Notes under the pieces: generated by a model
Database searches by the model: none
What the model was told of the DNA's origin: nothing
The model's input: the letters and a program-made list of their open reading frames with translations, nothing else
Translations under genes and position numbers: made by a program
Part shown: positions 1 through 64,000 of the stretch, in pieces
Layout of the letters: each line of letters opens with the position of its first letter
Position numbering within the stretch: the first letter of the stretch is position 1
DNA from: a virus
Length of the DNA: 64,000 nt
Virus record (IMG/VR): IMGVR_UViG_3300023184_000024
Coordinates: 124,001-188,000 of that record
Reading direction: 5' to 3' (one strand)

Positions 1-15
1 TTTAAGGAGAAGTGT

Positions 16-210
16 ATGAAGCACAAGATGATCGTGCCACAACGTAACCCCTTCGTTGTGTTGGCACTAAAACGCAAAGCGGGTAGTCATCGCAAGAGCA
101 ACAAAGCTCTGCGTCGATGCGAAAAATCTAGGGATCGTGGTGAAGCGGTATCACAGCAGACTTTTAATCTGCCAATCCCGAGTTCGAATCTCGGCGGTCC
201 CACCATATAA
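16..210 (+). CDS. Small basic phage peptide, frame runs through tRNA-Lys
   Basis: A good ribosome site (AAGGAG, 4-9) lies seven bases before the ATG. The first ~38 residues are strongly basic (RNPFVVLALKRKAGSHRKSN), of the kind I associate with tiny conserved phage peptides; no function is known to me. The frame does not stop before the tRNA-Lys gene. It continues through all of it and ends at TAA 208-210, so the last ~26 residues are translated tRNA. Either the natural stop was lost, or the tail is tolerated. I am fairly sure the start is real and unsure of the C-terminus. Confidence 0.5.
   Translation: MKHKMIVPQRNPFVVLALKRKAGSHRKSNKALRRCEKSRDRGEAVSQQTFNLPIPSSNLGGPTI
131..205 (+). tRNA. tRNA-Lys(TTT)
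   Basis: The acceptor GGGATCG pairs with CGGTCCC. The anticodon loop is CTTTTAA, the T-loop TTCGAAT, and CCA is encoded. It lies wholly inside the reading frame that starts at 16. Confidence 0.95.
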
Positions 211-262
211 AAACACATTGGTGTTGGTTTAACAAATAAGTAAACCTAGTTATAGTGTGTTT
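211..262 (+). repeat. Hairpin element A of an AAACACA...TGTGTTT family
   Basis: AAACACA (211-217) pairs with TGTGTTT (256-262), and GGTTTA (226-231) pairs with TAAACC (241-246) inside it. The right side ATAGTGTGTTTC recurs exactly at 4064-4075 in element B, again just before a tRNA. The tmRNA spacer has comparable arms. It may be a processing or transcript-boundary structure. Confidence 0.5.
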
Positions 263-277
263 CTATATGGTAGAGTT

Positions 278-367
278 GGAACGGTCCCATAATGGTATTG
301 GAGCGGATTGCTAATCCGTCGAGTGGTGAAAGCCGCTTTCTGGGTTCAAGTCCCAGTCGTTCCGCCA
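278..367 (+). tRNA. tRNA-Ser(GCT)
   Basis: This is a class II tRNA with a long variable arm. The acceptor GGAACGG pairs with TCGTTCC (one G-U), the anticodon loop is TTGCTAA, the T-loop is TTCAAGT, and CCA is encoded. Confidence 0.95.
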
Positions 368-374
368 ACATTTT

Positions 375-450
<76 letters not shown>

Positions 451-457
451 AACATAT

Positions 458-533
<76 letters not shown>

Positions 534-541
534 ATTTCTTA

Positions 542-633
542 ACCTCGGTAGTTTAACGGTAAAACAGCGGATTTATATCCCGTGCGCAACAGATAATTGG
601 CCAATGTGGGTTCAACTCCCGCCCGAGGTACCA
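542..633 (+). tRNA. Unusual tRNA, best read as anticodon TAT (Ile, AUA)
   Basis: The acceptor ACCTCGG pairs perfectly with CCGAGGT, followed by A and CCA. The D-stem GTTT/AAAC and T-arm GTGGG-TTCAACT-CCCGC are sound. Counting from the D-arm gives a loop TTTATAT, hence anticodon TAT, closed by a four-pair stem with an A-C mismatch. The variable region is about 22 bases and contains the palindrome ATTGGCCAAT. That length suits Leu/Ser/Tyr rather than Ile, so the identity is uncertain. Confidence 0.6.
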
Positions 634-641
634 TCAAGTTT

Positions 642-715
642 GTATCCATAGTGTAATGGCAGCATCGCGGTCTCCAAAACCGTCAGTCTAGGTTCGAGTC
701 CTAGTGGGTACGCCA
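642..715 (+). tRNA. tRNA-Trp(CCA)
   Basis: The acceptor GTATCCA pairs with TGGGTAC (one G-U). The anticodon loop is CTCCAAA and CCA is encoded after discriminator G. Confidence 0.93.
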
Positions 716-731
716 AATAAAGGAGCATAGT

Positions 732-1337
732 ATGCCAGCAGTATTTTTAGTCAGTGATACACACTTCGGACACGCTGGTGTGTGTCGCTTCATGCACCCC
801 GATGATCCTGAAGTAAAATTACGGCCGTGGACTGATCCCGATGAGATGGATGAGGAAATGGTGCGACGATGGAACGACCGTGTGCGACCCAACGACAAGG
901 TCTACCATTTGGGCGATGTTGTCATCAACCGTAAGGCCATGAAAACCTTGCATCGCTTGAATGGTGACAAGGTGTTGATACGCGGCAACCATGACATCTT
1001 CCGTGACGAGGAGTACAGAGAACACTTTCGTGAGTTGCGAGCATACCATGTCATGAACGGAATGATCTTGAGTCATATTCCTGTGCACGAAGCCAGCTTG
1101 GGCAGGTTTGGTACAAACATTCACGGACACTTGCACGCCAGTCGTGTAAAGAAAGTGCGTGGCTACGATGTCGAAACAGGTACCATGTTGTACAGCAACG
1201 AGATTGATCCACGCTACCATTGTGTCTGCGTAGAACAAACCGACTACACGCCCATCTTGTTTGAAGATGTGATCAAACGCATTGAAGCAGAAGGCGGTAG
1301 TGTGGGATTTAAAAACGGCAACGGACCAACTATGTAA
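732..1337 (+). CDS. Calcineurin-like metallophosphoesterase
   Basis: A 201-residue protein with the full set of metallophosphoesterase metal-binding motifs in order: DTHFGH (9-14), GDV (~61), GNHD (~86), SHIPVH (~114) and HGHLH (~132). The family binds two divalent metals and hydrolyses phosphomono- or diesters; small phage versions are common and their substrate is usually unknown. A ribosome site AAAGGAG lies just before the ATG, and the gene sits between tRNA-Trp and tRNA-fMet on the same strand. It has no signal peptide, so it should act in the cytoplasm. It could act on an RNA end or a cyclic nucleotide, but nothing here decides which. Confidence 0.92.
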   Translation: MPAVFLVSDTHFGHAGVCRFMHPDDPEVKLRPWTDPDEMDEEMVRRWNDRVRPNDKVYHLGDVVINRKAMKTLHRLNGDKVLIRGNHDIFRDEEYREHFRELRAYHVMNGMILSHIPVHEASLGRFGTNIHGHLHASRVKKVRGYDVETGTMLYSNEIDPRYHCVCVEQTDYTPILFEDVIKRIEAEGGSVGFKNGNGPTM

Positions 1338-1342
1338 TACAT

Positions 1343-1417
1343 CGCGGGGTGGAGAAGTGGTAACTCATCGGGCTCATAACCCGAAGATCGACGGTTCGAA
1401 TCCGTCCCCCGCAACCA
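1343..1417 (+). tRNA. Initiator tRNA-fMet(CAT)
   Basis: The first acceptor pair is C-A mismatched, and three G-C pairs (GGG/CCC) flank the loop CTCATAA. Both are hallmarks of bacterial initiator tRNA. CCA is encoded. The elongator CAT tRNA is a separate gene at 6190. Confidence 0.93.
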
Positions 1418-1418
1418 A

Positions 1419-1883
1419 TTACTGAGTAATTTGCCCTGTTACAGCATCCACATGCACAGGTTGGCGATCAGCAAATGTAAAATCATAAAAAGGATTGCCT
1501 CGATAATCAACAGTTTGGCGTAATCTACAGAACAACCAAACATTTGTGATACCTGCTTTGGTCATAGCCTGTTGTGCTTGAGCACAACTCAGTGTAGGTG
1601 GATATACAAATGCCTGACACTCAGCCACACGAGAGTCATCAAAAGTGGGACCAGTGGCATTGCCCGTAATGTCAACAGTTATAGCATAAGGCTTGGTATC
1701 TTCGGATCCTTGCCAGCAGGTATACATAGTGCCATTATGGTCAGCCTCAGCAAGATAAAATTTAGATCCGTTTTGATGTAGATCCATAAGGCTTTTGGCT
1801 CCCCAGATCTGTTGATCAAAACTCAAGGGAGACAACAACCTTAGTCGTCGTAAATACTGTTTTATACGTGTTATTATTGACAT
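1419..1883 (-). CDS. Hypothetical protein with PepSY-like C-terminus
   Basis: A 154-residue protein on the opposite strand from the tRNA array, with ribosome site AAAGGAAA before its ATG. The N-terminus is basic with a short hydrophobic stretch (residues 1-20). The last ~55 residues have a conserved-looking pattern: CAQAQQAM, then a beta-rich stretch, then HVDAVTGQI. That ending resembles PepSY-type domains, where a strand ends in DAxTGxI. I do not recognise the protein with confidence. Its stop is one base from the end of tRNA-fMet, so convergent transcripts would overlap here. Confidence 0.75.
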   Translation of the reverse strand: MSIITRIKQYLRRLRLLSPLSFDQQIWGAKSLMDLHQNGSKFYLAEADHNGTMYTCWQGSEDTKPYAITVDITGNATGPTFDDSRVAECQAFVYPPTLSCAQAQQAMTKAGITNVWLFCRLRQTVDYRGNPFYDFTFADRQPVHVDAVTGQITQ

Positions 1884-1936
1884 AATTACATTTCCTTTTG
1901 TTGATAATACTTATTTAATTAATGTTAAACATCAAT

Positions 1937-2011
1937 GCCTGGTTAGTTCAGCGGTAGAACTCCGTCTTTACACGGCGGCTGTCGGCGGTTCGATCCCGTC
2001 ACCAGGTACCA
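1937..2011 (+). tRNA. tRNA-Val(TAC)
   Basis: The acceptor GCCTGGT pairs with ACCAGGT (one G-U). The anticodon loop is TTTACAC in stem CCGTC/GGCGG, and CCA is encoded. Confidence 0.92.
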
Positions 2012-2068
2012 ATTTGACATTTAGCCTAATAGGTTGAATATTTTCAGTACTCAACTGTATAATTGTAT

Positions 2069-2797
2069 ATGTTGAAATATGTGTTATTAACTCTAGCAAT
2101 GATTGCCCCGGCCACAACTGTGGCTGATTGGGAATGGTCAAACAATTTAACTGCCAAAAGTTGGTTGGTTGCAGACGGCAACGGAGTAATACTCCAAAGC
2201 AATAACATCAATGAATCTAGAAGCATTGCCAGCATTACCAAGTTGATGACAGCAATGACTGTGATCGACGCTGGGCAGAACCCAAAAGAAATCATAGGGA
2301 AGTTTACCAGAGCACAGCATATACAGTTGGCTCTTGTTAGATCCAGCAATGAATCTGCTATTGCATTATGCGACAAATATCCTGGCGGGAAACCCAGTTG
2401 TATTAGAGACATGAATCAAAAAGCAATAGCAATGGGCATGCACAACACTAAGTTTGTTGAAGCGTCTGGCCTGAGTCCAATGAACATCAGTACTGCAACT
2501 GATTTATTAGAATTAGTTCTTTCGGCTAGTTATTACCCCGAAATTGTCAAAGCAAGTAAAACTCCACAAATAAAAATTCAAATCAGAAAGCAGTGGCTTT
2601 TCTTTGACAATACCAATCCAATCATCGGCAAACGCCATAATTTCATTGTGAGTAAAACTGGCATAACAAATGCCGCAGGCGGGTGTATTGTAATGATGCT
2701 AGACACCGAAGTCGGAAGGCGTGTTGTTGTTGTGCTCGGAAGCAAGAACGGCCAGACTAGGATACCCGAAGCTGAGTTTATTGCAACTCAGCACTGA
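2069..2797 (+). CDS. D-alanyl-D-alanine carboxypeptidase / PBP7-like, secreted
   Basis: A 242-residue serine peptidase of the penicillin-binding (S11) type. A hydrophobic N-terminus (1-19) looks like a signal peptide, so it should act on peptidoglycan in the periplasm. The three active-site motifs are present: S55-I-T-K58, SSN (~90) and KTG (~194). It lacks the C-terminal domain of full-length host enzymes and is shorter than a typical PBP5 or PBP7. The ATG at 2069 is preferred over an upstream TTG; no clear ribosome site is visible. It could trim stem peptides to change cross-linking during infection, block superinfection or assist lysis; these roles are inference. Confidence 0.9.
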   Translation: MLKYVLLTLAMIAPATTVADWEWSNNLTAKSWLVADGNGVILQSNNINESRSIASITKLMTAMTVIDAGQNPKEIIGKFTRAQHIQLALVRSSNESAIALCDKYPGGKPSCIRDMNQKAIAMGMHNTKFVEASGLSPMNISTATDLLELVLSASYYPEIVKASKTPQIKIQIRKQWLFFDNTNPIIGKRHNFIVSKTGITNAAGGCIVMMLDTEVGRRVVVVLGSKNGQTRIPEAEFIATQH

Positions 2798-2799
2798 TT

Positions 2800-2819
2800 G
2801 TGTTGTATTTAAACAACAC
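2800..2819 (+). repeat. Hairpin after the carboxypeptidase gene
   Basis: GTGTTGT pairs with ACAACAC around a six-base loop, just past the stop codon. There is no following T-run, so it is not a standard intrinsic terminator. It could protect the 3' end of the message. Confidence 0.4.
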
Positions 2820-2827
2820 CTATGTGG

Positions 2828-2856
2828 TTGACCAGAAATGCTCATTTTGCTATAAT
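2828..2856 (+). promoter_or_regulatory. Sigma-70 promoter P1 of the structured RNA region
   Basis: TTGACC (2828-2833), exactly 17 bases, TATAAT (2851-2856). The following leader (AAGTTAAGAAATTAACTGATG) resembles the one after the second promoter. Confidence 0.8.
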
Positions 2857-2925
2857 AGAAACAAGTTAAGAAATTAACTGATGTTGCAAAAGACCCAGGA
2901 AGTTGTAGGGTTTTTGCAAAATGAA

Positions 2926-2954
2926 TTGACCGGTATATGCCATTGTGTTATACT
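2926..2954 (+). promoter_or_regulatory. Sigma-70 promoter P2 of the structured RNA region
   Basis: TTGACC (2926-2931), 17 bases, TATACT (2949-2954), a near copy of P1 98 bases downstream. Tandem strong promoters of this style are typical of stable-RNA operons. Confidence 0.8.
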
Positions 2955-2979
2955 AGAGACTAGTTAGAAATTAACTAGA

Positions 2980-2990
2980 TGTTCTTTAAA
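2980..2990 (+). promoter_or_regulatory. boxA-like antitermination motif
   Basis: TGTTCTTTAAA resembles bacterial boxA (TGCTCTTTAACA), which recruits Nus factors to rRNA leaders. Its place, 25 bases after promoter P2, fits that role. The match is by eye only. Confidence 0.45.
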
Positions 2991-3416
2991 AAATTATTTT
3001 TCGTATAGTAGTCTCGGACTAGTTCCGGGCACTATATGTAAACGCATCGGGTTACCAACCCAGTAGGCAACTTGGCAAGAGACTAATCTGTGGCCGCACA
3101 GACTCTTCCAAGTTACATGAAAGATGGAAACGAAGCCGCAAGGTGGATACTGTACAATCGCGCTGGAACTAGTTGGTCTGTAATGTGTTTGGCAAACAAG
3201 TCCGTGGACGGCACGGTAGGGCAGGTTTAAAACTGCGATCGTTGTCAAACATCCCTATGTGTTTTCATATAGTGAATTTTTAATGTTGTTAGTTCTGCCT
3301 TCTGTAAGCCCTGGGGGAAACGTCAACCCTGAGTAACTATGTGTATAAACGGTACGTCCGGCCGGCAATTCCGTTGAGCATAGCAAATAGTATAGTTGGC
3401 AGAACTAACAATATTA
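2991..3416 (+). ncRNA. Highly structured RNA, 5' portion (GOLLD-like candidate)
   Basis: No convincing reading frame exists here. Inverted repeats are strong: AACTTGG/CCAAGTT (3069-3114) with CTGTG/CACAG inside, and a perfect 14-base stem (3286-3299 with 3398-3411) enclosing CTATG/CATAG and AACGG/CCGTT. The right arm of that stem is followed within six bases by tRNA-Asp. A long, promoter-driven RNA with an embedded tRNA in a phage tRNA array recalls GOLLD RNA, known from lake metagenomes and phages. I cannot check it against that model. Another unknown RNA is equally possible. Confidence 0.5.
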
Positions 3417-3492
3417 GGTCTTAAAGTGTTCATGGACGCACGACGGCTTGTCACGCCGTAAGAGTGGGGATCGTTACCCCCTAAGACCGCCA
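3417..3492 (+). tRNA. tRNA-Asp(GTC) with atypical T-loop
   Basis: The acceptor GGTCTTA pairs perfectly with TAAGACC, then G and CCA. The D-stem is GTGT/GCAC, and the anticodon stem ACGGC/GCCGT holds loop TTGTCAC. The T-arm is GGGG-ATCGTTA-CCCC, lacking the usual TTC start. It is the only Asp tRNA in the window and sits between two structured non-coding blocks. Confidence 0.8.
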
Positions 3493-3652
3493 AGTTTTGT
3501 GGTAAGGAAAGTAAAAGGAGAATGGGCAAGTTGTTGGCTAGTCAACAACCAGATACCTCACCTGCCACATTTTAATTTTTGAGAGCCACATCGCCTGGAT
3601 ACCTCCTCCTCTTAGGAGCACTGGGTCCTGCAACCGTGGCTCTCCCTTATTT
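3493..3652 (+). ncRNA. Structured RNA, 3' portion after tRNA-Asp
   Basis: Hairpins GTTGTTG/CAACAAC (3530-3549) and GAGAGCCAC/GTGGCTCTC (3581-3644) flank a loop containing CTCCT/AGGAG. The last stem is followed by CCTTATTTG, weakly terminator-like. The block probably belongs to the same transcript as 2991-3416. No coding frame is convincing. Confidence 0.45.
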
Positions 3653-3727
3653 GCTCGATTCGTCTATCGGTTAGGACATGCGGTTTTCATCCGCATAAGA
3701 GCGGTTCGACTCCGCTATCGAGTACCA
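3653..3727 (+). tRNA. tRNA-Glu(TTC)
   Basis: The acceptor GCTCGAT pairs with ATCGAGT (one G-U). The anticodon loop is TTTTCAT in stem TGCGG/CCGCA, and CCA is encoded. Confidence 0.93.
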
Positions 3728-3732
3728 TACAT

Positions 3733-3817
3733 GGAGATGCCGCCGCAATGGTGTGGCAGGGGACTGTAAATCCTCCGACTTCGGTCACGATAGGTTCGAT
3801 CCCTATCATCTCCACCA
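3733..3817 (+). tRNA. tRNA-Tyr(GTA)
   Basis: A class II tRNA. The acceptor GGAGATG pairs perfectly with CATCTCC, the loop is CTGTAAA, a long variable arm is present, and CCA is encoded. Confidence 0.95.
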
Positions 3818-4020
3818 GAACGTTCCGAGTGTCTTCGGATACTGTGACCCGCAGGATGAGAAGTAGTGTGACAACTACGGGTGGTAGTCTTCGAACCTAA
3901 AGGCCGCTGGCAATGCGAGAACTGTCCCTGTCGGGAAGCGGGTGGAAGGTACGTGTGAGGGGTATGATAGCGTCATATCTTTCTGTACTATAATTACCGC
4001 CGGGGGATGCAGAGCATATT
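3818..4020 (+). ncRNA. Second structured non-coding block
   Basis: No frame here looks protein-coding. Visible stems include CCGA/TCGG near the 5' end, GTAGT/ACTAC, CCGCT/AGCGG and TATGA/TCATA. A TATAAT-like box (3989-3994) has no clear -35. The block lies between tRNA-Tyr and hairpin element B, and may be an independent RNA or processed spacer. Confidence 0.35.
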
Positions 4021-4075
4021 GAAGCACATTGTGTGTCGGCTTGCTGATAAACTTTAAGTAGAGATAGTGTGTTTC
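4021..4075 (+). repeat. Hairpin element B of the AAACACA...TGTGTTT family
   Basis: GAAGCACA (4021-4028) pairs with TGTGTTTC (4068-4075) with one G-U. ATAGTGTGTTTC (4064-4075) is identical to 252-263 in element A. Both elements lie 14-15 bases before a tRNA. Confidence 0.5.
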
Positions 4076-4089
4076 AATATGCTTTTTAT

Positions 4090-4167
4090 GCACAGGTGGC
4101 AGAGTGGTCCAATGCAACGGATTGCAAATCCGTAAAACCGTGAGTTCAAATCTCACCCTGTGTTCCA
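4090..4167 (+). tRNA. tRNA-Cys(GCA)
   Basis: The acceptor GCACAGG pairs with CCTGTGT (one G-U). The anticodon loop is TTGCAAA and discriminator T precedes CCA, as in other bacterial Cys tRNAs. Confidence 0.93.
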
Positions 4168-4175
4168 ATAAGGTT

Positions 4176-4251
4176 GCCTCCATAGCTCAGTTGGTAGAGC
4201 ACTGTGTTGATAACGCAGTGGTCCCTGGTTCGAGTCCAGGTGGCGGCACCA
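4176..4251 (+). tRNA. tRNA-Ile(GAT)
   Basis: The anticodon loop is TTGATAA with sound D and T arms, and CCA is encoded. The acceptor GCCTCCA/TGGCGGC has one U-C mismatch at the fourth pair. Confidence 0.9.
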
Positions 4252-4266
4252 TGTAAGATATAAATT

Positions 4267-4340
4267 GCGGGGTTCGTATAGTGGTAATACCTCAGCCTTC
4301 CAAGCTGATGCGGAGAGTTCGATTCTCTTACCCCGCTCCA
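4267..4340 (+). tRNA. tRNA-Gly(TCC)
   Basis: The acceptor GCGGGGT pairs perfectly with ACCCCGC, the anticodon loop is CTTCCAA, the discriminator is T, and CCA is encoded. Confidence 0.95.
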
Positions 4341-4554
4341 TACACCCGGTTACACTTTGACGTCTAAAGTGGGTGGGGCAGTCACCATAGAAAGTGCTGG
4401 GTTTGTAGTGCAACGACCATCCGTACTCTGTCGTGGAGTGGCGGGAACGCATTAGGGGGAGAACACAACTTAAACCCAAAGCGAAAAATGTGTGGACAGA
4501 GTAACAGCTCGGTCCGGGGCCTATGTGGTGTAGGTAGCCGGACACTTATAAAAT
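4341..4554 (+). ncRNA. Third structured non-coding block
   Basis: A 214-base gap between the two glycine tRNAs with no good frame. Stems seen are ACTTT/AAAGT near 4355, GGGTTT/AAACCC spanning about 4398-4480, ACGAC/GTCGT within that, and GTCCGG/CCGGAC near 4512-4543. I looked for RNase P core sequences and did not find them. It may be an unassigned small RNA. Confidence 0.4.
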
Positions 4555-4630
4555 GCGGGATTAGCTCAGTTGGTAGAGCGATACCTTGCCAAGGTATAGG
4601 TCGAGAGTTCGAGCCTCTTATCCCGCTCCA
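4555..4630 (+). tRNA. tRNA-Gly(GCC)
   Basis: The acceptor GCGGGAT pairs perfectly with ATCCCGC, the anticodon loop is TTGCCAA, and CCA is encoded. Its last 13 bases overlap the end of the convergent gene at 4618. Confidence 0.95.
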
Positions 4631-5424
4631 TCAAATTCTAAATACTCAAATTCCAATGTTGGTTGTTGTACTGCAATCAGTAGATCGTCAGTGTTGACGA
4701 CTCGCCCCACAACCGGGTGTCCGGTGAATTGTTTTATTTTTTCAATTCCGTGTGTGGCAACAAACTCTGGTGCATGAGTATTGAACCAGTTGATGTAACT
4801 GTTCCAATCAAAATAATTGTCAGTGCCTGTGTTAGTATTGATTACTAGATTAATGCCGGGCTTGACTTGATCATGGAAGCGGCAAGTTTGCATGACGTTG
4901 GTGTCGTCTTGTTGTTCATACAGATACAACGGATGATGCCCTACATGCGGATTTTGCAAACGTATATCACCAAATTCAAGATTGATCTTGGCAGGGTATT
5001 CCAGTGGATCTATTGCAAACATTGTATCGTTGAACCATTCAATCTGCAACCAACTATTACGAAGGCTTCCGCTTTCAAGTGCGTGTAGTGCAAAATGTAG
5101 TTCGTGTAATATGTCATCATGTTCTGCAGGTATGTTTTCAAATCCATTGGCAAGATAAGCTTCAATGTCCTTGTGTAATTTTGTGGTCACTGCAACATTG
5201 TAAGAGTCACGTTGCCAATCCCAACCCAATTCTTGTTTGGCACGATGCACAAGTTTTTCAAAATATTGTATGGTGTATTTTTGAGGATCACGAAAAATAG
5301 CGTGTGGGTCAACGGTCCATTGTTGTTTAATCAAAGATAGATATTTCTTTGCCAAATTTGTATCGTTTAACTTGCAATACAAGGGCGGAATGTTATAAAA
5401 TTTTACAACAAAATCATGAGTCAT
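4618..5424 (-). CDS. Hypothetical protein, possible paralogue of the 362-aa protein at 34409
   Basis: A 268-residue protein without recognised domains. Its stop codon and last residues lie within the 3' end of tRNA-Gly(GCC). It shares a layout with the minus-strand protein at 34409-35497: an N-terminal strand, a helix of the type LAxxWxxxLK, and near the C-terminus a segment ending GHxPVGxV (here GHPVVGRV). I read this as possible distant paralogy rather than proof. It is one of only two minus-strand genes inside the tRNA array. No signal peptide or membrane segment is visible. Confidence 0.75.
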   Translation of the reverse strand: MTHDFVVKFYNIPPLYCKLNDTNLAKKYLSLIKQQWTVDPHAIFRDPQKYTIQYFEKLVHRAKQELGWDWQRDSYNVAVTTKLHKDIEAYLANGFENIPAEHDDILHELHFALHALESGSLRNSWLQIEWFNDTMFAIDPLEYPAKINLEFGDIRLQNPHVGHHPLYLYEQQDDTNVMQTCRFHDQVKPGINLVINTNTGTDNYFDWNSYINWFNTHAPEFVATHGIEKIKQFTGHPVVGRVVNTDDLLIAVQQPTLEFEYLEFDGAG

Positions 5425-5460
5425 TGATTATTTACAAGTTATTTTTGAACCGTTAGTTTT

Positions 5461-5535
5461 CTGGCCATAGTATAATGGATAATACAGCGGCCTTCTAAGC
5501 CGTCAATCTAGGTTCGATTCCTAGTGGCCGGACCA
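5461..5535 (+). tRNA. tRNA-Arg(TCT)
   Basis: The acceptor CTGGCCA pairs with TGGCCGG (one G-U), the anticodon loop is CTTCTAA, and CCA is encoded. Confidence 0.94.
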
Positions 5536-5545
5536 ATTAACCCGT

Positions 5546-5621
5546 GGGGGTGTAGCTCAGTTGGGAGAGCGTTTGCTTTGCAAGCAAAATGTCGCAGGTT
5601 CGATCCCTGTCACCTCCACCA
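5546..5621 (+). tRNA. tRNA-Ala(TGC)
   Basis: The acceptor GGGGGTG pairs with CACCTCC (one G-U), the anticodon loop is TTTGCAA, and CCA is encoded. Confidence 0.95.
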
Positions 5622-5668
5622 TTTAATAATATTGTCACATTTAAAATGATATATACAGGTATACAACC

Positions 5669-6103
5669 ATGCTACATTTAATCAAAAGCGTCACTGACTC
5701 CTTAATGGACTTTCTCAGTCAAGATCCTGTGCGTCCGCACATTCCCAGATCTGTTAGAGTTGGCAATAATCGAGACATTTTTGTGGCTCGCAAAGACGAT
5801 CAAAGCGTCAAAGCAATAACCTGTGTTAGTTATCAAAACATAATCCCCACTTCCGAAGGTGAATTGTTTGAACTCACCGAGTCTCCAGATGTTGTGGTAT
5901 TTTACACTATCTGGAGTTACGAGCCAGGTGCAGGTCGCGAGTTAATTTTTGAAGCCCGGGATTGGATTCAAAAAAATCGACCCGAAATTAAAAGATTTGT
6001 TACTCTAAGCCCTCCCACAGAAATGGCTCGTCGGTTTCACATCAAGAATGGTGCATTAGTACATCGCATCAATCCCGAAACTGTTAACTACGAGTATCAG
6101 TGA
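5669..6103 (+). CDS. GNAT-like protein
   Basis: A 144-residue protein. The alternating strand/helix pattern and the ending FVTLSPPTEMARRFHIKNGA resemble GNAT acetyltransferases, where a late helix of the form AxxFHxKNGA packs on the acetyl-CoA site. The classic RxxGxG/A loop is not obvious; the nearest candidate, GAGRELIFEARDWI (~93-106), sits where that loop and its helix belong. If it is an acetyltransferase, its substrate is unknown. It lies between tRNA-Ala and tRNA-Gln on the same strand. Confidence 0.7.
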   Translation: MLHLIKSVTDSLMDFLSQDPVRPHIPRSVRVGNNRDIFVARKDDQSVKAITCVSYQNIIPTSEGELFELTESPDVVVFYTIWSYEPGAGRELIFEARDWIQKNRPEIKRFVTLSPPTEMARRFHIKNGALVHRINPETVNYEYQ

Positions 6104-6111
6104 TCCTATAT

Positions 6112-6189
6112 TGGGGTTTCGCCAAGTTGGTCTAAGGCACCGGATTTTGATTCCGGCATCCCTAGGTTCGAATCCTAGAACCCCAGCCA
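6112..6189 (+). tRNA. tRNA-Gln(TTG)
   Basis: The acceptor TGGGGTT pairs perfectly with AACCCCA, the anticodon loop is TTTTGAT, and CCA is encoded. It abuts the next tRNA with no spacer, so both ends must come from processing. Confidence 0.95.
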
Positions 6190-6264
6190 GGTAATGTAGC
6201 ATAATGGTAGTGCACCTCCTTCATACGGAGCAAAGTGCTAGTTCGACTCTAGTCATTACCACCA
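6190..6264 (+). tRNA. tRNA-Met(CAT), elongator
   Basis: The acceptor GGTAATG pairs perfectly with CATTACC. The anticodon loop is TTCATAC, without the three G-C pairs of initiators. A lysidine-modified Ile tRNA cannot be excluded. Confidence 0.9.
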
Positions 6265-6269
6265 AAATT

Positions 6270-6346
6270 CGGAGTGTAGCACAGCCCGGTAGTGCGCCTG
6301 CTTTGGGAGCAGGAGGTCCAAGGTTCGAATCCTTGTATTCCGACCA
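6270..6346 (+). tRNA. tRNA-Pro(TGG)
   Basis: The acceptor CGGAGTG pairs with TATTCCG using two G-U pairs. The anticodon loop is TTTGGGA and CCA is encoded. Confidence 0.94.
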
Positions 6347-6353
6347 TTTTTAC

Positions 6354-6429
6354 GGAGTTGTTAGTGTAACGGTTAACACCACGGATTGTGATTCCGTTAA
6401 TACGGGTTCGATTCCCGTACGACTCCCCA
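6354..6429 (+). tRNA. tRNA-His(GTG)
   Basis: The anticodon loop is TTGTGAT. An extra 5' G (position -1) faces discriminator C73, the identity element of His tRNA. The acceptor GAGTTGT pairs with ACGACTC, and CCA is encoded. Confidence 0.94.
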
Positions 6430-6451
6430 AAGCTCAAGATAAATAATTTAT

Positions 6452-8011
6452 ATGTTTGATAATACTAAACCCAATATTGTAATCTTAACCGACCATACCG
6501 ACCCTTTACTGATGCTCAAGCTGTTTGGTGCCAGTAAAGTTGCCGCAGAATTGCGCATGGCCGGTTTTCAAGTGGCAGTGATTAATCACCTACATCTATT
6601 TACAGTAGAAGAAATTAAAAACATACTAGTACAACTAGTCAGTGATCAAACTGTGTTTGTTGGCACTAGTCCGTTTTTCTATAAAAATATCGAGAATGTG
6701 TTGACTGATCATGAATTTGATCACGAGCAAGGCGGTAAAAAATATGGAACCAAAGAATTAGGCAGTTTTTTGCCACACGGAATCAAGTACAATCAAGAAA
6801 TCAAGCACTTGATCAAAGGAATTAACCCCAACTGTAAGTTTGTCATTGGCGGCCCCGACGCACAAGATCGACAGTACAACAAAGACTACGATTATGTCAT
6901 TGTTGGCTACGGAGACAACAGTGGTCCCAATTTGGCCAGACATTTGGCCTACGGCGAACCTTTGGAAAAATCGCATCGTAGTTTGTACGGACCAGTCATT
7001 GTCGACGATAGATTGGCATCTAATTATAACTTTAATTCGTCGCTGATGAGCTACGAAGATCATGATGCTCTGCTGCCTGGAGAGACCATGCTGACCGAAA
7101 TTGCACGTGGTTGTATTTTCCGCTGTGGCTTTTGCAGTTACCCTCTGAATGGTAAGAAGAAATTAGATCATATTAAATTAGATGACATTCTCTATCAAGA
7201 ATTCATGGACAACTACGAAAAGTACGGTATAACAAGATACATGTTCAGTGATGATACCTACAACGACAGTGTAGATAAAATTAAGATGATGCATGCAGTC
7301 AGTAAACGTTTGCCATTTCAACTTGAATACTGGGCTTGCTTGCGTTTAGATTTACTAGGAGCACACCCCGAAACAATCGATTTGCTGTATGAAAGCGGTC
7401 TTCGTGCCATGATGTTTGGCATCGAAACACTGCATGAAAAAGCCAGTAAGATTATTGGCAAGGGCGGCAGTCGAGCCAAGCAAATTGCCACCATCAATTA
7501 CATCAAAGAAAAGTACGGCAACAATGTAATGATGCACGGGTCCTTTATATTTGGACTTCCTGAAGAGCCAATAGAGTCTATGTTGGACACAGCTGATCGA
7601 TTGGTGTCAGGAGAAATCAAACTTGACTCCTGGGCCATTCATGCATTTAGATTACAACACAAAGGTATGAGTTATACCAGCGAGTTTGATTTGAATCCTG
7701 AAAAGTATGGATACGAACCATACGATAATACATTAGGCGGCAATCGCCTAATTTGGAAAAACAAGTTTACCAACTTTTACGAGTGCGAGAAACTGGCACA
7801 AGAAACACTCAAGCGCGGCGCCATTAAACTAAAACTTAACAAAATTGCCGGTGTAACCAGTATGTTTATTGCAGGGCTGGGTTTTGATTTACAGTACTCG
7901 GCTAATAAAAACGTTGTAGACTTTGACTGGCATCAAATTGATTTGGCCAAACAACGACGCAGTGCAGAATACAAAGAATTGTTGTACAAACAACTCAACA
8001 TTCAACCATAA
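6452..8011 (+). CDS. Radical SAM protein with B12-binding-like N-terminus
   Basis: A 519-residue protein. Residues ~1-185 look like a Rossmann-type cobalamin-binding domain (starts NIVILTDHTDP, later FVIGGPDAQD) but lack the DxHxxG motif of B12-ligating enzymes. The radical SAM core follows, with C221-x3-C225-x2-C228 binding a 4Fe-4S cluster and MMFGIET later in the barrel. The family cleaves S-adenosylmethionine to make a substrate radical. Cytoplasmic; substrate unknown. It follows tRNA-His by 22 bases without a clear ribosome site and precedes a sigma-70 promoter. It is of a different subfamily from the cluster at 35-45 kb. Confidence 0.9.
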   Translation: MFDNTKPNIVILTDHTDPLLMLKLFGASKVAAELRMAGFQVAVINHLHLFTVEEIKNILVQLVSDQTVFVGTSPFFYKNIENVLTDHEFDHEQGGKKYGTKELGSFLPHGIKYNQEIKHLIKGINPNCKFVIGGPDAQDRQYNKDYDYVIVGYGDNSGPNLARHLAYGEPLEKSHRSLYGPVIVDDRLASNYNFNSSLMSYEDHDALLPGETMLTEIARGCIFRCGFCSYPLNGKKKLDHIKLDDILYQEFMDNYEKYGITRYMFSDDTYNDSVDKIKMMHAVSKRLPFQLEYWACLRLDLLGAHPETIDLLYESGLRAMMFGIETLHEKASKIIGKGGSRAKQIATINYIKEKYGNNVMMHGSFIFGLPEEPIESMLDTADRLVSGEIKLDSWAIHAFRLQHKGMSYTSEFDLNPEKYGYEPYDNTLGGNRLIWKNKFTNFYECEKLAQETLKRGAIKLKLNKIAGVTSMFIAGLGFDLQYSANKNVVDFDWHQIDLAKQRRSAEYKELLYKQLNIQP

Positions 8012-8014
8012 TCG

Positions 8015-8043
8015 TTGACTGCTGACTCAACATCTGTTATAAT
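8015..8043 (+). promoter_or_regulatory. Sigma-70 promoter for the tRNA-Leu group
   Basis: TTGACT (8015-8020), 17 bases, TATAAT (8038-8043). The predicted start lies a few bases before tRNA-Leu(TAG) at 8055. Confidence 0.8.
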
Positions 8044-8054
8044 ACAATAATTAA

Positions 8055-8131
8055 GCCCAGGTGATGGAATTGGTATACGTGTTGGTCTTAGAAGCCAAAT
8101 TTTGCGAGTTCGAGTCTCGCCCTGGGCACCA
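8055..8131 (+). tRNA. tRNA-Leu(TAG)
   Basis: The acceptor GCCCAGG pairs perfectly with CCTGGGC, the loop is CTTAGAA, the variable arm is short, and CCA is encoded. Confidence 0.92.
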
Positions 8132-8139
8132 ATAAATGT

Positions 8140-8225
8140 GCGACTGTGGTGAAATAGGTAGACACAAAAGACTTAAAATCTTTCGCTGTAATGGCATGCC
8201 GGTTCGATTCCGGCCAGTCGCACCA
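8140..8225 (+). tRNA. tRNA-Leu(TAA)
   Basis: A class II tRNA. The acceptor GCGACTG pairs with CAGTCGC, the anticodon loop is CTTAAAA, and CCA is encoded. Confidence 0.95.
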
Positions 8226-8229
8226 ATAT

Positions 8230-8303
8230 GCTCCTGTAGTATAATGGTAATACACGCCCTTGGTAAGGGCGAGCCACAAGTTCAATTCTTGTCTGGAGCA
8301 CCA
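8230..8303 (+). tRNA. tRNA-Thr(GGT)
   Basis: The anticodon loop is TTGGTAA and CCA is encoded. The acceptor GCTCCTG/CTGGAGC has one U-U mismatch at the sixth pair. Its 3' strand GGAG is placed to act as the ribosome site of the next gene. Confidence 0.93.
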
Positions 8304-8307
8304 TATT

Positions 8308-8457
8308 ATGAAACTGTTCGAAGCAACAATAAAAATTAACGGTCGAGAATTCAAAGATCGTGTGGGCGCAAATAATGCCGAAGAAGCACGATTGCTTTTA
8401 CAACAACGTCATGGGCCTAGGGCAGTGCCTTATTTGCCCAAAATGATACCAAGTTAA
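8308..8457 (+). CDS. 49-residue phage protein starting 4 bases after a tRNA
   Basis: The frame beginning MKLFEATIKINGREFKDRV reads like a compact strand-strand-helix protein (later NNAEEARLLLQQRHG). The only ribosome-site-like sequence is GGAG at 8295-8298, inside the acceptor stem of tRNA-Thr, nine bases before the ATG. The frame stays open further upstream inside the tRNA, but ATG 8308 is the sensible start. It ends two bases before tRNA-Ser. Function unknown; related short proteins with an NAEEAR helix are common in phages. Confidence 0.75.
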   Translation: MKLFEATIKINGREFKDRVGANNAEEARLLLQQRHGPRAVPYLPKMIPS

Positions 8458-8459
8458 CA

Positions 8460-8549
8460 GGAAGCGTGGTCGAGTCTGGTTTATGGCAACAGTCTTGAAA
8501 ACTGTCGACTCGCAAGGGTCCGTGAGTTCGAATCTCACCGCTTCCACCA
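8460..8549 (+). tRNA. tRNA-Ser(TGA)
   Basis: A class II tRNA. The acceptor GGAAGCG pairs perfectly with CGCTTCC, the anticodon loop is CTTGAAA, and CCA is encoded. Confidence 0.95.
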
Positions 8550-8564
8550 ATATGGAGTATTACT

Positions 8565-8864
8565 ATGTCAAACGAAAACGATAAATTCAACCATAGCAAG
8601 CGTTTGCTCAAAGATGACAATGCAGTCAACAAGCAGGTTAAAATTGCTAAATCACATGGGTTGACCAACAAGGACAAGGCAGTAAAAGAGCCACATCGTT
8701 TGGCCAAACATCATGCCATGGACTGTGGCCGTCCTGGGTGTATGCTATGTGGTAACCCACGCAAAACGTTTAAAGAACTCACTGCTCAGGAAAAACGACT
8801 GTATCAAGATGTTGACAATCCACCATCTAAGCATACAAACGGTACTTTGCCTCCTGAAGAATAA
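8565..8864 (+). CDS. Small basic protein with a CGRPGCMLCGNPRK motif
   Basis: A 99-residue, strongly basic, probably disordered protein with the ribosome site GGAG 9 bases before its ATG. The centre (~54-67) carries three cysteines in CxxxxCxxC spacing followed by NPRK, a motif I recognise from small conserved phage proteins of unknown role. It may bind a metal or nucleic acid. It lies between tRNA-Ser and tRNA-Phe on the same strand. Confidence 0.85.
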   Translation: MSNENDKFNHSKRLLKDDNAVNKQVKIAKSHGLTNKDKAVKEPHRLAKHHAMDCGRPGCMLCGNPRKTFKELTAQEKRLYQDVDNPPSKHTNGTLPPEE

Positions 8865-8868
8865 TATG

Positions 8869-8943
8869 CCGCGGTAGCTCATCAGGTAGAGCAGCAGACT
8901 GAAAATCTGTGTGTGGCTGGTTCGAGTCCAGCTCGTGGCACCA
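8869..8943 (+). tRNA. tRNA-Phe(GAA)
   Basis: The acceptor GCCGCGG pairs with TCGTGGC using two G-U pairs. The anticodon loop is CTGAAAA and CCA is encoded. Confidence 0.94.
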
Positions 8944-8947
8944 ACAA

Positions 8948-9022
8948 CGGTCCTTAGTTCAATGGATAGAATGCTTGGCTTCGAACCAAGCGGTGTGGGT
9001 TCGATTCCTGCAGGACCGGCCA
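8948..9022 (+). tRNA. tRNA-Arg(TCG)
   Basis: The acceptor CGGTCCT pairs perfectly with AGGACCG, the anticodon loop is CTTCGAA, and CCA is encoded. It is the last tRNA of the array. Confidence 0.93.
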
Positions 9023-9032
9023 GGCCATATAT

Positions 9033-9764
9033 ATGTACATGCATTATGTACAGGAAATTAACCCTTGCCCCAGTGACTGGGCAACACAGTTTAAGTTAAC
9101 TGATTTCTATCAGCACATAGCCAAAGATTATAATCACGTAATCAGTAGTCACAAAGAAATGACTGTGTTAAAGGCAGCATTGCACCACACAGTGTACGAA
9201 ACTGGTCGCAGGTTTTGTGACCAATACGGCATACTCGATGCCACTCCGTACTATTACATTTTATCTTTGCTAGATATCAATCCAGAAAAAATTGTTGACC
9301 TAGGCTGTGGAGACAATGTTTTTTCCAAAACAATTCCTGGACTTGTTGGCATTGATGCTGATCCAAAAAGCAAGTGCGACATTCATGATTTTTTTGATCA
9401 AGATTTTGTCACGGGCCATAAAGAATTCTGTGATGCATTGATCACTATCAACACCATACATTTTTCATCGCTGGATACTATCACCCAAAGACTAAACTGG
9501 TGCCAACAGTTATTAAAACCCGGTGGGCGTGCTTTTGTTTCATTTAACATAGAAACTTGGTTAATGCACACAACAACACAACGATGTCAAGAATTATTTG
9601 GGCCTTGGCCCAGAGTTGAAGATGTAATTGCTTTTGTTGATCGGGCCGTCACCGATGCTGATTTAAAATTGTTGATCTATGATTTTCCTATATCACGGGT
9701 GTCTGCGGTGTCGAGCATACGTGACGACTACAATGGGAACATAAGATTGGTATTCCAAAAATGA
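9033..9764 (+). CDS. Class I SAM-dependent methyltransferase
   Basis: A 243-residue protein with motif I VDLGCGDN (~88-95), an acidic residue after the second strand (GIDADP), a strand LITINTIHF where the catalytic-side motif sits, and LKPGGRAFVSF, typical of small-molecule or RNA methyltransferases. The N-terminal ~80 residues are helical and probably bind substrate. It overlaps the next gene by four bases (ATGA), suggesting translational coupling. The substrate cannot be told. Confidence 0.88.
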   Translation: MYMHYVQEINPCPSDWATQFKLTDFYQHIAKDYNHVISSHKEMTVLKAALHHTVYETGRRFCDQYGILDATPYYYILSLLDINPEKIVDLGCGDNVFSKTIPGLVGIDADPKSKCDIHDFFDQDFVTGHKEFCDALITINTIHFSSLDTITQRLNWCQQLLKPGGRAFVSFNIETWLMHTTTQRCQELFGPWPRVEDVIAFVDRAVTDADLKLLIYDFPISRVSAVSSIRDDYNGNIRLVFQK

Positions 9765-10435
9765 TCAAACACGTATTTTTATTTTTTATTCCTGGGAGTG
9801 CCGGGAATTTTGTTTCAAGGTGTTTGAACTTGGTTGATGAGAATTGCCATTGTTGGGCAACCGAAGAACAAGCAGTTAGGTCACTGCCGATGACTCAAAG
9901 ACAAGACTTGCTGTGTTATACAGAACAAAAACAATATAAAAAATGGACGGACTTTGAACATCGACTTGAATTACACACTCGTCGATTTTTGCTAACAGAC
10001 CTGCCAGATAACTCAGTCAGTATTTGGCCAACCCACCCTGACTATGCTGTGCTCGATCGTGGCATTGCCGGCGGTGATGATCAATCATTTGTGTTTTACA
10101 TCGACCCCAGTGATAACATGGATTGGGTTGTGTTAAATGCGCTGTACAAAGACAGTTTTATCAATCGACGATGGTTAGAAATTGGAGAAAAGATGAGATT
10201 AGATTCAGAAATCAATAAAATTAACTTGACTAGCATCATCAATGGTGCTACAATATGTTGTAATGAGATTCAACGTATCTGCGACTTAATTGGCCAACCT
10301 TTTTCTGACCAAGCTAGATCAAGGATAATTGACCTTTGGCAACAGTGGCATAACACTACTTTGGCAAAAGATCGATTTGCTGAATTTCAAAAACAAATCG
10401 GGTTTAACCTAAGGAGTAATCATGTCCAAACTTAA
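9761..10435 (+). CDS. P-loop/sulfotransferase-like hypothetical protein
   Basis: A 224-residue protein starting with a hydrophobic strand followed by PGSAGNFVSRCL, which looks like a nucleotide- or PAPS-binding turn and helix. The same layout, PGAGGNRYYLYSQG, opens the fused protein at 41671-43620, so I infer a shared domain family. Helical residues ~170-215 resemble the C-terminal part of sulfotransferase folds. Coupled to the methyltransferase before it by an ATGA overlap, and overlapping the next gene by 14 bases. Kinase-like and sulfotransferase-like readings are both open. Confidence 0.72.
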   Translation: MIKHVFLFFIPGSAGNFVSRCLNLVDENCHCWATEEQAVRSLPMTQRQDLLCYTEQKQYKKWTDFEHRLELHTRRFLLTDLPDNSVSIWPTHPDYAVLDRGIAGGDDQSFVFYIDPSDNMDWVVLNALYKDSFINRRWLEIGEKMRLDSEINKINLTSIINGATICCNEIQRICDLIGQPFSDQARSRIIDLWQQWHNTTLAKDRFAEFQKQIGFNLRSNHVQT

Positions 10436-10892
10436 CTTAGAAGAAGTTAAACGTTTCATTCAGGCCCAAGGTCCAGATACTAAAATTTATCTAGGTGCTG
10501 ACAGCGAGCGTTTTAAACTTGATAAAGTATGGTGGGCAGAATACACTGTGGCCATTGTGGTACACATCAACGGCAAGAATGGTTGTAAGATTTTTGGTGA
10601 GATATCCAAGGAACGTGACTATGATCAACGTGCAGACCGACCAAGCATGCGTTTAATGAACGAAGTTTATCGTGTCAGTGAAATGTTTCAACGCTTACAA
10701 GAAGCATTGGTTGACCGCAGTGTGGAAGTACATTTGGACATTAACCCCAATGAAATGCATGGATCGAGTTGTGTAATTCAACAGGCCATTGGATATATTC
10801 GCGGAACTTGCAATGTGATTCCAATGGTCAAACCCGATGCATTTGCCGCAAGCTACGCCGCAGATCGGTTGCGTAGTTTAAAAGTTGCTTAA
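10422..10892 (+). CDS. RNase H-like DUF458 family protein
   Basis: A 156-residue protein with ribosome site AAGGAG. The opening YLGADSER supplies the first acidic residue of an RNase H fold, VEVHLDINPNEMHGSS a second, and VKPDAFAASYAADR is the signature C-terminal motif of DUF458 (Bacillus YkuK family, predicted RNase H-like nuclease). Activity has not been shown for the family to my knowledge. It overlaps the gene before and lies 13 bases from the omega subunit gene, so the four genes from 9033 likely form one transcript. Confidence 0.88.
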   Translation: MSKLNLEEVKRFIQAQGPDTKIYLGADSERFKLDKVWWAEYTVAIVVHINGKNGCKIFGEISKERDYDQRADRPSMRLMNEVYRVSEMFQRLQEALVDRSVEVHLDINPNEMHGSSCVIQQAIGYIRGTCNVIPMVKPDAFAASYAADRLRSLKVA

Positions 10893-10905
10893 CTTGGAGA
10901 AAAAA

Positions 10906-11142
10906 ATGGCAAGAATTGTCAGTGAAGATGCTGTAAAAGCAGTGGAGAATCGATTCGATTTAGTTTTAATTGCGTCAAGACGAGTTCGAGAACTTCGTAA
11001 TGGATGGCAAAGGAAAGTAGACAGCGACAACGGTGATTTAGTCACTGCATTGCGTGAAATAGAGCAAGGATTGGTTGGTAGAGATTACTTACTTAAGCCC
11101 ACTGACATTGATCGGCGCAGGAAAAAAACTTCAGAGAAGTAA
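10906..11142 (+). CDS. rpoZ: RNA polymerase omega subunit homologue
   Basis: A 78-residue protein with ribosome site GGAGA and ATG at 10906. It carries the RpoZ signature: MARIVSEDAVKAVENRFDLV at the start, then the helix with RVRELRNG and the conserved VTALREIEQGLV. Omega binds the beta-prime subunit, helps RNA polymerase assembly and in many bacteria forms part of the ppGpp site. Length and start match the bacterial family. Nothing else of RNA polymerase is encoded here, so it probably exchanges into host polymerase. The promoters in this window are host sigma-70 type, which fits. Confidence 0.9.
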   Translation: MARIVSEDAVKAVENRFDLVLIASRRVRELRNGWQRKVDSDNGDLVTALREIEQGLVGRDYLLKPTDIDRRRKKTSEK

Positions 11143-11170
11143 TTCAATAATAACTATATGATGAGTCAAA

Positions 11171-11193
11171 TATAGGTCAAGTACATTGACCTA
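11171..11193 (+). repeat. Hairpin upstream of the DUF4214-type gene
   Basis: TAGGTCAA pairs perfectly with TTGACCTA around a five-base loop. No T-run follows. It may be the end of the rpoZ transcript or a leader element of the next gene. Confidence 0.5.
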
Positions 11194-11215
11194 TTACAAT
11201 TTTAAAGGAAAACAA

Positions 11216-12115
11216 ATGACAACAACAATCACAATCAAAGATAAAGCAGTAAACACCACATACCAAAATGTTACAGGATTAACAGGTGGTTCTGGAGATG
11301 GTGCCGTATTTGACGTTACAAAGACCAACGGGGTTTACTCTGTAGTTCTTGACAGTCTTGCCGCCAGCGCAGGACATGGCTATGTTGCCGGAGACACGAT
11401 CACTCTTGCTGGTACAGCATTGGGTGGCACAGTTACTAACAACTTAATCGTTACAGTAGCCACAGTTGGCACATCGGGTAAAATTGCTACGTTTGGCGTA
11501 GTAGGTACAGGTCGTGTCGGCGACGGCTCGGTTGATGTCACTGTAGATGTCACAGGCACCACAGGTGTTGACACATACACCATGGGTGGTGCTAGTACTG
11601 AATATACAATTACTAAGACTGCTGACAATGTAAAGTTAGCCAGCGGATTGGTTAGTAATATGGAATTCAACCTTGCTGATCATGAGCGTGTTGTGTTCAC
11701 GGACAAAGCTATTGCTTATGATGCCGCAGGTCGTGCAGGCGATGTGTATGCATTGTTGGCAGCCGCACTAGGTGTCGCTGATGTTACCAAAGCCTACACA
11801 GGTATTGGCATCGATCTTGCTGATAAAGGCTGGACAAATAAACAATTAGCAACAGCATTGTTGTCTACAGATGTTTACAAAACTGATGCTGGTGGTGTTA
11901 GTGATGAGACATTTATCAAGCACGTTTACAAGAATGTGTTTGGCACCGATGCTACACTAGCACAGGTCACAGACTACACAGCATGGATGACCAACAGCAA
12001 GTTGTCGCAGGCTGATGTGCTAGTTGCTGCCAGTGAGTTGTCTGCGTTTGAAACCACAATTGGCCTGGTTGGATTGGCAACCACTGGTATTGAGTATACT
12101 CCAGTAACAGTGTAA
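11216..12115 (+). CDS. Surface/structural-type protein with DUF4214-like domain
   Basis: A 299-residue Gly/Thr/Val-rich protein; ATG at 11216 follows AAAGGAA. Residues ~1-150 are beta-rich, with repeated motifs such as GAVFDVTKTNGVYSVV that resemble segments of the giant protein at 51068. The C-terminal half holds a helical DUF4214-like segment (FIKHVYKNVFGTDATLAQV, then WMTNSKLSQADVLVAASE), found in bacterial surface and S-layer-like proteins. It has no signal peptide, so a virion role is more likely than secretion. The next gene begins three bases after its stop. Confidence 0.8.
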   Translation: MTTTITIKDKAVNTTYQNVTGLTGGSGDGAVFDVTKTNGVYSVVLDSLAASAGHGYVAGDTITLAGTALGGTVTNNLIVTVATVGTSGKIATFGVVGTGRVGDGSVDVTVDVTGTTGVDTYTMGGASTEYTITKTADNVKLASGLVSNMEFNLADHERVVFTDKAIAYDAAGRAGDVYALLAAALGVADVTKAYTGIGIDLADKGWTNKQLATALLSTDVYKTDAGGVSDETFIKHVYKNVFGTDATLAQVTDYTAWMTNSKLSQADVLVAASELSAFETTIGLVGLATTGIEYTPVTV

Positions 12116-12117
12116 CC

Positions 12118-12756
12118 TTGCCGGTACATTTAATCAATCCACTGCCGATATATCAAGAAGAGTCTGGCTATACTTTGTCAGACTCTGAATTATCGATACT
12201 CAACAATATCAAATATAACTCAGTGAGCAAGCCGTTTATCTGGGAATATGCATCAGAGTATACAATATTAGATCACCCTGGACTGGCAGATCTAAAGGCT
12301 GTATTACAACAGCACTTGGATAGGTATCGCAAAGAAATATGTGGTGTGGTTGATCAAGAGTTTTATATTACCAACAGTTGGTTAAGTAAAATCGAAGCTA
12401 TCCAAGGTAACTTATCTGAACATTCGCACGACAACAGTTTAATCAGTGGTGTGTTTTACATTGATGTCCCGCCCGACACTCCTTTGTGTTTTCGTAATCA
12501 TAGTCAGATTTTTAAAAAACATGATTTTTATTTTTCAAACAGTGTTGATACACAATACCGACAAGAAACATATTGTGTACCAGTAAAATCTGGAGACATT
12601 GTGCTATTCCCAAGTTGGGTAGATCATTACGTTGAAAAAAATCAAACAAGTCATGTTCGAAGAAGTTTGGCATTTGATAGTTTTGTTCGAGGGCTGTTTG
12701 ATGGTAAAATGTTGCACAACGATAAAACTGGTTTTAGTACGCTAATGATTAAATAA
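12118..12756 (+). CDS. 2OG-Fe(II) oxygenase family protein
   Basis: A 212-residue protein with a jelly-roll oxygenase layout: EHSHDNSLISGVFYID supplies the HxD iron ligands, GDIVLFPSWVDHYV the distal histidine, and RRSLAFDSFVRG the arginine that binds 2-oxoglutarate. The family hydroxylates amino acids, proteins or small molecules; phage forms are frequent. The only plausible start is TTG at 12118, three bases after the preceding stop and without a ribosome site, so translation probably depends on coupling to the upstream gene. Its substrate could be the neighbouring surface protein, which is inference. Confidence 0.85.
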   Translation: MPVHLINPLPIYQEESGYTLSDSELSILNNIKYNSVSKPFIWEYASEYTILDHPGLADLKAVLQQHLDRYRKEICGVVDQEFYITNSWLSKIEAIQGNLSEHSHDNSLISGVFYIDVPPDTPLCFRNHSQIFKKHDFYFSNSVDTQYRQETYCVPVKSGDIVLFPSWVDHYVEKNQTSHVRRSLAFDSFVRGLFDGKMLHNDKTGFSTLMIK

Positions 12757-12825
12757 AAGTTAAGACTGTATGAAGTAGAGAGAAAAGGATTCAAGACGCG
12801 GGGGCAGTGCCCGCCAGGTCCACCA

Positions 12826-12901
12826 AAAACACACTGCCAGTCGCGCTGGTTGTATGGTACTATTCTAGAAATAAGGTTCGAATCCTTAGTGTGTTTTTGA
12901 T
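12826..12901 (+). other. tmRNA intervening segment with tRNA-like arms
   Basis: The 76-base spacer between the CCA end of the acceptor piece and the start of the coding piece has AACACAC/GTGTGTT as an acceptor-like stem, CCAG/CTGG as a D-like stem, and a perfect T-arm TAAGG-TTCGAAT-CCTTA. The anticodon region does not fold well. It may be a decayed tRNA or a mimic that helps processing enzymes cut out both pieces. Confidence 0.65.
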
Positions 12902-13009
12902 GGGCCTGACACAGGATCGATTGGGTCAAGAGTATTGAAATGGACAGTCCGGCAATGTAGAAGCCGTTAGGGTTGGGGGAACTCGGCCGAAGACACAAAA
13001 ACCGTAAAT

Positions 13010-13042
13010 GCAAACGACGAACAGTTCGCTTTAGCCGCCTAA
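13010..13042 (+). other. ssrA: tmRNA tag reading frame (ANDEQFALAA)
   Basis: Ten codons and TAA encode ANDEQFALAA, ending in the LAA degron read by ClpXP. It differs by one residue from ANDERFALAA, a tag known from several Betaproteobacteria, and is more distant from E. coli ANDENYALAA. Confidence 0.95.
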
Positions 13043-13083
13043 ACTCGGCTTAGGGTAGGAAATACCTCGTAACAGAAACCACC

Positions 13084-13107
13084 AGCCCGCTTCGGCGGGC
13101 TTTTTTT
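13084..13107 (+). terminator. Intrinsic terminator of the tmRNA gene
   Basis: AGCCCGC-TTCG-GCGGGCT followed by a run of T: a seven-pair GC-rich stem with a stable tetraloop. Confidence 0.95.
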
Positions 13108-13120
13108 CTTGGAGTAAACT

Positions 13121-13360
13121 ATGGGCAATCAAACCGATTATTTTGAACGCATTGGCTACAAACCCACCTGGTATCTAGGAGATAGGGTGTTTGGGCATTG
13201 GAATAAAATTCCTTTTGTTGGAACAGTGGGCAATGATACTGTGATTAATCATACTGAAGGGCCACGGATCACTATTCATTTAGACCTTCCCATCAAGTAC
13301 AAGAGTCAAATACACAATATTATTGTAGTTAATCATAAAGATATCAAGCTTTACAAGTAA
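13121..13360 (+). CDS. Small phage protein, beta-rich
   Basis: A 79-residue protein with ribosome site GGAG ten bases before ATG, just after the tmRNA terminator. The pattern WYLGDRVFGHWNKIPFVGTV followed by ITIHLDLPIKYKSQ suggests a small SH3-like barrel, as in other phage proteins where GDRVFG starts a strand. No function is assigned. A promoter between the terminator and the gene is not visible. Confidence 0.85.
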   Translation: MGNQTDYFERIGYKPTWYLGDRVFGHWNKIPFVGTVGNDTVINHTEGPRITIHLDLPIKYKSQIHNIIVVNHKDIKLYK

Positions 13361-13409
13361 TAATCTAACAAAATAGTAGATTTTGCATCATTATGCGGGC
13401 AAACAAAAA

Positions 13410-13419
13410 GCATAAATAT
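13410..13419 (+). promoter_or_regulatory. Possible phage late promoter motif GCATAAATAT
   Basis: GCATAAATAT lies 24 bases before the start of the tail fibre gene and recurs exactly at 50315-50324 (minus strand) upstream of the second fibre gene. It resembles the T4 late box TATAAATA. Two copies before two related structural genes are suggestive only. Confidence 0.4.
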
Positions 13420-13443
13420 CCGTAACAACGGAGCGAATCTACA

Positions 13444-16218
13444 ATGGCTTACATAGTCAACAACAGCCGAGGCCAAATTATTGCGGTGGTGCAAGATGGT
13501 ACTGTAAACATCACTGCAACTAGCCAAACTTTAGTCGGCAAAAACGTAACACCTTACGGGGAGTATGAGGTTGAAAATCTTGTACACCAATTAGAAAATT
13601 TTGCTAATAGTACGCCGCCTGGAAATCCAATTGAAGGACAACTTTGGTGGGATTCTGACAATGACCTAATCAAAGCATACACAGGAACCGGTTGGAAAAA
13701 TGTTAATGGAATCACTGTAGCTACATCTGCGCCATTGATGGATCCTAGTCCTATGGTCGGGGATCTGTGGTTTAATTCATCAACCAAAGCTCTTAGTATA
13801 TATTCTAGTACCAGCACTGGATATGCCTGGATCCCGGTTAATATAGTAAATGTGGCTTCGAGTGCTCCTACAGCCAACGTTGCTGGTGAAGTATACTATA
13901 ATAGCACCAGCAGTCAATTGTTTATATGGAACGGCACACAATGGAATCTAGTAGGGCCAGAGAATGTACTAGGCTTTGCTACCACACGCTGGACCAGTAC
14001 CACTCTATTAGATACCAACAGCGCCGAGCATGCAGTCATTGAAGCTGTGGTTGAAGGTATTGTCATTGCTATTATTTCCTCTGACGAATTTACTATATAC
14101 GGATCCCAGGCTCCGGCTGGCTTTACAAAACTCTATCCCGGAATCAACATGAGCAGTAGTTATGTTCTAGCCGGTCGTGCAACCAATGCTGATCAGTTAA
14201 CCACAGCTAGAACAATTAACGGTGTTGCATTTGATGGTACAACTAATATTACCATAGCCAATAATGGAGAATTAACAGCCGGCACTTACCTGGTTGGCAC
14301 CCCATACTCAGGAGCGGCTAATCAAACCTGGACAGTTGATGCAACTTTTACCAATACTCCCAGCAAGGTAGTGGCTCGAAATAGCAGTGGTGATTTTTCT
14401 GCACGTACAATCACTGCCAATGTGACCGGTAATGTAACAGGATATTCAACCAACGTCACTGGTATAGTTGCCGCAGACCACGGCGGTACTGGCTACTCTA
14501 GTTTTATTGAAGGCCAAATTTTAGTTGGCAATTCACTGGGCGGGCTTAATCGAGCCAACATAACCGGCAGTGGTCCTATAGAGGTCAGCAGTGACGGCAA
14601 CGGTATATCTATTTCTTATGCTGGTGGAACTGGCAGTGGCAATGTCACCTATGTAGGCATTACTGCTGGCACAGGTATTGGAGTTTCTGGTAGCCCAATT
14701 ACGTCTGCAGGTAACATCACAATCACCAACTCGGGTGTTACAAAAATAACACCGGGTTCGGGTGTCTCAATCAACTCAGGCAGCGGCAATGTTGTTGTCA
14801 CCAACAGCGGTGTCATTCGAGCTGTCGCTGGCACTGGCATTGGCCTTAATCAAGAAACTGGCCAAGTTACAATCACCAACTCGGGTGTGACCAGCATTGT
14901 TGCTGGCACAAACATCAGTGTTAACCAAAGCAATGGTGCAGTCACCATTAGTTCAACTGGCGGTGGTGGCGGAACTTACAGTTTACCGGCTGCAACGGCC
15001 AGCACCCTAGGCGGTGTTAAAGTGGGTGCTGGGTTAAGTGTCACACCCGGTGGTACATTGTCTGCACTGGCAAGTAGCGCAGTGACACAAATTGTTGCAG
15101 GTAACGGTTTAACTGGTGGCACTATTACATCAACTGGCACCATTGGCATTGACAGCACAGTGATGACCACTACTGGAACACAGACAGTCACAGGAAAGAA
15201 AGCGTACACTGGTGGCATTGTTAGTCAAACATATAATTTTTCAGACACAGGGTATAGTATCTTTTATGCTGACCCAACTTTCCCCGGATACACAGAATCT
15301 GTGGTACAGATAGCCGTTGCTAATGCTTTTTCTCACCAATTTTATAGAAAACGTTTTGTAGTAGAAGGTAGTGCAGATGTGCCACCAGGAACTACTAGAC
15401 CAGCTGGTGCAGTCATCACCGGCATTGACAACGGTAATACTGGCGGAGCTGGCATACAAGGTTGGCATACAAGCAGTGTTCCCGGATTGGGGATTGGCAC
15501 TGGTGCTCTTACCACCAGCGGATTATTCACTGGCGCATTGTTTCAAAGTAATGCAAGCCGAACCAAAGGCCCACAATTTGTACAAATTAGATGTTATTCG
15601 AGTACAAGTTCAACTCCCGATCCAGTGTTTGTGGTCAACGGACAAGGCGATGTTTCCTATGATGGTAACATAACTACTCCTGCCAGCGACTATGCTGAAT
15701 ATTTTGAATGGTCTGACGGTAATCCCAATGCTGATGATCGTGTTGGCTACTCTGTGACGTTGTCAGGTAACCAAATTCAACTAGCACAATCCGGCGATAC
15801 TGTGCTTGGTGTGGTGTCAGCCATGCCTGCTATCATTGGCGATGGCGCTGAACTCAAATGGAAAGACATGTACTTGACCGACGACTGGGGTCGGCCAATC
15901 ACAGAACCATATTATGAAATGACCTGGACTGATGAAAAGGGCGATAAACAAAGTTGTGCCAGCTTTGAAGATCAATCCGGTGTTCCCGGTAATGCAGTGC
16001 GTGTAGATGTAGATCCTGCTGGTAACCCACTTGTTAGAATAGTGGTCAACCCCGAATACGATCCAAGTATCAAGTACACTCCACGTAGCAAACGCAAGGA
16101 GTGGTCTCCTGTTGGTCTACTAGGTAAATTGCGTGTGCGCAAAGGTCAGCCAGTTGGTACTAACTGGGTCAAGTTGCGAGACATCACTGCCAACATCGAA
16201 GAATGGTTGATTAGATAA
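13444..16218 (+). CDS. Tail fibre with C-terminal peptidase-G2-like domain
   Basis: A 924-residue protein. The N-terminal ~170 residues (GEYEVENLVHQLENFANSTP, GQLWWDSDN, GDLWFNSS) match the start of the shorter fibre at 48888-50264 and probably anchor both to the tail. A Gly/Ser/Thr-rich repetitive shaft follows (~300-560), with repeats around SGVTKI, SGVIRAV, SGVTSIVAG. The C-terminal ~200 residues begin TPASDYAEYFEW, the form of the peptidase-G2/IMC autoprocessing domain, which folds the trimer and cleaves itself. The tip before it probably binds the host. Ribosome site GGAG. Confidence 0.9.
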   Translation: MAYIVNNSRGQIIAVVQDGTVNITATSQTLVGKNVTPYGEYEVENLVHQLENFANSTPPGNPIEGQLWWDSDNDLIKAYTGTGWKNVNGITVATSAPLMDPSPMVGDLWFNSSTKALSIYSSTSTGYAWIPVNIVNVASSAPTANVAGEVYYNSTSSQLFIWNGTQWNLVGPENVLGFATTRWTSTTLLDTNSAEHAVIEAVVEGIVIAIISSDEFTIYGSQAPAGFTKLYPGINMSSSYVLAGRATNADQLTTARTINGVAFDGTTNITIANNGELTAGTYLVGTPYSGAANQTWTVDATFTNTPSKVVARNSSGDFSARTITANVTGNVTGYSTNVTGIVAADHGGTGYSSFIEGQILVGNSLGGLNRANITGSGPIEVSSDGNGISISYAGGTGSGNVTYVGITAGTGIGVSGSPITSAGNITITNSGVTKITPGSGVSINSGSGNVVVTNSGVIRAVAGTGIGLNQETGQVTITNSGVTSIVAGTNISVNQSNGAVTISSTGGGGGTYSLPAATASTLGGVKVGAGLSVTPGGTLSALASSAVTQIVAGNGLTGGTITSTGTIGIDSTVMTTTGTQTVTGKKAYTGGIVSQTYNFSDTGYSIFYADPTFPGYTESVVQIAVANAFSHQFYRKRFVVEGSADVPPGTTRPAGAVITGIDNGNTGGAGIQGWHTSSVPGLGIGTGALTTSGLFTGALFQSNASRTKGPQFVQIRCYSSTSSTPDPVFVVNGQGDVSYDGNITTPASDYAEYFEWSDGNPNADDRVGYSVTLSGNQIQLAQSGDTVLGVVSAMPAIIGDGAELKWKDMYLTDDWGRPITEPYYEMTWTDEKGDKQSCASFEDQSGVPGNAVRVDVDPAGNPLVRIVVNPEYDPSIKYTPRSKRKEWSPVGLLGKLRVRKGQPVGTNWVKLRDITANIEEWLIR

Positions 16219-16226
16219 CTTAGAGG

Positions 16227-16261
16227 TTGATTTAGTTGGGCAATAAGTATATAATTATTGC
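16227..16261 (+). promoter_or_regulatory. Sigma-70 promoter with an inverted repeat over the -10
   Basis: TTGATT (16227-16232), 17 bases, TATAAT (16250-16255). A perfect inverted repeat GCAATAA/TTATTGC (16240-16246 and 16255-16261) flanks the -10 and could be an operator for a repressor. Confidence 0.7.
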
Positions 16262-16278
16262 ACTAACTAAACTTCCTT

Positions 16279-17427
16279 ATGCATCTCATAGACTATCCAG
16301 TCACTGATCGTTTCGGCTACTATCAAATTGGCCAACAAAAATTTTATTCCAAATATCTGGCCATTCAGGAACATACCCGAACAGGCATACATCCCGAGTG
16401 GCATTTTAATGACGAAGTTTTTTCTAGCTACAATTGGAAGGAAGAGCCTGCGGAATCGCTGGACAAACTGTATCAACAACGTGCTGAACAGCTAAGAAAC
16501 AAATATGATTATCTTGTGTTGTTGTACAGTGGAGGCTCAGATAGCCACAACATATTAGATGTTTTTATTAACAACAACATCAAGCTTGACGAAATTTGTA
16601 CCTATCACAATTTAAGTGCGCCCGGTCAACAAGATCTTGGCACCAATGCTGAAGTTCTACGTGCGGCATTTCCATACATGGAACATGTACGATCTACGCA
16701 CCCTGAAATACGTCAACGCATTGTGGACATAACCCCAAACCAGGTATCCTATTGGCTCAATGACCAATACGGTCAACTTTGGCTGGAAAACCTTTCCAAC
16801 AATTTTCATTTGGGAAGTATTCAAAGTCAAATAAAATACTCGCTGGATCCCGAGTACGCACAAATGCGAGATCGTGGCGTAAAAATTGGATTTATTGTGG
16901 GCACAGATAAGCCCAGAGTCTGGCAGATTGATGGTCGCTGGTGTGTAAGGTTCATTGATACATTTACAGATTTTATATTTCATTGCCAAGACGATGGTAC
17001 TGAGTTTTTTTATTGGTCACCGGACTTGCCCAAACTAATTATTAAACAGTCGCACATTGTCAAACGTTATCTTGAGCAGGCCACAGAATCAACACCGTTT
17101 GTTAGTACCACAAAAAAAATTGAGTTGGCCTGCAAGGAACACAATGGAAAAAAACTTTGGCTAAGTGACCATGGTGTACACAGTTTGCTTTACCCAACCT
17201 GGAACATCAATACATTTAGTCTAGGCAAAGATCCGCACAAGGCCTGGGGAATTAGAGATATCTGGTTTAGAGATACTCTACACAAAGAAAATCATCAAAG
17301 CTTTAAAAACTACAAACATCAATTTGATACTTGGTGGAATTCGGTTCCGGACTATTGGAAAAATGATCCAGTTGATCGTAATCGAGGACAAAAGCTTTGT
17401 TGGAGCAGACCGTATTATCTTAATTGA
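16279..17427 (+). CDS. PP-loop ATPase (asparagine synthase/QueC-like fold)
   Basis: A 382-residue protein with the ATP-pyrophosphatase loop YSGGSDSHN (83-91), which binds ATP to adenylate a substrate. The family includes asparagine synthase, QueC and tRNA-modifying enzymes. The flanking N-terminal ~75 residues and the long C-terminal part do not match a specific member I recognise. No cysteine pair typical of TtcA or zinc site typical of QueC stands out. A role in modifying a nucleotide, amino acid or sugar is inferred from the fold. It stands behind its own promoter and is followed after 7 bases by the Bug receptor gene. Confidence 0.8.
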   Translation: MHLIDYPVTDRFGYYQIGQQKFYSKYLAIQEHTRTGIHPEWHFNDEVFSSYNWKEEPAESLDKLYQQRAEQLRNKYDYLVLLYSGGSDSHNILDVFINNNIKLDEICTYHNLSAPGQQDLGTNAEVLRAAFPYMEHVRSTHPEIRQRIVDITPNQVSYWLNDQYGQLWLENLSNNFHLGSIQSQIKYSLDPEYAQMRDRGVKIGFIVGTDKPRVWQIDGRWCVRFIDTFTDFIFHCQDDGTEFFYWSPDLPKLIIKQSHIVKRYLEQATESTPFVSTTKKIELACKEHNGKKLWLSDHGVHSLLYPTWNINTFSLGKDPHKAWGIRDIWFRDTLHKENHQSFKNYKHQFDTWWNSVPDYWKNDPVDRNRGQKLCWSRPYYLN

Positions 17428-17434
17428 GGAAAAC

Positions 17435-18325
17435 ATGTTAAAAAAATTCGCAACATCAATGTTAATCGCAGTTAGTTCAACTGTGTGGGCACAGTCAGAA
17501 CCTTTGCGTTTTCTGTTGCCATATGCACCTGGTGGATCAATTGATAAAATTGCCAGGGCCATTGAAAAGCCCTTGGAAAAAGAACTAGGACGACCGGTTG
17601 TGGTTGACTACAAGGCAGGTGCTGGTGGTCTAGTTGGCGCACAGTGGCTTAAAAATCATCAAAGCAAGACACCAACAATCATGCTTATGCCTGCGCCAAG
17701 TTTGGCATTCACTGATGAAGTCGACGCGGTTGCGGACTTCCCCCCAGTTTATTATGTTGGATACATTCCTGAGATGCTGGTGGCCCGGCCAGAATTTAAA
17801 TACAATACCTTGTCCCAGCTCATGAACGACAAGAATCGAGGAAAACTCAACTTGGCCACAGTTGCCAAAGGAGACCCCACTTCCACATTGCATGCTCGAC
17901 TGAACGACAGTAATGCTGTGCTGGTACCATACAAAGGTTCTAGTCAAAGCATAGTTGATGTAATGGCCGGGCATGTGGACCTTGCTGGCACATCAACCAC
18001 TGCGGTCCTGGAAATGATAGCTGCCGGTAAATTAAAAGGCCTAGGCGTTGGTGGTCCACGGAGATCGTCGGCGTTGCCCAACATACCAACATTTGATGAG
18101 CAAGGCATTGGTTGGAAGGCCACTCTAAGGTATTTTATCTTTGTAAATCGCTCTGCCGATGCCGACGAAGTTAAAACCATTGTATCTGCCCTGAATCGTG
18201 CTGTACGTAGTCCGGAGTTTGTGCAATCTAAAAAACAAATGGATCTGCATGACGAACCGTACCAAGGTACTGTTGCCCAATTTTTCTCACTGGCACTAGA
18301 ACAAACACGGCAAAACCGCCCTTGA
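17435..18325 (+). CDS. Bug/TctC-type periplasmic solute-binding receptor
   Basis: A 296-residue protein with ribosome site TGAGGA, ATG at 17435 and a classical signal peptide (~1-19, ending AQS). LRFLLPYAPGGSIDKIARAI, GRPVVVDYKAGAGGLVGAQW and the later PYKGSSQSIVDVMAGHVDLA are the signature of the Bug family (receptors for tripartite tricarboxylate transporters), greatly expanded in Burkholderiales. The family binds carboxylates or related small molecules. Length is about 20 residues under usual. No transporter membrane genes are present, so it would have to serve a host TctAB system or act in signalling. It looks recently acquired from a host. Confidence 0.93.
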   Translation: MLKKFATSMLIAVSSTVWAQSEPLRFLLPYAPGGSIDKIARAIEKPLEKELGRPVVVDYKAGAGGLVGAQWLKNHQSKTPTIMLMPAPSLAFTDEVDAVADFPPVYYVGYIPEMLVARPEFKYNTLSQLMNDKNRGKLNLATVAKGDPTSTLHARLNDSNAVLVPYKGSSQSIVDVMAGHVDLAGTSTTAVLEMIAAGKLKGLGVGGPRRSSALPNIPTFDEQGIGWKATLRYFIFVNRSADADEVKTIVSALNRAVRSPEFVQSKKQMDLHDEPYQGTVAQFFSLALEQTRQNRP

Positions 18326-18338
18326 TTGCTTGATTTGC

Positions 18339-18367
18339 AAGTGTGGCATAAAACCCACACTTTTTTT
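18339..18367 (+). terminator. Intrinsic terminator after the Bug receptor gene
   Basis: AAGTGTGG (18339-18346) pairs with CCACACTT (18355-18362), followed by a T-run. Confidence 0.9.
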
Positions 18368-18392
18368 GTGGCCAAAATATTGCATAAAACAG

Positions 18393-18421
18393 TTGACACA
18401 ATAATGTAGATTTTGTATAAT
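18393..18421 (+). promoter_or_regulatory. Perfect-consensus sigma-70 promoter
   Basis: TTGACA (18393-18398), 17 bases, TATAAT (18416-18421): an exact match to the host housekeeping consensus, upstream of the MoxR-like ATPase gene. Confidence 0.9.
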
Positions 18422-18455
18422 ACGTGTACATTAAAACTTTTAAAGAAAGAGCCCT

Positions 18456-19559
18456 ATGTCAAAAGCAAGTGTAAGCGATAGTCGTACAGTCACCGCAATT
18501 GGTGCCAAAAAAGCAATTAAAAAATGCTTTGATAAAAAACGTCCAATTTTCCTATGGGGTCCTCCCGGAATTGGCAAAAGTGAAGTTGTTGCAGGTATTA
18601 CGCAAGATCTCAGTGGATTAATGATTGACCTACGCCTAGGTCAGATGGATCCCACCGACATCCGAGGTATTCCGTTTTACAACAAAGAACTAGGGAAAAT
18701 GGATTGGGCGCCGCCCATCGACTTGCCCGACGAAGAAACTGCTAGCCAGTATCCCATTGTGGTGTTGTTTCTTGATGAAATGAACTCGGCGGCACCCGGC
18801 GTTCAGTCAGCCGCTTACCAACTTATTTTGAACCGACGGGTAGGCAAGTATAAACTGCCCGACAACGTTGTTATGGTGGCCGCAGGAAATCGTGAAAGTG
18901 ATAAAGGCGTTACCTATCGTATGCCTACTCCGTTGGCAAATCGTTTCATCCATGCTGAGATGCGAGTAGACTTCCAAAGTTGGTTAGAGTGGGCTACTAA
19001 TAACAGAATTCACAAAGATGTTGTGGGATATTTGAGTTTTGCAAAACAAGATTTGTACGACTTTGACGCTCGCTCTAGCTCACGTGCCTTTGCTACTCCA
19101 CGTAGCTGGACATTCGTCAGCGAACTGTTGGAAGAAGATGACACAGAAGATGTCACGCTCACAGACTTAATTGCCGGCAGTGTCGGTGAAGGCCTTGCTG
19201 TTAAGTTCATGGCTCACCGTAAAATTGCGGGTAAACTGCCCAAGCCCGAAGAGGTGTTGTCCGGCAAGGTCAAGGACTTAAAGGTCAAAGAGGTGAGTGC
19301 CATGTACAGTCTTGTTATCAGCCTGTGCTATGAACTCAAAGATGCTATAGAAGTAAGAAAAGTCTCTGACAAAGATTTCCACGCAATGAGTGACAATTTC
19401 TTCCGTTACATGATGGATAATTTTGAAACTGAGCTTGTTGTTATGGGTGCTCGTATTGCACTTACCACATACAACTTACCATTCCAACCTACCAAGTTAA
19501 AAAACTTTGACGAGTTCCATCAGCGTTATGGCAAGTACATCTTGCAAGCCAACTCTTAA
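18456..19559 (+). CDS. MoxR-type AAA+ ATPase
   Basis: A 367-residue protein with Walker A GPPGIGKS (35-42), Walker B VVLFLDEMN (~107-115) and sensor 1 VVMVAAGNRE. The insertion DIRGIPFYN before Walker B and the overall form place it in the MoxR/CbbQ branch, chaperone-like ATPases that act with VWA-domain partners to activate or insert cofactors into target complexes. The partner, a DUF2201/VWA protein, is encoded at 21261, each gene with its own strong promoter. The final ~100 residues are helical. The target is unknown. Confidence 0.92.
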   Translation: MSKASVSDSRTVTAIGAKKAIKKCFDKKRPIFLWGPPGIGKSEVVAGITQDLSGLMIDLRLGQMDPTDIRGIPFYNKELGKMDWAPPIDLPDEETASQYPIVVLFLDEMNSAAPGVQSAAYQLILNRRVGKYKLPDNVVMVAAGNRESDKGVTYRMPTPLANRFIHAEMRVDFQSWLEWATNNRIHKDVVGYLSFAKQDLYDFDARSSSRAFATPRSWTFVSELLEEDDTEDVTLTDLIAGSVGEGLAVKFMAHRKIAGKLPKPEEVLSGKVKDLKVKEVSAMYSLVISLCYELKDAIEVRKVSDKDFHAMSDNFFRYMMDNFETELVVMGARIALTTYNLPFQPTKLKNFDEFHQRYGKYILQANS

Positions 19560-19567
19560 AGAGTTTT

Positions 19568-19619
19568 GGGGTTGGGTCGCTCCGTAACAGGGACATAGGG
19601 CTATGTCGAACCCAACCCC
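19568..19619 (+). promoter_or_regulatory. Hairpin enclosing a start codon
   Basis: GGGGTTGGGTCG pairs with CGAACCCAACCCC (one bulge), enclosing GACATA-GGGC-TATGTC, whose 3' arm holds the ATG of the 78-residue gene. It could repress that gene's translation, or be an end-of-transcript structure of the ATPase gene. Confidence 0.6.
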
Positions 19620-19839
19620 TCTCTATACCACTGTAAGGATCAGCTTTGATCCTTACAGCCATGATCAAGTACAAGACTTGCTTCGTAAAGTTCAGCGCGA
19701 CTTTGGCCGAGACCGATCACGTTGGTATTACCAAAGTCCGTTACTTGGCATGGACACCCAGGTCAATACTTGGACTGTTGATTTTTGCTTTCGAGAGCCA
19801 CATGATGCCACGTTGTTCGGACTCAAGTACTTGAGGTGA
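19603..19839 (+). CDS. 78-residue hypothetical protein
   Basis: A 78-residue frame, NPTPLYTTVRISFDPYSHDQ onward, with coherent strand/helix alternation. The start codon is buried in the hairpin at 19568-19619, and no strong ribosome site is seen apart from AGGG. Its last 99 bases overlap, on the opposite strand, the end of the radical SAM gene at 19741. It ends LKYLR. Function unknown; I believe it is real but am not certain. Confidence 0.6.
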   Translation: MSNPTPLYTTVRISFDPYSHDQVQDLLRKVQRDFGRDRSRWYYQSPLLGMDTQVNTWTVDFCFREPHDATLFGLKYLR

Positions 19840-20805
19840 TTGTATAATGGTTTCAAGTTGGCCATCGATGCTACAACTGTCAGAATTCTTAAACTCTGAG
19901 AGTGCCGGCACCAACCATTCGTAGTCTACTTTGTAGTTGTGTCTTATTCGATTCTCCAACCAAAATTGATTGGTCATATGAGTCCAAGGACTGATGCCTT
20001 GCAGTCCAGAAAAGGTAACTCCCATGTCTTTGCATAGATCACGATAACTTAGAATTTCTTTGTAGTTTCCGTATTGTACAACAAATTGAGTTATAACAGG
20101 AATTCCTAAATCAATCACTTGCTTCATTCCTTTAACCATAATACCAAAGTTACCGCCACGTATTTTTTGATATGTTTCAGGGGTGCTAGCATCCATAGAC
20201 ACTGTTATTCCAGAAATTCGATTTTTAATCTTGGCTATTAGATCAATGTTTTTTGATAGTAGATTACCGTTTGAATTTATACTCAATTTGAAACACGATG
20301 GCAATCTATCTGAACTTAGGAAATCCAAATATGCAGTACTCATCAGCATTTCTCCGCGGCCATCCCCTTGTATCAAAACGGTGTGATCAAAATTTTGATA
20401 TTCCTCAATCAGACTGTTCAGTACGTGTCTGGCACCTGGATTGATTTCTTTGGTATGATAAAAATCACTGCGACAACTTGGGCAAGCAAGATTACAACTT
20501 CGGTCCAGATCTTGCAAATAGATATTCGTAGGCAAAGAAGGTGTTGGTATATTCGATAAATCAGTTACCGAATCCATGGACCAGTATCGTCCACACACAT
20601 TCGAATCACAGAATTTAAAGCTTTGATTATAAATGCTGTTTCTGAATTCTTGGGTTTTAGGTGATGCAAAAATATCGTGGAGTGTTTGGCTATTCAAATT
20701 CCCAGCAGGACCTTGTGTTTGCCAGCCTGGACATAAACATAGCACTACATCACCGTTCTGACTAATATTAACAGTGTTCCAAGGGCTATCACAAAATTTT
20801 AACAT
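19741..20805 (-). CDS. Radical SAM protein with N-terminal SPASM/twitch-like cysteines
   Basis: A 354-residue protein. The core motif C104-x3-C108-x2-C111 (CNLACPSC) binds the radical SAM cluster. N-terminal cysteines C5, C23, C25, C66 and C71 sit in a block like WNTVNISQNGDVVLCLCPGW, a SPASM/twitch-type auxiliary cluster placed before the barrel rather than after it. It closely parallels the 358-residue protein at 43617-44693. Such enzymes typically modify peptides or sugars. It stands alone on the minus strand, its start 32 bases from a divergent gene. The C-terminus overlaps a plus-strand gene. Confidence 0.88.
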   Translation of the reverse strand: MLKFCDSPWNTVNISQNGDVVLCLCPGWQTQGPAGNLNSQTLHDIFASPKTQEFRNSIYNQSFKFCDSNVCGRYWSMDSVTDLSNIPTPSLPTNIYLQDLDRSCNLACPSCRSDFYHTKEINPGARHVLNSLIEEYQNFDHTVLIQGDGRGEMLMSTAYLDFLSSDRLPSCFKLSINSNGNLLSKNIDLIAKIKNRISGITVSMDASTPETYQKIRGGNFGIMVKGMKQVIDLGIPVITQFVVQYGNYKEILSYRDLCKDMGVTFSGLQGISPWTHMTNQFWLENRIRHNYKVDYEWLVPALSEFKNSDSCSIDGQLETIIQSPQVLESEQRGIMWLSKAKINSPSIDLGVHAK

Positions 20806-20837
20806 ATAACAATATTTAGTAACCTTAAATAACAGAT

Positions 20838-21206
20838 ATGAAATACACTATACAAAAACTAGATGGAAGATTTAGTTATAATAATGATTTTAATTATTGC
20901 ATCAAGTTTAGTAACCGAATGAGTGGCAATAATGGTCCTTTGGAGTTTACTAGGTCGCACCAGTGGTTTGTTAACACGTACGGCTGGAGTGCCGAAATAC
21001 GACAATGGAGTGAAATCCGTAATTGGTACACCAAATCGGTACCAATGATGTCTGCCAAGGGCGGATGGGGTAGACCCGTTTCACCAAATACACCTCCCGA
21101 GTGCAATCCGATTTGGAGTTGGTCCAATGGGTACGAGGATTTGAGGATTTATGTTGCCAGTGACAAAGAGCTTGCATTTTTTAAGCTTGCTCATCAGGTT
21201 GACTAA
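20838..21206 (+). CDS. Hypothetical phage protein, Trp-rich
   Basis: A 122-residue protein rich in Trp, Asn and Tyr (SHQWFVNTYGWSAEIRQW, NPIWSWSNGYEDLRIYV). The ending DLRIYVASDKELAFFKLA is a strand plus helix. I do not recognise a domain. No clear ribosome site. It lies between a divergent radical SAM gene and a strong promoter. Confidence 0.75.
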   Translation: MKYTIQKLDGRFSYNNDFNYCIKFSNRMSGNNGPLEFTRSHQWFVNTYGWSAEIRQWSEIRNWYTKSVPMMSAKGGWGRPVSPNTPPECNPIWSWSNGYEDLRIYVASDKELAFFKLAHQVD

Positions 21207-21227
21207 TAAATTGATTTTATATATAAT
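21199..21227 (+). promoter_or_regulatory. Sigma-70 promoter of the DUF2201/VWA gene
   Basis: TTGACT (21199-21204), 17 bases, TATAAT (21222-21227), followed by AAGGAG at 21243 and the ATG at 21261. The -35 overlaps the end of the previous gene. Confidence 0.85.
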
Positions 21228-21260
21228 AACACTATACACATTAAGGAGCGTCACAAGATT

Positions 21261-22556
21261 ATGACTACTACTACAGAAAACAAAAAAGAATTGGCAAAGA
21301 AGTTTGCCAATTTAATCGGACCGACGGATTTCAAATTGGATCGTGAAGTTCGAGAGTTGTTAGTCACTGCCCGTGTGGGCATGTTGCTCAAGGCATCGTT
21401 TTTTGGCAATTTGGCAACTCGTTTAAAACTAGTGAATGCCGATGAGTGGTGCGCCACTGCCGCGACTGATGGCAGAAACTTTTACTACAATACCCGATTT
21501 ATTAAAATGCTCAAGCCCAAAGAACTCGAGTTCTTGTTTGGACATGAGGTACTGCACTGTGTCTATGACCACTTTGGGCGTAGAGGTGAGCGAGATCATC
21601 AGTTGTGGAACATTGCCAATGACTATTGTGTTAATGGTGATTTGAAAAAACACAAAGTAGGAGACTTTATTACATCTGTACCTTGCTTGTATGATGCCAA
21701 GTACGAAGGTATGAGCTCGGAAGAAGTCTATGATATCCTGTATGAAAATGCAGAAAAGCTTGACCTAAATGGATTGTTAGACAAAATAATCGATGAGCAC
21801 ATGGACGGTGATGAAGAAGGCGATGGCAATAGCGTCGGTAACCGTGACGGGGACAAAGAAGGCAAAGGCCGTCCAAAGTTGACCGAAGAAGAACGTGCCA
21901 AAATCCGTGACGAGATAAAAGAAGCTGTGTTATCTGCGGCACAGACATGCGATGCCGGTAACTTGCCAGCAGGTGTAAAACGGCTAATCCAAAATTTAAC
22001 TGAGCCTGTACTAAATTGGCGTGAGTTGTTGCGTATGCAATTGGAATCAACTATTAAAAGCGATTACAGTTGGATGAGAGCCAGTCGCAAGGGTTGGGAC
22101 ATGGATGCCATTATGCCCGGAATGAAAAAGACCGATGCCATTGATATTGCTGTGGCCATTGACACGTCCGGTTCGATATCTGAGGAACAGGCAAGAGATT
22201 TCTTAAGTGAGATCAAAGGTATCATGGAATCGTTTGACAGTTACAACATACATGTATTCACTTTTGATACCGAAACTTACAATCCTCAAGTTTACACATC
22301 GGACAATTTAGAAAACATCGAGGATTACGATGTCCAAGGTGGCGGTGGCACCGAATTTACAGCAATTTTTAGATATCTTAAAGATGCCGAGATTGAACCT
22401 AAAAAACTAGTGGTGTTCACAGATGGATTTCCGTTTGGATCATGGGGCGATCCCAACTACTGTGACACAGTTTGGATTATACATAGTAACCCAAATCCTG
22501 ATCCACCGTTTGGTGTCTGGGCCGAGTACGGCAACAGTGAGTATGATTGCGATTAA
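21261..22556 (+). CDS. DUF2201 putative metallopeptidase with VWA-like domain
   Basis: A 431-residue protein. HEVLHCVYDH (95-104) is a zinc-peptidase HExxH motif in the N-terminal DUF2201 domain. A charged, Gly/Glu-rich linker (~178-215) follows. The C-terminal VWA-like domain starts with AIDTSGSIS, the metal-ion-dependent adhesion site (D301-x-S-x-S), and continues with FTFDTE and KKLVVFTDGFP. This family is usually encoded with a MoxR-type ATPase, and here one lies at 18456. The pair may remodel or process a protein complex. Cytoplasmic, with no signal peptide. Good ribosome site and its own promoter. Confidence 0.92.
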   Translation: MTTTTENKKELAKKFANLIGPTDFKLDREVRELLVTARVGMLLKASFFGNLATRLKLVNADEWCATAATDGRNFYYNTRFIKMLKPKELEFLFGHEVLHCVYDHFGRRGERDHQLWNIANDYCVNGDLKKHKVGDFITSVPCLYDAKYEGMSSEEVYDILYENAEKLDLNGLLDKIIDEHMDGDEEGDGNSVGNRDGDKEGKGRPKLTEEERAKIRDEIKEAVLSAAQTCDAGNLPAGVKRLIQNLTEPVLNWRELLRMQLESTIKSDYSWMRASRKGWDMDAIMPGMKKTDAIDIAVAIDTSGSISEEQARDFLSEIKGIMESFDSYNIHVFTFDTETYNPQVYTSDNLENIEDYDVQGGGGTEFTAIFRYLKDAEIEPKKLVVFTDGFPFGSWGDPNYCDTVWIIHSNPNPDPPFGVWAEYGNSEYDCD

Positions 22557-22607
22557 CGGCATTGATAAAAAAATATCAAGTCAAGTATTGCGATTAAATA
22601 TCATACT

Positions 22608-22823
22608 ATGAGCACACCCACACAACTAACCATAAACGACTTAGCTGAATTAAGGGCTATGATCGAAGCCGCTGTAGAGCGCGGGGCCTTCAAGGCCAAC
22701 GAAGTCAAAGCTGTGGGCGAAGTTTATGATAGACTCAATTTATTTGTTGAGCATATTATTAAACAAGCCCAAGTGGCGGCTGAGACAGATACCAAACCCA
22801 ATAAGGAAAATCAAAATGATTAA
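22608..22823 (+). CDS. 71-residue phage protein
   Basis: A 71-residue mostly helical protein: LTINDLAELRAMIEAAVERG, then FKANEVKAVGEVYDRL, then a charged tail. The type is common in large phages and has no assigned role. It overlaps the start of the next gene by eight bases. No clear ribosome site precedes its ATG. Confidence 0.85.
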   Translation: MSTPTQLTINDLAELRAMIEAAVERGAFKANEVKAVGEVYDRLNLFVEHIIKQAQVAAETDTKPNKENQND

Positions 22824-23514
22824 ACACGTAGGTAAACACGGTGACCGAAAGGTTGCCATTATATTTAGAGAAGTGCCAAGCGAAGAGCATATGGCTCTGG
22901 TAATTTACCCAGAGACTTTGCCTGTTTCCATGCATGACAGCATAATGCGTACAATTGAAAGCAAGGAAGGCCAATCGGCAGAAAATCTTGGAGATGCATT
23001 ATTTCGTAGTCTATTTCCAGATGGTCGGCCTATGTTACAAACTTTGCATGCCGAAGGTATGCTTAAAAAAGTACAGACTAAACAAGTGGTAGTCACGCCA
23101 AATCCAAGTAGCCACGTTAATCTTGAAGAAATGAATCGTATCATTAAAGAGATGAAAATGGGCGAAGAAGCAATCAAGAAGATGTCTGACATTGACAACA
23201 ATCGAGGCATGAGTAACTACAAACGCAAAGACGACTTTGGTAGAGAAATTGGCGGACCTGCTGGCGGCCGTGGCTCACAAGTTGCCGGCAGTGATGCCGC
23301 TCGTGCGCTAGATGATGCCGCGCTTGCTGACAACTTCCGTGATCAGGCTACAAGAATGGCTGCCGAGGCAAAAAGTCTGTTAGCCGAGAGCGCAAGATTA
23401 ATGAAAGAGGCTGCGTTGATGGGCGGTGCTACTCTAGAAACTAGTACTCCATCTGTTGAGCCAAAGAAACGAGGCCGACCTAGTAAAACTAAGGCGGCGG
23501 ATGCAACTCTCTGA
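22816..23514 (+). CDS. Conserved phage protein with coiled coil and AT-hook-like tail
   Basis: A 232-residue protein; ATG at 22816 follows AAGGAAAA. The N-terminal ~90 residues form a mixed domain (VAIIFREVPSEEHMALVIYP). The middle is helical with a Gly-rich linker (GGPAGGRGSQVAG), then an Ala-rich coiled coil (~175-210). The tail PKKRGRPSKTK is an AT-hook-like DNA-binding motif. It overlaps both neighbours by 8 and 14 bases. Possible roles include a DNA-associated structural protein; I cannot name it. Confidence 0.85.
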   Translation: MIKHVGKHGDRKVAIIFREVPSEEHMALVIYPETLPVSMHDSIMRTIESKEGQSAENLGDALFRSLFPDGRPMLQTLHAEGMLKKVQTKQVVVTPNPSSHVNLEEMNRIIKEMKMGEEAIKKMSDIDNNRGMSNYKRKDDFGREIGGPAGGRGSQVAGSDAARALDDAALADNFRDQATRMAAEAKSLLAESARLMKEAALMGGATLETSTPSVEPKKRGRPSKTKAADATL

Positions 23515-23803
23515 TGATTGGCTGACGCAATGGGAAATCATTGTTAATGACGTAGAAAAAGAACACATTCCATTGGAGTGTGTTAAAAAAATAGTTTTTA
23601 AATTGGTTAATTCAAAACAAAAAACTATTAATCTACGTGTGTTAAAAAAACAAGGTCTTGATGTTGAAGACATACAAAATGTAGTTCAGAGGTACATTGA
23701 TGCCACTCAAGATCTAATCACTAACATGGAATTTGTGTTAGACATCGAAGCCGTGGCTCAACTTTTACAACCCGAAACAGACCATCTTTTAAAAAATCTA
23801 TGA
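23501..23803 (+). CDS. 100-residue helical phage protein
   Basis: ATG at 23501 is preferred; the frame extends 15 residues upstream, but that stretch overlaps the previous gene heavily. The protein is helical: WLTQWEIIVNDVEKEHIPLE, then LRVLKKQGLDVEDIQNVV. No domain recognised. Its stop overlaps the ThyX start (ATGA), indicating coupled translation. Confidence 0.8.
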   Translation: MQLSDDWLTQWEIIVNDVEKEHIPLECVKKIVFKLVNSKQKTINLRVLKKQGLDVEDIQNVVQRYIDATQDLITNMEFVLDIEAVAQLLQPETDHLLKNL

Positions 23804-24468
23804 ATGTTCGACTACTATCCTATTCACAGCCAACAGAGAAATTTGCAGATATGGGCGTTGCAGATGCGCAGGAACTCATTGCGTATTGCGCCCGTGTCAG
23901 CAATCCCTCCAATCAGCTCAACACAGAGACGTCAGACAAACTTATTAGATACTTGGTCAAGCACCAACACTGGAGCCCACTTGAAATGGTCTCAGCCTGT
24001 CTCGAAATTACCACAACCCGAGACATTGCTAGACAGATCCTTAGACACAGAAGCTTTAGTTTCCAAGAGTTCAGTCAACGCTATGCTGACCCAACGAAAG
24101 ATCTCAATTTTGTTACAAGAGAAGCTAGACTCCAAGACCCCAAGAACAGACAGAACAGCGTCGAAGTAGATGATCAACTGTTACAAAATGAATGGTACAG
24201 AGCTCAACAACGAGTCATCTATGCTGCCAAAAGAGAATACGAGTGGGCTATTAAGAATGGCATAGCCAAGGAACAAGCTCGTGCAGTATTACCCGAAGGC
24301 TTGATCGAAAGTCGTTTATATATGAATGGTACCTTGCGTTCGTGGATTCACTTCATCGAATTACGCAGTGCCAATGGTACACAAAAAGAACATCAAGAAG
24401 TTGCAATTGCATGCGCACAAGCTATTGCTAATATTTTCCCAATGACCACTGAGTTTATCGCTGGTTAA
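23800..24468 (+). CDS. thyX: Flavin-dependent thymidylate synthase
   Basis: A 222-residue protein with the ThyX signature RHRSFSFQEFSQRY (~76-89), which binds FAD and dUMP, and the C-terminal RSWIHFIELR helix. ThyX methylates dUMP to dTMP using methylene-tetrahydrofolate and NADPH. Phages often carry it to raise dTTP for replication. Length is usual. It is coupled to the gene before by a four-base overlap; the following methyltransferase starts nine bases after its stop. Cytoplasmic, a homotetramer in known family members. Confidence 0.96.
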   Translation: MNVRLLSYSQPTEKFADMGVADAQELIAYCARVSNPSNQLNTETSDKLIRYLVKHQHWSPLEMVSACLEITTTRDIARQILRHRSFSFQEFSQRYADPTKDLNFVTREARLQDPKNRQNSVEVDDQLLQNEWYRAQQRVIYAAKREYEWAIKNGIAKEQARAVLPEGLIESRLYMNGTLRSWIHFIELRSANGTQKEHQEVAIACAQAIANIFPMTTEFIAG

Positions 24469-24477
24469 TTTCATGGC

Positions 24478-25359
24478 ATGATAGAAACTCTTTGGCAACA
24501 GTTTTATAACAATGTTAAAGATACGTCCTGGCCCGACTGCCCAACAGAACAGGATTTTGATCAGTTGCCCGACCACATTAAACAAGAAATACTTGTACAA
24601 CACAACGGCGGCAAGTATCTAACTCGGTCAAATCAAAAATCCAACACCGACTTATTACACTATAATCCTATTTTAGAAACTGAAAACGATCAAAATCAGG
24701 ATTATCTGTATCAAGTCGATTTTGAACCCGAATGTGCAAAAACATTTGATGCCAATGGTATATGTGTGCACTACGATGCCTACATGGATTACGGTGGCAA
24801 GGATTTTGGGCAAAACTACTCTAGGGTAATACAACACATACACCCGGGCAGAAAATTTAACCATTGCCTTGAATGGTGCGCTGGTTCCGGTGCTGTGGGA
24901 TTTCGATTGTTGGCCGATGATGTTTGCACATATCTCGATTTAGCAGACATATATCAACCCAGTTTATCGGCTTGCAAAAAAACTATTGCCAACTTGGATA
25001 AAAAATATCAAGGTCGAGCAACTACTCATCATATTCAATACTTAGAATCTATACCACAAAATTGCACTTACGACTTAATTGTAGGAATCCCTCCTTGGTT
25101 TAGTCGTCGGGTATTCGGGTCAAGTGGTTACGAAACACGCCGAGGTATTGACACAAATTGGCAAATACACAACAACTTCTTTTCAAACGTTGGTAAGTAT
25201 TTAGATCCCAATGGATCTATATTATTATTGGAGAATCCTTGGGGCTCGGGCCCAGATGATTTTGCAGAAATCATTGACAAAAGTGGACTAAAGATAGTAC
25301 AATGTTTCATGGAACAACAAGAACGTAACTATTATTACCTTGAAGTAAAGCATCAATAA
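24478..25359 (+). CDS. SAM-dependent methyltransferase with GIPPW motif
   Basis: A 293-residue protein. Motif I is EWCAGSGAVGFRLL (~137-150) and the later DLIVGIPPW is of the N/G-x-P-P-Y/W type, used by enzymes that methylate nitrogen on amides or bases, such as PrmC/HemK. LDPNGSILLLENPWG completes the fold. The first ~110 residues are of unknown fold and may recognise a substrate. Its stop is two bases before the next gene. It could methylate a protein, nucleic acid or small molecule. Confidence 0.87.
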   Translation: MIETLWQQFYNNVKDTSWPDCPTEQDFDQLPDHIKQEILVQHNGGKYLTRSNQKSNTDLLHYNPILETENDQNQDYLYQVDFEPECAKTFDANGICVHYDAYMDYGGKDFGQNYSRVIQHIHPGRKFNHCLEWCAGSGAVGFRLLADDVCTYLDLADIYQPSLSACKKTIANLDKKYQGRATTHHIQYLESIPQNCTYDLIVGIPPWFSRRVFGSSGYETRRGIDTNWQIHNNFFSNVGKYLDPNGSILLLENPWGSGPDDFAEIIDKSGLKIVQCFMEQQERNYYYLEVKHQ

Positions 25360-25361
25360 CA

Positions 25362-25685
25362 ATGGCACGAACTCAGGACGATGAGCTAACGCTCTACAAA
25401 AAAGAAGAGGTTAAGGTCATCGGTGATCGGGCTGTGCGTTTTCGTGACGTATGTGTGCACGAATTCAAAATGGGTGATGTTGATGACGTTGAAATTTATG
25501 CGGCTGAACCAATTTGGAAGTGGCAGCAAACAGAAGCAGGCAAATGGGTCATGGAAAATGCTTTTGAGCCGCCTTACTGGATACGTCAATCTGACTATGC
25601 CACGTGGGGACATGTATATCGTATCATGGCCAGACTAAGCGAACAACACGAAACCTTCTGGACATTAAAATGGGGCAACAAATGA
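25362..25685 (+). CDS. Hypothetical phage protein, 107 residues
   Basis: A compact protein with the pattern EVKVIGDRAVRFRDVCVHEF, then EIYAAEPIWKWQQTEAGKWV, and a C-terminal WGHVYRIMARLSEQHETFW. It reads like a small enzyme-associated or structural protein that I do not recognise. Its stop overlaps the start of the epimerase gene (ATGA), so the two are likely translated together. Confidence 0.85.
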   Translation: MARTQDDELTLYKKEEVKVIGDRAVRFRDVCVHEFKMGDVDDVEIYAAEPIWKWQQTEAGKWVMENAFEPPYWIRQSDYATWGHVYRIMARLSEQHETFWTLKWGNK

Positions 25686-26650
25686 AAATATTAGTAACAG
25701 GCGGCCTAGGTCTCATCGGGCACAACGTTGTGCAACGATTAGAAGCTCTAGAGCACGAAGTAATCATCACCGACACTCGTACAACCTACGGCATCATCCC
25801 GCAGACAGAGATTGATTACTTGATGACGGAACGATTAAAGAAGATATCAGGCAACAACATTTATCACATTGATATCACTAATGCTGACAACGTTGATTGG
25901 CTAGTAAACAAGCACAAGCCAGAAGTCATCATCCATATGGCAAGCTTTCCCCGACAGAAAGTTGTCAACGCTAATCCTGCATGGGGAAGTCGTGTTATGA
26001 TGGAAGGCTTGATCAATGTTTGTGAGAGTGCCAAAAAGCACAATGTACAACGTGTAGTGTACATTTCTAGCTCAATGGTGTACGGCGACTTTGAAGATCA
26101 AGTCGAAGAAGACTACAACTGCCGGCCTATTGGGCAGTATGGCATTATGAAATTAACAGGAGAAGACATTGTCAAAGATTATCATCGTCGCGGCGCTTTT
26201 GATTATGCTATTATACGTCCCAGTGCAGTTTATGGACCGCTTGACGTCGAAGACCGAGTTGTTGCCAAATTCATGCTCACAGCCATGCGAGGTGGAACCC
26301 TCAAGGTCAATGGAGCAGGGGAGACGCTAGACTTTACCTATGTGGATGATGCCGCTGATGGTATTGTGGCAGCTGCCACCCTTGACCATGCTGGCAACAA
26401 TACCTACAATATTACTAAAAGTCATTCAGTGAGCTTGTTAGAAGCCGCTGAAATGATTGTGAAGATTGTGGGGCAGGGCGAGATTGAGTGCAGAGACAAA
26501 GATGCAGACTTTCCCAGTCGTGGTGCATTAAACATTGATCGTGCAAAAACTATCTTGGGCTACGATCCCCGAGTAGATGTAGAGGAAGGATTCCAAAATT
26601 ACTTCAACTGGCTTAACAATTCCGTTTACTGGTCTCCGAAAACAGTATAA
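25682..26650 (+). CDS. NAD-dependent NDP-sugar epimerase/dehydratase (extended SDR)
   Basis: A 322-residue protein starting MKILVTGGLGLIGHNVVQRL, the nucleotide-binding GxxGxxG loop. The catalytic dyad YxxxK appears as QYGIMK (~157), with a Ser stretch VYISSSMVYG before it. These enzymes act on nucleotide sugars in the cytoplasm (4-epimerase, dehydratase or reductase). It precedes a DegT-type aminotransferase, a classic pairing for making amino-sugars. It probably feeds the glycosyltransferases in this island. The start overlaps the previous stop. Confidence 0.92.
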   Translation: MKILVTGGLGLIGHNVVQRLEALEHEVIITDTRTTYGIIPQTEIDYLMTERLKKISGNNIYHIDITNADNVDWLVNKHKPEVIIHMASFPRQKVVNANPAWGSRVMMEGLINVCESAKKHNVQRVVYISSSMVYGDFEDQVEEDYNCRPIGQYGIMKLTGEDIVKDYHRRGAFDYAIIRPSAVYGPLDVEDRVVAKFMLTAMRGGTLKVNGAGETLDFTYVDDAADGIVAAATLDHAGNNTYNITKSHSVSLLEAAEMIVKIVGQGEIECRDKDADFPSRGALNIDRAKTILGYDPRVDVEEGFQNYFNWLNNSVYWSPKTV

Positions 26651-27710
26651 CAATCTCCGTACAGAGATTTTAGATGCCACCGACGAGGTGCTTCGCAGTG
26701 GCCAACTCATGAACGGAAATAACACCGCAGAATTTGAAGATTGGCTTGCTAAAAAGAATCATGTGCGTTATGCAGTGACTTGTCATTCGGGCACACATGC
26801 GCTTGAGATTTTAGCCAGTTACTGGGCAACATGCGACCGGCTTGGGCCGCATCCTCCTACGGTGTTGATCCCCTCAATGACGTATGTGGCCACTGCCAAT
26901 GCATTTATACGTACAGGATGGGACGTACACATCATTGACACTGATGCACATGGGCTGATTGATATTAACAAAATACCACATGGTCTGAGTTATCAAGCTG
27001 TTGTGTTAGTTGGACTGTATGGTGCATCTGTCACACATCATGGCAACTATCGTGCATGGAACGAATGGTTGCGTCATGACACTGTTGTTATAGAAGATGC
27101 CGCACAACACTGGCTTTCTGCTGACTGCACAAGAACTGGACGTGGTGGCGGTGCTATTAGTTTTGACCCTATGAAAAATCTTGCCAGTTACGGCAATGGC
27201 GGTGCTGTGGTCACTGACAATATTGACTTGGCAGAATATGCCAGAGTTTGGAGAGACAACGGTAAACCTGCACATCGCAATACCGGAACCAATAGTCGTA
27301 TGAGTGAACTAGATTGCGCCCACATGTTAGTTAAATCTCGGCACATTGATCGTTGGCAGGCCCGTAGACAAAAAATTGCAGACCACTGGCGTGAACGATT
27401 CAAGGACACAGGTATACGTTGTTTAATTGATGATTCTAACGCACACAATCATGCTGTGCATAAGTTTGTAATAGATGTCAACGGGCGCGATACTTTAAAA
27501 GCAAACCTTGCATTGCGCAAAATTGATACACGAGTGCATTATGCAAATCCCTTGCACGAATTGCCGTTGTATAGATCCTATCCTGGTCCAGATATGTTGG
27601 CTGTGAGCTCTAGTTTTGCTCGTCGTGTACTGAGCTTGCCTATCTACCCTGAGCTGACAGACTTAGAAGTTGAATATATCAGCGATCAGGTGTTAGGCTG
27701 CGTCGCATAA
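26619..27710 (+). CDS. DegT/DnrJ/EryC1-type PLP aminotransferase
   Basis: PLP-dependent sugar aminotransferase. ISFDPMKNLASYGNGGAVVT holds the PLP lysine; VIEDAAQHW binds the cofactor ring. The first standard start codon in frame is GTG at 26688 (340 residues). However, codons before it read IPFTGLRKQYNNLRTEILD, a normal DegT N-terminus, back to ATT at 26619. The true start may therefore be the rare ATT, overlapping the epimerase gene by 32 bases. The enzyme makes amino-sugars from keto-sugars, fitting the epimerase before it. The 3' end overlaps a convergent gene by 32 bases. Confidence 0.9.
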   Translation: MPFTGLRKQYNNLRTEILDATDEVLRSGQLMNGNNTAEFEDWLAKKNHVRYAVTCHSGTHALEILASYWATCDRLGPHPPTVLIPSMTYVATANAFIRTGWDVHIIDTDAHGLIDINKIPHGLSYQAVVLVGLYGASVTHHGNYRAWNEWLRHDTVVIEDAAQHWLSADCTRTGRGGGAISFDPMKNLASYGNGGAVVTDNIDLAEYARVWRDNGKPAHRNTGTNSRMSELDCAHMLVKSRHIDRWQARRQKIADHWRERFKDTGIRCLIDDSNAHNHAVHKFVIDVNGRDTLKANLALRKIDTRVHYANPLHELPLYRSYPGPDMLAVSSSFARRVLSLPIYPELTDLEVEYISDQVLGCVA

Positions 27711-29508
27711 ATGCATAGCTTGCAAGCCATTCCCACTCATAGCTCTTTTTAAGGGCTTCAAAATCCCCGCCCACTTCATTGTAGTATTCCACAGCGTCTT
27801 GTGCACCTTTGTGACTCCAGTGTCCATTTGCAATGGTACCCGAATCTTCTCTCAACCAAGCCTTTAATCTATATTCGTTCTCTATGTCTGGCAGACTATG
27901 TTGTAGTTTTAACACTTCACGGAATGCTGTGCGCCATGCCATCCAAGGTGATTCAGCATAGTTAGCTGTGCCTGATATGATGGGCACAACTTCATGTGGC
28001 TGTTCTAGTGTAAAGTCTAATCCATCCCCCACGGTTTCTAACACTAATTTCTTGTTGTAAGCAATCATGGCTTGATGACCATATACCAAGCCATTTACAG
28101 GATTGCCAGCATGGAAAATATAGTGCTTGGCTTGTTGCATACGATCAGGTTGCCAGTTCCAATCAAATCTGTGATCTACTTCTAGCTTGGCAAACACAGC
28201 AAAGAACCAAGGCGTTGTGCTTAATCTGGCAGCGGTTTGATATGCTGCCACACGACCGTTTACACCTGCACTGTGATGAATGTGATTGCAGTCCAACCCC
28301 TCCATTTGTACTGCCCACACCAAGTGTTGGTAATTAAACTCAGCATAAGGTTCGCCATTGCTGATAAACACAATGTCCAACGGCTGGTCCTTTAGTGCCC
28401 TGTGTGTTTTGTCAATGTAAGGATAATCATACAACTGTGTCTTAATGTACGGAACTGCTGTCTTGGGGACAACTGTGCTTGTGGCACCCATACTTAAGGG
28501 AACAATTGTTTTAGTTTTTTCTCTCCATAGCGGAACAATCACCGTGTTGTGTTGTACATAATCTGTGTTTGTAAATATTGCCAATGGTCCTTTAAACTCT
28601 AAACTACGCACGGCATCGGCCTGACTGTCATAGTTATGGTGTATAACCGGCATAGGTCTACGTGGAACCGGAGTACCAATGAAATTACAGTCATACCATT
28701 CTAACAATTCAAATTGATTGGCACGTTGAACAAACGTAGGTACATGCATGAAAAAAGTGTCGCCAAATTTTTCGGTGTTGCTGGCAAAAACATGCAACAT
28801 TGTCGCTTGCCATTGTTCAGGATGCCAACTGAAATCAAAATTTGAGTAATCACACACGCTTGAACATATCCAAATAAACTCATGTTGTTCTACGTCAGCA
28901 TTTTTTGCAATGCGTTTTAATGTGTCAAAATAATTGTCAAAATATCTAACACACTTTGTGGTATTGGCAATTTGCCCAACATTCCCATCCATGTGATCAA
29001 TTTCGTAAATTGCTGTGGCAACACGATTAGATTTTGCTTGTATCTGATCAACAAACTTAATATCAGTTGCACCCGGAATACAGTACTGTGGGCCGCCTGT
29101 GCGTTGATGTTGTGTGCCAAATTGATAAATGTAAGGAGGATCAGTTGGGTCTGGATGCCAGCTGAAATCAAAGTTTGTAACATCCACTCCCAAAGGTACT
29201 TTCCAATATTTGTCCGTGTCGACTCTTTTTAAAATTTGATCGTTATGATAATTAGTATCAGTGTAGCCCAATTTTGGTATTAAGTACGTACCTGAATCTT
29301 TTTGCCACTGGCTTGCCCAGGCATGCCGTTGACTTGACTGCCAGGGGGCTGGCTCCCAAAGCCAATTCCACCCAGTGTAGTCTACTAAGTAGTTTAAAAT
29401 CCAGAAATATCTTGTGCGTGATAATTGTTGAGCTTGTTCAATGCTTGTCACTGCCCGTTCGTGAGGGAACAAGTTTGGGGGGTTTCCGATATAAAAAACA
29501 TCAAACAT
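27679..29508 (-). CDS. 609-residue protein with SWHP repeats and glycosyltransferase-like C-terminus
   Basis: A motif recurs: NFDFSWHPDPTDP (~112), NFDFSWHPEQWQ (~230) and RFDWNWQPDRMQQ (~460), each heading a strand/helix unit. The C-terminal third matches the 308-residue protein at 44687: PVNGLVYGHQ against HVNGLMYGNG, SPWMAWRTAFREV against SPFQAWRAGFREG, and ANGHWSHKGAQD against ENGAWSIAGARQ. I read it as a multi-domain glycosyltransferase-like protein. Its ATG shares bases with that of the divergent gene at 29507. No signal peptide. The exact sugar chemistry is unknown. Confidence 0.8.
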   Translation of the reverse strand: MFDVFYIGNPPNLFPHERAVTSIEQAQQLSRTRYFWILNYLVDYTGWNWLWEPAPWQSSQRHAWASQWQKDSGTYLIPKLGYTDTNYHNDQILKRVDTDKYWKVPLGVDVTNFDFSWHPDPTDPPYIYQFGTQHQRTGGPQYCIPGATDIKFVDQIQAKSNRVATAIYEIDHMDGNVGQIANTTKCVRYFDNYFDTLKRIAKNADVEQHEFIWICSSVCDYSNFDFSWHPEQWQATMLHVFASNTEKFGDTFFMHVPTFVQRANQFELLEWYDCNFIGTPVPRRPMPVIHHNYDSQADAVRSLEFKGPLAIFTNTDYVQHNTVIVPLWREKTKTIVPLSMGATSTVVPKTAVPYIKTQLYDYPYIDKTHRALKDQPLDIVFISNGEPYAEFNYQHLVWAVQMEGLDCNHIHHSAGVNGRVAAYQTAARLSTTPWFFAVFAKLEVDHRFDWNWQPDRMQQAKHYIFHAGNPVNGLVYGHQAMIAYNKKLVLETVGDGLDFTLEQPHEVVPIISGTANYAESPWMAWRTAFREVLKLQHSLPDIENEYRLKAWLREDSGTIANGHWSHKGAQDAVEYYNEVGGDFEALKKSYEWEWLASYAFMRRSLTPDR

Positions 29509-30628
29509 GATCAGAATCGACGAAATTTACAATAATACATTTTGGCCTTTTATCAAAAAAAATCTACCATTAACTCGTATGTGGTTTCACGACCCACCCG
29601 GGTCAACCGCAGTCGACACGCTGATGGTCAATGGCAACGGCAATTCTCGCACAGAGTTTAATTATATATTGTTTCACGACCAAGAGCCAATATATCCGGA
29701 CATACACAGAGAATTATTTGTTCAAATTGAGATGCTAAACTCTGATCTTTGTGACATGAACTTTGGGGCAATCAGAAAAGGCATTGTCACCAGTGAATAC
29801 AACAGCGATGCGCTAAAGCATATATGCAACCTCAATCAGTGGAACAGCTATTATTATTTTTTCCACGGTTGGGCAGCCTTAGATTGGTATCGTGGATATG
29901 ACAAAACTTACTTGATGTCTGCACCCGAAGATCGTGTGTGCAACAAGGCATTCATTAATCCCAACAGAATCATAGGTGGTAAACGAGATCATCGAGTTTT
30001 GTTAATGTATCATATTTTAAAAAGCCAAAGTTTAGATGCGTGGATTAGCTGTCCAAAAGTTTGTCCGGTTGAAGATATGTCTATAAATGACATTGCCATG
30101 AAATTTATTCCAAGGTACAATGACATTGTTGATGTGCTATCCAGCGCAACCTTGCCCATGCACATGCCCGATGAATATGATCATCCCATGCACAGTTGTT
30201 GGTTAAGCTTGTTTGACCAATGCAACGAAACCCTGGCATACGTGGTCACCGAAACTGCGTTTTTTGGGCGTAAGAATCATTTAACTGAAAAAACATTTAA
30301 ACCTATTTGTTTACGCATGCCTTTTGTACTGGCATCAACTGCTGGCAGTCTTGAATACTTAAAAATGTATGGATTTAAAACATTCGATAGTATCTGGGAT
30401 GAAAGCTATGATTCAGAAACAGATGATCTTTTGAGATTGGAAAAAATAGCCGCGTTGTTGAAATCGTTGAATGACTTGTCTGTGGACCAACGAACTAGTA
30501 TGCTCAAAGCTTGTATACCGATATTAGAACATAATTATCAACATTTCTATGGCGGTGGATTTGAAAAAATCCTCTGGGCCGAGTTACAAGGTATGTTAAA
30601 TCAAATGCAAATTGATTATAGTCTATGA
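29507..30628 (+). CDS. Glycosyltransferase-like protein, TEK-motif family (copy 1)
   Basis: A 373-residue protein. The C-terminal third carries VTETAFFGRKNHLTEKTFKP then PFVLASTAGSLEYLKMYGFK, a pattern resembling the donor-binding region of GT10-type fucosyltransferases (FENS...TEK). Two more copies of the motif occur in proteins at 30625 and 40545. The N-terminal half (EFNYILFHDQEPIYPDIHRE) fits an acceptor domain. The start codon overlaps the divergent gene's start (CATG), with a G-rich ribosome site inside that gene. Family assignment is by motif only. Confidence 0.78.
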   Translation: MIRIDEIYNNTFWPFIKKNLPLTRMWFHDPPGSTAVDTLMVNGNGNSRTEFNYILFHDQEPIYPDIHRELFVQIEMLNSDLCDMNFGAIRKGIVTSEYNSDALKHICNLNQWNSYYYFFHGWAALDWYRGYDKTYLMSAPEDRVCNKAFINPNRIIGGKRDHRVLLMYHILKSQSLDAWISCPKVCPVEDMSINDIAMKFIPRYNDIVDVLSSATLPMHMPDEYDHPMHSCWLSLFDQCNETLAYVVTETAFFGRKNHLTEKTFKPICLRMPFVLASTAGSLEYLKMYGFKTFDSIWDESYDSETDDLLRLEKIAALLKSLNDLSVDQRTSMLKACIPILEHNYQHFYGGGFEKILWAELQGMLNQMQIDYSL

Positions 30629-31809
30629 TAAGTTTTTGCTATGACAAGTTAGCACAACCCGACATTGGTTATCCAAATTTGGCACGGCACCAGGCGCAAC
30701 CCTATACAACAGGCTGGAGAGAATTTGACCATCATTGGCCAAGAACTACACCTCTTAGACTATTAATGTACTTGCGGCAAGCATCTATTCCATTTACGGT
30801 AGTTACTGTAAACTCTAATTCGGTTGCCGGCTCCTGGTATCCGATCGCACTGGCCTGGTTTGATTTTTCACTGGATTATTTTGAACTTTTAACACCAACT
30901 GTTCGCCAGTTGTTGTCTAATAAAGTTGTTAAAATTCTATTTTACTATCACGAAGGTGATAATCCAGTGCGCATCAAGCATCGGCTCGATGACCTTTGCC
31001 GGCAACATCAACTGCCCGATGACTGTTATTTTTTTGTTAGTGCAAATACTGCTGCCAGCAAATTAAAAAACTTTGCTTATTTTTCTGAACATGAATTCTT
31101 TTTTAGATATGTTAACCGCTATCAACAAGCAAAGTTTGTTGGCACTAGGTCTAAAATTTTTACTGCATTAAATAGAACTCATAAATGGTGGCGTGCCAGC
31201 TGTATGAGTGATTTATATTTTTCTGGGTTGCTCGAAAACAGCACATGGAGTTATAACACCGATTGTACCATCAACGACAACGAGGACGACAACCCGCTTG
31301 AACTGGATTCAGTAGATAGGTGGAGAGATAATGTACATAATTTTATAAATCAAGGTCCATATACCTGCGACAATTATACCAGCGCCAGTCACAACGATCA
31401 TCATGACGTCAACGTTGAGTTATATCAAAGTTACTGTCATATTGTGCTTGAAACACACTTTGATGCTGACCAAAGCCAAGGAACGTTTATAACAGAAAAA
31501 ACCTGGAAGGTAATTAAATATGGGCAACCATTTGTTATAATTGGTCCTGTTGGTAGTCTTCAATCCTTGCGTGATTCAGGCTATCGCGTGTTTGATCATG
31601 CAATTGACAACTCTTACGATGGCATAGTTGACAACACACAACGATGGTTTGCTGTTAAAAAAGCATTGACTGCTGTACAAAACTCCAACTTACCAAAATG
31701 GTTCGACACGTGTCAATCAGATATTCAACACAATCAACAATTATTTGATAGTCGTCTGTTTTTGCCATTAAATATCTTACTAGGACAAATAAATGAACAA
31801 CATAGTTAG
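30625..31809 (+). CDS. Glycosyltransferase-like protein, TEK-motif family (copy 2)
   Basis: A 394-residue protein coupled to the previous gene by an ATGA overlap. CHIVLETHFDADQSQ, then FITEKTWKVIKYGQPFVIIG and GSLQSLRDSGYRVFD, parallel copy 1 and the minus-strand copy at 40545. These may transfer successive sugars to one chain. Its TAG stop lies inside the amidinotransferase gene, overlapping by 17 bases; this is the one TAG stop I found in the window. Confidence 0.78.
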   Translation: MISFCYDKLAQPDIGYPNLARHQAQPYTTGWREFDHHWPRTTPLRLLMYLRQASIPFTVVTVNSNSVAGSWYPIALAWFDFSLDYFELLTPTVRQLLSNKVVKILFYYHEGDNPVRIKHRLDDLCRQHQLPDDCYFFVSANTAASKLKNFAYFSEHEFFFRYVNRYQQAKFVGTRSKIFTALNRTHKWWRASCMSDLYFSGLLENSTWSYNTDCTINDNEDDNPLELDSVDRWRDNVHNFINQGPYTCDNYTSASHNDHHDVNVELYQSYCHIVLETHFDADQSQGTFITEKTWKVIKYGQPFVIIGPVGSLQSLRDSGYRVFDHAIDNSYDGIVDNTQRWFAVKKALTAVQNSNLPKWFDTCQSDIQHNQQLFDSRLFLPLNILLGQINEQHS

Positions 31810-32833
31810 CAGTTACACAAGTTGGCAACCATTAGAGGAAGTAATTGTTGGGCGGGTATACACTCCAGATTATTTTAGCTTTATTGATAATCCCAACGTT
31901 CGTTCACAATTGGGGCAAATACTTGAGGAATCAGCAGAGGACCTTGACAATTTGCAACGCACCATTGAGCAGTACGGTGCCAAGGTTCGTAGACCCGAAT
32001 TGCCTGATATTAACAAATTTCACAATAATCAAATTAGAGACCAAGGTGTTCCTATCCCGCCGTTGACTCCTAGAGACTGGCAAATTACCATGGGAGAAAA
32101 ATTACTGCGAGTATTAAACGTAGACGAAATGACTAACATTTGTCGGGAGTATGAAAATGCACAACCGGGGTGCGTAGTCTCGCCACATCAAAATAGATAT
32201 CAGCCTGATCATGTCATGGCCAATGCTGTGGCTAGTTGTATTGTGCGGGTCGGTACTGATGTGTTTTTTGACAACTCGGAATGGATGACAACTGATCAAA
32301 TGCATTGGATCAGGGACAATGTGCTGGATTCAAGATATCGTGTTCGCAGAGCAGTTACCAACGGTCACGGTGATGCTGTGTTTGCAATTTTAAAACCTGG
32401 TGTTATTATCAGCAGTATACACGATGCAGATATTAACTATAAACAAGATTTTCCTGGATGGGAAGTGTATAAAGTATGGGATCCAACTATCTGGGCTGCC
32501 ATGGAAATAGGCAAATTTAAATATGAAACCAGTCCTGGTGCATGGTACGTGCAAGGGCAAACTCCTTCGCCCGAGTTCACTGACTTTGTCAACACTTACT
32601 TGACCAAGTGGACTGGATTTGTTGCCGAAACAGTGTTTGATGTCAACTGTTTGGTGCTCGATGAGTCACATGTGATTTTCAGTAGCTACAATCAAGGTGT
32701 GTTTGATTTTTGCAGAAAACACAAAATTGAACCTATTATATCTGAACTTCGACACAAGTATTTTTGGGACGGTGGTATCAGTTGTTGTACCCAGGACGTT
32801 CGACGTCGTGGTGGATTAGAAACTTATCTCTAA
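31793..32833 (+). CDS. Amidinotransferase (guanidino-modifying enzyme superfamily)
   Basis: A 346-residue protein. The start SSYTSWQPLEEVIVGRV, the central NGHGDAVF holding catalytic His and Asp, and the C-terminal GGISCCTQDVRR with the catalytic Cys identify an arginine:glycine amidinotransferase-like enzyme. The family moves an amidino group from arginine to an amine, or hydrolyses guanidines. With sugar aminotransferase and glycosyltransferase neighbours, it could make a guanidino-sugar, as in streptomycin pathways; this is inference. Its stop is two bases from the convergent carbamoyltransferase stop. Confidence 0.92.
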   Translation: MNNIVSSYTSWQPLEEVIVGRVYTPDYFSFIDNPNVRSQLGQILEESAEDLDNLQRTIEQYGAKVRRPELPDINKFHNNQIRDQGVPIPPLTPRDWQITMGEKLLRVLNVDEMTNICREYENAQPGCVVSPHQNRYQPDHVMANAVASCIVRVGTDVFFDNSEWMTTDQMHWIRDNVLDSRYRVRRAVTNGHGDAVFAILKPGVIISSIHDADINYKQDFPGWEVYKVWDPTIWAAMEIGKFKYETSPGAWYVQGQTPSPEFTDFVNTYLTKWTGFVAETVFDVNCLVLDESHVIFSSYNQGVFDFCRKHKIEPIISELRHKYFWDGGISCCTQDVRRRGGLETYL

Positions 32834-32835
32834 TC

Positions 32836-34314
32836 TCATGAGCAAACCTTTACTCCATATAGTGCTTCAAAACGATCTGCGTCGTTGCGATCATTGACTA
32901 TGGGTTCGCCCCTAACATTCAAACTGGTGTTCAACAACATGGGACAACCGGTCTTTGCATACCAAGCTTCTAGTAGTTGTCTAATTCCACTTCCATCTCG
33001 CGGCACAGTCTGTACACGACTAGTGTTGTCAACATGACACACAGCAGGAAATAGGTCAGGATGCCGGCAACGAGCGATTGACTGCATGTACCTACTAGTA
33101 CCGAAGCCATGAGGCATATCAAAGTAATTGTCAACATGCTCTTCCAAAATGACTGGCGCAAATGGTCTGAATTTTTGTCTACGTTTGATTTCATTTACAC
33201 GATCCTTGATGTCTATGCCACGCGGGTCAGCGAGTAGACTGCGGTTACCCAACGCACGGGGTCCGAACTCGGCTCGACCACTAGCAACCCCAACAATCCC
33301 AGTATCCAATAGATGAGCCATTGCAGTGTGGACAGGATAAGGGCCAGTAATGTTGCGGCCCAAAAAAGCAGTGTGCCAATGTAAACGGCCACCGTGGGCA
33401 AGAGCGGCGGCGCCAAGACTAGAACCAGCATCGCCAGGACAAGGTAGTATCCAAATTTTTTCAAAATATTTTCCCAAATGTCTATTGGCCAGGCAATTTA
33501 GTGCAACCCCGCCCATGTATACAAGATTTGTGCTCCACCCAAAATTTCTTGCACGTTGCATGACGTTTTGAATTAGATCTTCAGTGATCAACTGTGCCGC
33601 ACATGCAATATCTTCGTTGGTGGCTGATTCTAAAAATGTCGAGTCAAACCCAACATGCAAATTGTTAGCAAATTCAATGTTTTCAAAATCCTTGATAACG
33701 TTTGTGGCCATACTGCGATACCATGTATCTTTGCCCCAGGCGGCCATGCCCATGGTGATGTATTCTTCGTCTAAGGGGTGTAACCCCACCCTGCTAGTAA
33801 TTGCACTGTAGAACAGTCCAATTGAATGCGGATAATTTTTTTGCCAAAGTTTACGATACTTTGCCATGCCTGTTTGATCATATTCTGCTCCCCAAATTGT
33901 TATAGTTTCCCATTCGCCAATGGCGTCAATTACAACCACCGTGGCTCGTTGATAGGGACTGGTTTGAAATCCAGCGGCTGCATGACTGAGATGATGATTG
34001 TAGTTGAGCACACGCTCAGGCTCAATTTGACCGCCCAGTTGTTTTTTTAATATTTGCTGTACAGTAAATTTGTCCCACTCAATGCCCTGTCCTGCATACC
34101 ATTGACGCAGTTGTTTCAGCCAAGGACGTTCGTAGTATGCAACCACATCTGGCCCATGTTCCAGCACATCATCCAACAGTCCTTGGCAAAAGTCAGGATC
34201 GTTTTTCTTTTTTGAGTAACGTTCTGAATGTCCAGCAAACAATATCTCCCCGTTGGGAGAAATCACAGTTGCGGCTGCATCATGGAATCCGGCACTGATA
34301 CCTAGTATATTCAT
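32836..34314 (-). CDS. NodU/TobZ-type carbamoyltransferase
   Basis: A 492-residue protein. The N-terminal Kae1-like domain starts MNILGISAGFHDAAATVI, with the metal-binding NHHLSHAAAGF and VVVIDAIGEWET. The C-terminal YrdC-like region includes GRAEFGPRALGNRSLLADPR. Such enzymes make carbamoyl-adenylate from carbamoyl phosphate and ATP and carbamoylate a hydroxyl of a sugar or antibiotic. Length is slightly below the usual 550-600. It is the last gene of the 15-gene minus-strand operon, coupled to the 33-residue gene before it by ATGA. Confidence 0.95.
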   Translation of the reverse strand: MNILGISAGFHDAAATVISPNGEILFAGHSERYSKKKNDPDFCQGLLDDVLEHGPDVVAYYERPWLKQLRQWYAGQGIEWDKFTVQQILKKQLGGQIEPERVLNYNHHLSHAAAGFQTSPYQRATVVVIDAIGEWETITIWGAEYDQTGMAKYRKLWQKNYPHSIGLFYSAITSRVGLHPLDEEYITMGMAAWGKDTWYRSMATNVIKDFENIEFANNLHVGFDSTFLESATNEDIACAAQLITEDLIQNVMQRARNFGWSTNLVYMGGVALNCLANRHLGKYFEKIWILPCPGDAGSSLGAAALAHGGRLHWHTAFLGRNITGPYPVHTAMAHLLDTGIVGVASGRAEFGPRALGNRSLLADPRGIDIKDRVNEIKRRQKFRPFAPVILEEHVDNYFDMPHGFGTSRYMQSIARCRHPDLFPAVCHVDNTSRVQTVPRDGSGIRQLLEAWYAKTGCPMLLNTSLNVRGEPIVNDRNDADRFEALYGVKVCS

Positions 34315-34412
34315 TTGTAGATAAATGGGTCTCGTTTGCGTAGTTCTTTGATTTTTCGACGATATTTAATTTCTAAAACTATTCTATTGTAAATTCTTAA
34401 AATCCATTTCAT
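34311..34412 (-). CDS. 33-residue basic phage peptide
   Basis: The frame MKWILRIYNRIVLEIKYRRK followed by IKELRKRDPFIYK is short, very basic and amphipathic. Both ends overlap neighbours as ATGA: its start lies in the stop of the 362-residue gene, and its stop lies in the start of the carbamoyltransferase gene. The ending KELRKRDPFIYK is one I associate with small conserved phage peptides. Function unknown; it may sit on a membrane surface. A peptide substrate for the radical SAM enzymes is a remote option: it has no Cys and no leader-core look. Confidence 0.8.
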   Translation of the reverse strand: MKWILRIYNRIVLEIKYRRKIKELRKRDPFIYK

Positions 34413-35497
34413 GTTGCATTCCTTGATTGGTAGTCATAGCCTGGCCGCATTTGATCAATTTGTTGTTGTTCGTAATCAGCATCACTCCAACAGTAGTTGT
34501 AAACTGCCTTGGTATCTTTTATTTCTACAGAGTATATATCTAAATGAGTACCGAGTATGTTCCAAATATCTTGATAATTTTCGGTGCCAAAGCTCTGTTT
34601 AAGATTTACTTGTCCCACTGGCAAATGCCCTAGGCTCAATTTGGGATCTTGAGGGTCTAACCCATTATTGCTCAACCATTCCCGAAATGAACCAATTGTT
34701 TTGTCGTGCCAAGGATGCTTGCCGCCCAGAGTAATATCATTGCCCCACTCTATATCAAACTCGCCCGAGTAATATTCTAAATGCGTGATAGCTTCGCACA
34801 CTGTGGCTGTAAGTTCTGGAGCGCCTTCGTCTCTAAACACCTCCATCAGAGTTTTACCAATCTGTGCCCAGTGCATGTACACGCCGCCAAACACACGATC
34901 ATATCCGTTGGAGACAAAGCCTTGGCGATGTTCATCTTCTAGCTTGTATCGAGGAGCATTAATCCAAGTAGTAATCTGACTTGGACGCAACCAGTATGGA
35001 TTTGTTTCTGCTTTGCGTAAACCCAATATTAGATTTTCTGCTTCGTGACAAATTAAATTTAACTGTCGTATAGCATACTTGGTTGCATAGTCAGCTCGTT
35101 GATAATACACACTTAGATTTCCTACTGTGCCTTGCAGTACCTCAAAATGGTTGTGTAGTTTATTAAACAACTCGTGATTTACCCCATTGGGACTATGGTC
35201 TGTGGCAAGCACATTGGTTGTTGTAAATACTTCATCAATTTGATATCCCGATAGGTTGGTATTAATTGTGCTGATATGACGGTTAAGCTCGTTACACAAA
35301 TATTCAATGTCACGGGCAGTCTTAGGAAATCCCATAAAACAAAAGTTTTTTTCTAATAAGTTTCCTGAATTCAATAACTTCTTGAGTGCAACTACCCAGT
35401 CAACTGCCAATTGATGATCCTGCACATCAATGACATAATCTACTGTGTCATTTTTATGCAAAGGGTTGCGTAAAATAATTTTAACCTGGGATTTCAT
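34409..35497 (-). CDS. Hypothetical 362-residue protein
   Basis: No recognised domain. The N-terminus (VKIILRNPLHKNDTVDYVID, then LAVDWVVALKKLL) and the late segment KLSLGHLPVGQVNL share a layout with the 268-residue protein at 4618, so the two may be distant paralogues. The central part is helical with paired His and Glu residues (FNKLHNHFEVLQG and LNLICHEAENLILGL), which could bind a metal. It overlaps the radical SAM gene upstream by 17 bases and is likely a partner in the same pathway. Confidence 0.78.
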   Translation of the reverse strand: MKSQVKIILRNPLHKNDTVDYVIDVQDHQLAVDWVVALKKLLNSGNLLEKNFCFMGFPKTARDIEYLCNELNRHISTINTNLSGYQIDEVFTTTNVLATDHSPNGVNHELFNKLHNHFEVLQGTVGNLSVYYQRADYATKYAIRQLNLICHEAENLILGLRKAETNPYWLRPSQITTWINAPRYKLEDEHRQGFVSNGYDRVFGGVYMHWAQIGKTLMEVFRDEGAPELTATVCEAITHLEYYSGEFDIEWGNDITLGGKHPWHDKTIGSFREWLSNNGLDPQDPKLSLGHLPVGQVNLKQSFGTENYQDIWNILGTHLDIYSVEIKDTKAVYNYCWSDADYEQQQIDQMRPGYDYQSRNAT

Positions 35498-36776
35498 TCC
35501 ACCACCTTGTTACTTCTTCACGGCCGGACAATATTTGTTGCATGCTGGTTGCACTTGTTCTTATGTTTTCTAATCTCAACACTCGCTGTTTTCCGCGAAC
35601 AAGTGCATCCTGATACCGGTCTGGCCATTGTTCTGCAAAGGTAGGACGATTTTTTAATTGTAGTAGAACATCACGCATGGCACCTGTAGAGCGTCCTGCT
35701 AATTCGTCAACCCAGGGATCTAATAACTCTCGAGGTAGAGCTAATGGGCTCATTACTACATCTGGAGTAAAACTAAAAATCACTTTGGCCAACAATTCTA
35801 CATTGTAGTCACGAGCCAACTCTTGAATAGCATCTACTTCAAACATGCCTGGCAATGTCAGTGTAAAGTCTAATCGCATTTGTCTACGATTCTTCTGGTA
35901 CTTTAATCCTTGCTCAAAGTTGTCACAGAACTGTTTGTAATCAAGTCCTGTTCGGATGTATTCTCCTGTGGTTCCTGTTCCGTCGAGGCTGGCGCAAATT
36001 TGCCAATCTCGAACATTAGATAAAATATCACGATATAGATTACTACCCCGAAAATCAACGCGACTAAGATTGGTGTTATACCTTGCATATACTTGTCCTC
36101 CATCCCCTAATTCAATTATACGTTTCATGTATCTCCAGTGTTGCTCGTACATCAAAGGCTCGCCGCCTACCCAATATACTTCTTCCACTCGATGTTGCTC
36201 TACAGCTAGAGCGAACTCTGCTTCAATTTGTTGGTCCTGAAATTGGCTTATTTCTGCTCGAACTTCAGGCCTCATCCATGTGTTTTTAGGGTTGCCCCAA
36301 TCAATCATGTCATGTTGTCGCTGTTCGCTTTCCCATGCACTACTTAACATATCGCCACATGTGCGACATTTAAAATTGCAAAGATTACTAAAACGATAAT
36401 CCCAACTCACCGGTTTCATTGTTGTGGTGCCATCTTCTGTGGTTGAATCGACTACCTCATCCCACTTGTGTTTAAACAAATGCCAGAAATATGTACGGTA
36501 AACATCAGTATTCAGCAACTTGTTGTTGCAGACGTCACACTCGGGCAATGTATCTCCGTTTAACATGCGTCGACGCACACTTCGCATATGGTCACTGTTC
36601 CAATGCTGATCTAGGGTGATGGGTATATACTTACCAGTGCCCGCTGTTGTGTCAATGTACTGTTGAAAATTCTGGGCGGGTTCTCTGCTGGCGCAACACA
36701 TCCTGCGCTCAGTTTGCGGGCTCAAGTATGTGTGCGTCCAAGGCGCCATGCAAAAATTATTCGGTGGCGAGATCAT
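35481..36776 (-). CDS. Twitch-type radical SAM protein 1
   Basis: A 431-residue protein. N-terminal cysteines C9, C27-C28 and C80/C83 (CMAPW, RRMCCAS, ECDVC) form an auxiliary-cluster block of the twitch/SPASM type. The radical SAM motif C133-x3-C137-x2-C140 (CNFKCRTC) and the barrel motif VGGEPLMYEQHW (GGEP) follow, then SLDGTGTTGEYIRTGLDY. The layout matches three neighbours here. Substrate unknown; these enzymes usually modify peptides or sugars. Overlaps both neighbours. Confidence 0.92.
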   Translation of the reverse strand: MISPPNNFCMAPWTHTYLSPQTERRMCCASREPAQNFQQYIDTTAGTGKYIPITLDQHWNSDHMRSVRRRMLNGDTLPECDVCNNKLLNTDVYRTYFWHLFKHKWDEVVDSTTEDGTTTMKPVSWDYRFSNLCNFKCRTCGDMLSSAWESEQRQHDMIDWGNPKNTWMRPEVRAEISQFQDQQIEAEFALAVEQHRVEEVYWVGGEPLMYEQHWRYMKRIIELGDGGQVYARYNTNLSRVDFRGSNLYRDILSNVRDWQICASLDGTGTTGEYIRTGLDYKQFCDNFEQGLKYQKNRRQMRLDFTLTLPGMFEVDAIQELARDYNVELLAKVIFSFTPDVVMSPLALPRELLDPWVDELAGRSTGAMRDVLLQLKNRPTFAEQWPDRYQDALVRGKQRVLRLENIRTSATSMQQILSGREEVTRWWNEIPG

Positions 36777-37980
36777 AGTCTAGCAGGGTTGCCAATTCGG
36801 GCGCCACAGTTTTTAAATTTTGAGATCTACGAACATCAAGATGTTTAATTTGGCTTTTGGTCATGAAGCCATCTGTGCTGGCTCCATTGTTCATGAAATC
36901 AATGATTCGATCAAATTCGGTTTGAAATTTTGCAGGAATTTCAGCGTTTTGTAAATGTTGAGTGATGACTTTCTTGGCAGTGTCGGGTAGATTGGCAATA
37001 CTAAAATACCAAGCATCGTGCATCATATTCCAATACACAAAATTAAACGGTTTATGTTCCAACCACTGTGCCACTTGATCAATGTAGCGTACATTAAACA
37101 CATTCACCGTGGTGCATACCTGCAGTTGTATCGTCATGGGCAGGTAACGTTTTAATTCAAAAAACTTTTTAATATTTTCTTGTACTTCTGTCCATACAGC
37201 ATTACTGCGTTGGTATTCAAATCTTTCCCCAATGTCGTCGATGCTGAATGCTATTTCTACTGTTTTAAAATGCTGCCAAATGTCTGGACCTCTTTCAGGG
37301 AATATTGTACCATTGGTGTTGTAGTGTATTTCTACATTGCCTGCAATGCCTCTTTCAACAATGCGTTCCAACATGTCAAAATGCTCTTGTATCATAAACG
37401 GTTCGCCGCCTGTGAATTCAATATACTGTATGTGGTCGAGTACTTGATCAATTTCTGACCAAAATGTTTGGTTTTTTCTGGGCCAGGCACCTTTTCTAAG
37501 CATGATATAATGTTCGCTGGATTTTTTATCTTCGTGTTCAGGAAGACTGTTGATTTCTTCTGAGGCAAACGTGCTTGAACTCCAGGAACCGCAAATGCGA
37601 CATTTTAGATTACAAATATTTCCCAGTTTGAGATCAAGAAATTGCAAAGGTTTTGATTCATCGGTCCATTCTTGATCAGGGATCACATGCTTTAATCGAT
37701 TGATAGTGTGCATTCGTTTACTAGTGCGACCGGCAGCTTCCTCTTTCCAGCACTTGCGACAAGTTTGCGGACGTTCGCCATCTAAGAACTGTTGTCTAAG
37801 TTTTTTCATAGACTGACTGTCTTGTATCTCTACAAAGCTTGCAGTGTTCAAATCAAACTTTTGTCCTTGATCATTGCGAATTTCGTCGTCGGCCAGGCAA
37901 CATGGTCTCACTGTGCCTATTGGACTAGTCTCTAAACTTATCCAGGGCAATACACAGAATTTATCGTGTGGGATATTCAT
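36757..37980 (-). CDS. Twitch-type radical SAM protein 2
   Basis: A 407-residue protein with N-terminal cysteines C9, C27-C28, C74 and C77 (CVLPWISLE, RPCCLA, CRKC), core C123-x3-C127-x2-C130 (CNLKCRIC) and GGEPFMIQEHFD. Near the end it is more helical than its relatives. It ends with an LDVRRSQNLK segment. It overlaps the next gene by 20 bases and the previous by four. Confidence 0.92.
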   Translation of the reverse strand: MNIPHDKFCVLPWISLETSPIGTVRPCCLADDEIRNDQGQKFDLNTASFVEIQDSQSMKKLRQQFLDGERPQTCRKCWKEEAAGRTSKRMHTINRLKHVIPDQEWTDESKPLQFLDLKLGNICNLKCRICGSWSSSTFASEEINSLPEHEDKKSSEHYIMLRKGAWPRKNQTFWSEIDQVLDHIQYIEFTGGEPFMIQEHFDMLERIVERGIAGNVEIHYNTNGTIFPERGPDIWQHFKTVEIAFSIDDIGERFEYQRSNAVWTEVQENIKKFFELKRYLPMTIQLQVCTTVNVFNVRYIDQVAQWLEHKPFNFVYWNMMHDAWYFSIANLPDTAKKVITQHLQNAEIPAKFQTEFDRIIDFMNNGASTDGFMTKSQIKHLDVRRSQNLKTVAPELATLLDYDLATE

Positions 37981-39239
37981 AACAGTGCCTTTAACTCGGG
38001 TATTACATTACTCCAAGACTCATTTCTAATGCTATCTAACTCATGCGTTTTGCGCCAGAACGTGTCGATTAAATGAGTGTTGTCTGTGGTGTTCATGAAA
38101 GTAATAGCACTTTCAAATCCTGTGGTAGCACGGTGCAACGGATCTTGATCACGCAACCATTCCAAATGTTGCTCATATTTTTCTTGTATACGAGCTTTGT
38201 ATTCTGCTGGTGCAATGTCTATTCTATAGTGTGCAGGATCTTGCAAGATGTTTACATTTAAATCCTGTGCTCGAATAAGACCTTGATCAACCCAGGCACG
38301 ATGGAAGTCGGGCAAATGCAACGCATTCATTATGCTTAATGTAGGACTGATATAAAAGTCCACGTTGGGGCAAATGGCCATCATATCTCGACGATTTTGT
38401 TGTACCACAGCCCAGTCTGTACCTTTGCGTATGTACTCTCCACGAACACCCATATCATCTAAACTGGCGCCAACTGCAACAGACTGGAACTGTTTCCAAT
38501 ACTCAAATACACTACGTCCTTTTAAGTCTGTGTGAGTGAAGTTTGTGTTGTATATTAAGCGCACATCAAATCGTCGGCGGCGAACCAATTCATCTAGGAT
38601 ACGATAATGCTCTTCCATTAACAATGGCTCACCACCGGCAAAATAGATTTGTTCTACGTAGTCTAAATGCGGTTCTAGTTGTTGCCACATGTCCGTTTCT
38701 GTGCGGCCGGCATAGTTTAGCACAGTGTTGCGTTCTTTCCAATCGCCACCGGCCAGCTTGGCTTGGTCCTGGTACCATTGACTGCTAAAGATATGACCAC
38801 AGCTACGGCATTTTAAATTACACAAATTGCTGAAACGAATATCCCAATAAGTCATTTCAAAAGGATTGGTCTCTAGCTTTTTAATATGATGTCCGTGGTG
38901 CTTGTTGGCACTACGTCGACCACTAAAGAATCCCGACTCTTCTTGTTCATAACAACGTGTGCAGGCTGCATTGGGTGTTTCACTCAGCATGTCTGTGCGT
39001 AGTCGTTGCATGGGTTTGTCACGCCAGATTTCTTCAAGTGTGTTTGTTCTACAATTGCCCACTACACCGGGTTTCATTTCGGCATGGCAGCAAGGGTATG
39101 CCTCGCCCGTGGGGTAAGCATGTAAATGAATCCAGGGATAGATACAAAATGTTTTTGAGTCTTGTAACAAGAACTGTTCACGCTGTGTTAGTTCTACTGG
39201 TTTCACTAAGTCAGTTGAATTATAGTTATAATCTGCCAT
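37977..39239 (-). CDS. Twitch-type radical SAM protein 3
   Basis: A 420-residue protein. Auxiliary block C32, C50-C51, C93 and C96 (CIYPWIHLHAYP, YPCCHAE, CTRC), core C140-x3-C144-x2-C147 (CNLKCRSC), GGEPLLMEEHYRI and SLDDMGVRGEYIRKGTDW. It is closest in form to protein 1. An extra ~23 residues precede the first cysteine. Coupled by ATGA to the following gene. Confidence 0.92.
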   Translation of the reverse strand: MADYNYNSTDLVKPVELTQREQFLLQDSKTFCIYPWIHLHAYPTGEAYPCCHAEMKPGVVGNCRTNTLEEIWRDKPMQRLRTDMLSETPNAACTRCYEQEESGFFSGRRSANKHHGHHIKKLETNPFEMTYWDIRFSNLCNLKCRSCGHIFSSQWYQDQAKLAGGDWKERNTVLNYAGRTETDMWQQLEPHLDYVEQIYFAGGEPLLMEEHYRILDELVRRRRFDVRLIYNTNFTHTDLKGRSVFEYWKQFQSVAVGASLDDMGVRGEYIRKGTDWAVVQQNRRDMMAICPNVDFYISPTLSIMNALHLPDFHRAWVDQGLIRAQDLNVNILQDPAHYRIDIAPAEYKARIQEKYEQHLEWLRDQDPLHRATTGFESAITFMNTTDNTHLIDTFWRKTHELDSIRNESWSNVIPELKALL

Positions 39240-40548
39240 ACCACTCTTTTAAATTAGGGAACGTTTCATTAAAATTTTTATATCGTCGAGCATCGTACTG
39301 CAAATGGAACTCTTTAAAATCATGCAACAATGTTGGCATGTCAAATGTTTCACTGTGCGGAGTTTTTACAACGTCCAAGTAATCAATTAATCTTTGTGTG
39401 TGATTTATTTCGTGCTCGTGCAAGTAACTGTGGTCTTTGTGTCGCATTAACCACTCAGTCAGATTCTGTTTGTAATGTTCTCGCAAATCCTCACTCAGTA
39501 CTAAAGCACTCTGAAAGCTGGGAAAACGCAAGATGTTTAATGTAAAATTAAGGTACTCACGACCGTATTGTTTTTTCCAAGCAACTAATTGATCTAAATG
39601 GTCAGACAAGCTGTCCAAGCACAAGGCATTAATGGTGCACATACAATGAACTACTATACCTGCATCCAATAGTTTTAACACATTGTTGCACCAAGCACGG
39701 TAATCCAACCCGTCACGGATGTATTCGGCTTGGCTTCCTGTGGCTTCCATGGAAGTGTAGATTTCAACTTGTAAGCCCTTGGTGCTGGCCAACAGTCGAT
39801 CTACATCTACGTCTGCTCCTAGATTTGAATTAATAGCCAGGCGTGTATTAGTTCGCCCAGGGTTGTTTTTAAACCAATCAATCAGTTTCCAGGTGTAGCC
39901 ACTCATTAGCGGCTCTCCGCCGGTGATTCTTAGTTCTTGTAGTGTTCTGTGGAGGTCTGATTCCCACCATTCAAAGAACGCTTCCACGTACGGATTAGTT
40001 TCACCGAATTTATACAATTGAGCACTATTATGCTCGTGAGTAAAATGGTTACGACCGTCTGACTCCAGTTTAAGGTAAGGTCCGTTCTTTTTAATGTCGT
40101 TGACCCATGTACTACTAAAAGCAGGATTGCAATAACTGCAAGCAAACTGGCAAGTTCTATCAAACGCAATTTCCAAGGTGCGGAGATCAACGTCTTGGTC
40201 AACAGGAGTGTTATATGCTTCATTCAAGGCCTTTATAGGATAAATTTTACTTTTGTACACACGGTCACTGACAGCATTGGTGTCCATGTCTTCAATTTTC
40301 CAGCAGTATTCGCAACCAGGTGGACGTTCGCCAGCTAGCATCTGGCGCCGGTCTTCTTTCTTTTGTGCTGTATTATGTATTGCTTTGGGATTGGTTTTGA
40401 ACTCAGCACCAATGGTGTGTGCAGGAGGATGATGGCAACTGGTTGTTTGTCCTGAACCTAACCATATAGTAGCATTATACCATTTGGCCGCACAAAAGCT
40501 TGAACTTTTAGTGTCTAATATTTGCGTTTTAAAGTCGCGATCGTTCAC
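39226..40548 (-). CDS. Twitch-type radical SAM protein 4
   Basis: A 440-residue protein with a different auxiliary block: C19, C38 then C79/C82 (CAAKWYNATIWL, SCHHPPAHT, CEYCW). The single Cys followed by HHPPAH replaces the CC pair of proteins 1-3, and the same CYHPPLH form occurs in the fused protein at 41671. The core is C133-x3-C137-x2-C140 (CQFACSYC), then GGEPLMSGYTWKL and SMEATGSQAEYIRDGLDY. It and the fused protein form a second subfamily. Confidence 0.92.
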   Translation of the reverse strand: MNDRDFKTQILDTKSSSFCAAKWYNATIWLGSGQTTSCHHPPAHTIGAEFKTNPKAIHNTAQKKEDRRQMLAGERPPGCEYCWKIEDMDTNAVSDRVYKSKIYPIKALNEAYNTPVDQDVDLRTLEIAFDRTCQFACSYCNPAFSSTWVNDIKKNGPYLKLESDGRNHFTHEHNSAQLYKFGETNPYVEAFFEWWESDLHRTLQELRITGGEPLMSGYTWKLIDWFKNNPGRTNTRLAINSNLGADVDVDRLLASTKGLQVEIYTSMEATGSQAEYIRDGLDYRAWCNNVLKLLDAGIVVHCMCTINALCLDSLSDHLDQLVAWKKQYGREYLNFTLNILRFPSFQSALVLSEDLREHYKQNLTEWLMRHKDHSYLHEHEINHTQRLIDYLDVVKTPHSETFDMPTLLHDFKEFHLQYDARRYKNFNETFPNLKEWYGRL

Positions 40549-41687
40549 TGTGTATTTTCTCTGATGAAATTTAAAAATCGGTTTGGAAAGTTGTCAACCA
40601 AATCTCTGCGATATTCTGCTAGTCGTTGTTGATTATATTTACAAATATCTTGCGAGGCTGCTAGGAAATCAACTAAATCTCCGCGACATAAATCTTCAAC
40701 CACTTCGGCAATTCTTTCGATGCGATCTAAATCATGTTCTATACTGTCAAAACTTTCATCAATTAAATTGCCAAAAGTTTTAAATCCAATTCTATGCATG
40801 TCTCGATAAAACCCTGCATTGGCCACAGCAATCCAGGGATGGGCCATGGCAATAGGTTTCCATATCTTCTCGGTGCGGAAGCTGTAGGGATTATGAAAAA
40901 TAGTTTCAGTTACTAGGCTAAAGTATGTGTCAATGTACGGCTCGGCCTTGAGGTATGCTTCGCCCCATTCGTTGTTGAACAAGCTGTGTTTGACCAAACT
41001 TGTATTGGTGGTATCTAAATTATCAAGCTGATCGCTGTATCTATCAACTTCGTAGTGTTTGGGCAATAGGCGCAGTGGTGATTCTTTAGCCATTAAGTTT
41101 TCCCCGTTGTGCCATAATGGTAGACGAGTTGCACCTGCTGTGCCCAATGTACTAAGACAAGTATACAGACTGTGTTCTAGTAGTCCAGTTGTTCTAAATT
41201 TTTCCAACAACCATTTACGATGCTGACGATGCCGTCCATTTAAAAATAAAAACTTATAGGGCTTATGTGTTTTTTTGTAGATGTCAGTCCATCTCTGAGC
41301 AACAACATCATTGTCATCAAGTTTGAGCAAATTATCAACAAATCCATCGTAGTTGTAATAACAGAATTCTGGGCTCATGTCGCCGCCGGCCAGCAACATT
41401 ATTTTTCTTTCACGTGCCAACTCTGTTATATTATATCGACGCAACTGCCCTATCATTGTGTCGGCACCTTCCCAGGGATTGCTAAAAATAATGTTGGCTT
41501 GGCCAGATTGTGCAACTTCTTCTATTAGTTTGTGGTAATGCTCAAATTGCCAAGGCCCCAACAGATATGTAGCGCCAGGCTCGATATTAATCTTATCAAA
41601 GAACTGGAACTCGCCGTCTAATGCCGAGCCGATAATATCGTAAATTCCGCAGTGGTATCCACTGTACAACTTAACGTTTTTTTGCAT
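40545..41687 (-). CDS. Glycosyltransferase-like protein, TEK-motif family (copy 3)
   Basis: A 380-residue protein between two radical SAM genes, overlapping both. FSLVTETIFHNPYSFRTEKI, then WKPIAMAHPWIAVANAGFYR and FKTFGNLIDESFDS, match the plus-strand copies at 29507 and 30625. The middle has KFLFLNGRHRQHRKWLLEKF, a likely nucleotide-sugar or acceptor loop also seen in copy 2 as IFTALNRTHKWWRASCM. It links the minus operon with the plus-strand sugar genes. Confidence 0.8.
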   Translation of the reverse strand: MQKNVKLYSGYHCGIYDIIGSALDGEFQFFDKINIEPGATYLLGPWQFEHYHKLIEEVAQSGQANIIFSNPWEGADTMIGQLRRYNITELARERKIMLLAGGDMSPEFCYYNYDGFVDNLLKLDDNDVVAQRWTDIYKKTHKPYKFLFLNGRHRQHRKWLLEKFRTTGLLEHSLYTCLSTLGTAGATRLPLWHNGENLMAKESPLRLLPKHYEVDRYSDQLDNLDTTNTSLVKHSLFNNEWGEAYLKAEPYIDTYFSLVTETIFHNPYSFRTEKIWKPIAMAHPWIAVANAGFYRDMHRIGFKTFGNLIDESFDSIEHDLDRIERIAEVVEDLCRGDLVDFLAASQDICKYNQQRLAEYRRDLVDNFPNRFLNFIRENTQ

Positions 41688-43620
41688 GGTACTCGCACTC
41701 AGCCCACCAAGACTGCATTTCAGGAAATGCTGTTAAGAAACTAGTCCCTCGTCGACGGTCGTGCTCTGAGAAGAATTGATAAAAGTCTCCTTTGGCTGTG
41801 CTATGATCATCCAATTGCTTTTGCCGCATCCACGAGATGTCTCTTTCTAGTCGTTGCACTTCGTAGTCCTTGAATCCTTGAAATGGCGATAGATTGGATT
41901 CTAGATTGTTGGACATAAAAGTCTTGGAAGATTCTAACACACAGGCATAGCTTTCGGGAAGTATTTGTAAGCTTTGCCAACTGGGTTGTCGTAGTACCGG
42001 TGTATCAAACCACACACGCTGATATGTCTTACTGTGTTTTTTTCTTAGTTCTAAAATTCCGTTAAGCAGTTTCTGGAAACTAGTAACCGATAAATTATTC
42101 ATGGTCACAATGAAAGTCAAACTATTATAACTAGGAACTTGTGTTAGATATTGATCGACCCTGCTCCAAACAAGATCAAAATCCATGCCGTGTCTAATGT
42201 ATTCGGCTTGACTTCCCCAGGCATCCAAACTTACATACTGCATGAAATGTTCAATCTGCCCATTGCAAATTTTCTTAACATAATCTAGGTATCGATCAAA
42301 TAGCCGTTGTTCCACTGAAAAATTAGAAGTCACATTGAGGTGTAATTTAGGATTGGGATTCTCTAACACGTAATCAAACACCTTGTAGGTATTCTTATCC
42401 ATTAGGGGTTCTCCACCAGTCATGCGAAAGTGTTCAAGCTCAGGATATAACTCGGGCCACCATTTCCAGAACGCATCAACATAGGGGTTGTCTTCGCGTA
42501 CCGGTATTGGTTTGTTATGTCCAACAAAATGCTCAGGTGCATTGTGTGGAGTTGACGTCGGATATGCACCGAATCGATCTATTTCGTCTTGCCAACTTGA
42601 GCTAAACTGAGGGCTACAATAACTACATTTAAGATTGCAGGCATGATTAAAATTAACTTCAACATAGCTGGGATTGATATTATCAGTCCACTCTGCACTA
42701 ACAATTTTACCAAAGTCTTTGGCTGCCCAAGGTTCTCCACTACGATAAAATCTATCGCTGAGATTGCCAAGGTCCTCCATGTTCCAGCAATAGCTACACT
42801 CACTGGGACGTTTGCCGTTGAGCATGAGCCTTCGCTGTTCTTTTTTGTGCGTTGTATTGTGCAGGGCACTGGGGCTACGAGTTATATCCTCAATGGGAAT
42901 ACGGTGTAACGGTGGGTGGTAACAACTGTTGTTTAATCCGGTGGGCAGGTGCAGGCTGACCTGTTTCCATTTGGCCAAACACAGGCTGGGACTATACTCA
43001 TCCAATCTCATGCGCATTTTTTCTGCATCATCTAGAAACTTTGATTTGAATCCATCTTCGACTTTTTCTGTTGGCAATTCTGCTAGGCTTTTTGCTTTTA
43101 ATCGATTGAGGTATGTGAGTGTGCGATCAAATATATCACTGCTGGATAATTCTAATTCTTGTTTCATCATTTGCGCAAACTCACCGAGATCTGTGTCAAT
43201 GTCAATTACCAAATCTGCACCTGTGGTATCCAGAGGATATTGTGCATAATAATTTAAATGATAGGAAATGGTGCTTTGAGCATTTTCCATCGGGTCGTCT
43301 AACTGTCTTTTATTTGCTCGTTGTTGACCGGCCAGCACCCATTCGCGTCTAATGCACTTGTCAAGATTCCCATGTATGATTACCACTGGCCGGTCCGGCC
43401 AATGTTGCTTGAGCAATGGTACATTCACACAGTGGGTTAGTATTATTGGTTCTGATTCAAGCCCAATTGTGTCATTGGATAGATATCGAAATTTTGTTTG
43501 ATCGCCTTTATTTTCATAGAATTGTTGATCATAAACAAAATTAGATTTAAAGTCTCGCTGACCTTGTGAATACAAGTAGTAACGGTTGCCTCCTGCACCT
43601 GGATAGTAGCCAATAATCAT
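41671..43620 (-). CDS. Fusion: P-loop/sulfotransferase-like domain plus twitch radical SAM
   Basis: A 649-residue protein. Residues 1-~190 start YYPGAGGNRYYLYSQGQ and continue with PVVIIHGNLDKCIRREW, like the nucleotide-binding opening of the 224-residue protein at 9761. From ~205 the protein matches radical SAM protein 4: C214, C233 (CYHPPLHR), C275/C278, core C328-x3-C332-x2-C335 (CNLKCSYC), TGGEPLMDKNTY and SLDAWGSQAEYIRHGMDF. Fusion suggests both activities act on one substrate, perhaps phosphorylation or sulfation coupled to radical chemistry. Confidence 0.9.
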   Translation of the reverse strand: MIIGYYPGAGGNRYYLYSQGQRDFKSNFVYDQQFYENKGDQTKFRYLSNDTIGLESEPIILTHCVNVPLLKQHWPDRPVVIIHGNLDKCIRREWVLAGQQRANKRQLDDPMENAQSTISYHLNYYAQYPLDTTGADLVIDIDTDLGEFAQMMKQELELSSSDIFDRTLTYLNRLKAKSLAELPTEKVEDGFKSKFLDDAEKMRMRLDEYSPSLCLAKWKQVSLHLPTGLNNSCYHPPLHRIPIEDITRSPSALHNTTHKKEQRRLMLNGKRPSECSYCWNMEDLGNLSDRFYRSGEPWAAKDFGKIVSAEWTDNINPSYVEVNFNHACNLKCSYCSPQFSSSWQDEIDRFGAYPTSTPHNAPEHFVGHNKPIPVREDNPYVDAFWKWWPELYPELEHFRMTGGEPLMDKNTYKVFDYVLENPNPKLHLNVTSNFSVEQRLFDRYLDYVKKICNGQIEHFMQYVSLDAWGSQAEYIRHGMDFDLVWSRVDQYLTQVPSYNSLTFIVTMNNLSVTSFQKLLNGILELRKKHSKTYQRVWFDTPVLRQPSWQSLQILPESYACVLESSKTFMSNNLESNLSPFQGFKDYEVQRLERDISWMRQKQLDDHSTAKGDFYQFFSEHDRRRGTSFLTAFPEMQSWWAECEYHAKKR

Positions 43621-44693
43621 AGTTCTAACAGTTGTAATAATCTATGTGAAAAAAATATGTTTTTGTTATTTTGATTTTTAATTTTAGAAACAAGTTCTTT
43701 ACATTGCAAATAATCAACATGCGTTTTTGACAGCACATCGTGATCAATGTATGTACCGTTGTTAATCTCCCACGAGTCCGGAGTTGGTGTTGGTGTTCTG
43801 CTCCAAGTTCCCCAGTCGTCTAGTTGATGTAGTACTCCTTTGAACCCATAGTCGCAACAAATGCGAACAAAATTTTCCATGTCTAAAAAGTTATTTTTTT
43901 GCACAGCAAAATTTAATGTTGTGATATGTTGCTTATTGATTGTTTTTACATAATCAAAGTTCTCTAAAAGTATTTTCCAACTTCCGCCTAATCTAACATT
44001 TTCATAGACCTCAGACGACCCTGCATCAACACTGATTCCTAAATCTACAATATTGTTTAAAATTGGACTGTCAGACAGTTGTTTTTTAATCAGTAGCCCG
44101 TTGGTAAGCAATTTAAAAATCTGTGTGCTTTTTGGTTTCCAAGACTTAATAAGAGGTCGGGTAATCTGACTGGCCAGCGGGTCGCCGTTGCCTGACATGG
44201 TAATTCTGATAGGTCTTTCAAAATTGTCAAGCCATTGGATGATGCGTTCAACGTCTTTCTTTTTACTTTCAACAACATCACCGTCTAAATGCATGATTGG
44301 GGCTCGTCGGCAACTGGGGCAATGTAAATTGCAACTATCATCAATGTTGATGCTTATGGTGTTTATCTGATTGATGATATTTTGTTTTTTAATTCCGCAA
44401 TGATCTACTGCGCACCAGGTAAACTTTTTATTTTCAACGTCATCTTGCAAAGTTTTTGCAATTGGACTATTCCATAGTTCGTCAAGACTATTAAAATCTT
44501 TTACTTTACCAACCGGGATTGGCAACCAACCGTCACAGGTGCATACAAAACAATCAGAATTGGAATCAACAATCAACGACATGTAAGGAACATTGCAACT
44601 ATTTGTAATAGTTTCTGTTGCGCCTTTGCCTCTAGGCATGGATTTAAGCTTGTGTGCCAGTCCCGGAGTTAGATCAAAATATGACATTACCAA
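43617..44693 (-). CDS. Radical SAM protein of the SPASM/twitch type, second form
   Basis: A 358-residue protein close to the one at 19741. N-terminal cysteines C33, C48, C51, C53, C94 and C99 (MSLIVDSNSDCFVCTCDGW) precede the core C121-x3-C125-x2-C128 (CNLHCPSC). SGNGDPLAS replaces the usual GGEP motif, as QGDGRGEML does in the 19741 protein, and GISVDAGSSEVYENVRLGG follows. The pair forms a third radical SAM subfamily in this phage. Overlaps both neighbours. Confidence 0.9.
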   Translation of the reverse strand: MVMSYFDLTPGLAHKLKSMPRGKGATETITNSCNVPYMSLIVDSNSDCFVCTCDGWLPIPVGKVKDFNSLDELWNSPIAKTLQDDVENKKFTWCAVDHCGIKKQNIINQINTISINIDDSCNLHCPSCRRAPIMHLDGDVVESKKKDVERIIQWLDNFERPIRITMSGNGDPLASQITRPLIKSWKPKSTQIFKLLTNGLLIKKQLSDSPILNNIVDLGISVDAGSSEVYENVRLGGSWKILLENFDYVKTINKQHITTLNFAVQKNNFLDMENFVRICCDYGFKGVLHQLDDWGTWSRTPTPTPDSWEINNGTYIDHDVLSKTHVDYLQCKELVSKIKNQNNKNIFFSHRLLQLLEL

Positions 44694-45613
44694 CCTTCTT
44701 GCTGACGTATTACATCAATTTCGCGGACCATGACTCCTTGATTGTGCCAGTTACTTCGATAGTGATGTTTAAAAAACCCACTACCGCGGTCATCTAACAA
44801 TACAATGGGAAGATCGAGTTGTGTTGATAAATCTTCGGCCACTCTTCCTGCTACTACTTCTGGATCATGGTCTTTGACAGTATCCCAAAGCTCGGCCAGC
44901 ACATCAAAATTTTGCACTAGTTTATAGTCCCAGTTACTCAACATTGTCATGTAGGTTCCCTGCCTTGCTCCTGCAATTGACCAAGCGCCATTTTCTACAT
45001 CTCTTCCAACGTTGTGCCAAATCGTTAAATTCTCAAGATTCTTTTTATGAACCATGGTTCGAAAATCATTGACACTGGGCTTTGCGCCTTTGTTAAGACA
45101 CATTTTAACACCTTCACGGAATCCTGCTCGCCATGCCTGGAATGGAGACCCATTTGGGTAGGTTGTTGAGTAGCAGTCGTGCATTGCCCAATACAAGGGG
45201 TCGAAACAAAATTCAACCAATGTTTCATCACGTCCATCAGAGTTTTCGTGTGTGCGCATATTCCAAATATGTTCACGTGTCCACGAACTAATTCCTCCGT
45301 TGCCGTACATGAGGCCGTTGACATGATTTCGAGCTCTCCATCTATAAACTGCTTTGGCCCAATCATCATTGGTGTATTCTAAGGTAAGATTAAAAAACTT
45401 TTCGTCGGGCAAATTATCTCCGTCGATTAAAATAAACCGTTCAGTTGTGCTGGCATCTGCGGCTGCTTTATGGGCCGCATCACTGCCGTTGACTCCGTCA
45501 ACTCTGATTGCCCAAGGAATTGCATTTTTAATCTTTACCCAAAATTCTTCTTTTTGTGGCTCGTCATAGCTTAGATAAACACAATCAAGATCAGCAATAT
45601 CAATTTGTTCCAT
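44687..45613 (-). CDS. GT-A-like glycosyltransferase domain protein
   Basis: A 308-residue protein. The N-terminus LDCVYLSYDEPQKEEFW followed by ERFILIDGDNLPDEKFF looks like a GT-A fold with a DxD metal site (DGDN). HVNGLMYGNGGISSWTREHI and SPFQAWRAGFREGVKM match the C-terminus of the 609-residue protein at 27679. A shorter C-terminal domain ends LDLPIVLLDDRGSGFFKHHY. It probably transfers a sugar. Overlaps both neighbours. Confidence 0.83.
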   Translation of the reverse strand: MEQIDIADLDCVYLSYDEPQKEEFWVKIKNAIPWAIRVDGVNGSDAAHKAAADASTTERFILIDGDNLPDEKFFNLTLEYTNDDWAKAVYRWRARNHVNGLMYGNGGISSWTREHIWNMRTHENSDGRDETLVEFCFDPLYWAMHDCYSTTYPNGSPFQAWRAGFREGVKMCLNKGAKPSVNDFRTMVHKKNLENLTIWHNVGRDVENGAWSIAGARQGTYMTMLSNWDYKLVQNFDVLAELWDTVKDHDPEVVAGRVAEDLSTQLDLPIVLLDDRGSGFFKHHYRSNWHNQGVMVREIDVIRQQEGW

Positions 45614-45938
45614 TATTTTTTAAACTCCATTTGGTGTGTAACTGGTCACAGTTTACTATCACGGCCACATCACAGGGATCACAGCATGCCCCTTGAGTCT
45701 GATGTGGTTTTAATTTTTGTACAAAATTGTTGACATTTAACACAATTTTGTTATCTTTAACATGTATATTGCGCAGTGATTGGGCAAACTGTTCTTTGGT
45801 TATTTCAATGTAATTACCTGGTAGGTCTTCCATTGCGTAAAATGTCGGCTGTCCGTTGCCGTCATAGTAAAGTCTATAAAATATAGGGCCAGGCAAAGGA
45901 ATATCATGTAGTATTGTCCAAAACTCATCGGGCGTCAT
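45600..45938 (-). CDS. 112-residue hypothetical phage protein
   Basis: Mixed alpha/beta protein with DEFWTILHDIPLPGPIFYRL at the start and two cysteines in GACCDPCDVAVIVN. The type, a strand-rich small protein with a DPxDVxVxV motif, is familiar from large marine and freshwater phages. Role unknown; it is embedded between glycosyltransferase genes and overlaps both by 14 bases. Confidence 0.8.
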   Translation of the reverse strand: MTPDEFWTILHDIPLPGPIFYRLYYDGNGQPTFYAMEDLPGNYIEITKEQFAQSLRNIHVKDNKIVLNVNNFVQKLKPHQTQGACCDPCDVAVIVNCDQLHTKWSLKNNGTN

Positions 45939-46713
45939 TGAGCCATTCCTTTACATTATAGTGAAATGCGCCCCACTGAGCAATGGTGTTTATGCGAAGA
46001 TTGTCGTTCCATTCCCACACAAGCTCGTCTGTCCAATTTTCAGTGGCTGTGCCTGCGATATGTTTTTTCATATGTACAATTTTTGGATATTCACTGAACG
46101 GCAATGTGCATTTTTCCGGGCCAATTATTTGAGCGGCCATTGCATATACAAGATCTGTTGTGGGCACTTTGTCAGGAAATTTTAATATCTTTTGAAATTT
46201 GTCCCAATTTTCAAATATGCTTTTAACAAGATTAAAAAACTCTTGCGCATCCTTGCTAAGCCGCCAATATGTTATTGCATTGTAAACATCGGGTAAGTTG
46301 TTTTCATCAAATGTGCGTCGGTAATGCCGTGCATCACTGACTTCATCTTTCCAGTTTCTACACCCGGTACTGACAACAATATCTCTATGTCTAAACATAT
46401 TCCACCAGTGTTCAATTGAACTAGTAATCAACATGTCTGCTTCAAGTTTAATTGTTTCTCTAAATGGGGTCGCATGAAATACTTGCCAATCATTGCACTG
46501 ATGGTTGCCGCCGTTGCTTTGATCTCCGTTGGGCAAAGGCACGACATGATCAAACACAGGATCACTGCAACGATTTAATGTCATGACAGCAATTCTAGCA
46601 TCGGGGTGAAACTTTCTTATACTCTGAGCCAGTATTGACGCACACGCAACATAATCAACACTGTCTGTGTTCAGTGCCGGTATAAGGTAGCCTTGTTCTT
46701 CAATGGGCTTCAA
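45925..46713 (-). CDS. GT8-like glycosyltransferase (copy 1)
   Basis: A 262-residue protein: VDYVACASILAQSIRKFHPD at the start as in GT-A enzymes, RETIKLEADMLITSSIEHWW carrying the acidic metal-site segment, and VYNAITYWRLSKDAQEFFNL after it. The C-terminal HMKKH fits the His/Lys motif of GT8-type enzymes. Similar in layout to the next gene upstream (46700). Overlaps both. Confidence 0.82.
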   Translation of the reverse strand: MKPIEEQGYLIPALNTDSVDYVACASILAQSIRKFHPDARIAVMTLNRCSDPVFDHVVPLPNGDQSNGGNHQCNDWQVFHATPFRETIKLEADMLITSSIEHWWNMFRHRDIVVSTGCRNWKDEVSDARHYRRTFDENNLPDVYNAITYWRLSKDAQEFFNLVKSIFENWDKFQKILKFPDKVPTTDLVYAMAAQIIGPEKCTLPFSEYPKIVHMKKHIAGTATENWTDELVWEWNDNLRINTIAQWGAFHYNVKEWLNDAR

Positions 46714-47503
46714 TTATTTTCCCCAAATGCTTTTTACCCATGACATGTAGGTCGGTGCCAAAAAATCCAATATTTCTACGAGCCCCTTTAACATCAACCC
46801 AATGTATATCAAACGAATCTTGTGCCAGCTGTGTAATTGCGTGGTCTGGCATGATTGTTGCAAGGTCCCATGGAATACTATCCACAGCCAGTGTGTGCCC
46901 GTTAACAATGCCCAATGCAATGCTCAATGCATAATCGTTGCGATAGGTTGATCGTTGTATGCCATACAAGTTTCTATAGTGCTGCCAATTATTTTTAATC
47001 ATCTGCATTGAATCAAAAATATATTGTGCGGTATTTGATTTACGAAACAGCATCACTGTTGCCCACCACATGGGCAACTTGTAATTGCCAAACCAATTAG
47101 ACTCATCAAAGTATCCAGGGCCTGTAATGTCCCAAGCGGTACGATGACACACAAAATCTAGATTAGAATTAAACAATACTTTCAATTTTGAACTGGCCAC
47201 AATATAATCAGCATCCAATACCAACGTTTGATCGTAGGGAGTTAACCTATATGCATCAACCCGGTTGGCATTGTACCAAGGAACAGTATGACCAATGTCG
47301 GAAAAATGCCGTTGGCCTCCCAATTCTTTGTCTACGACTATTACCTGTTCAAAATTAAAATTATCTGGAACCCGAGTGTTATCTGTTACCACTGTGGTAC
47401 CAATGCCAAGGTGTCTGCGAATATTTGCTGCACTCCAGTTGGCCATAGACAAATAATCTATGTCATCGTTGTTAAATGCAAAAATTAATGCGCCTGTGCT
47501 CAT
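46700..47503 (-). CDS. GT8-like glycosyltransferase (copy 2)
   Basis: A 267-residue protein starting IFAFNNDDIDYLSMANWSAA, with the DxD motif in YDQTLVLDADYIVASSKL. LPMWWATVMLFRKSNTAQYI and the closing LHVMGKKHLGK match the GT8 layout. GT8 enzymes transfer hexoses with retention of configuration, often onto lipopolysaccharide. Coupled by ATGA to the gene before. Confidence 0.85.
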   Translation of the reverse strand: MSTGALIFAFNNDDIDYLSMANWSAANIRRHLGIGTTVVTDNTRVPDNFNFEQVIVVDKELGGQRHFSDIGHTVPWYNANRVDAYRLTPYDQTLVLDADYIVASSKLKVLFNSNLDFVCHRTAWDITGPGYFDESNWFGNYKLPMWWATVMLFRKSNTAQYIFDSMQMIKNNWQHYRNLYGIQRSTYRNDYALSIALGIVNGHTLAVDSIPWDLATIMPDHAITQLAQDSFDIHWVDVKGARRNIGFFGTDLHVMGKKHLGKIIEAH

Positions 47504-47808
47504 CTTTTTTGACTTACTTCAGCATAGTCAAGCAACCAGGCATTCATCTGTTCTTGCCAACGTTGTTGTGCTGCCAATTCTAGTTCATCGACGTCGATAC
47601 GCACAGGATTTTCATACAAGTCAAGAATCACTGCTGATTCTCTGTCAGGGCATGCACTTAGTACAGTCAATAGTTCAGGACCTGCTCGCCACATGCCACC
47701 GGCATACGCAAAAATCATTTTTGCCTGGTATTTTTCTTTGAGCACTCGTTTGGCTGCTTGATGATCAAAACGTGCTTTTGAATGTGAAATTAATTGATTG
47801 GTATCCAT
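47500..47808 (-). CDS. 102-residue conserved phage protein, first gene of the operon
   Basis: The frame MDTNQLISHSKARFDHQAAK, then EKYQAKMIFAYAGGMWRAGP and WQEQMNAWLLDYAEVS, is of a type I recognise as common in large phages and unassigned. The promoter at 47818-47846 predicts a transcript beginning within a few bases of its ATG, so translation may be leaderless. Its stop overlaps the next start as ATGA. Confidence 0.85.
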   Translation of the reverse strand: MDTNQLISHSKARFDHQAAKRVLKEKYQAKMIFAYAGGMWRAGPELLTVLSACPDRESAVILDLYENPVRIDVDELELAAQQRWQEQMNAWLLDYAEVSQKR

Positions 47809-47817
47809 AATGTTTTA

Positions 47818-47846
47818 ATTATACAGGAATAATTGAAAAAAGTAAA
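47818..47846 (-). promoter_or_regulatory. Promoter of the minus-strand biosynthetic operon
   Basis: Reading on the minus strand: TTTACT (47846-47841), 17 bases, TATAAT (47823-47818), then nine bases to the ATG at 47808. The -35 overlaps the tail of the upstream terminator. Confidence 0.65.
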
Positions 47847-47866
47847 GGGCCCGCAGGCCCTTTGAA
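47842..47866 (-). terminator. Intrinsic terminator after the structural gene at 47883
   Basis: AAAGGGCC pairs with GGCCCTTT around a four-base loop, and on the minus strand a run of T follows (ACTTTTTTC). It separates the structural genes from the biosynthetic operon. Confidence 0.85.
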
Positions 47867-47882
47867 TAGGTTGGTTGTCCAA

Positions 47883-48878
47883 TTACGCCACTGATGCGGC
47901 TATAGTTGGTGTTCCCCAGCTAGCTGTCAAATATGTAGTCGATGGGGGGAAATAGGTAACAACTGTTGCCGGTGCTGTTCCAAACGAACCAAGTGGTGAT
48001 GCTGTGTCAGTTCCGCCAGTAATTTCATCACTGGATCCTGCTCCTGAACCACCAGGATCAACCCAAGTAGTTGTAAGAACTAATTGTGTTCCTGAACTGG
48101 CTGTTTTTGCATTAAGAGCAATGTATTGACCGGTGTAAGGTGCGGTGTCAGCATACTGTCTGTACAGCAACGTATCAGTGGTGCTCAAATTGTACCACCC
48201 AGTAGTGGTAGCCAACGTGTTGGGTGTACCAGTTCCGCCTGATTTAGTTGTTCCAGTATAGCTTGTGCCAGCAATGGTTTGAGCGGCTCCATTAACTCGT
48301 CCGGTGATAAAGATATCTCCGCACAAGGTTGTTGCCAAGTCGTTCCATTCAGCATCGGCTAATAAGCCGGTTGAAGATTTATTGGTTTCCCATTTAATAC
48401 GTCCACCAGCATTGAAAAAATAACGAGCAGCATCGGCACTGGCAAATTGTATGGTGTGTGTAAATGTTATTGTCCATGCATTAGTGCCCGAGCCAGTATT
48501 TGTTGTTTTTGCTGAGCTACCTGACCATGATGTGATCTGTGCGCCGGTTCCGGCAGCATTGCCACGATTGGTGGTAAGATTTGTTAAATCTGTGTTCATT
48601 GCTGCCAACACAGTAATTGTGTTTCCGGCAACTGGAGCACTTCTTGAGGTAATAGTGGTACCTTGCTGGTTTGCCACAGCGGTAATGCTGTTAACTAGAC
48701 TGGCCCATTGAGTGGCAGTAATAGTGCTAGATGCCGAGACAGTGGACAAGGGAGTTTGCCCGTAACCTTTGTCAGTTGCACCTGTACCATAAATGTCATT
48801 AAGATTTGCTCCGCTTGTTGTACTAACAAATCCGTTATAGTCTGTAGCTTGTATTAATCCACCCGATGAGTAAGTCAT
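47883..48878 (-). CDS. Structural/adhesin-like protein, Thr/Ser/Gly-rich
   Basis: A 331-residue protein with ribosome site AAGGAA. Low complexity in Thr, Ser, Gly and Ala with beta-strand periodicity, e.g. ITATQWASLVNSITAVANQQ and FASADAARYFFNAGGRIKWE. The latter, about an array with a grid-like AARYFFN-GG motif, is of a type found in phage tail and neck-associated proteins. No signal peptide or enzymatic motif. Next to the second fibre gene, one short gap apart, so it is probably a virion protein. Confidence 0.82.
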   Translation of the reverse strand: MTYSSGGLIQATDYNGFVSTTSGANLNDIYGTGATDKGYGQTPLSTVSASSTITATQWASLVNSITAVANQQGTTITSRSAPVAGNTITVLAAMNTDLTNLTTNRGNAAGTGAQITSWSGSSAKTTNTGSGTNAWTITFTHTIQFASADAARYFFNAGGRIKWETNKSSTGLLADAEWNDLATTLCGDIFITGRVNGAAQTIAGTSYTGTTKSGGTGTPNTLATTTGWYNLSTTDTLLYRQYADTAPYTGQYIALNAKTASSGTQLVLTTTWVDPGGSGAGSSDEITGGTDTASPLGSFGTAPATVVTYFPPSTTYLTASWGTPTIAASVA

Positions 48879-48887
48879 TTTTTTTCC

Positions 48888-50264
48888 TTATTTTGTTGCC
48901 ACAATAGCTTCGACTAACCCAGCTTCTCTGGTTAGTTTATCTTCTAATGCGCGACCAATTACATTAAACGCAGTAGCTTCTCCGGGCATGGCTGCTCTTG
49001 CATAGCCATCACCAGCAGATACTAACCGATCCCCTTTTCGAATTGTTCCAACAGCTTTTACCGGAACTCGTCCAGTCATTGCCACAGGCGGGTGTGTGTC
49101 GTCTGATCCGGCACCACCGTTCATTAAATATGCGGCTCTGGTGCTGATAACACCAAACACGGTATCACTTAATTCAAATCGTGATAATGTAATTTCCTTG
49201 TCGCCGCCCAATTCAACCACTGTTCCTGGTTCTAATAATGTGTCTGCTTCAAATCGTTCTGCAACGTCAGCATACAAAGCAGTGCTAGCGGTGGCAAAAA
49301 TAGTGTTGAAGTAACCAGTTGAATTACCGATGTTTCCAACACCATTGGCATTGTTGTTTGTTAGGGTAGAAATATTCAACACAGTGGGTATTGTGACCAC
49401 TGCTGTGGCGCCGTTGACTGCTATAACAGTTTTTACAACTCCGCCATCATTTACTTTGATACTAATGTTAGCATCCTGTGTTTGGTTTTGTAAAGTCACT
49501 TCTGACGTGGCTGTTGCAACACTGATTTTGGCATCTTGGTCAGCGCCAATAGTTAAACCTGTGTCGTTTAAAACGCCAAGTGTGCCCGATGTGGTATCAT
49601 TGGCATCACTGCGTAAGAATTGTGAACTATCGAGTCCATCAACTGTTTGTGCATCAGTTGCTGTGCCACGGAATAATGCGGCTGATACATTGGTGCTTAA
49701 TTGAATACCTGGACCAATTGTGGTAAATCCAGCCACAGCCACTTGAGGAGTAAACGTTGCATCTTTGGAGATTATGCCTACTATAGTATTTTGTACATAT
49801 AACTGAACTACAACGTGATCAATGCTGAGGTTATCAGTGATTGAAGTAACAATTGCACCTGACGTGCCTTGCCCAGATGTAGATGCTGGTCCAACCAGAA
49901 CCCAGGTTGATCCATTGTATACTTTTAACTGTTGGTTTGTGGTGTCGAACCACAAATCGCCAGCAACGTTGCTAGTTGGTGCACTGGCACTGGCAGTAGA
50001 TGCACTAATAACTTTAAAAGTAGTACCGTTGTACACTTTCATTGTATTAGTGGTTTTATCCCACCAAAGTTGACCAGTTAAAGGTGCTCCGGGTGCTGTA
50101 GTATTTGCGCCATTTTCTAATAAATGCACAAAGTTTTCGTCCAAAAATTCACCGTAACCGGCGTAGTTTTTGCCTACTAGAACCATGCTAGAACTGGTGT
50201 TGATGGTACCATCTGCAATTGTTGCAAAAATGCTACCATCAGTTAAATTAATTGTATATGCCAT
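48888..50264 (-). CDS. Second tail fibre with peptidase-G2-like C-terminus
   Basis: A 458-residue protein. Its N-terminal ~140 residues parallel the fibre at 13444: both start MAY, then VGKNYAGYGEFLDENFVHLL here against VGKNVTPYGEYEVENLVHQL there, and both have GQLWWD and GDLWF motifs. It has a shorter middle than the 924-residue fibre. The C-terminus has ADVAERFEADTLLEPGTVVE and DTVFGVIS, the peptidase-G2/IMC-like pattern for trimer folding. Together they suggest two fibres with a shared attachment point and different tips. Confidence 0.88.
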   Translation of the reverse strand: MAYTINLTDGSIFATIADGTINTSSSMVLVGKNYAGYGEFLDENFVHLLENGANTTAPGAPLTGQLWWDKTTNTMKVYNGTTFKVISASTASASAPTSNVAGDLWFDTTNQQLKVYNGSTWVLVGPASTSGQGTSGAIVTSITDNLSIDHVVVQLYVQNTIVGIISKDATFTPQVAVAGFTTIGPGIQLSTNVSAALFRGTATDAQTVDGLDSSQFLRSDANDTTSGTLGVLNDTGLTIGADQDAKISVATATSEVTLQNQTQDANISIKVNDGGVVKTVIAVNGATAVVTIPTVLNISTLTNNNANGVGNIGNSTGYFNTIFATASTALYADVAERFEADTLLEPGTVVELGGDKEITLSRFELSDTVFGVISTRAAYLMNGGAGSDDTHPPVAMTGRVPVKAVGTIRKGDRLVSAGDGYARAAMPGEATAFNVIGRALEDKLTREAGLVEAIVATK

Positions 50265-50314
50265 TTGTTTTTCACTCCGTCATCTGTGAGTATTTACCTT
50301 ATAATTTTCTATAC

Positions 50315-50324
50315 ATATTTATGC
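50315..50324 (-). promoter_or_regulatory. Possible late promoter motif GCATAAATAT (second copy)
   Basis: On the minus strand the motif overlaps the stop codon of the 201-residue gene and lies upstream of the fibre at 48888-50264. Identical to 13410-13419. Confidence 0.4.
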
Positions 50325-50924
50325 GGCGCTTAAATTGGTCAGCGTTTGTATACGAATAGTATAGTCAATTTGAATTTGTCTGTTCAAGCTTTTTTGTACT
50401 GGGTGGAAAATAACATGTGTCAACAGTATTAAATCGTTGGATTCGCCTTCCCAGGCTTTGAGTCCCAACTCGTCAAACACAAATTCACCATTGAAATTAG
50501 TTGAATTGTCAAATGCTTGCTGGCCTGGTGGCTCGCCATAATCTAACAAACAAGTAACCAGGATATCAGTGTACACTTTACCCGGGGTATGCAATACTGC
50601 TAGTTTATTTCGAGTTGGGTCTGTGTTGGCAGCAGAATTGTTATCCACAACTTTGACATAAGTTTGGTTATACAGATCGGCATTTTGCCCTGTTGTGTTA
50701 GGCGGCAAGTATGTAATAACCCCTGTGGGGTCCACGGCTGATCCGCCATTGCCAAATGCCATGGCATAAATGTAACCAAGGTTTTTGTTGGCCAAACTCT
50801 GTGCCAGTGCAATACTCATGTTTTCATAATGAATTGCATTGTGCTTGTCTACAAAAACTTCGCCGTTGTTTGGATCGTAGATTTTTAAAAATCCTTCAAT
50901 TTTAGCCGGAGATAGATTTATCAT
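50319..50924 (-). CDS. Structural protein with DPNNGEVFV motif
   Basis: A 201-residue protein. The N-terminus GFLKIYDPNNGEVFVDKHNA repeats, nearly exactly, the C-terminus of the 44-residue gene before it (KIHDPNNGEVFVEKRA). The middle has IALAQSLANKNLGYIYAMAF, and the end is beta-rich. Proteins of this form lie in the baseplate/tail region of large myoviruses; the exact part is not known to me. Its start overlaps the stop of the 44-residue gene as ATGA. Confidence 0.82.
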   Translation of the reverse strand: MINLSPAKIEGFLKIYDPNNGEVFVDKHNAIHYENMSIALAQSLANKNLGYIYAMAFGNGGSAVDPTGVITYLPPNTTGQNADLYNQTYVKVVDNNSAANTDPTRNKLAVLHTPGKVYTDILVTCLLDYGEPPGQQAFDNSTNFNGEFVFDELGLKAWEGESNDLILLTHVIFHPVQKSLNRQIQIDYTIRIQTLTNLSAA

Positions 50925-51055
50925 GCTCGTTTCTCCACAAAAACTTCTCCGTTATTCGGATCGTGTATTTTTACATGTGCTTCCACATTCAACGATCCAA
51001 TTTCATTTGGGCGTTGCGGTTGCACCGGCTGTGGTGTGTGTTGTTGATCGATCAT
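50921..51055 (-). CDS. 44-residue protein sharing the DPNNGEVFV motif
   Basis: The frame starts MIDQQHTPQPVQPQRPNEIG and ends VKIHDPNNGEVFVEKRA. The Pro/Gln-rich head looks disordered. The C-terminal ~16 residues copy the N-terminal strand of the next protein, suggesting a duplication, with both pieces docking at equivalent sites. TAAGG lies upstream of its ATG. The stop overlaps the next start. Confidence 0.8.
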   Translation of the reverse strand: MIDQQHTPQPVQPQRPNEIGSLNVEAHVKIHDPNNGEVFVEKRA

Positions 51056-51067
51056 GACTTATTTACC

Positions 51068-54000
51068 TTAACTATTACTCCGTATAAACCTTGCTGCCTC
51101 TGTTTCGGTTACTTGTAAAGCTACCCCTGATCCCGGACTGTACCATGACCGACCGCGCTCTACTTCTATTACAATTTCATATCCAGCCGGAGGGGCAATG
51201 CCAAATTCTATAGTGACTGGTTCTCCATCTGTTATGATATACTCATTGTAAGCAGTCAGTTTAATTCCGCCCACAAATACTCCAATTGCACTGGCATTAA
51301 TTTCAGTAGAACCAACGTCAGCAATAGAAATATTATCAGCTACAAACGTTGTAGTAGAGCCATCTCCCATGAACGTGTTTGATACTATATAATTCTGATA
51401 CTGTACTGGCAAGATATTGCCTGGTCCAATATTATAAACATAGGAGCCGACATGATGACTGGCCACACCGGTTCCGGCTGTGCCTCTTCTTAGCCCGCTG
51501 ACTGTATTAGTAATTGTGTCTCTGTTACGATATGTTATGCGTTCACCGTTGATGGTTATTAACCCAAATAATCCATATTCTAAATCAGGCTCGTCGAGAT
51601 GTGTAACATCGTCAACGTAGATAATATTATCATATTCAGTCAGCGGCTGTGTTAATACTGTAGTTGTTTGAGCATTGATACGGTAAGAGGTTTGCAAGCC
51701 CCGCATATCTTGGAAGATTCGGAAAGCAATTGCGCCCGGTGCCACACTTTGCGTAAACAATGTAATTGCAATAACATCGGCCGCACCAACTGTTGGTCCA
51801 GTGATGTCGACAATCGATCCATCAATTGAGTAATCTAGGCCGGAGAACAAGAATGCACCGTTGCGGGTCACAATCACTCTGGTTGGGTCTAAAATAATTC
51901 TGCCAGTGTCAAATCGGTTGGTCTGAATCAGCAGGCCTTCACTGTAATCAAAAGATCCGGGGTCGTCGTTTATTGTGCCCACATCATACAATGTGTCATC
52001 GTATGCTTCAGTGATCTGAATACCGCTTGATGTCGGGCCAACAAACACTTCTGTTAAAATATCTTGTTGTGATGTGTCGTTGAAAGTGGTAATTCCAATG
52101 ACATCGCCAACAACTGGTGTTACTCCACCAGTTGGTTTAAAAATTAATGTGTCGCCACTGACATAGTACGGTGATGCTGTTCTAACCGAGATTAAAATTG
52201 CAGCGCCAACAGGAGGGTAATAGGCCATTGTAATGGTGCGTGTGTTAACTCCGTCCCACGGGTCTAACATAAATCCAACGCCAAGAGTCAATGGTTGACC
52301 ATTGACGTAAACAGATACGTCGTTGTCTGCAATCAATCCTTGACTAAATGCCCCTTTATCTGGCAGATAATAACTTAGACTGGATCCATCGTCGATGTAC
52401 TCAACTGCCTCAGCAGGTCGGGCTCTTATTCCGTTTTTAGTGACAATCAAGTTTGCAGGATTTGTACCTTGTAAACTATTTGTCAATATAATACTTTGAG
52501 AACCATCAGAAGTTACAGATTGTATCAATGGCACACTCCAGGAATATGATGGGTTTACTGTGTCAGTTCCCAGTGCAGTGTATGTTATTCTATCTGTTTG
52601 GCCGTATGTTATTCCAAAACCTAATAGAGTATATCCAATTCCAAATTCCCCAAAAGTGTAATTTGTTGTTACTTCTCCGTTGACAAAAATAACAAAACTA
52701 TCAATCAGCGAATAATTCATGGGAATTATCACAGATTGTCCAATGATATCTGAACCTACAATAGTATCTGTGTACAATTTGTTGCCACCACCAATTGAGT
52801 ACACATTTACGTTAACTAAATCTCCATCTAATGCTTGTGCAATTACTGTGACTGTTTTGTTAACCCAGTCAACTGTATAATCCATTCCTAGGTGTAGTTC
52901 TATGCCTTGCGTTTGATTAAAGACAATAATGTTTACAGGATAAGGCTCAGCAGATGCGTATGACACTGTAGGCATTGCTTCTGACCATGCAAAGTTAACT
53001 TCATCGGACGGGAATCCGTGACCGTTACGATCCCAATCTGCCCCAGGAGTTGTAAATACCCTCATGTCTAATGTGTCAAATATTGCGCCAGGTACCAGTT
53101 CTTCTGGCGCATGACTTGAGTAAGTATCAATGAATTCTGCACCGTCAACTATGATCGGATTTGGTCCAGTTGTTGGTGGAGCACCGTCGTATGCGGGTGC
53201 AGGCAATACACCTAAGTACGGGTCTGTAAATTCACTGCTGTAGATAGCGTCGAGAATTGCTGGATCGTAACTTGGTAACCCATCAGGTCCGTAATTAATG
53301 TTATCGTACGGAGTGTTGTCAAAATTACCAACATCAAACCCGGTATCTTCGTCAAAGTCAGGTGCATCAACTTGAACCCCTGGGTAAGCAATGCCTGAGA
53401 TTAATAAAGCAAGATCTAACCCAGGTTCGTTTACTCTAGGTTGGTAATATCCCATGGTACGATCAACCCCGCTTAGGTCGCCGGCCGGTATCAACGTCCA
53501 TTGACTAGGATCAAACGATTCTCCGACTACCTCAGAGTCTGCTTGCCATACCCGATCATCATACCGTACCAGATCGCCATAGTTGTAAGTAACGTTTGGC
53601 TCCCAGGTCAGGATGTCAGTCTGATATTGATACCTGTCATACTTGATGGTGGTGTTGATATCTCTTACTAACGAATTGCCCATGACTGCAACTGCTTGAG
53701 CACCGCCACCTTGTCCGCTTACAAGATTAATAATTGCTGTAGTTGAGTACCCAACGCCGGGATTAACAACGTCAACTGCAATTACGGCCCCGGCACTGTT
53801 GATTCGTGCAACCATTTCTGCTGGTGTAATGCAATCTCCAGTTACCACTACCTCAGGTGGTGCAATATAATTTGCTCCGCCAGCAACAATGGTGACACTT
53901 TCGATGTTTAGTAGATAATTTTGATACCACTGATCGTAAGGGAATGTTTGCCAAATACCATTGGTAGAAGGAACACTACTGGTTGTGCTTAGTCGACCAG

Positions 54001-57000
54001 TGTTGTCAAGCACCGGACTAATAAACAAGTCTTGAGCAGGATCCCAGTAAGCCGGCAAATCAAAGTCAGTTGCACTGCCATTGTATTGATCATAACCTTG
54101 ATATTTTAAATTAAATTCACGTATTTGTACGTGGTAAGGTTTGACTTCGTTGATGTAATCAAGTACAAAGTCTTGATTATCCTTGCGATAAATTTGGAAC
54201 GGCAACAACTCTCGTATCGTGTGCTCAACATCAATTAAACTGGTCTTGGTAAGCCAATCTGGTGCTTCTTCTTCGGACATGATGTAATTAAAGACTAAGA
54301 TGAGTAATTTATTACGTTCAATTGCCAAATCGTCAATCAGTATTTCTTGATTCAGTGCTTTTAAAATTTGTCGTGTTTCGATAATCGGTGCTTGATCATA
54401 ATACTGTGCATCAAACACTTCGATATCAAAACCAAACCTACCAATGTTATAATCCCAAATAGCGGCCGATATTTCAACTGTGCCGTCTTCTAGGCCTACT
54501 CTGCGCCAGGTGCCAGTTTCTAATAGATAGATTTCATATTTTCCTTGGGCATTCGACGCTACTTTCACACTGCTGCCGTTGGGCACAGTTAAAGTGGTCA
54601 ATGCAGAATAAGTTGGTACTTCGACTAATACTCTGGTTAATGGGTTGTACCCAGGAGCAAACCAGTTGATGTAGTTCCAATATTTTTTAGTATCGTAATT
54701 TTGAACACGAACCAACGACAGATATTTAGAGATTGATAATGGGTCAAGTAGTACTTCGTAGATTGCCCAAAGCCCACCGTTTGTGCTATCACTGTTTACT
54801 AGGTATAGATACCCAGCTGGGACTTCTTCCAAGTCCTGGAATGTTAATTCTTCATAATTTGCTACTTCGTAGTTCCATTGTCCAGACCCAGCAGTCGGCC
54901 TAGGCTCCTCGCTGTTCAATAAACTAAACTTTTTAGTCTCAGAAATTGGCAATTGAGCCATCACGGTATTGGCACTTTGAAGATAATTCTCAAGTGCTAA
55001 AAATCTATTAATGACCATGCTTTGCCGAGGACGGAACTGTACACCGTACTTTTCACTTGGGCTTAAAAACGGATCCGGCACAGGGTTCCCGGCAGTGTCT
55101 GAGCCGGTTAAACTATCTAGGAATTTTCTATATAATGTGTCATTTAAAAATCCATCAGCACGATTTTGCGGAATTAATTGGTACTCAACGTGTACAGCAT
55201 CTTCGTTCAGCTGTTGGTCAAACTCAACGTGAATAACAGTATCTTGTGCAGAAATATACTCTAGGCCATTGTAGATTGCAAGTGTGCTAGAATTTATTGG
55301 TGCAACATACGGAATGCCACTGCTACGTGGGTTTTCAATGTACTGAGTCAACGCAGTAATACTCAATGTTTTGCCTGCATCTCTATCAACGTTGCGTATT
55401 CCGCCTACCCAGAAGAAATAGTTTACACCAAATATGCCTTGCTCGTTGATATACGGAGTTGCAACATAACTTTCAGTGTTGTATGGTGTTCCTGGTCCGG
55501 CATAATTCATTGGCGGAACACTGCTAGAAATCCATTGGTATATGTCAACAGTACTACCCGGGAACAACTGTCCCCACCGTCGGCTGGCATAAACTATATC
55601 GTCTTGTTTTGGGTCAATGAATCTAGCACGGCTAGTATTCCACCAAATATTGCCAACTTTGGTTGCTCCCCACGAATTGCCATAGTTGTTAACTGGACCG
55701 TAATTATAGGCTGCGGGATCTACCGCTCCAATGTAATCTAAATTCTGACGTACTGGTCCTAGTAAGCGACCTTGAGTTGGATCAAAAAAGTCAAAGTAGT
55801 TTTTGTTTTTATTTGTAACTCGATCATACATGTATATTGTATTCATCAACTCAGTGTTGACTGCTGGCACCTGAACTCTGGTTGGTAACCAGGCTGGTAA
55901 CAAACTTAGATTAATTTGTTGTGCTACTTGTCCATAATTGAGTTGGCTGTCTTCAAGGTCAGATCCTGGTATACCAATCAATAGAGTACCGGTGGTATAA
56001 TCTATGGCTGCACCATATTGATCCAATGCTTGTAGTCCAGGATATATCACTTGTTGTCCAAATACAAACTGGCCAGGATTTGTGACCGATGCGTTGGTGG
56101 CTGGTAAGAAATCGTAGGTATAAACAGAACCGCTCTGTGTTAACGGGTCGGCAAAATTTGTGCTACGATCATCAAATAATGTGGTACCGTTATCAAAGGT
56201 AGTTGGAGCAATTGTGGTTCCATTTGGTGCACTCACAATCAAAGTTGCTGTGTTGTCTGAGATAAACAAACGCTCGCCAAAGTGTGCATAATCTTGGGGG
56301 ACTGGGCTTACAATTGTTTGTTGCATAACATAAACGGTTAGGCTTAAGTCATTGAACAGTGTTCCTGTTCCCGGAAGGACTTGTATTTTATCTGTGGACA
56401 ACACAGATTTTGCATTGGTCACTGTGAAAATAATTCTGCCCGAGACAACCACAATTCTTGATGGTTCAGTTGGTGCTGATTTAAATGTAATTTCCTGAGT
56501 TGTGTTATCATAGGTATAATTAACACCCTCGGTCTGCAATACATCATCAACATAAACTTTGGTTGTGTATGATTCGGCACCAGAATAAATTGATCCAATG
56601 TTATAAACTGTTGTTGCTCCGTCACTGACAAACACCACATCGGGTGATAACCTAACAGTGACATTGGGGAGTTTTGCCGCAACAATGTCTGCATATAAAT
56701 CTTCAATCTTGGTACCAGTACATTCAACAAAAACATCATTTATTCTAATATAGTTGCCGGCTGTCAGTACAGGATTTGCAATATTAGATTCAATTTTTCC
56801 ATATGTTCTAGCTTGATTTCTATAGTATTCAACCATGCCAGCTTCAACTCTGGTGGAATTAGTGTAAGGTGCTCCCACAAATAGGCTACAATTGTTTACA
56901 CATTGGTCAATAGCATAACCAAACTGATATCCTGCTCCTGCATCTGCGGATTCAATGACTTGTATCAAGTCAAATTGGTTGGTGCCAACTCTGATATTGT

Positions 57001-60000
57001 CACCGTATGCCAACGTGGTATTGAGAGTAAACTGATTACTATTATCAATGGTAAATGTTCCGCCATTGTTTAACTCAGTGTTGAGCAAATACTCGCCGTT
57101 GAGGCTAATCCATGTTGGTGCCACCATTGGTTGAACTGTGGTATACGCAGTCTGTGTGGCGTCAGTGACTGTAAGGCTTTGTATGCTACGGTCAAACACA
57201 TACACTTTTCCTTGACTGCCATTGGTCCTTGGTGTTCCTACTAACAGTGTTCGGCCATCAGTTGTTGTACTGATACTATGTCCAAATCGTGCATTGCTTT
57301 CGATACCGTCTACTGTTAATACAGTAACATACTCCCAGTGAGATTGGCTATCAACTAAAATTGTTGCGCCAATTGGAGGTACTGTATTAAACACAAGGTC
57401 TAGCGCCAACAATGCGCTATCGCTGTTGAATTCATAATCAATGAATGGACGGTACAACTTATCGTTGACTGTGACTGAGAACGAGAATATGTCAACTGCT
57501 GTGGCAAGATAAGGATCTAACGGAAATATACTGGTATTGCTTACGCCATAGCCCGACTGTGTAAATGCAGTAATACCCCCTAGCCCCGATGTGGTGGTCA
57601 CAGTTATAGTCAAGTCATTGCCTGGGCTTGTGCCGCCACCAATGGTGGCTGCATTTATAGTCAATACATTTCCGGGTGCATATCCCAAGCCTGGTGAGAT
57701 TAACGTAACAAAATAAACACCTCGTACACGATTAATAGTAAAAGTTGCACCAGTTCCTGACCCAGTGGCGCTATCTTGTGTAACATTGTTGTAGGTTTGT
57801 TGATCCAGTTGAAGGCCTTGCCTACGACTAATTATCAATGATTTTCCTGCTTCTGGCGACGGTGCAATTAGCACGTCGGTCGAATTTACAGTGTAATCAA
57901 CTCCGTACGTTAATAAAACGTTGTCTAGCACCACGTTCATTTGTTCAGGGTAGTTTGTAAGTTTCAAATGGTCGGACCAATTGTAGGAAAAAGTACCTGT
58001 GGTGATATATTCGATTTCCTGTTGTTGCACGTCAACTCGAGAATACGCATACACCTTATTGAGACCTGGACTGCCGATGTACATCCAGCGTTCATCCATG
58101 CTCATGGTAACCGCGTAGCCAAATTCATCTTGGTTAGGAACCTGATCGGGGATAAGCAACTGTCGTTGATCAAAGAAGTTACTGCCCGGTCTCACATAAA
58201 TCGCACAAGCATATCCTTGATTTGAATTACTTTTGCTTGCCCCGGCCACAGCCCATGATTTATTCCCAATGTCAACTGCGTTGCCGTACCCTTCTGTGTT
58301 GGCGGCACCCAGTGTTAGTATTGTATTTTGTTCGTAGACATTAAAATCAGATTTAACATAACTGTAAAAAGCGCCAGGTACGGGCGTGACATTATCAGGG
58401 TTGTATCCCGGAGCACCAATTAGTGCGCTTAAGTTACTAAGCCCTTGGCTGATACTAGACCCAAACTTGCTATTTTCAAGATTAAATCTCGGAGTCAGCG
58501 CCGAGTCTGCCACAAAAGGACTGGTTTTTTCTAATACTTCCCATCGTCCAAGACTGTTGTTATCAACCCAGGCGCGGGCACCTGGCGTCAGCAAGTCGGC
58601 ATACGGCAACGAGTTGACATCGGCTGCTTGTGCAACTCTTGCGGTGTGTAAAGTAAAGCCGATGCCAGAACCAGTTGCAGTTGTTTGAAATCCAGTAAAA
58701 GAATAATTGATCAAAACCTGTGTTGGGTTAGGCACATTTATTACTTTATAAACGCCATTAATAGCGGTATCAAAATATTTGATTATCAAGAATTCCCCAA
58801 CTGCTAAGCCGTGATCAGTTGTAAAACTCACCAAACTTAATCCATCTAAGTTATCGGTTACTTCAATTACGTTGCCCGGAACACGCTCGCAACGATAAAC
58901 ATCCCAGTTGTATTCATTTGTTTTGGCAATCCATACAGTGGTACCTTCACCGATGATGTTTAAATTTGCTGACAGGCTGGCTGTGTCATCAAGACTAAAT
59001 GCAGTGATGTCAACATCATTGAGATTGACATATCCAGCAGTGGGCAGTGCTACATCAGTGAAACTTTCTAGTGTAGTTGGTAAAATCTTTGGGCTTGTAA
59101 GCTTGTAGCTGGATTTCCAAACATTGTCAAGTAACACTGTTTGGTCTGCTCTAGATTCTTCGCCAGGTTGAATAACTTGAATTAGTGCGGGGTCACTCTG
59201 AAGCAACGCTTCGTTCATCAGTAACTCAAAATAACTCCTGTTAGCGTTGGCGCCATATGTTCCACGTAGCATGGCCCAATACTCGTAAATGTTGTATTCA
59301 GCAGTTTCTTTGCCAAGGTCGGCCAGACTAAACAGTTCAGCACTTTGTATTGTGCCTTTGATTCCTAAAAATTCTTGATACAAATTGACCTGGCTTATAT
59401 CATCCAAGTTGAGTGCTTGCATATACTGTCGTGGACGGAACCCAATTAACCCGTAACTAAACAAATCTGTTTCTTGTTCTAGGTTGGCATCGTATATACT
59501 ATATGCTTGTGCAAGCTGGTCGCTGTCGTTGGCAGCATTGGGCAACAACCCTTTTTGTACTTGGGCATAGTCACTTTTAATCCAAAGATTATAATTAAAA
59601 TCTTGACCCGGTTGGATAATTGTGCTGGCGCTGTAATATTGATCCTTGAACAGAACAATTTCACCTTTTGCATATTTCTGATTTGGTACCCAATTCACTA
59701 TATTGTCTTGATTTAAAACAAATCCAGGTGCGTTTACTGTACCATCCCAATCAGCACTCAATGTTCCTGCTACCCGAACACGACTTTGTCTTGCCCCGGT
59801 CACTGGTTGATAAATCAAGTCAGAAAAAATACTGACATTGTCAATGACTACAAGATGTTCGTATGAAGTAAATTGAAGATTCAAATAATTTATTGTTGAC
59901 TCTCCCAGCGTGGTAACTCTAAAGGTATTACCAAAACGATCAATTACCATGTCTCTGGCCGGCAACGGTTGTTTATTTTGATTTAATATAATATTTTCTG

Positions 60001-63000
60001 GTCTAGTAGGTACTAGGCTGTCAACAATTGATCCTGGCTGAGTCACTGATATACGATTGGCTCCGGGATTGAGATTGACCACAGATCCTGGTCCCCATCC
60101 TTGATTGCTCCAATATAGAAATTCCTGCGCCATTTGACGCCAGTTTACAATGTATCCATTTTCTTGTAAATCAAAAACAAAACCACGTTGTTCCAACAGT
60201 TTACCATAGCTGTACACAAAGTCACAGACTGCATTGCGATTAGTGAACACAAATCCATACGGAACTTTTACTATATTATTACTGTATTCCACAGGCACAC
60301 GAGCCGTTACGCCGCCGGTATTGATTGTTTCTGTGATTCCGCCTGGACGACTGGCCAATATTTCAAAATATGGTTGCAATGCGCTGTATCCGTACACTGC
60401 CCATCCATCATCGGTATTTTGAATAATGACCGAGCTGTATGTTGTTTCAGCAAATGGTTGATTTTTATACAGTAATAACTGATAACTTTCGTCAGGCAGC
60501 AATAAACTGGTATTCAATCCGTTGGGTGTTGATCGTTCTGCAAATATCTTCAAGTATTTTTTATCGCTGAATGCGCCCATTCTCCAACACAGGCGAACAT
60601 CAATGTTGCCCAACACTTCTGTTAGTCCTTGGGTACTGTTTATTCCAAGTTGTCTATTGTAGTCAATGATCCAGTTAAGATAACTGGCTTTGCTTGTTCC
60701 GTCGCCGTACAATGGAGTCAACTGGTTGGCATTTAATCGATAACGTTCATCCCATAGGTATTGGTTTAAAATATCATTGTAAACATAACGATCTCTGTCT
60801 GCGAACAAACTAAAAAACTTAGCCGGTTTAGTTAGTGCAAGCAATCGCATAACTGCAAACGGATACGCAGAACTAGTCCGCCAAGCGTTTTCAACTGGTC
60901 CATCATCACCGAATACCCAACTCCGACTAAAGCTTGTGGCATCGTAGTTGCCAACAGTGGCCTTCAATGGGTTTTGTAATTGCCCTGCGTCGTCAGATGG
61001 TATTACTCTTGTCAATCCAGGTCTTACATACCGAGGATCAATTCTGGGATTCAACGGGTCAGCGATAAATCCTTTTTCTAAATCGTTCCATAACACCATA
61101 TTTCCTGAGGTATACGGCGCTGGGCCGTACACTGTTTGCCACCAGGTAGGTTCTTTGCTGAACCCCAACATTTCCCAAGGTTGAGAGTTGGGATTAATTG
61201 TATCATAAAAATAATTATAAATTCCGCGCCAGGCACCCAACAAAGGTTTGCCAGTTAACCTGTCAGAGCTTTGACTATAGTTGTAGGTAAATGGGTCGTT
61301 GGCCAGATATGTTTGCGTCGTATAATCAAGGTTGTTCCAACTAACCCACGACAAGAAATCAGGTGACAATATACCATTGATCTCACTGAGTGAGTATTCA
61401 GTTTTACGGAATTGCCCTGGCACAACATCTTCAACTACTATTGGTACCGGCGTATCAATTTTTAAGTTATTAAATATACGTTTTTCAAATTCCAATAGCA
61501 CTTGATCTCGTATATCGCCAAATGCCACTGTGATACTGCCATCATGCCCTGATATAACTTCTGTGGGATTCACATAAGTTGTGTCAATGTAAATTTCTGG
61601 CTTAAACGATGGATATAATCCCATCTTAGATGGCGTGTTTGGCACATAACTACCATAGGTGGTCGGGTATTCTCGAATGACAATTTGATCACCAATCGCC
61701 AATGTTGCAGTGACGGCTATTGTTGCACTGTCGGTGCTAACAATATAGTCGTAATCTTTGACCAGCAATGTTCCGTTAAGGAATACTAACAGTCCTTGGA
61801 AATTTGAACTTGTAAAATTATATACTTGAGTTGTGTCAAATACTGCTGTGCTAATTGTTGTGTAGGTATAAGAAATTTCAGTGTAAGTTTCTCCCGACGG
61901 TATCATATCACTCCAGTAGAATGGAGAAATTGCACTGCGTCCTAGAGACAATTCTTGCAACACAGAATCAAGTATTTGTGTTGCAGTGAAATTAATAAAG
62001 TCGCCTTTGCTGGCCAAGTTTAGTAATCGATTTTTAAACTTGGTATACTCTTGACTGTTAAACTGTATAGAATTAAACAATTCGTACTGCTGTCGACGTA
62101 AAAACGTACCAGTCAATGCCAATGGTGCAGAATGTTGTACAATATTATCACCGTAAGGAATAATATTGCCCAGATCTCGAGTATTATTGGCACCATTGAT
62201 TGGACCGACTATGCTTTTTAAATTTTGTACCATGCTTTCGTAATGTGTACGAATGGTACCAAGTGTGTAGTTTGAACTATTTTCGTTTAACGGATTATTT
62301 TCTAAGTTTAACGGAACCTGGTAGTAACCAATATTGCTGGCCACTGCACTGAGTGCCTGCACTTCAACGACTGTGCCAACAGGCACAGTTGATGTAAAAG
62401 TAATCTTAGTTCCAGTATTGCTGATTTCAGTTGTGTAATTTTTTGGGTCAATGAAAACTGACTCAACAAAAATCTGCAACGATGGATACACAGTGTTGGT
62501 ATTCACTGGTACATCCAATACCAATGGCTCTCCGTTGTATGTAAATCTAAAAATTTGTCTGCTTTGATTTGGTGCGGCAGCTGTTTGCCATCCTATTAAA
62601 TCAGAAAATTCAATCCTGTTTTCGTACTGTCTTGCAAACCCAGTGCTGACATATTGTTCAGTGCTGACATTGTCGCGAACAAAAATAAATTTATCAGTAT
62701 AGAGATAGTTTTCAAATACAATATCTCCTACATTATTAAGATTTGCATATTTTAATGCAAATCCTAGTATTTCATCAACAGTCTGTGTCCCGCCGAATGC
62801 ATATCCAAATAACTTAGATCCAGTGAATGTACTACTTGGGTACACAGCACGATTGCTAAAACTTACACCATTGTTATCATATATTTCAAACAAAGGTGGC
62901 TGATTAACGTCAATTTTAGCTTGCGCCTCTAACCAATCTACTCCATCAAACCAGAAACTTTTACCCTGTTGTTTAACTCCGCTTAATGCCACCACTGCCT

Positions 63001-64000
63001 GATTGATTTGTATTTCGCCAGCCGAGTCTGGGATTAAATCTATTATCTCTGTGCCAGACAATGTGGGATCAATGAATCGAACTTCATAGACTCGATTTCT
63101 GACCTGGGGGTCTTTGTCTGATGCAAATATAACGCGGCTACCGTCGATAAAATTATAGCCATCGGTGCTAAAACCCAATTGCCCATTGATGTTTGACAAT
63201 GCATCTGTTGTTGTATAATCAATGATGTCTACCGGGCTTATGCCCTGGGTGCCGTAATTAAACAATTTGACGTTTGCTCTAAATTCAACAATTGGTCGTT
63301 TTGCTCTAAATTCATTGTTAAGCAACGGTGTTTGATTGTTGTAAGTTGCGGCAGCACGTATTACATCAATGTGGAACCATCGATTACTACGGCTCCATGC
63401 ATTTCGATCCTGTGCAGATCTGTTGATTGTAATATAATCAGGCACTAGAGGTGCATCAAGTGCAGTATCGTAAGCGCCATCGTCGAACCCTGTACTATCA
63501 TATGGCAAGGTCAGATTTTTTGTGTATGTTTCAGGAGTAACCAACGATTGTGTTGGTATTAATACAATTCCGTTTCCTATTGATGTGTTAACCGTGGGTT
63601 CTGTAGAAAGCGGTGCTCCTAGTGGAGTCCCAAAGCCATAGAACTCTAAGCTTTCTTCAACTGTTTCGTAGATATACTGCTGGAAATAACCTGTTGCTGT
63701 TGCGCCGGTAATTTTTCTCCCATTCATAATATGGAATGGACCAAAGTATGCGCGGCCGTCGATGAAACCAACACGCTTGTTAATACCAAGTCCCGTGCCC
63801 ACTCCCTCAACATAGAATGTTAAATTTTGGTATGTTGACGGTTCAGTTGTGCCACGAAACACCACTTTTAAACCGTTGGTAAATTCTACGCCATTTGGGC
63901 TTGTATATGTTTTTGCCCCGATGATGTCATTGATGTCAACTGGCTCGGCAATTTCAGAGTCAATTAATTTAATAACACCAAACAGTTCTGGGTTGGTACT
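51068..64000 (-). CDS. Giant tail/baseplate-like protein with integrin-like propeller, partial
   Basis: The frame stays open through position 64000, so the gene enters from outside the window: over 4,300 residues are seen. The protein is beta-rich and repetitive, with modules of the type VYVDDVLQTEGVNYTYD then ITFKSAP. About seven FG-GAP-like units lie between ~58480 and ~55930, e.g. DEFGYAVTMSMDERWMYIGS, ARFGHSISTTTDGRTLLVGT and DQYGAAIDYTTGTLLIGIPG; their spacing fits a seven-bladed beta-propeller with long insertions. No enzyme motif is obvious. It likely forms a large tail or receptor-binding structure. TAA stop at 51068. Confidence 0.9.
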   Translation of the reverse strand, partial: STNPELFGVIKLIDSEIAEPVDINDIIGAKTYTSPNGVEFTNGLKVVFRGTTEPSTYQNLTFYVEGVGTGLGINKRVGFIDGRAYFGPFHIMNGRKITGATATGYFQQYIYETVEESLEFYGFGTPLGAPLSTEPTVNTSIGNGIVLIPTQSLVTPETYTKNLTLPYDSTGFDDGAYDTALDAPLVPDYITINRSAQDRNAWSRSNRWFHIDVIRAAATYNNQTPLLNNEFRAKRPIVEFRANVKLFNYGTQGISPVDIIDYTTTDALSNINGQLGFSTDGYNFIDGSRVIFASDKDPQVRNRVYEVRFIDPTLSGTEIIDLIPDSAGEIQINQAVVALSGVKQQGKSFWFDGVDWLEAQAKIDVNQPPLFEIYDNNGVSFSNRAVYPSSTFTGSKLFGYAFGGTQTVDEILGFALKYANLNNVGDIVFENYLYTDKFIFVRDNVSTEQYVSTGFARQYENRIEFSDLIGWQTAAAPNQSRQIFRFTYNGEPLVLDVPVNTNTVYPSLQIFVESVFIDPKNYTTEISNTGTKITFTSTVPVGTVVEVQALSAVASNIGYYQVPLNLENNPLNENSSNYTLGTIRTHYESMVQNLKSIVGPINGANNTRDLGNIIPYGDNIVQHSAPLALTGTFLRRQQYELFNSIQFNSQEYTKFKNRLLNLASKGDFINFTATQILDSVLQELSLGRSAISPFYWSDMIPSGETYTEISYTYTTISTAVFDTTQVYNFTSSNFQGLLVFLNGTLLVKDYDYIVSTDSATIAVTATLAIGDQIVIREYPTTYGSYVPNTPSKMGLYPSFKPEIYIDTTYVNPTEVISGHDGSITVAFGDIRDQVLLEFEKRIFNNLKIDTPVPIVVEDVVPGQFRKTEYSLSEINGILSPDFLSWVSWNNLDYTTQTYLANDPFTYNYSQSSDRLTGKPLLGAWRGIYNYFYDTINPNSQPWEMLGFSKEPTWWQTVYGPAPYTSGNMVLWNDLEKGFIADPLNPRIDPRYVRPGLTRVIPSDDAGQLQNPLKATVGNYDATSFSRSWVFGDDGPVENAWRTSSAYPFAVMRLLALTKPAKFFSLFADRDRYVYNDILNQYLWDERYRLNANQLTPLYGDGTSKASYLNWIIDYNRQLGINSTQGLTEVLGNIDVRLCWRMGAFSDKKYLKIFAERSTPNGLNTSLLLPDESYQLLLYKNQPFAETTYSSVIIQNTDDGWAVYGYSALQPYFEILASRPGGITETINTGGVTARVPVEYSNNIVKVPYGFVFTNRNAVCDFVYSYGKLLEQRGFVFDLQENGYIVNWRQMAQEFLYWSNQGWGPGSVVNLNPGANRISVTQPGSIVDSLVPTRPENIILNQNKQPLPARDMVIDRFGNTFRVTTLGESTINYLNLQFTSYEHLVVIDNVSIFSDLIYQPVTGARQSRVRVAGTLSADWDGTVNAPGFVLNQDNIVNWVPNQKYAKGEIVLFKDQYYSASTIIQPGQDFNYNLWIKSDYAQVQKGLLPNAANDSDQLAQAYSIYDANLEQETDLFSYGLIGFRPRQYMQALNLDDISQVNLYQEFLGIKGTIQSAELFSLADLGKETAEYNIYEYWAMLRGTYGANANRSYFELLMNEALLQSDPALIQVIQPGEESRADQTVLLDNVWKSSYKLTSPKILPTTLESFTDVALPTAGYVNLNDVDITAFSLDDTASLSANLNIIGEGTTVWIAKTNEYNWDVYRCERVPGNVIEVTDNLDGLSLVSFTTDHGLAVGEFLIIKYFDTAINGVYKVINVPNPTQVLINYSFTGFQTTATGSGIGFTLHTARVAQAADVNSLPYADLLTPGARAWVDNNSLGRWEVLEKTSPFVADSALTPRFNLENSKFGSSISQGLSNLSALIGAPGYNPDNVTPVPGAFYSYVKSDFNVYEQNTILTLGAANTEGYGNAVDIGNKSWAVAGASKSNSNQGYACAIYVRPGSNFFDQRQLLIPDQVPNQDEFGYAVTMSMDERWMYIGSPGLNKVYAYSRVDVQQQEIEYITTGTFSYNWSDHLKLTNYPEQMNVVLDNVLLTYGVDYTVNSTDVLIAPSPEAGKSLIISRRQGLQLDQQTYNNVTQDSATGSGTGATFTINRVRGVYFVTLISPGLGYAPGNVLTINAATIGGGTSPGNDLTITVTTTSGLGGITAFTQSGYGVSNTSIFPLDPYLATAVDIFSFSVTVNDKLYRPFIDYEFNSDSALLALDLVFNTVPPIGATILVDSQSHWEYVTVLTVDGIESNARFGHSISTTTDGRTLLVGTPRTNGSQGKVYVFDRSIQSLTVTDATQTAYTTVQPMVAPTWISLNGEYLLNTELNNGGTFTIDNSNQFTLNTTLAYGDNIRVGTNQFDLIQVIESADAGAGYQFGYAIDQCVNNCSLFVGAPYTNSTRVEAGMVEYYRNQARTYGKIESNIANPVLTAGNYIRINDVFVECTGTKIEDLYADIVAAKLPNVTVRLSPDVVFVSDGATTVYNIGSIYSGAESYTTKVYVDDVLQTEGVNYTYDNTTQEITFKSAPTEPSRIVVVSGRIIFTVTNAKSVLSTDKIQVLPGTGTLFNDLSLTVYVMQQTIVSPVPQDYAHFGERLFISDNTATLIVSAPNGTTIAPTTFDNGTTLFDDRSTNFADPLTQSGSVYTYDFLPATNASVTNPGQFVFGQQVIYPGLQALDQYGAAIDYTTGTLLIGIPGSDLEDSQLNYGQVAQQINLSLLPAWLPTRVQVPAVNTELMNTIYMYDRVTNKNKNYFDFFDPTQGRLLGPVRQNLDYIGAVDPAAYNYGPVNNYGNSWGATKVGNIWWNTSRARFIDPKQDDIVYASRRWGQLFPGSTVDIYQWISSSVPPMNYAGPGTPYNTESYVATPYINEQGIFGVNYFFWVGGIRNVDRDAGKTLSITALTQYIENPRSSGIPYVAPINSSTLAIYNGLEYISAQDTVIHVEFDQQLNEDAVHVEYQLIPQNRADGFLNDTLYRKFLDSLTGSDTAGNPVPDPFLSPSEKYGVQFRPRQSMVINRFLALENYLQSANTVMAQLPISETKKFSLLNSEEPRPTAGSGQWNYEVANYEELTFQDLEEVPAGYLYLVNSDSTNGGLWAIYEVLLDPLSISKYLSLVRVQNYDTKKYWNYINWFAPGYNPLTRVLVEVPTYSALTTLTVPNGSSVKVASNAQGKYEIYLLETGTWRRVGLEDGTVEISAAIWDYNIGRFGFDIEVFDAQYYDQAPIIETRQILKALNQEILIDDLAIERNKLLILVFNYIMSEEEAPDWLTKTSLIDVEHTIRELLPFQIYRKDNQDFVLDYINEVKPYHVQIREFNLKYQGYDQYNGSATDFDLPAYWDPAQDLFISPVLDNTGRLSTTSSVPSTNGIWQTFPYDQWYQNYLLNIESVTIVAGGANYIAPPEVVVTGDCITPAEMVARINSAGAVIAVDVVNPGVGYSTTAIINLVSGQGGGAQAVAVMGNSLVRDINTTIKYDRYQYQTDILTWEPNVTYNYGDLVRYDDRVWQADSEVVGESFDPSQWTLIPAGDLSGVDRTMGYYQPRVNEPGLDLALLISGIAYPGVQVDAPDFDEDTGFDVGNFDNTPYDNINYGPDGLPSYDPAILDAIYSSEFTDPYLGVLPAPAYDGAPPTTGPNPIIVDGAEFIDTYSSHAPEELVPGAIFDTLDMRVFTTPGADWDRNGHGFPSDEVNFAWSEAMPTVSYASAEPYPVNIIVFNQTQGIELHLGMDYTVDWVNKTVTVIAQALDGDLVNVNVYSIGGGNKLYTDTIVGSDIIGQSVIIPMNYSLIDSFVIFVNGEVTTNYTFGEFGIGYTLLGFGITYGQTDRITYTALGTDTVNPSYSWSVPLIQSVTSDGSQSIILTNSLQGTNPANLIVTKNGIRARPAEAVEYIDDGSSLSYYLPDKGAFSQGLIADNDVSVYVNGQPLTLGVGFMLDPWDGVNTRTITMAYYPPVGAAILISVRTASPYYVSGDTLIFKPTGGVTPVVGDVIGITTFNDTSQQDILTEVFVGPTSSGIQITEAYDDTLYDVGTINDDPGSFDYSEGLLIQTNRFDTGRIILDPTRVIVTRNGAFLFSGLDYSIDGSIVDITGPTVGAADVIAITLFTQSVAPGAIAFRIFQDMRGLQTSYRINAQTTTVLTQPLTEYDNIIYVDDVTHLDEPDLEYGLFGLITINGERITYRNRDTITNTVSGLRRGTAGTGVASHHVGSYVYNIGPGNILPVQYQNYIVSNTFMGDGSTTTFVADNISIADVGSTEINASAIGVFVGGIKLTAYNEYIITDGEPVTIEFGIAPPAGYEIVIEVERGRSWYSPGSGVALQVTETEAARFIRSNS

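Follow-up and report, generated by a model that had tools for sequence, protein, structure and literature searches.

A gene for a TctC/Bug periplasmic solute receptor in the genome of a large phage lies directly downstream of a gene for a PP-loop protein that we refer to as f5, and the same two genes recur as neighbors in related phages. The cassette of receptor plus f5 is a stronger finding than the receptor alone, and what the first-pass annotation had regarded as an unexpected metabolic gene does not stand alone but is one half of this recurrent cassette. The DNA that was analyzed, referred to below as the window, is a 64,000-nucleotide stretch that corresponds to positions 124001-188000 in a virus record of 352,754 bases (IMGVR_UViG_3300023184_000024, denoted G000 among the phage records compared). 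This record carries a T4-type major capsid gene (Gp23 match, E=1.4e-99). The cassette and its flanks comprise the following features:

13444..16218, + strand: fibre/appendage-like gene whose 924-aa product contains a Peptidase_G2 self-cleavage domain (E=7.8e-35), immediately to the left of the cassette
16227..16255, + strand: promoter-like site TTGATT-17-TATAAT preceding the cassette (consensus scan, 10/12; pattern match only)
16279..17427, + strand: f5, a 382-aa PP-loop protein, putative ATP-dependent carboxylate-activating enzyme (motif LLYSGGSDS, predicted fold)
17435..18325, + strand: TctC/Bug periplasmic solute receptor gene, 296 aa with a signal-peptide-like start (ORF, Pfam profile, solved relatives, predicted fold)
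18339..18362, + strand: hairpin and T run resembling a terminator, just 3' of the TctC stop (pattern scan)
18393..18421, + strand: perfect TTGACA-17-TATAAT promoter-like site at the start of the next transcription unit (pattern scan, 12/12)
18456..19559, + strand: conserved AAA ATPase of phages (phrog_1297), bounding the cargo slot on its right

The ATPase, which served as a landmark, shares 52% identity with ATPases of PA5oct-like Pseudomonas jumbo phages, and a short stretch near it is 71-72% identical in DNA sequence to jumbo phages of the 121Q/PBECO4 type. No RNA family was detected with Rfam between window positions 16200 and 19600. Elsewhere, the window holds 27 genes for tRNAs and one for a tmRNA with the tag ANDEQFALAA (131-9022 and 12733-13133), a 2OG-Fe(II) oxygenase-like gene (12118-12756; PF13759, E=9.4e-20), a SPASM/radical SAM gene (19741-20805) and a further radical-SAM-like run on the minus strand (35481-44693), in which five of the seven ORFs scanned match phrog_14086, phrog_1802 or phrog_21308. 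Nucleotide-sugar epimerase-like, aminotransferase-like and Nol-like carbamoyltransferase genes are located at 25604-27710 (+) and 32836-34314 (-), which hints at glycan or small-molecule modification, and a single ORF of 4265 aa occupies 51068-63865 (-).

A TctC/Bug receptor encoded by a phage

The receptor ORF is intact. We chose the ATG at 17435 over an in-frame TTG at 17324 because GAGG lies just 5' of the ATG and the protein then opens with a signal-peptide-like stretch, MLKKFATSMLIAVSSTVWA, as judged by eye and by a simple rule. Computed across the data set, this rule assigns a signal-peptide-like start to 54 of the 56 phage TctC copies versus 40 of 273 other ORFs. The protein matches the Pfam profile TctC (PF03401) with E=2.6e-33 and 116 bits, where the curated cut-off is 27, and its best solved sequence relative is BugD (2f5x, 4.9e-29), while PHROGs holds no family that matches it. 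An AlphaFold2 model (pLDDT 89.8, pTM 0.85) has TTT receptors as its eight best structural matches, with Z scores of 29.4-31.2, and the top matches include MatC (Z 31.2), TBP, BugD (Z 30.4), 2dvz, TphC, the AdpC-type 5oei and Bug27. Members of the TTT receptor family take up the first eleven places (Z 25.1-31.2), and the first match outside the family drops to Z 17.1.

According to the available sections of PMC5812351 and PMC8556258, the family loop that holds the ligand carboxylate reads P-F-x-A-G-G-x-x-D. The corresponding loop in the window receptor is PYAPGGSID, in which P, G, G and D are retained, F is replaced by Y and A by P; at the last of these positions P is also the commonest letter among cellular relatives. 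In the second loop, Y166-K167-G168 is retained as well. K78, A144, S150 and R232, by contrast, stand at positions where 48 cellular relatives hardly vary and carry other residues. Taken together, the ORF, the PF03401 profile, the fold, the ligand loop and the signal-peptide-like start bear out the earlier claim of a phage-borne Bug/TctC receptor with intact motifs, and we regard it as confirmed that the window gene encodes a genuine TctC/Bug receptor. As a class these receptors bind carboxylates, and orphan receptors are common in cellular genomes (both as stated in the available part of PMC5812351).

The 80 nearest cellular TctC loci that were kept belong, by record title, to Betaproteobacteria (75), Alphaproteobacteria (3) and Gammaproteobacteria (2). 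The receptor had been proposed to point to a Burkholderiales host, with a placement outside Betaproteobacteria named as the outcome that would overturn this. The betaproteobacterial affinity stands, since 75 of the 80 loci are betaproteobacterial; as a pointer to the host it is weak, given that the best identity found in 200 Burkholderiales genomes is 39%. A second TctC gene in the same virus record reaches 32% in those genomes. On these values, and on the low ones given below for the porin and TctA of L003, we reject a recent capture from a host. Given the best Burkholderiales identity of 39%, either the capture was old or change has been fast. As to a single or multiple origin of the phage TctC genes, the trees differ: FastTree needs five label changes (starred branches force two) and a quick IQ-TREE run six (forces three). 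For FastTree, 21 of 170 cellular rows were dropped on account of length or duplication; for IQ-TREE, 10 of the 56 phage rows and 101 of the 149 cellular ones were dropped. The window receptor grouped with phage copies at only 77-87 support, on long branches and with cellular rows that had been picked as relatives of P0001.

Related phages were collected by an ATPase-based scan that returned 80 virus loci, and the domain and f5 scans used the 50 largest contigs, leaving out 30 of the 80 loci. TctC was detected at E<=0.001 in 26 of these 50 contigs, 23 of them above the cut-off and with up to five copies per record, and an HMM built from the hits retrieved 56 non-redundant phage copies in the fetched loci. 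Of 81 slot loci, the window among them, 27 have a same-strand TctC gene upstream of the ATPase, as do 24 of the 57 loci for which 6 kb or more of upstream sequence is at hand, one of these (L029) being weak at E=8e-5. Other cargo found in the slot consists of a DctP-family receptor (L050:3100-4044, E=3.2e-54), a tryptophan-halogenase-like protein (L007:2272-3894, 1.5e-47) and an aspartyl/asparaginyl hydroxylase domain (L037:2771-3889, 1.8e-10).

Among 50,697 deposited phage records, a TctC match was obtained in one, MT836965, which is doubtful, being an unannotated gut scaffold labeled 'UNVERIFIED' that also matches TctA. A peptide-pattern search of IMG/VR for close relatives of the window receptor yielded none that was confirmed, and the TctC of L037, used as a query, matched itself only. 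The phage TctC copies are under purifying selection. Of 25 pairs that share at least 50% identity, 19 could be computed and gave dN/dS of 0.057-0.259; dS is saturated in several, and none includes the window copy.

The second TctC of the record is located at position 45,315 (~45.2-46.2 kb; L002:1378-2355). It belongs to a phage-only group of nine in the trees and has no f5 nearby. Conserved in most of this group are genes of 209 and 219 aa downstream, often joined by 4-base overlaps, and a divergent gene of 242 aa.

Linkage of the receptor to the PP-loop protein f5

The f5 ORF ends seven bases 5' of the TctC start. No Pfam or NCBIfam family matches f5 above cut-off, and the faint matches below it include the PP-loop families ATP_bind_3, Asn_synthase, LarE, TilS and QueC. 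Across 36 f5 members the starting Met, S84, G86, D88 and F244 are invariant, and G85 and S89 of the SGGxDS loop are kept in at least 90% of the rows. The predicted model (pLDDT 88.1, pTM 0.90) aligns with asparagine synthetase B (AsnB) at Z 12.1 over 293 residues with 8% identity, with beta-lactam synthetase at Z 11.1, and with NAD synthetases and LarE at about Z 8, whereas the closest predicted viral proteins are unnamed and assigned to 'uncultured Caudovirales phage' (best 33% identity, TM 0.92). Judged by the SGGxDS loop and the predicted fold, f5 appears to belong to the PP-loop ATP pyrophosphatase superfamily. Enzymes with the folds nearest to f5 adenylate carboxylates; that f5 might do the same is a guess from fold, since it has no close solved relative (Z 12, 8% identity).

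AsnB-type asparagine synthetases carry an N-terminal glutaminase half with a Cys directly after the initiator Met. The window f5 begins MHLIDY, with no Cys at position 2, and in view of this and its total length of 382 aa, we would not expect an AsnB-type glutamine-using half. In addition, none of ten f5 members scanned reaches the cut-off of the asparagine synthetase family PF00733, the best E value being 0.14 for a divergent member. The f5 profile matched none of 200 Burkholderiales genomes, a search that had no positive control in those genomes, and the same profile matched 32 of 51 phage records. By tblastn f5 was found in none of the 50,697 deposited phage records, and it is absent from the 80 cellular TctC loci searched. 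We regard f5 as an undescribed PP-loop family.

In the 51 phage records we retained 40 f5 genes after dropping four of 44 profile matches (E 2.9e-9 to 3.4e-4). A TctC gene lies within 2 kb of 35 of the 40, whereas 500 random placements gave 3.2 on average and never more than 10; when only Pfam-found TctC genes are counted, 28 f5 genes are linked versus 2.6 at random. At the level of records, 29 have both genes, 3 only f5, 3 only TctC and 16 neither (Fisher p=1e-7, a value that is optimistic because the records are related and many are fragmentary). A separate scan that started from one f5 member found TctC directly upstream in 8 of 12 loci, five of them on seven previously unseen contigs. The 35 linked pairs are arranged with f5 first (12), TctC first (18), convergently (2) or divergently (3). 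This variation in order indicates that f5 and TctC have been rearranged while remaining neighbors, a pattern not expected if a single fixed block had simply been inherited. In the reverse direction, f5 lies within 2 kb of 35 of 52 TctC genes, and the other 17, among them the second TctC of G000, show that the receptor does not always need f5.

Across 26 cassettes, promoter-like sites were found in 13 and terminator-like sites in 8, compared with 5.7% and 3.3%, respectively, at randomly chosen positions, which were mostly coding. A phage 'moron' is cargo with its own promoter and terminator that sits between core genes and varies among relatives. At the level of such pattern matches, the cassette would fit this description, and the content of the slot varies. 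We had also asked whether f5 and TctC diverge together, taken as proof that their specificities match, and rejected this line of support: an initial Mantel correlation (r=0.73, p=2e-4) was lost with rank statistics and removal of near copies, and the non-redundant comparison gave r of 0.08-0.21 and p of 0.05-0.22. L019 and L062 were removed as copies from this analysis and from the promoter and terminator counts, and L029 and L053 were also removed for the non-redundant co-divergence.

Some related phages carry further parts of a transport system. The TctA permease is present in 7 of the 51 records and in the slot of 7 of 81 loci, two of which are copies of one another, and a TctC-like ORF begins 2 to 190 bases downstream of every slot TctA; with the exception of L061/L062, these ORFs were found by the iterated HMM only and not by the Pfam search. 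TctB gave two weak matches only in the 51 records. An outer-membrane porin (PF13609) is above cut-off in 14 of the 51 records, including the window phage (G000:C1:318953-319840), and in 7 of the 14 (G001, G002, G005, G014, G020, G026 and G031) it lies within 3 kb of TctC, TctA or f5. In L003 the order is porin, TctA, TctC-like and f5, consecutively; the porin has full-length matches of about 33% in 200 family-level genomes, and the TctA shows 25-26% among the plasmid matches listed. The window phage record has neither TctA nor TctB, so for this phage a host permease must be assumed. Searching four Burkholderiales genomes in full with the receptor gave 42, 113, 99 and at least 150 matches, and numbers of this size make it plausible that host permeases would accept foreign receptors.

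Proposed role of the cassette

The reading that we favor, while holding it tentatively, is that TctC and f5 may form a phage cargo cassette of two genes for importing and activating a carboxylate, with TctC as the half responsible for capture. The receptor would be exported to the periplasm, where it would clamp a small (di)carboxylate and hand it to a TctA-type inner-membrane permease, supplied by the host in the window phage and phage-encoded in some relatives, some of which may supply their own outer-membrane porin as well. In the cytoplasm, f5 would adenylate the carboxylate with ATP and join it to an amine, ammonia or a sulfur donor, and the product would be used by the phage. What the computations show is the family and fold of the receptor, its signal-peptide-like start, the motif and fold of f5, linkage of the two genes beyond chance, TctA and porin genes next to the pair in relatives, and purifying selection on the phage TctC copies; that the genes are expressed, and that a ligand is bound, transported, adenylated and turned into a product of benefit to the phage, is what we infer. 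The pairing is sensible in that the receptor class binds carboxylates and the nearest folds of f5 adenylate them. A role in carboxylate uptake, which the first-pass annotation had suggested, is retained as the favored function, since TctA and porins are encoded by some related phages. The repeated swapping of versions of the pair, some with membrane channels, suggests that these viruses rewire the uptake and processing of the infected cell.

A broader version, possible but on balance unlikely, is that a jumbo-phage lineage carries a swappable porin/receptor/TctA/PP-loop-ligase pathway in which a particular environmental carboxylate would be turned into a phage-specific product by a matched receptor and ligase. 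The repeated swapping of versions of the pair, some with membrane channels, suggests that these viruses rewire the uptake and processing of the infected cell.

The alternative that survives best, doubtful as we consider it, is that TctC is a plain uptake booster, helping host TTT permeases to bring in more of a carbon or nitrogen source during infection, with f5 as a separate metabolic gene (for example, an ammonia-dependent asparagine maker) sharing the same hotspot. The 17 of 52 TctC genes without f5, the unrelated slot cargo such as the tryptophan-halogenase-like and DctP-like genes, the absence of a co-divergence signal and the tens to more than 100 TctC genes in host-type genomes are all in keeping with a booster. 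However, a mere hotspot should pair f5 equally often with other cargo, and 35 of 40 f5 genes adjoin TctC, also outside the ATPase slot (for example in G008, G018, G031 and G036) and with changing order and strand.

It is improbable that the receptor serves in envelope protection or as part of the virion, either blocking or replacing envelope proteins of the host on which competing phages rely, or decorating the particle. Lambdoid phages carry porins that alter phage sensitivity, and this precedent, the porins in 14 of 51 records and the position of the cassette next to a fibre gene speak for such a role. Against this, periplasmic receptors are not exposed at the surface, the family ligand loop is retained in the window copy, and a cytoplasmic-type enzyme and TctA would be left unexplained. 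Less probable still is a part in signaling, the other role that the first-pass annotation had raised, in which ligand-loaded phage TctC would tune a host two-component system and thereby set host metabolism for the phage. The available text of PMC5812351 offers a precedent for TctC proteins in signaling, citrate-loaded BctC tuning a two-component system in Bordetella, and the window phage record has no permease gene, but TctA, porin and a cytoplasmic PP-loop enzyme are linked in relatives, which fits import better. Finally, an assembly artefact or bacterial contamination of a metagenomic contig, which the first-pass annotation had named as a possible one-off, is hardly credible: the related records are all metagenomic and the sole matching deposited phage record is the unverified gut scaffold, yet phage genes flank the cassette on both sides, no cellular gene above 39% identity and no f5 was found in 200 Burkholderiales genomes, and TctC, present in 26 of 50 related records and a second time in G000, recurs in the same slot (27 of 81 loci), contradicting that view.

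Significance and comparison with known systems

Returning to the proposed import-and-activation cassette, the significance of the finding is that, time and again in a large lineage of phages, a receptor of carboxylate type has stayed next to a single, undescribed family of ATP-using enzyme, with the permease and an outer-membrane channel added in some members. If the coupling is real, infected bacteria would take up and process compounds through a viral pathway, and the ligand of the receptor should be the substrate of f5, providing a handle on an unnamed PP-loop family. To our knowledge, most Bug receptors have no known ligand or permease, and a receptor that is tied to a single enzyme is an unusually tractable case for Bug biology. 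A literature search, with all preprints and most subscription papers outside its scope, turned up nothing published about TctC receptors in phages or about the pairing of TctC with f5, and the available portions of PMC13282480, PMC6802176, PMC9878933 and PMC12619734 hold nothing on either.

The window receptor shares its profile, predicted fold, signal-peptide-like start and carboxylate-loop motif with the TTT receptors BugD (2F5X), 2DVZ, Bug27 (2QPQ), TphC (7NDS) and MatC (6HKE). It differs from cellular TctC/Bug proteins in that it is phage-borne, with at most 39% identity to any cellular copy found, and in that the phage receptor is paired with f5, which is absent from all 80 cellular TctC loci. 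Similarly, f5 has the SGGxDS motif and the overall model fold in common with PP-loop enzymes of the asparagine and beta-lactam synthetase type, but unlike these it falls in no Pfam or NCBIfam family above cut-off. The phage uptake genes known to us, which are of the PstS type, each add a single component to transporters that the host already has. On SUP05 viral contigs a tctA domain hit is on record (PMC4164917, named in PMC6359870), likewise a TTT gene on a viral contig, but in the available text it is a permease domain only, with no receptor or partner described. The cyanophage phosphate receptor PstS is, according to the available part of PMC6359870, likewise a phage-encoded periplasmic receptor that is thought to raise uptake; by comparison, phage TctC belongs to another class of transporter and ligand, is linked to an enzyme, and is accompanied by permease and porin genes in relatives.

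Follow-up and report, generated by a model that had tools for sequence, protein, structure and literature searches.

Campylobacter phages CP220 and CPt10 carry a module of radical SAM (rSAM) and amidinotransferase genes (Timms et al. 2010, PMC2853527). In pelagimyophages and cyanomyophages, a host-recognition cluster (HRC) adjoins the tail fibre genes and contains glycosyltransferases, sugar enzymes and rSAM cassettes (PMC7029224), and virion proteins of mycobacteriophages carry glycans (Freeman et al. 2023, as cited in PMC12619734). The locus described here lies in a stretch of 64,000 nucleotides (the window) of a 352.8-kb virus record. It resembles the HRC in being adjacent to tail genes and containing glycosyltransferases. 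It also resembles the module of CP220, a T4-like phage, in which five rSAM genes, an amidinotransferase-like gene and two GT-A-like proteins lie downstream of baseplate/PAAR-type genes.

ORF calling on the window detected an operon of 14 ORFs on the minus strand, running from 47808 to 32836 with tail genes just upstream in the same direction. The operon reported in the preliminary description was therefore present, with 14 genes instead of the fifteen counted there. In 5′ to 3′ order, the genes are as follows.

47500..47808, minus strand: u102, a 102-aa protein and the first gene of the operon (ORF call)
46700..47503, minus strand: gt8b, a candidate GT-A-like glycosyltransferase with an LVLDAD motif, homologous to gt8a
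45925..46713, minus strand: gt8a, a candidate GT-A-like glycosyltransferase with a TIKLEADM motif; phrog_1903 (unknown function), E 1e-7
45600..45938, minus strand: u112, a small 112-aa protein conserved in the cluster
44687..45613, minus strand: u308, a candidate GT2-like glycosyltransferase with an ILIDGDN motif; a very conserved core gene
43617..44693, minus strand: rS6, an accessory radical SAM protein (PF04055, E 7e-8)
41671..43620, minus strand: rS5, an N_Twi radical SAM protein with an extra N-terminal domain (NF033640, 322 bits)
40545..41687, minus strand: gtC, a GT-B-like glycosyltransferase by predicted fold
39226..40548, minus strand: rS4, an N_Twi radical SAM protein with a GTG start (NF033640, 293 bits)
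37977..39239, minus strand: rS3, an N_Twi radical SAM protein with an N-terminal Twitch (NF033640, 397 bits)
36757..37980, minus strand: rS2, an N_Twi radical SAM protein (NF033640, 350 bits)
35481..36776, minus strand: rS1, an N_Twi radical SAM protein (NF033640, 287 bits)
34409..35497, minus strand: unk362, a conserved protein (AF2 model, pLDDT 88.9)
32836..34314, minus strand: carb, an O-carbamoyltransferase of the NodU/TobZ/GdmN family (Pfam, PHROG 1601 and PDB matches)

Twelve of the 13 junctions overlap (by 4, 14, 14, 14, 7, 4, 17, 4, 14, 4, 20 and 17 nt, in the order above), while unk362 and carb are separated by a 94-nt gap; hence, the claim that every gene overlaps its neighbour failed at this one junction. 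The content of six rSAM proteins, four glycosyltransferase-like proteins and one carbamoyltransferase was as previously reported. A T4-type late promoter, TATAAATA, had no matches in the 64 kb against 3.3 expected, and no inference on expression of the operon was therefore drawn.

The NF033640 model describes rSAM proteins with an N-terminal Twitch (N_Twi) and has a curated cut-off of 170 bits for the full model. All of rS1 to rS5 were members (287 to 397 bits) and formed five separate clades, while rS6, with 41 bits, fell below the cut-off and belongs to another radical SAM/SPASM type. The three subfamilies proposed earlier correspond to rS1/rS2/rS3, rS4/rS5 and rS6. The CxxxCxxC motif is intact in all six proteins and was found in every orthologue of rS1 to rS5 (n = 60, 66, 70, 71 and 65, respectively), being located at position 133 in 71/71 orthologues of rS4; the N-terminal Cys residues of the rS1 to rS5 orthologues are at least 95% conserved. 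The rS3 protein is very conserved, with 78 to 88% identity across 80 loci. The extra domain of rS5 comprises about 195 aa, and the same slot in one relative (L012) holds a free-standing gene for it. A resemblance of this domain to a P-loop/sulfotransferase was noted by eye, and the domain was left unnamed because there was no Pfam match.

The glycosyltransferase-like proteins were assigned with differing strength. An AlphaFold2 model of gtC (pLDDT 93.6) predicted a GT-B-like glycosyltransferase, the top Foldseek/PDB matches being mostly GT-B enzymes that were individually weak (E of at least 5e-3, TM of ∼0.35). Matches of u308 to GT2 Pfam families were weak (best E 1.8e-4; 10/22 members). The candidate GT-A-like identity of gt8a and gt8b was derived from motifs and mutual homology, and sequence searches of PDB and Pfam with gt8a produced no match. 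PDB sequence searches with profiles of u308, gtC and gt8a detected nothing usable.

Beyond carb lies a facing set of genes containing, as the preliminary description had stated, an epimerase, an aminotransferase, two further glycosyltransferase-like proteins and an amidinotransferase.

31793..32833, plus strand: amid, an amidinotransferase, AGAT/StrB1-like; present in only part of the clade
30625..31809, plus strand: gtB, a GT-B-like protein of the gtC family (HMM homology to gtC, E 3e-18)
29507..30628, plus strand: gtA, a GT-B-like protein of the gtC family (HMM homology to gtC, E 1e-19)
27679..29508, minus strand: gt609, a large protein that is frequent in the clade and contains a domain like u308
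26688..27710, plus strand: DegT/DnrJ/EryC1 sugar aminotransferase (Pfam, E 5e-60)
25604..26650, plus strand: NAD-dependent nucleotide-sugar epimerase/dehydratase (Pfam, E 2e-44; PHROG 540)

One domain of gt609 is homologous to u308, and relatives of gtA are frequent inserts in related loci. Both Carbam_trans_N and Carbam_trans_C were detected in carb above cut-off (118 and 164 bits; E 6e-34 and 3e-48), and PDB matches were to TobZ, GdmN and decarbamoylnovobiocin carbamoyltransferase. Truncation of carb was considered and rejected, its length being normal for phage homologues. In phmmer searches of PDB, amid was homologous to AGAT (E 4e-12) and StrB1 (E 5e-9), including in the C-terminal region. 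The carbamoyltransferase TobZ and the amidinotransferase StrB1 act in aminoglycoside biosynthesis. Relatives of unk362 were found only among phage proteins, the gene sits between rS1 and carb in retrieved loci, and its predicted structure had no match among PDB folds. The u102 gene is conserved directly after the tail genes; neither u102 nor u112 matched a family in Pfam or PHROG searches.

The relatives of this locus come from a group of very large phages, mostly uncultured and from freshwater. The same operon layout was found in over 100 retrieved loci, indicating that it did not arise by chance. All five orthologues of rS1 to rS5 were present, in the same order, in 53 of the 54 distinct loci spanning the operon, as would be expected if each enzyme performs a different step, and this fixed set of diverged paralogues supports the proposal of one co-ordinated multi-enzyme system. 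The gtC gene was found in 48/54 of these loci and rS6 in 4/54; hence, rS6 was graded accessory. Using v201 as an independent tail anchor and counting only loci long enough to reach each gene, gt8b was present in 68/68, u308 in 62/62 and rS5 in 57/60. The five-rSAM core was retained in diverged marine versions, and the most conserved rSAMs match or exceed the tail proteins in conservation. Scattered, unlinked phage homologues were not seen, the genes being linked throughout the uncultured clade. No match to rS4 or unk362 was present in 50,697 annotated phage records, and rS1 and rS2 matched only a few of them.

Inserts between core genes matched GDP-mannose dehydratase/epimerase (8/120 clusters), with further matches to UDP-glucose dehydrogenase, DegT, PfkB, cytidylyltransferase, hexapeptide transferase, SGNH/GDSL proteins and 21 rSAMs. 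Proteins with three or more membrane spans were absent from the core and from all 605 inserts, a zero that is not significant alone against a phage background of 5/343 ORFs; no flippase-, polymerase- or initiating-transferase-like protein was present among them. The missing membrane proteins would also be compatible with modification of host lipid-linked sugars via host flippases.

The tail module directly upstream contains the following genes.

47883..48878, minus strand: v331, a Ser/Thr-rich virion protein and candidate acceptor (PA5oct homologue noted as ESI-MS/MS)
48888..50264, minus strand: fib458, a tail structural protein with homology to a virion structural protein of PA5oct
50319..50924, minus strand: v201, a tail-module protein with homologues in PA5oct and Atu_ph07
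51068..63865, minus strand: a giant structural protein of 4265 aa; PA5oct and Atu_ph07 also have one at this position (probable homology, from synteny)

The Ser+Thr content of v331 (30.5%) was the highest among the 263 ORFs of the phage. Across the v331 family this content is 30%, compared to 22% in the homologue from PA5oct, which does not have the cluster beside that gene. The likeliest glycan acceptor would be v331 or a neighbouring fibre protein.

The reading that we favour, with a confidence just short of even, is that the products of the operon form a soluble glycan-tailoring pathway in the cytoplasm, and that this pathway decorates a tail or fibre protein before assembly. We infer a glycan product, a virion acceptor and steps of the following order and chemistry. 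A short glycan would be assembled by transferases of the GT-A-like type (gt8a, gt8b, u308 and gt609) and of the GT-B-like type (gtC, together with gtA/gtB), and for this glycan the facing epimerase and aminotransferase, together with phage-specific accessory genes, would supply unusual nucleotide sugars. Each of rS1 to rS5, all obligatory, may perform one radical step (e.g., oxidation, deoxygenation or epimerisation) on a sugar or the attachment site; the addition or trimming of end groups would fall to carb, amid and accessory enzymes of the SGNH type, and the acceptor would be the adjacent v331 or a fibre protein nearby. Points in favour of glycan tailoring are the tail linkage, the fixed rSAM core, the sugar-type inserts, the aminoglycoside-pathway relatives of carb and amid (TobZ and StrB1), the predicted fold of gtC, the Ser/Thr richness of v331, the lack of multi-span proteins in inserts and core, as for a soluble pathway, and similar gene associations in the cultured phages K566 and CP220. 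Points against are the motif-based assignment of gt8a/gt8b and the weak profile and fold matches of u308 and gtC. A further point against is that no consistent sugar neighbourhood was found around singleton bacterial rS3 homologues, whose neighbours were mixed (9 rSAMs, 2 carbamoyltransferases, a few glycosyltransferases and SGNH proteins). One Bacteriovoracaceae chromosomal cluster carries all five rSAM types with no recognised glycosyltransferases adjacent, and the rSAMs may therefore act on something else.

Of the three products that had been suggested, the data agree best with a glycan, which would probably sit on a virion protein. A surface glycan of the infected cell (LPS/O-antigen), remodelled for example to block co-infection, is the strongest alternative and is on balance unlikely. 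The same role has been proposed for glycosyltransferases of a comparable tail-adjacent region, the HRC of pelagimyophages (PMC7029224), the inserts include nucleotide-sugar enzymes, and neighbours at some Bdellovibrionota rS1 loci resemble, by eye, sugar nucleotidyltransferase or polysaccharide genes. A surface polysaccharide built on a lipid carrier is, however, disfavoured because no multi-membrane-span protein was found; the operon is also strictly tied to tail structural genes, and the number of enzymes exceeds the need of a simple surface change.

Many SPASM/Twitch rSAMs modify peptides, and the five rSAMs could instead act on amino acid residues of a small protein or of a virion protein in a RiPP-like manner; the glycosyltransferases would in that case work on the same peptide or independently. 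The bacterial five-rSAM set just described is consistent with this, as are phages Atu_ph07 and Phosso, in which the same tail module precedes a cluster that encodes SPASM-type rSAMs and a protein of 296 or 306 aa with a near-identical C-terminal tail (DFCHSSCHASCHNSRSRR and DYCHTSCHASCHSSRSRR, respectively). The CH-tail protein had no close relatives in IMG/VR. However, the rSAMs of these rhizobial clusters are of a different type. In the window cluster, no recognised Cys-rich or repeat-type core peptide was present, u112 and u102 do not resemble precursors, no convincing precursor was found, and the insert cargo is sugar-related; we consider peptide modification rather improbable. Carbamoyltransferases and rSAMs are known in some phage DNA-modification pathways, and phage DNA can be glycosylated by glycosyltransferases. 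A hypermodified base or nucleotide is nevertheless disfavoured and very unlikely, because neither PF00303 (pyrimidine hydroxymethylase) nor QueC had a match in the 352.8-kb record (possibly incomplete), with controls working, and the operon sits with tail genes rather than replication genes. The least credible explanation, suggested for the CP220 rSAM module (PMC2853527), is that these are auxiliary metabolic genes which serve host metabolism and have no connection with the virion; the genes are co-directional, tightly overlapping and strictly tail-linked across the clade, and the most conserved rSAMs equal or exceed the tail proteins in conservation.

Tail surfaces of phages decide which host is met and the outward appearance of the particle. 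A bolder form of the glycan-tailoring proposal, which we consider possible though doubtful, is that jumbo phages and a few Bdellovibrionota have the outline of a radical-SAM pathway of five enzymes in common. On a phage tail protein, this pathway would produce a post-translational modification of a new chemical kind (a glycan remodelled by radical chemistry, or a glycan-peptide linkage), with swappable cassettes around the fixed core varying the exposed structure between phages. If a conserved tail-linked locus is devoted to rSAM-based tailoring, phages would modify their own particles in unusual ways, with cassette swapping as the source of variation, and NF033640, a widespread subfamily for which no function or substrate was found here, would gain a substrate class.

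Compared to known systems, the operon differs from each. CPT_0086 of CP220, a glycine-amidinotransferase-like protein, is homologous to amid (E 1e-12), but the CP220 rSAMs match the window families weakly, mainly rS6, and are not orthologous, and no carbamoyltransferase was seen in that module. According to its description, the module is interchangeable and the two phages concerned are near-identical (PMC2853527), and the HRC, positioned from VrlC to gp14, is called hypervariable (PMC7029224), whereas this operon has a constant, ordered five-rSAM core with variable inserts. Within the NF033640 'twitch domain-containing radical SAM protein' subfamily, the operon is distinguished by five orthologous clades occurring as a set. 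Similarity to aminoglycoside tailoring enzymes extends from carb (TobZ) and amid (StrB1) to the Twitch of rS3, which matches BtrN weakly (E 0.007); the Twitch of BtrN is C-terminal, unlike that of rS3, and no aminocyclitol pathway was recognised. Wzx/Wzy O-antigen loci have a multi-span flippase, polymerase and initiating transferase, of which the operon and inserts have none. Virion glycosylation in mycobacteriophages is the same kind of outcome as that predicted here, but the account of it given in PMC12619734 mentions no rSAM enzymes. The moraphages of PMC12619734 were considered as possibly the same lineage; that text makes no mention of rSAMs, and identity with this clade is therefore not claimed. 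A single region of the cultured Vibrio phages K566 and K567 encodes four N_Twi-related rSAMs together with two GT8 proteins and a GT4-like protein. These are distant (20 to 26% identity) and on both strands, with no match to carb or unk362 and no window-type tail genes seen alongside. The preliminary description had presented the system as undescribed; no such description was found in the literature searched, while regions combining rSAMs and glycosyltransferases occur close to the tail genes of CP220 (PMC2853527) and of pelagimyophages (PMC7029224), so that the system as such is undescribed in that literature yet less unprecedented than first claimed.

Fourteen co-directional minus-strand ORFs, running from position 47808 to 32836 of the window (positions 124001 to 188000 of the 352,754-base virus record), were located directly downstream of the tail module, which comprises a giant 4265-aa protein, v201, fib458 and v331; the preliminary description had counted fifteen genes, a number not borne out by the ORF count. 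Its statement that every gene overlaps its neighbor held for 12 of 13 junctions (4 to 20 nt) and failed for carb, a NodU/TobZ-type O-carbamoyltransferase gene separated by 94 nt. The six radical-SAM (rSAM) proteins that it had reported, rS1 to rS6, were all detected with an intact CxxxCxxC motif. The facing plus-strand set of an epimerase, a DegT aminotransferase, two proteins resembling gtC (predicted to be GT-B-like) and an amidinotransferase was detected as well. Proteins rS1 to rS5, with an N-terminal Twitch domain, scored above the curated cutoff for family NF033640 (N_Twi), and rS6 scored below it. Across the whole record, 16 rSAM matches and several gtC-family genes are scattered, and two further amidinotransferase homologues lie at 208048 and 332049.

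Homologues of the tail module proteins v201 and fib458 occupy the same position in both Atu_ph07 and PA5oct, and one of v331 does so in PA5oct, whose record notes all three as ESI-MS/MS. The putative label of T4-like jumbo phage rests on such tail-protein relatives. The T4-type late promoter octamer TATAAATA was absent from the 64-kb window (3.3 occurrences expected). The window also carries 27 genes for tRNAs, along with a tmRNA whose tag is ANDEQFALAA, at 131-9022 and 12733-13133.

A search of IMG/VR with rS3 detected 221 related stretches, and gene order was the same in the best 80 of these (78 to 88% identity) and in most of 26 gtC loci. In order to avoid selecting for the operon, v201 was used as an anchor and its 80 closest relatives were examined. 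Among those loci with enough sequence, gt8b lay downstream in 68 of 68, u308 was present in 62 of 62 and rS5 in 57 of 60; the three loci lacking rS5 extend just 2.1 to 4.1 kb beyond u308, into a slot in which large inserts occur. Of the distinct loci that extend from u308 through carb, 54 in number and partly drawn from queries with operon genes, the complete rS1 to rS5 set was found in order in 53, gtC in 48 and rS6 in 4. The gene unk362 sits between rS1 and carb in retrieved loci reaching both, and carb was unrecognized in a few loci. This recurring layout is more than chance.

Within the constant core, 605 insert ORFs were detected, most commonly in the u308/rS5 (253), unk362/carb (121), rS2/rS1 (117) and rS3/rS2 (31) slots. 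Pfam analysis of 120 insert clusters identified rSAM proteins (21) and GDP-mannose dehydratases/epimerases (8), with other matches to SGNH/GDSL, UDP-glucose dehydrogenase, DegT, cytidylyltransferase, PfkB, hexapeptide transferase and methyltransferase families. An N-terminal domain of the window's rS5 stands as a gene of its own in the equivalent slot of one locus, L012 (36 to 49% identity), indicating that cargo has fused to the core. In about 20 loci (L016:2497-3417 and relatives), the u308/rS5 slot holds a secreted-looking protein with a signal peptide followed by VITIKSPYGAQ, resembling by eye a periplasmic binding protein.

Phylogenetic analysis placed rS1, rS2, rS3, rS4 and rS5 each in one clade against the others (support of 98 to 100), with rS4 and rS5 clustering together. 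Most of the layout, tail genes included, is kept in five diverged marine versions (L309 to L312 and L380). These are contigs in GTDB genomes labeled Pelagibacter, Betaproteobacteria, Verrucomicrobia, Rickettsiales and Rhodobacteraceae, and they look like mis-binned phage contigs because they carry the tail module and rSAM cluster. All five phage rSAM types were matched in one chromosomal cluster of eight N_Twi-like rSAM genes in Bacteriovoracaceae bacterium UBA6144 (L316:6040-18036), flanked, by eye, by obg/rpmA-like and lgt-like genes and with no adjacent glycosyltransferase recognized. rS1 was matched at E < 1e-60 in 12 of 291 Bdellovibrionota genomes, in several beside rS2 or rS4. One Bdellovibrionota locus (L408:3869-12782, genome G156) combines carbamoyltransferase-, amidinotransferase- and rS1/rS3/rS6-like genes.

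Several observations together favor a putative soluble pathway for glycan tailoring that would act on a virion protein. The predicted gtC model (pLDDT of 93.6) matched mostly GT-B enzymes, each match being individually weak; u308 had weak GT2 matches; and gt8a and gt8b are putative glycosyltransferases on the basis of sequence motifs. The candidate acceptor v331 has the highest Ser/Thr content of 263 ORFs (30.5%), with 30% across its family versus 22% in the PA5oct homologue. Less probably, the rSAM proteins may instead modify amino acids of a virion or small protein, a reading in keeping with Atu_ph07 and Phosso, in which SPASM-type rSAM genes and one further gene come after the same tail module:

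L147:16449-17339 (Atu_ph07), 296-aa protein beside SPASM-type rSAM genes, C-terminal tail CHSSCHASCHNSRSRR
L410:17679-18599 (Phosso), 306-aa protein beside SPASM-type rSAM genes, C-terminal tail CHTSCHASCHSSRSRR

These proteins, with no close relative in IMG/VR, are 42% identical overall, and their last 18 residues, of a Cys-His-x-Ser type, are nearly identical, making them a candidate RiPP-like modified phage protein. A 300-aa protein in these clusters is, from its length, a likely structural relative of unk362. Together, these observations suggest that rSAM chemistry may accompany this tail module more widely. As to the glycan-tailoring pathway, Wzx/Wzy loci have multi-span membrane proteins, whereas no core or insert protein had at least three membrane spans, a difference that argues for a cytoplasmic acceptor, although this zero count is by itself not significant against the phage background. 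The absence of PF00303 and QueC matches from the virus record argues against a hypermodified base.

No description of the five-rSAM core was found among the open-licence papers retrieved. Modules of rSAM genes have been reported in CP220/CPt10 (PMC2853527) and in the host-recognition cluster of pelagimyophages (PMC7029224), with no function identified in either report. The layouts in the cultured phages CP220 and K566 are related to that of the window and contribute to the glycan-tailoring interpretation. The 255-kb Vibrio phage K566 carries four N_Twi-related rSAM genes, two GT8 genes and one GT4-like gene (L146:14971-22710) and, hence, offers a laboratory model for such rSAM/glycosyltransferase clusters.
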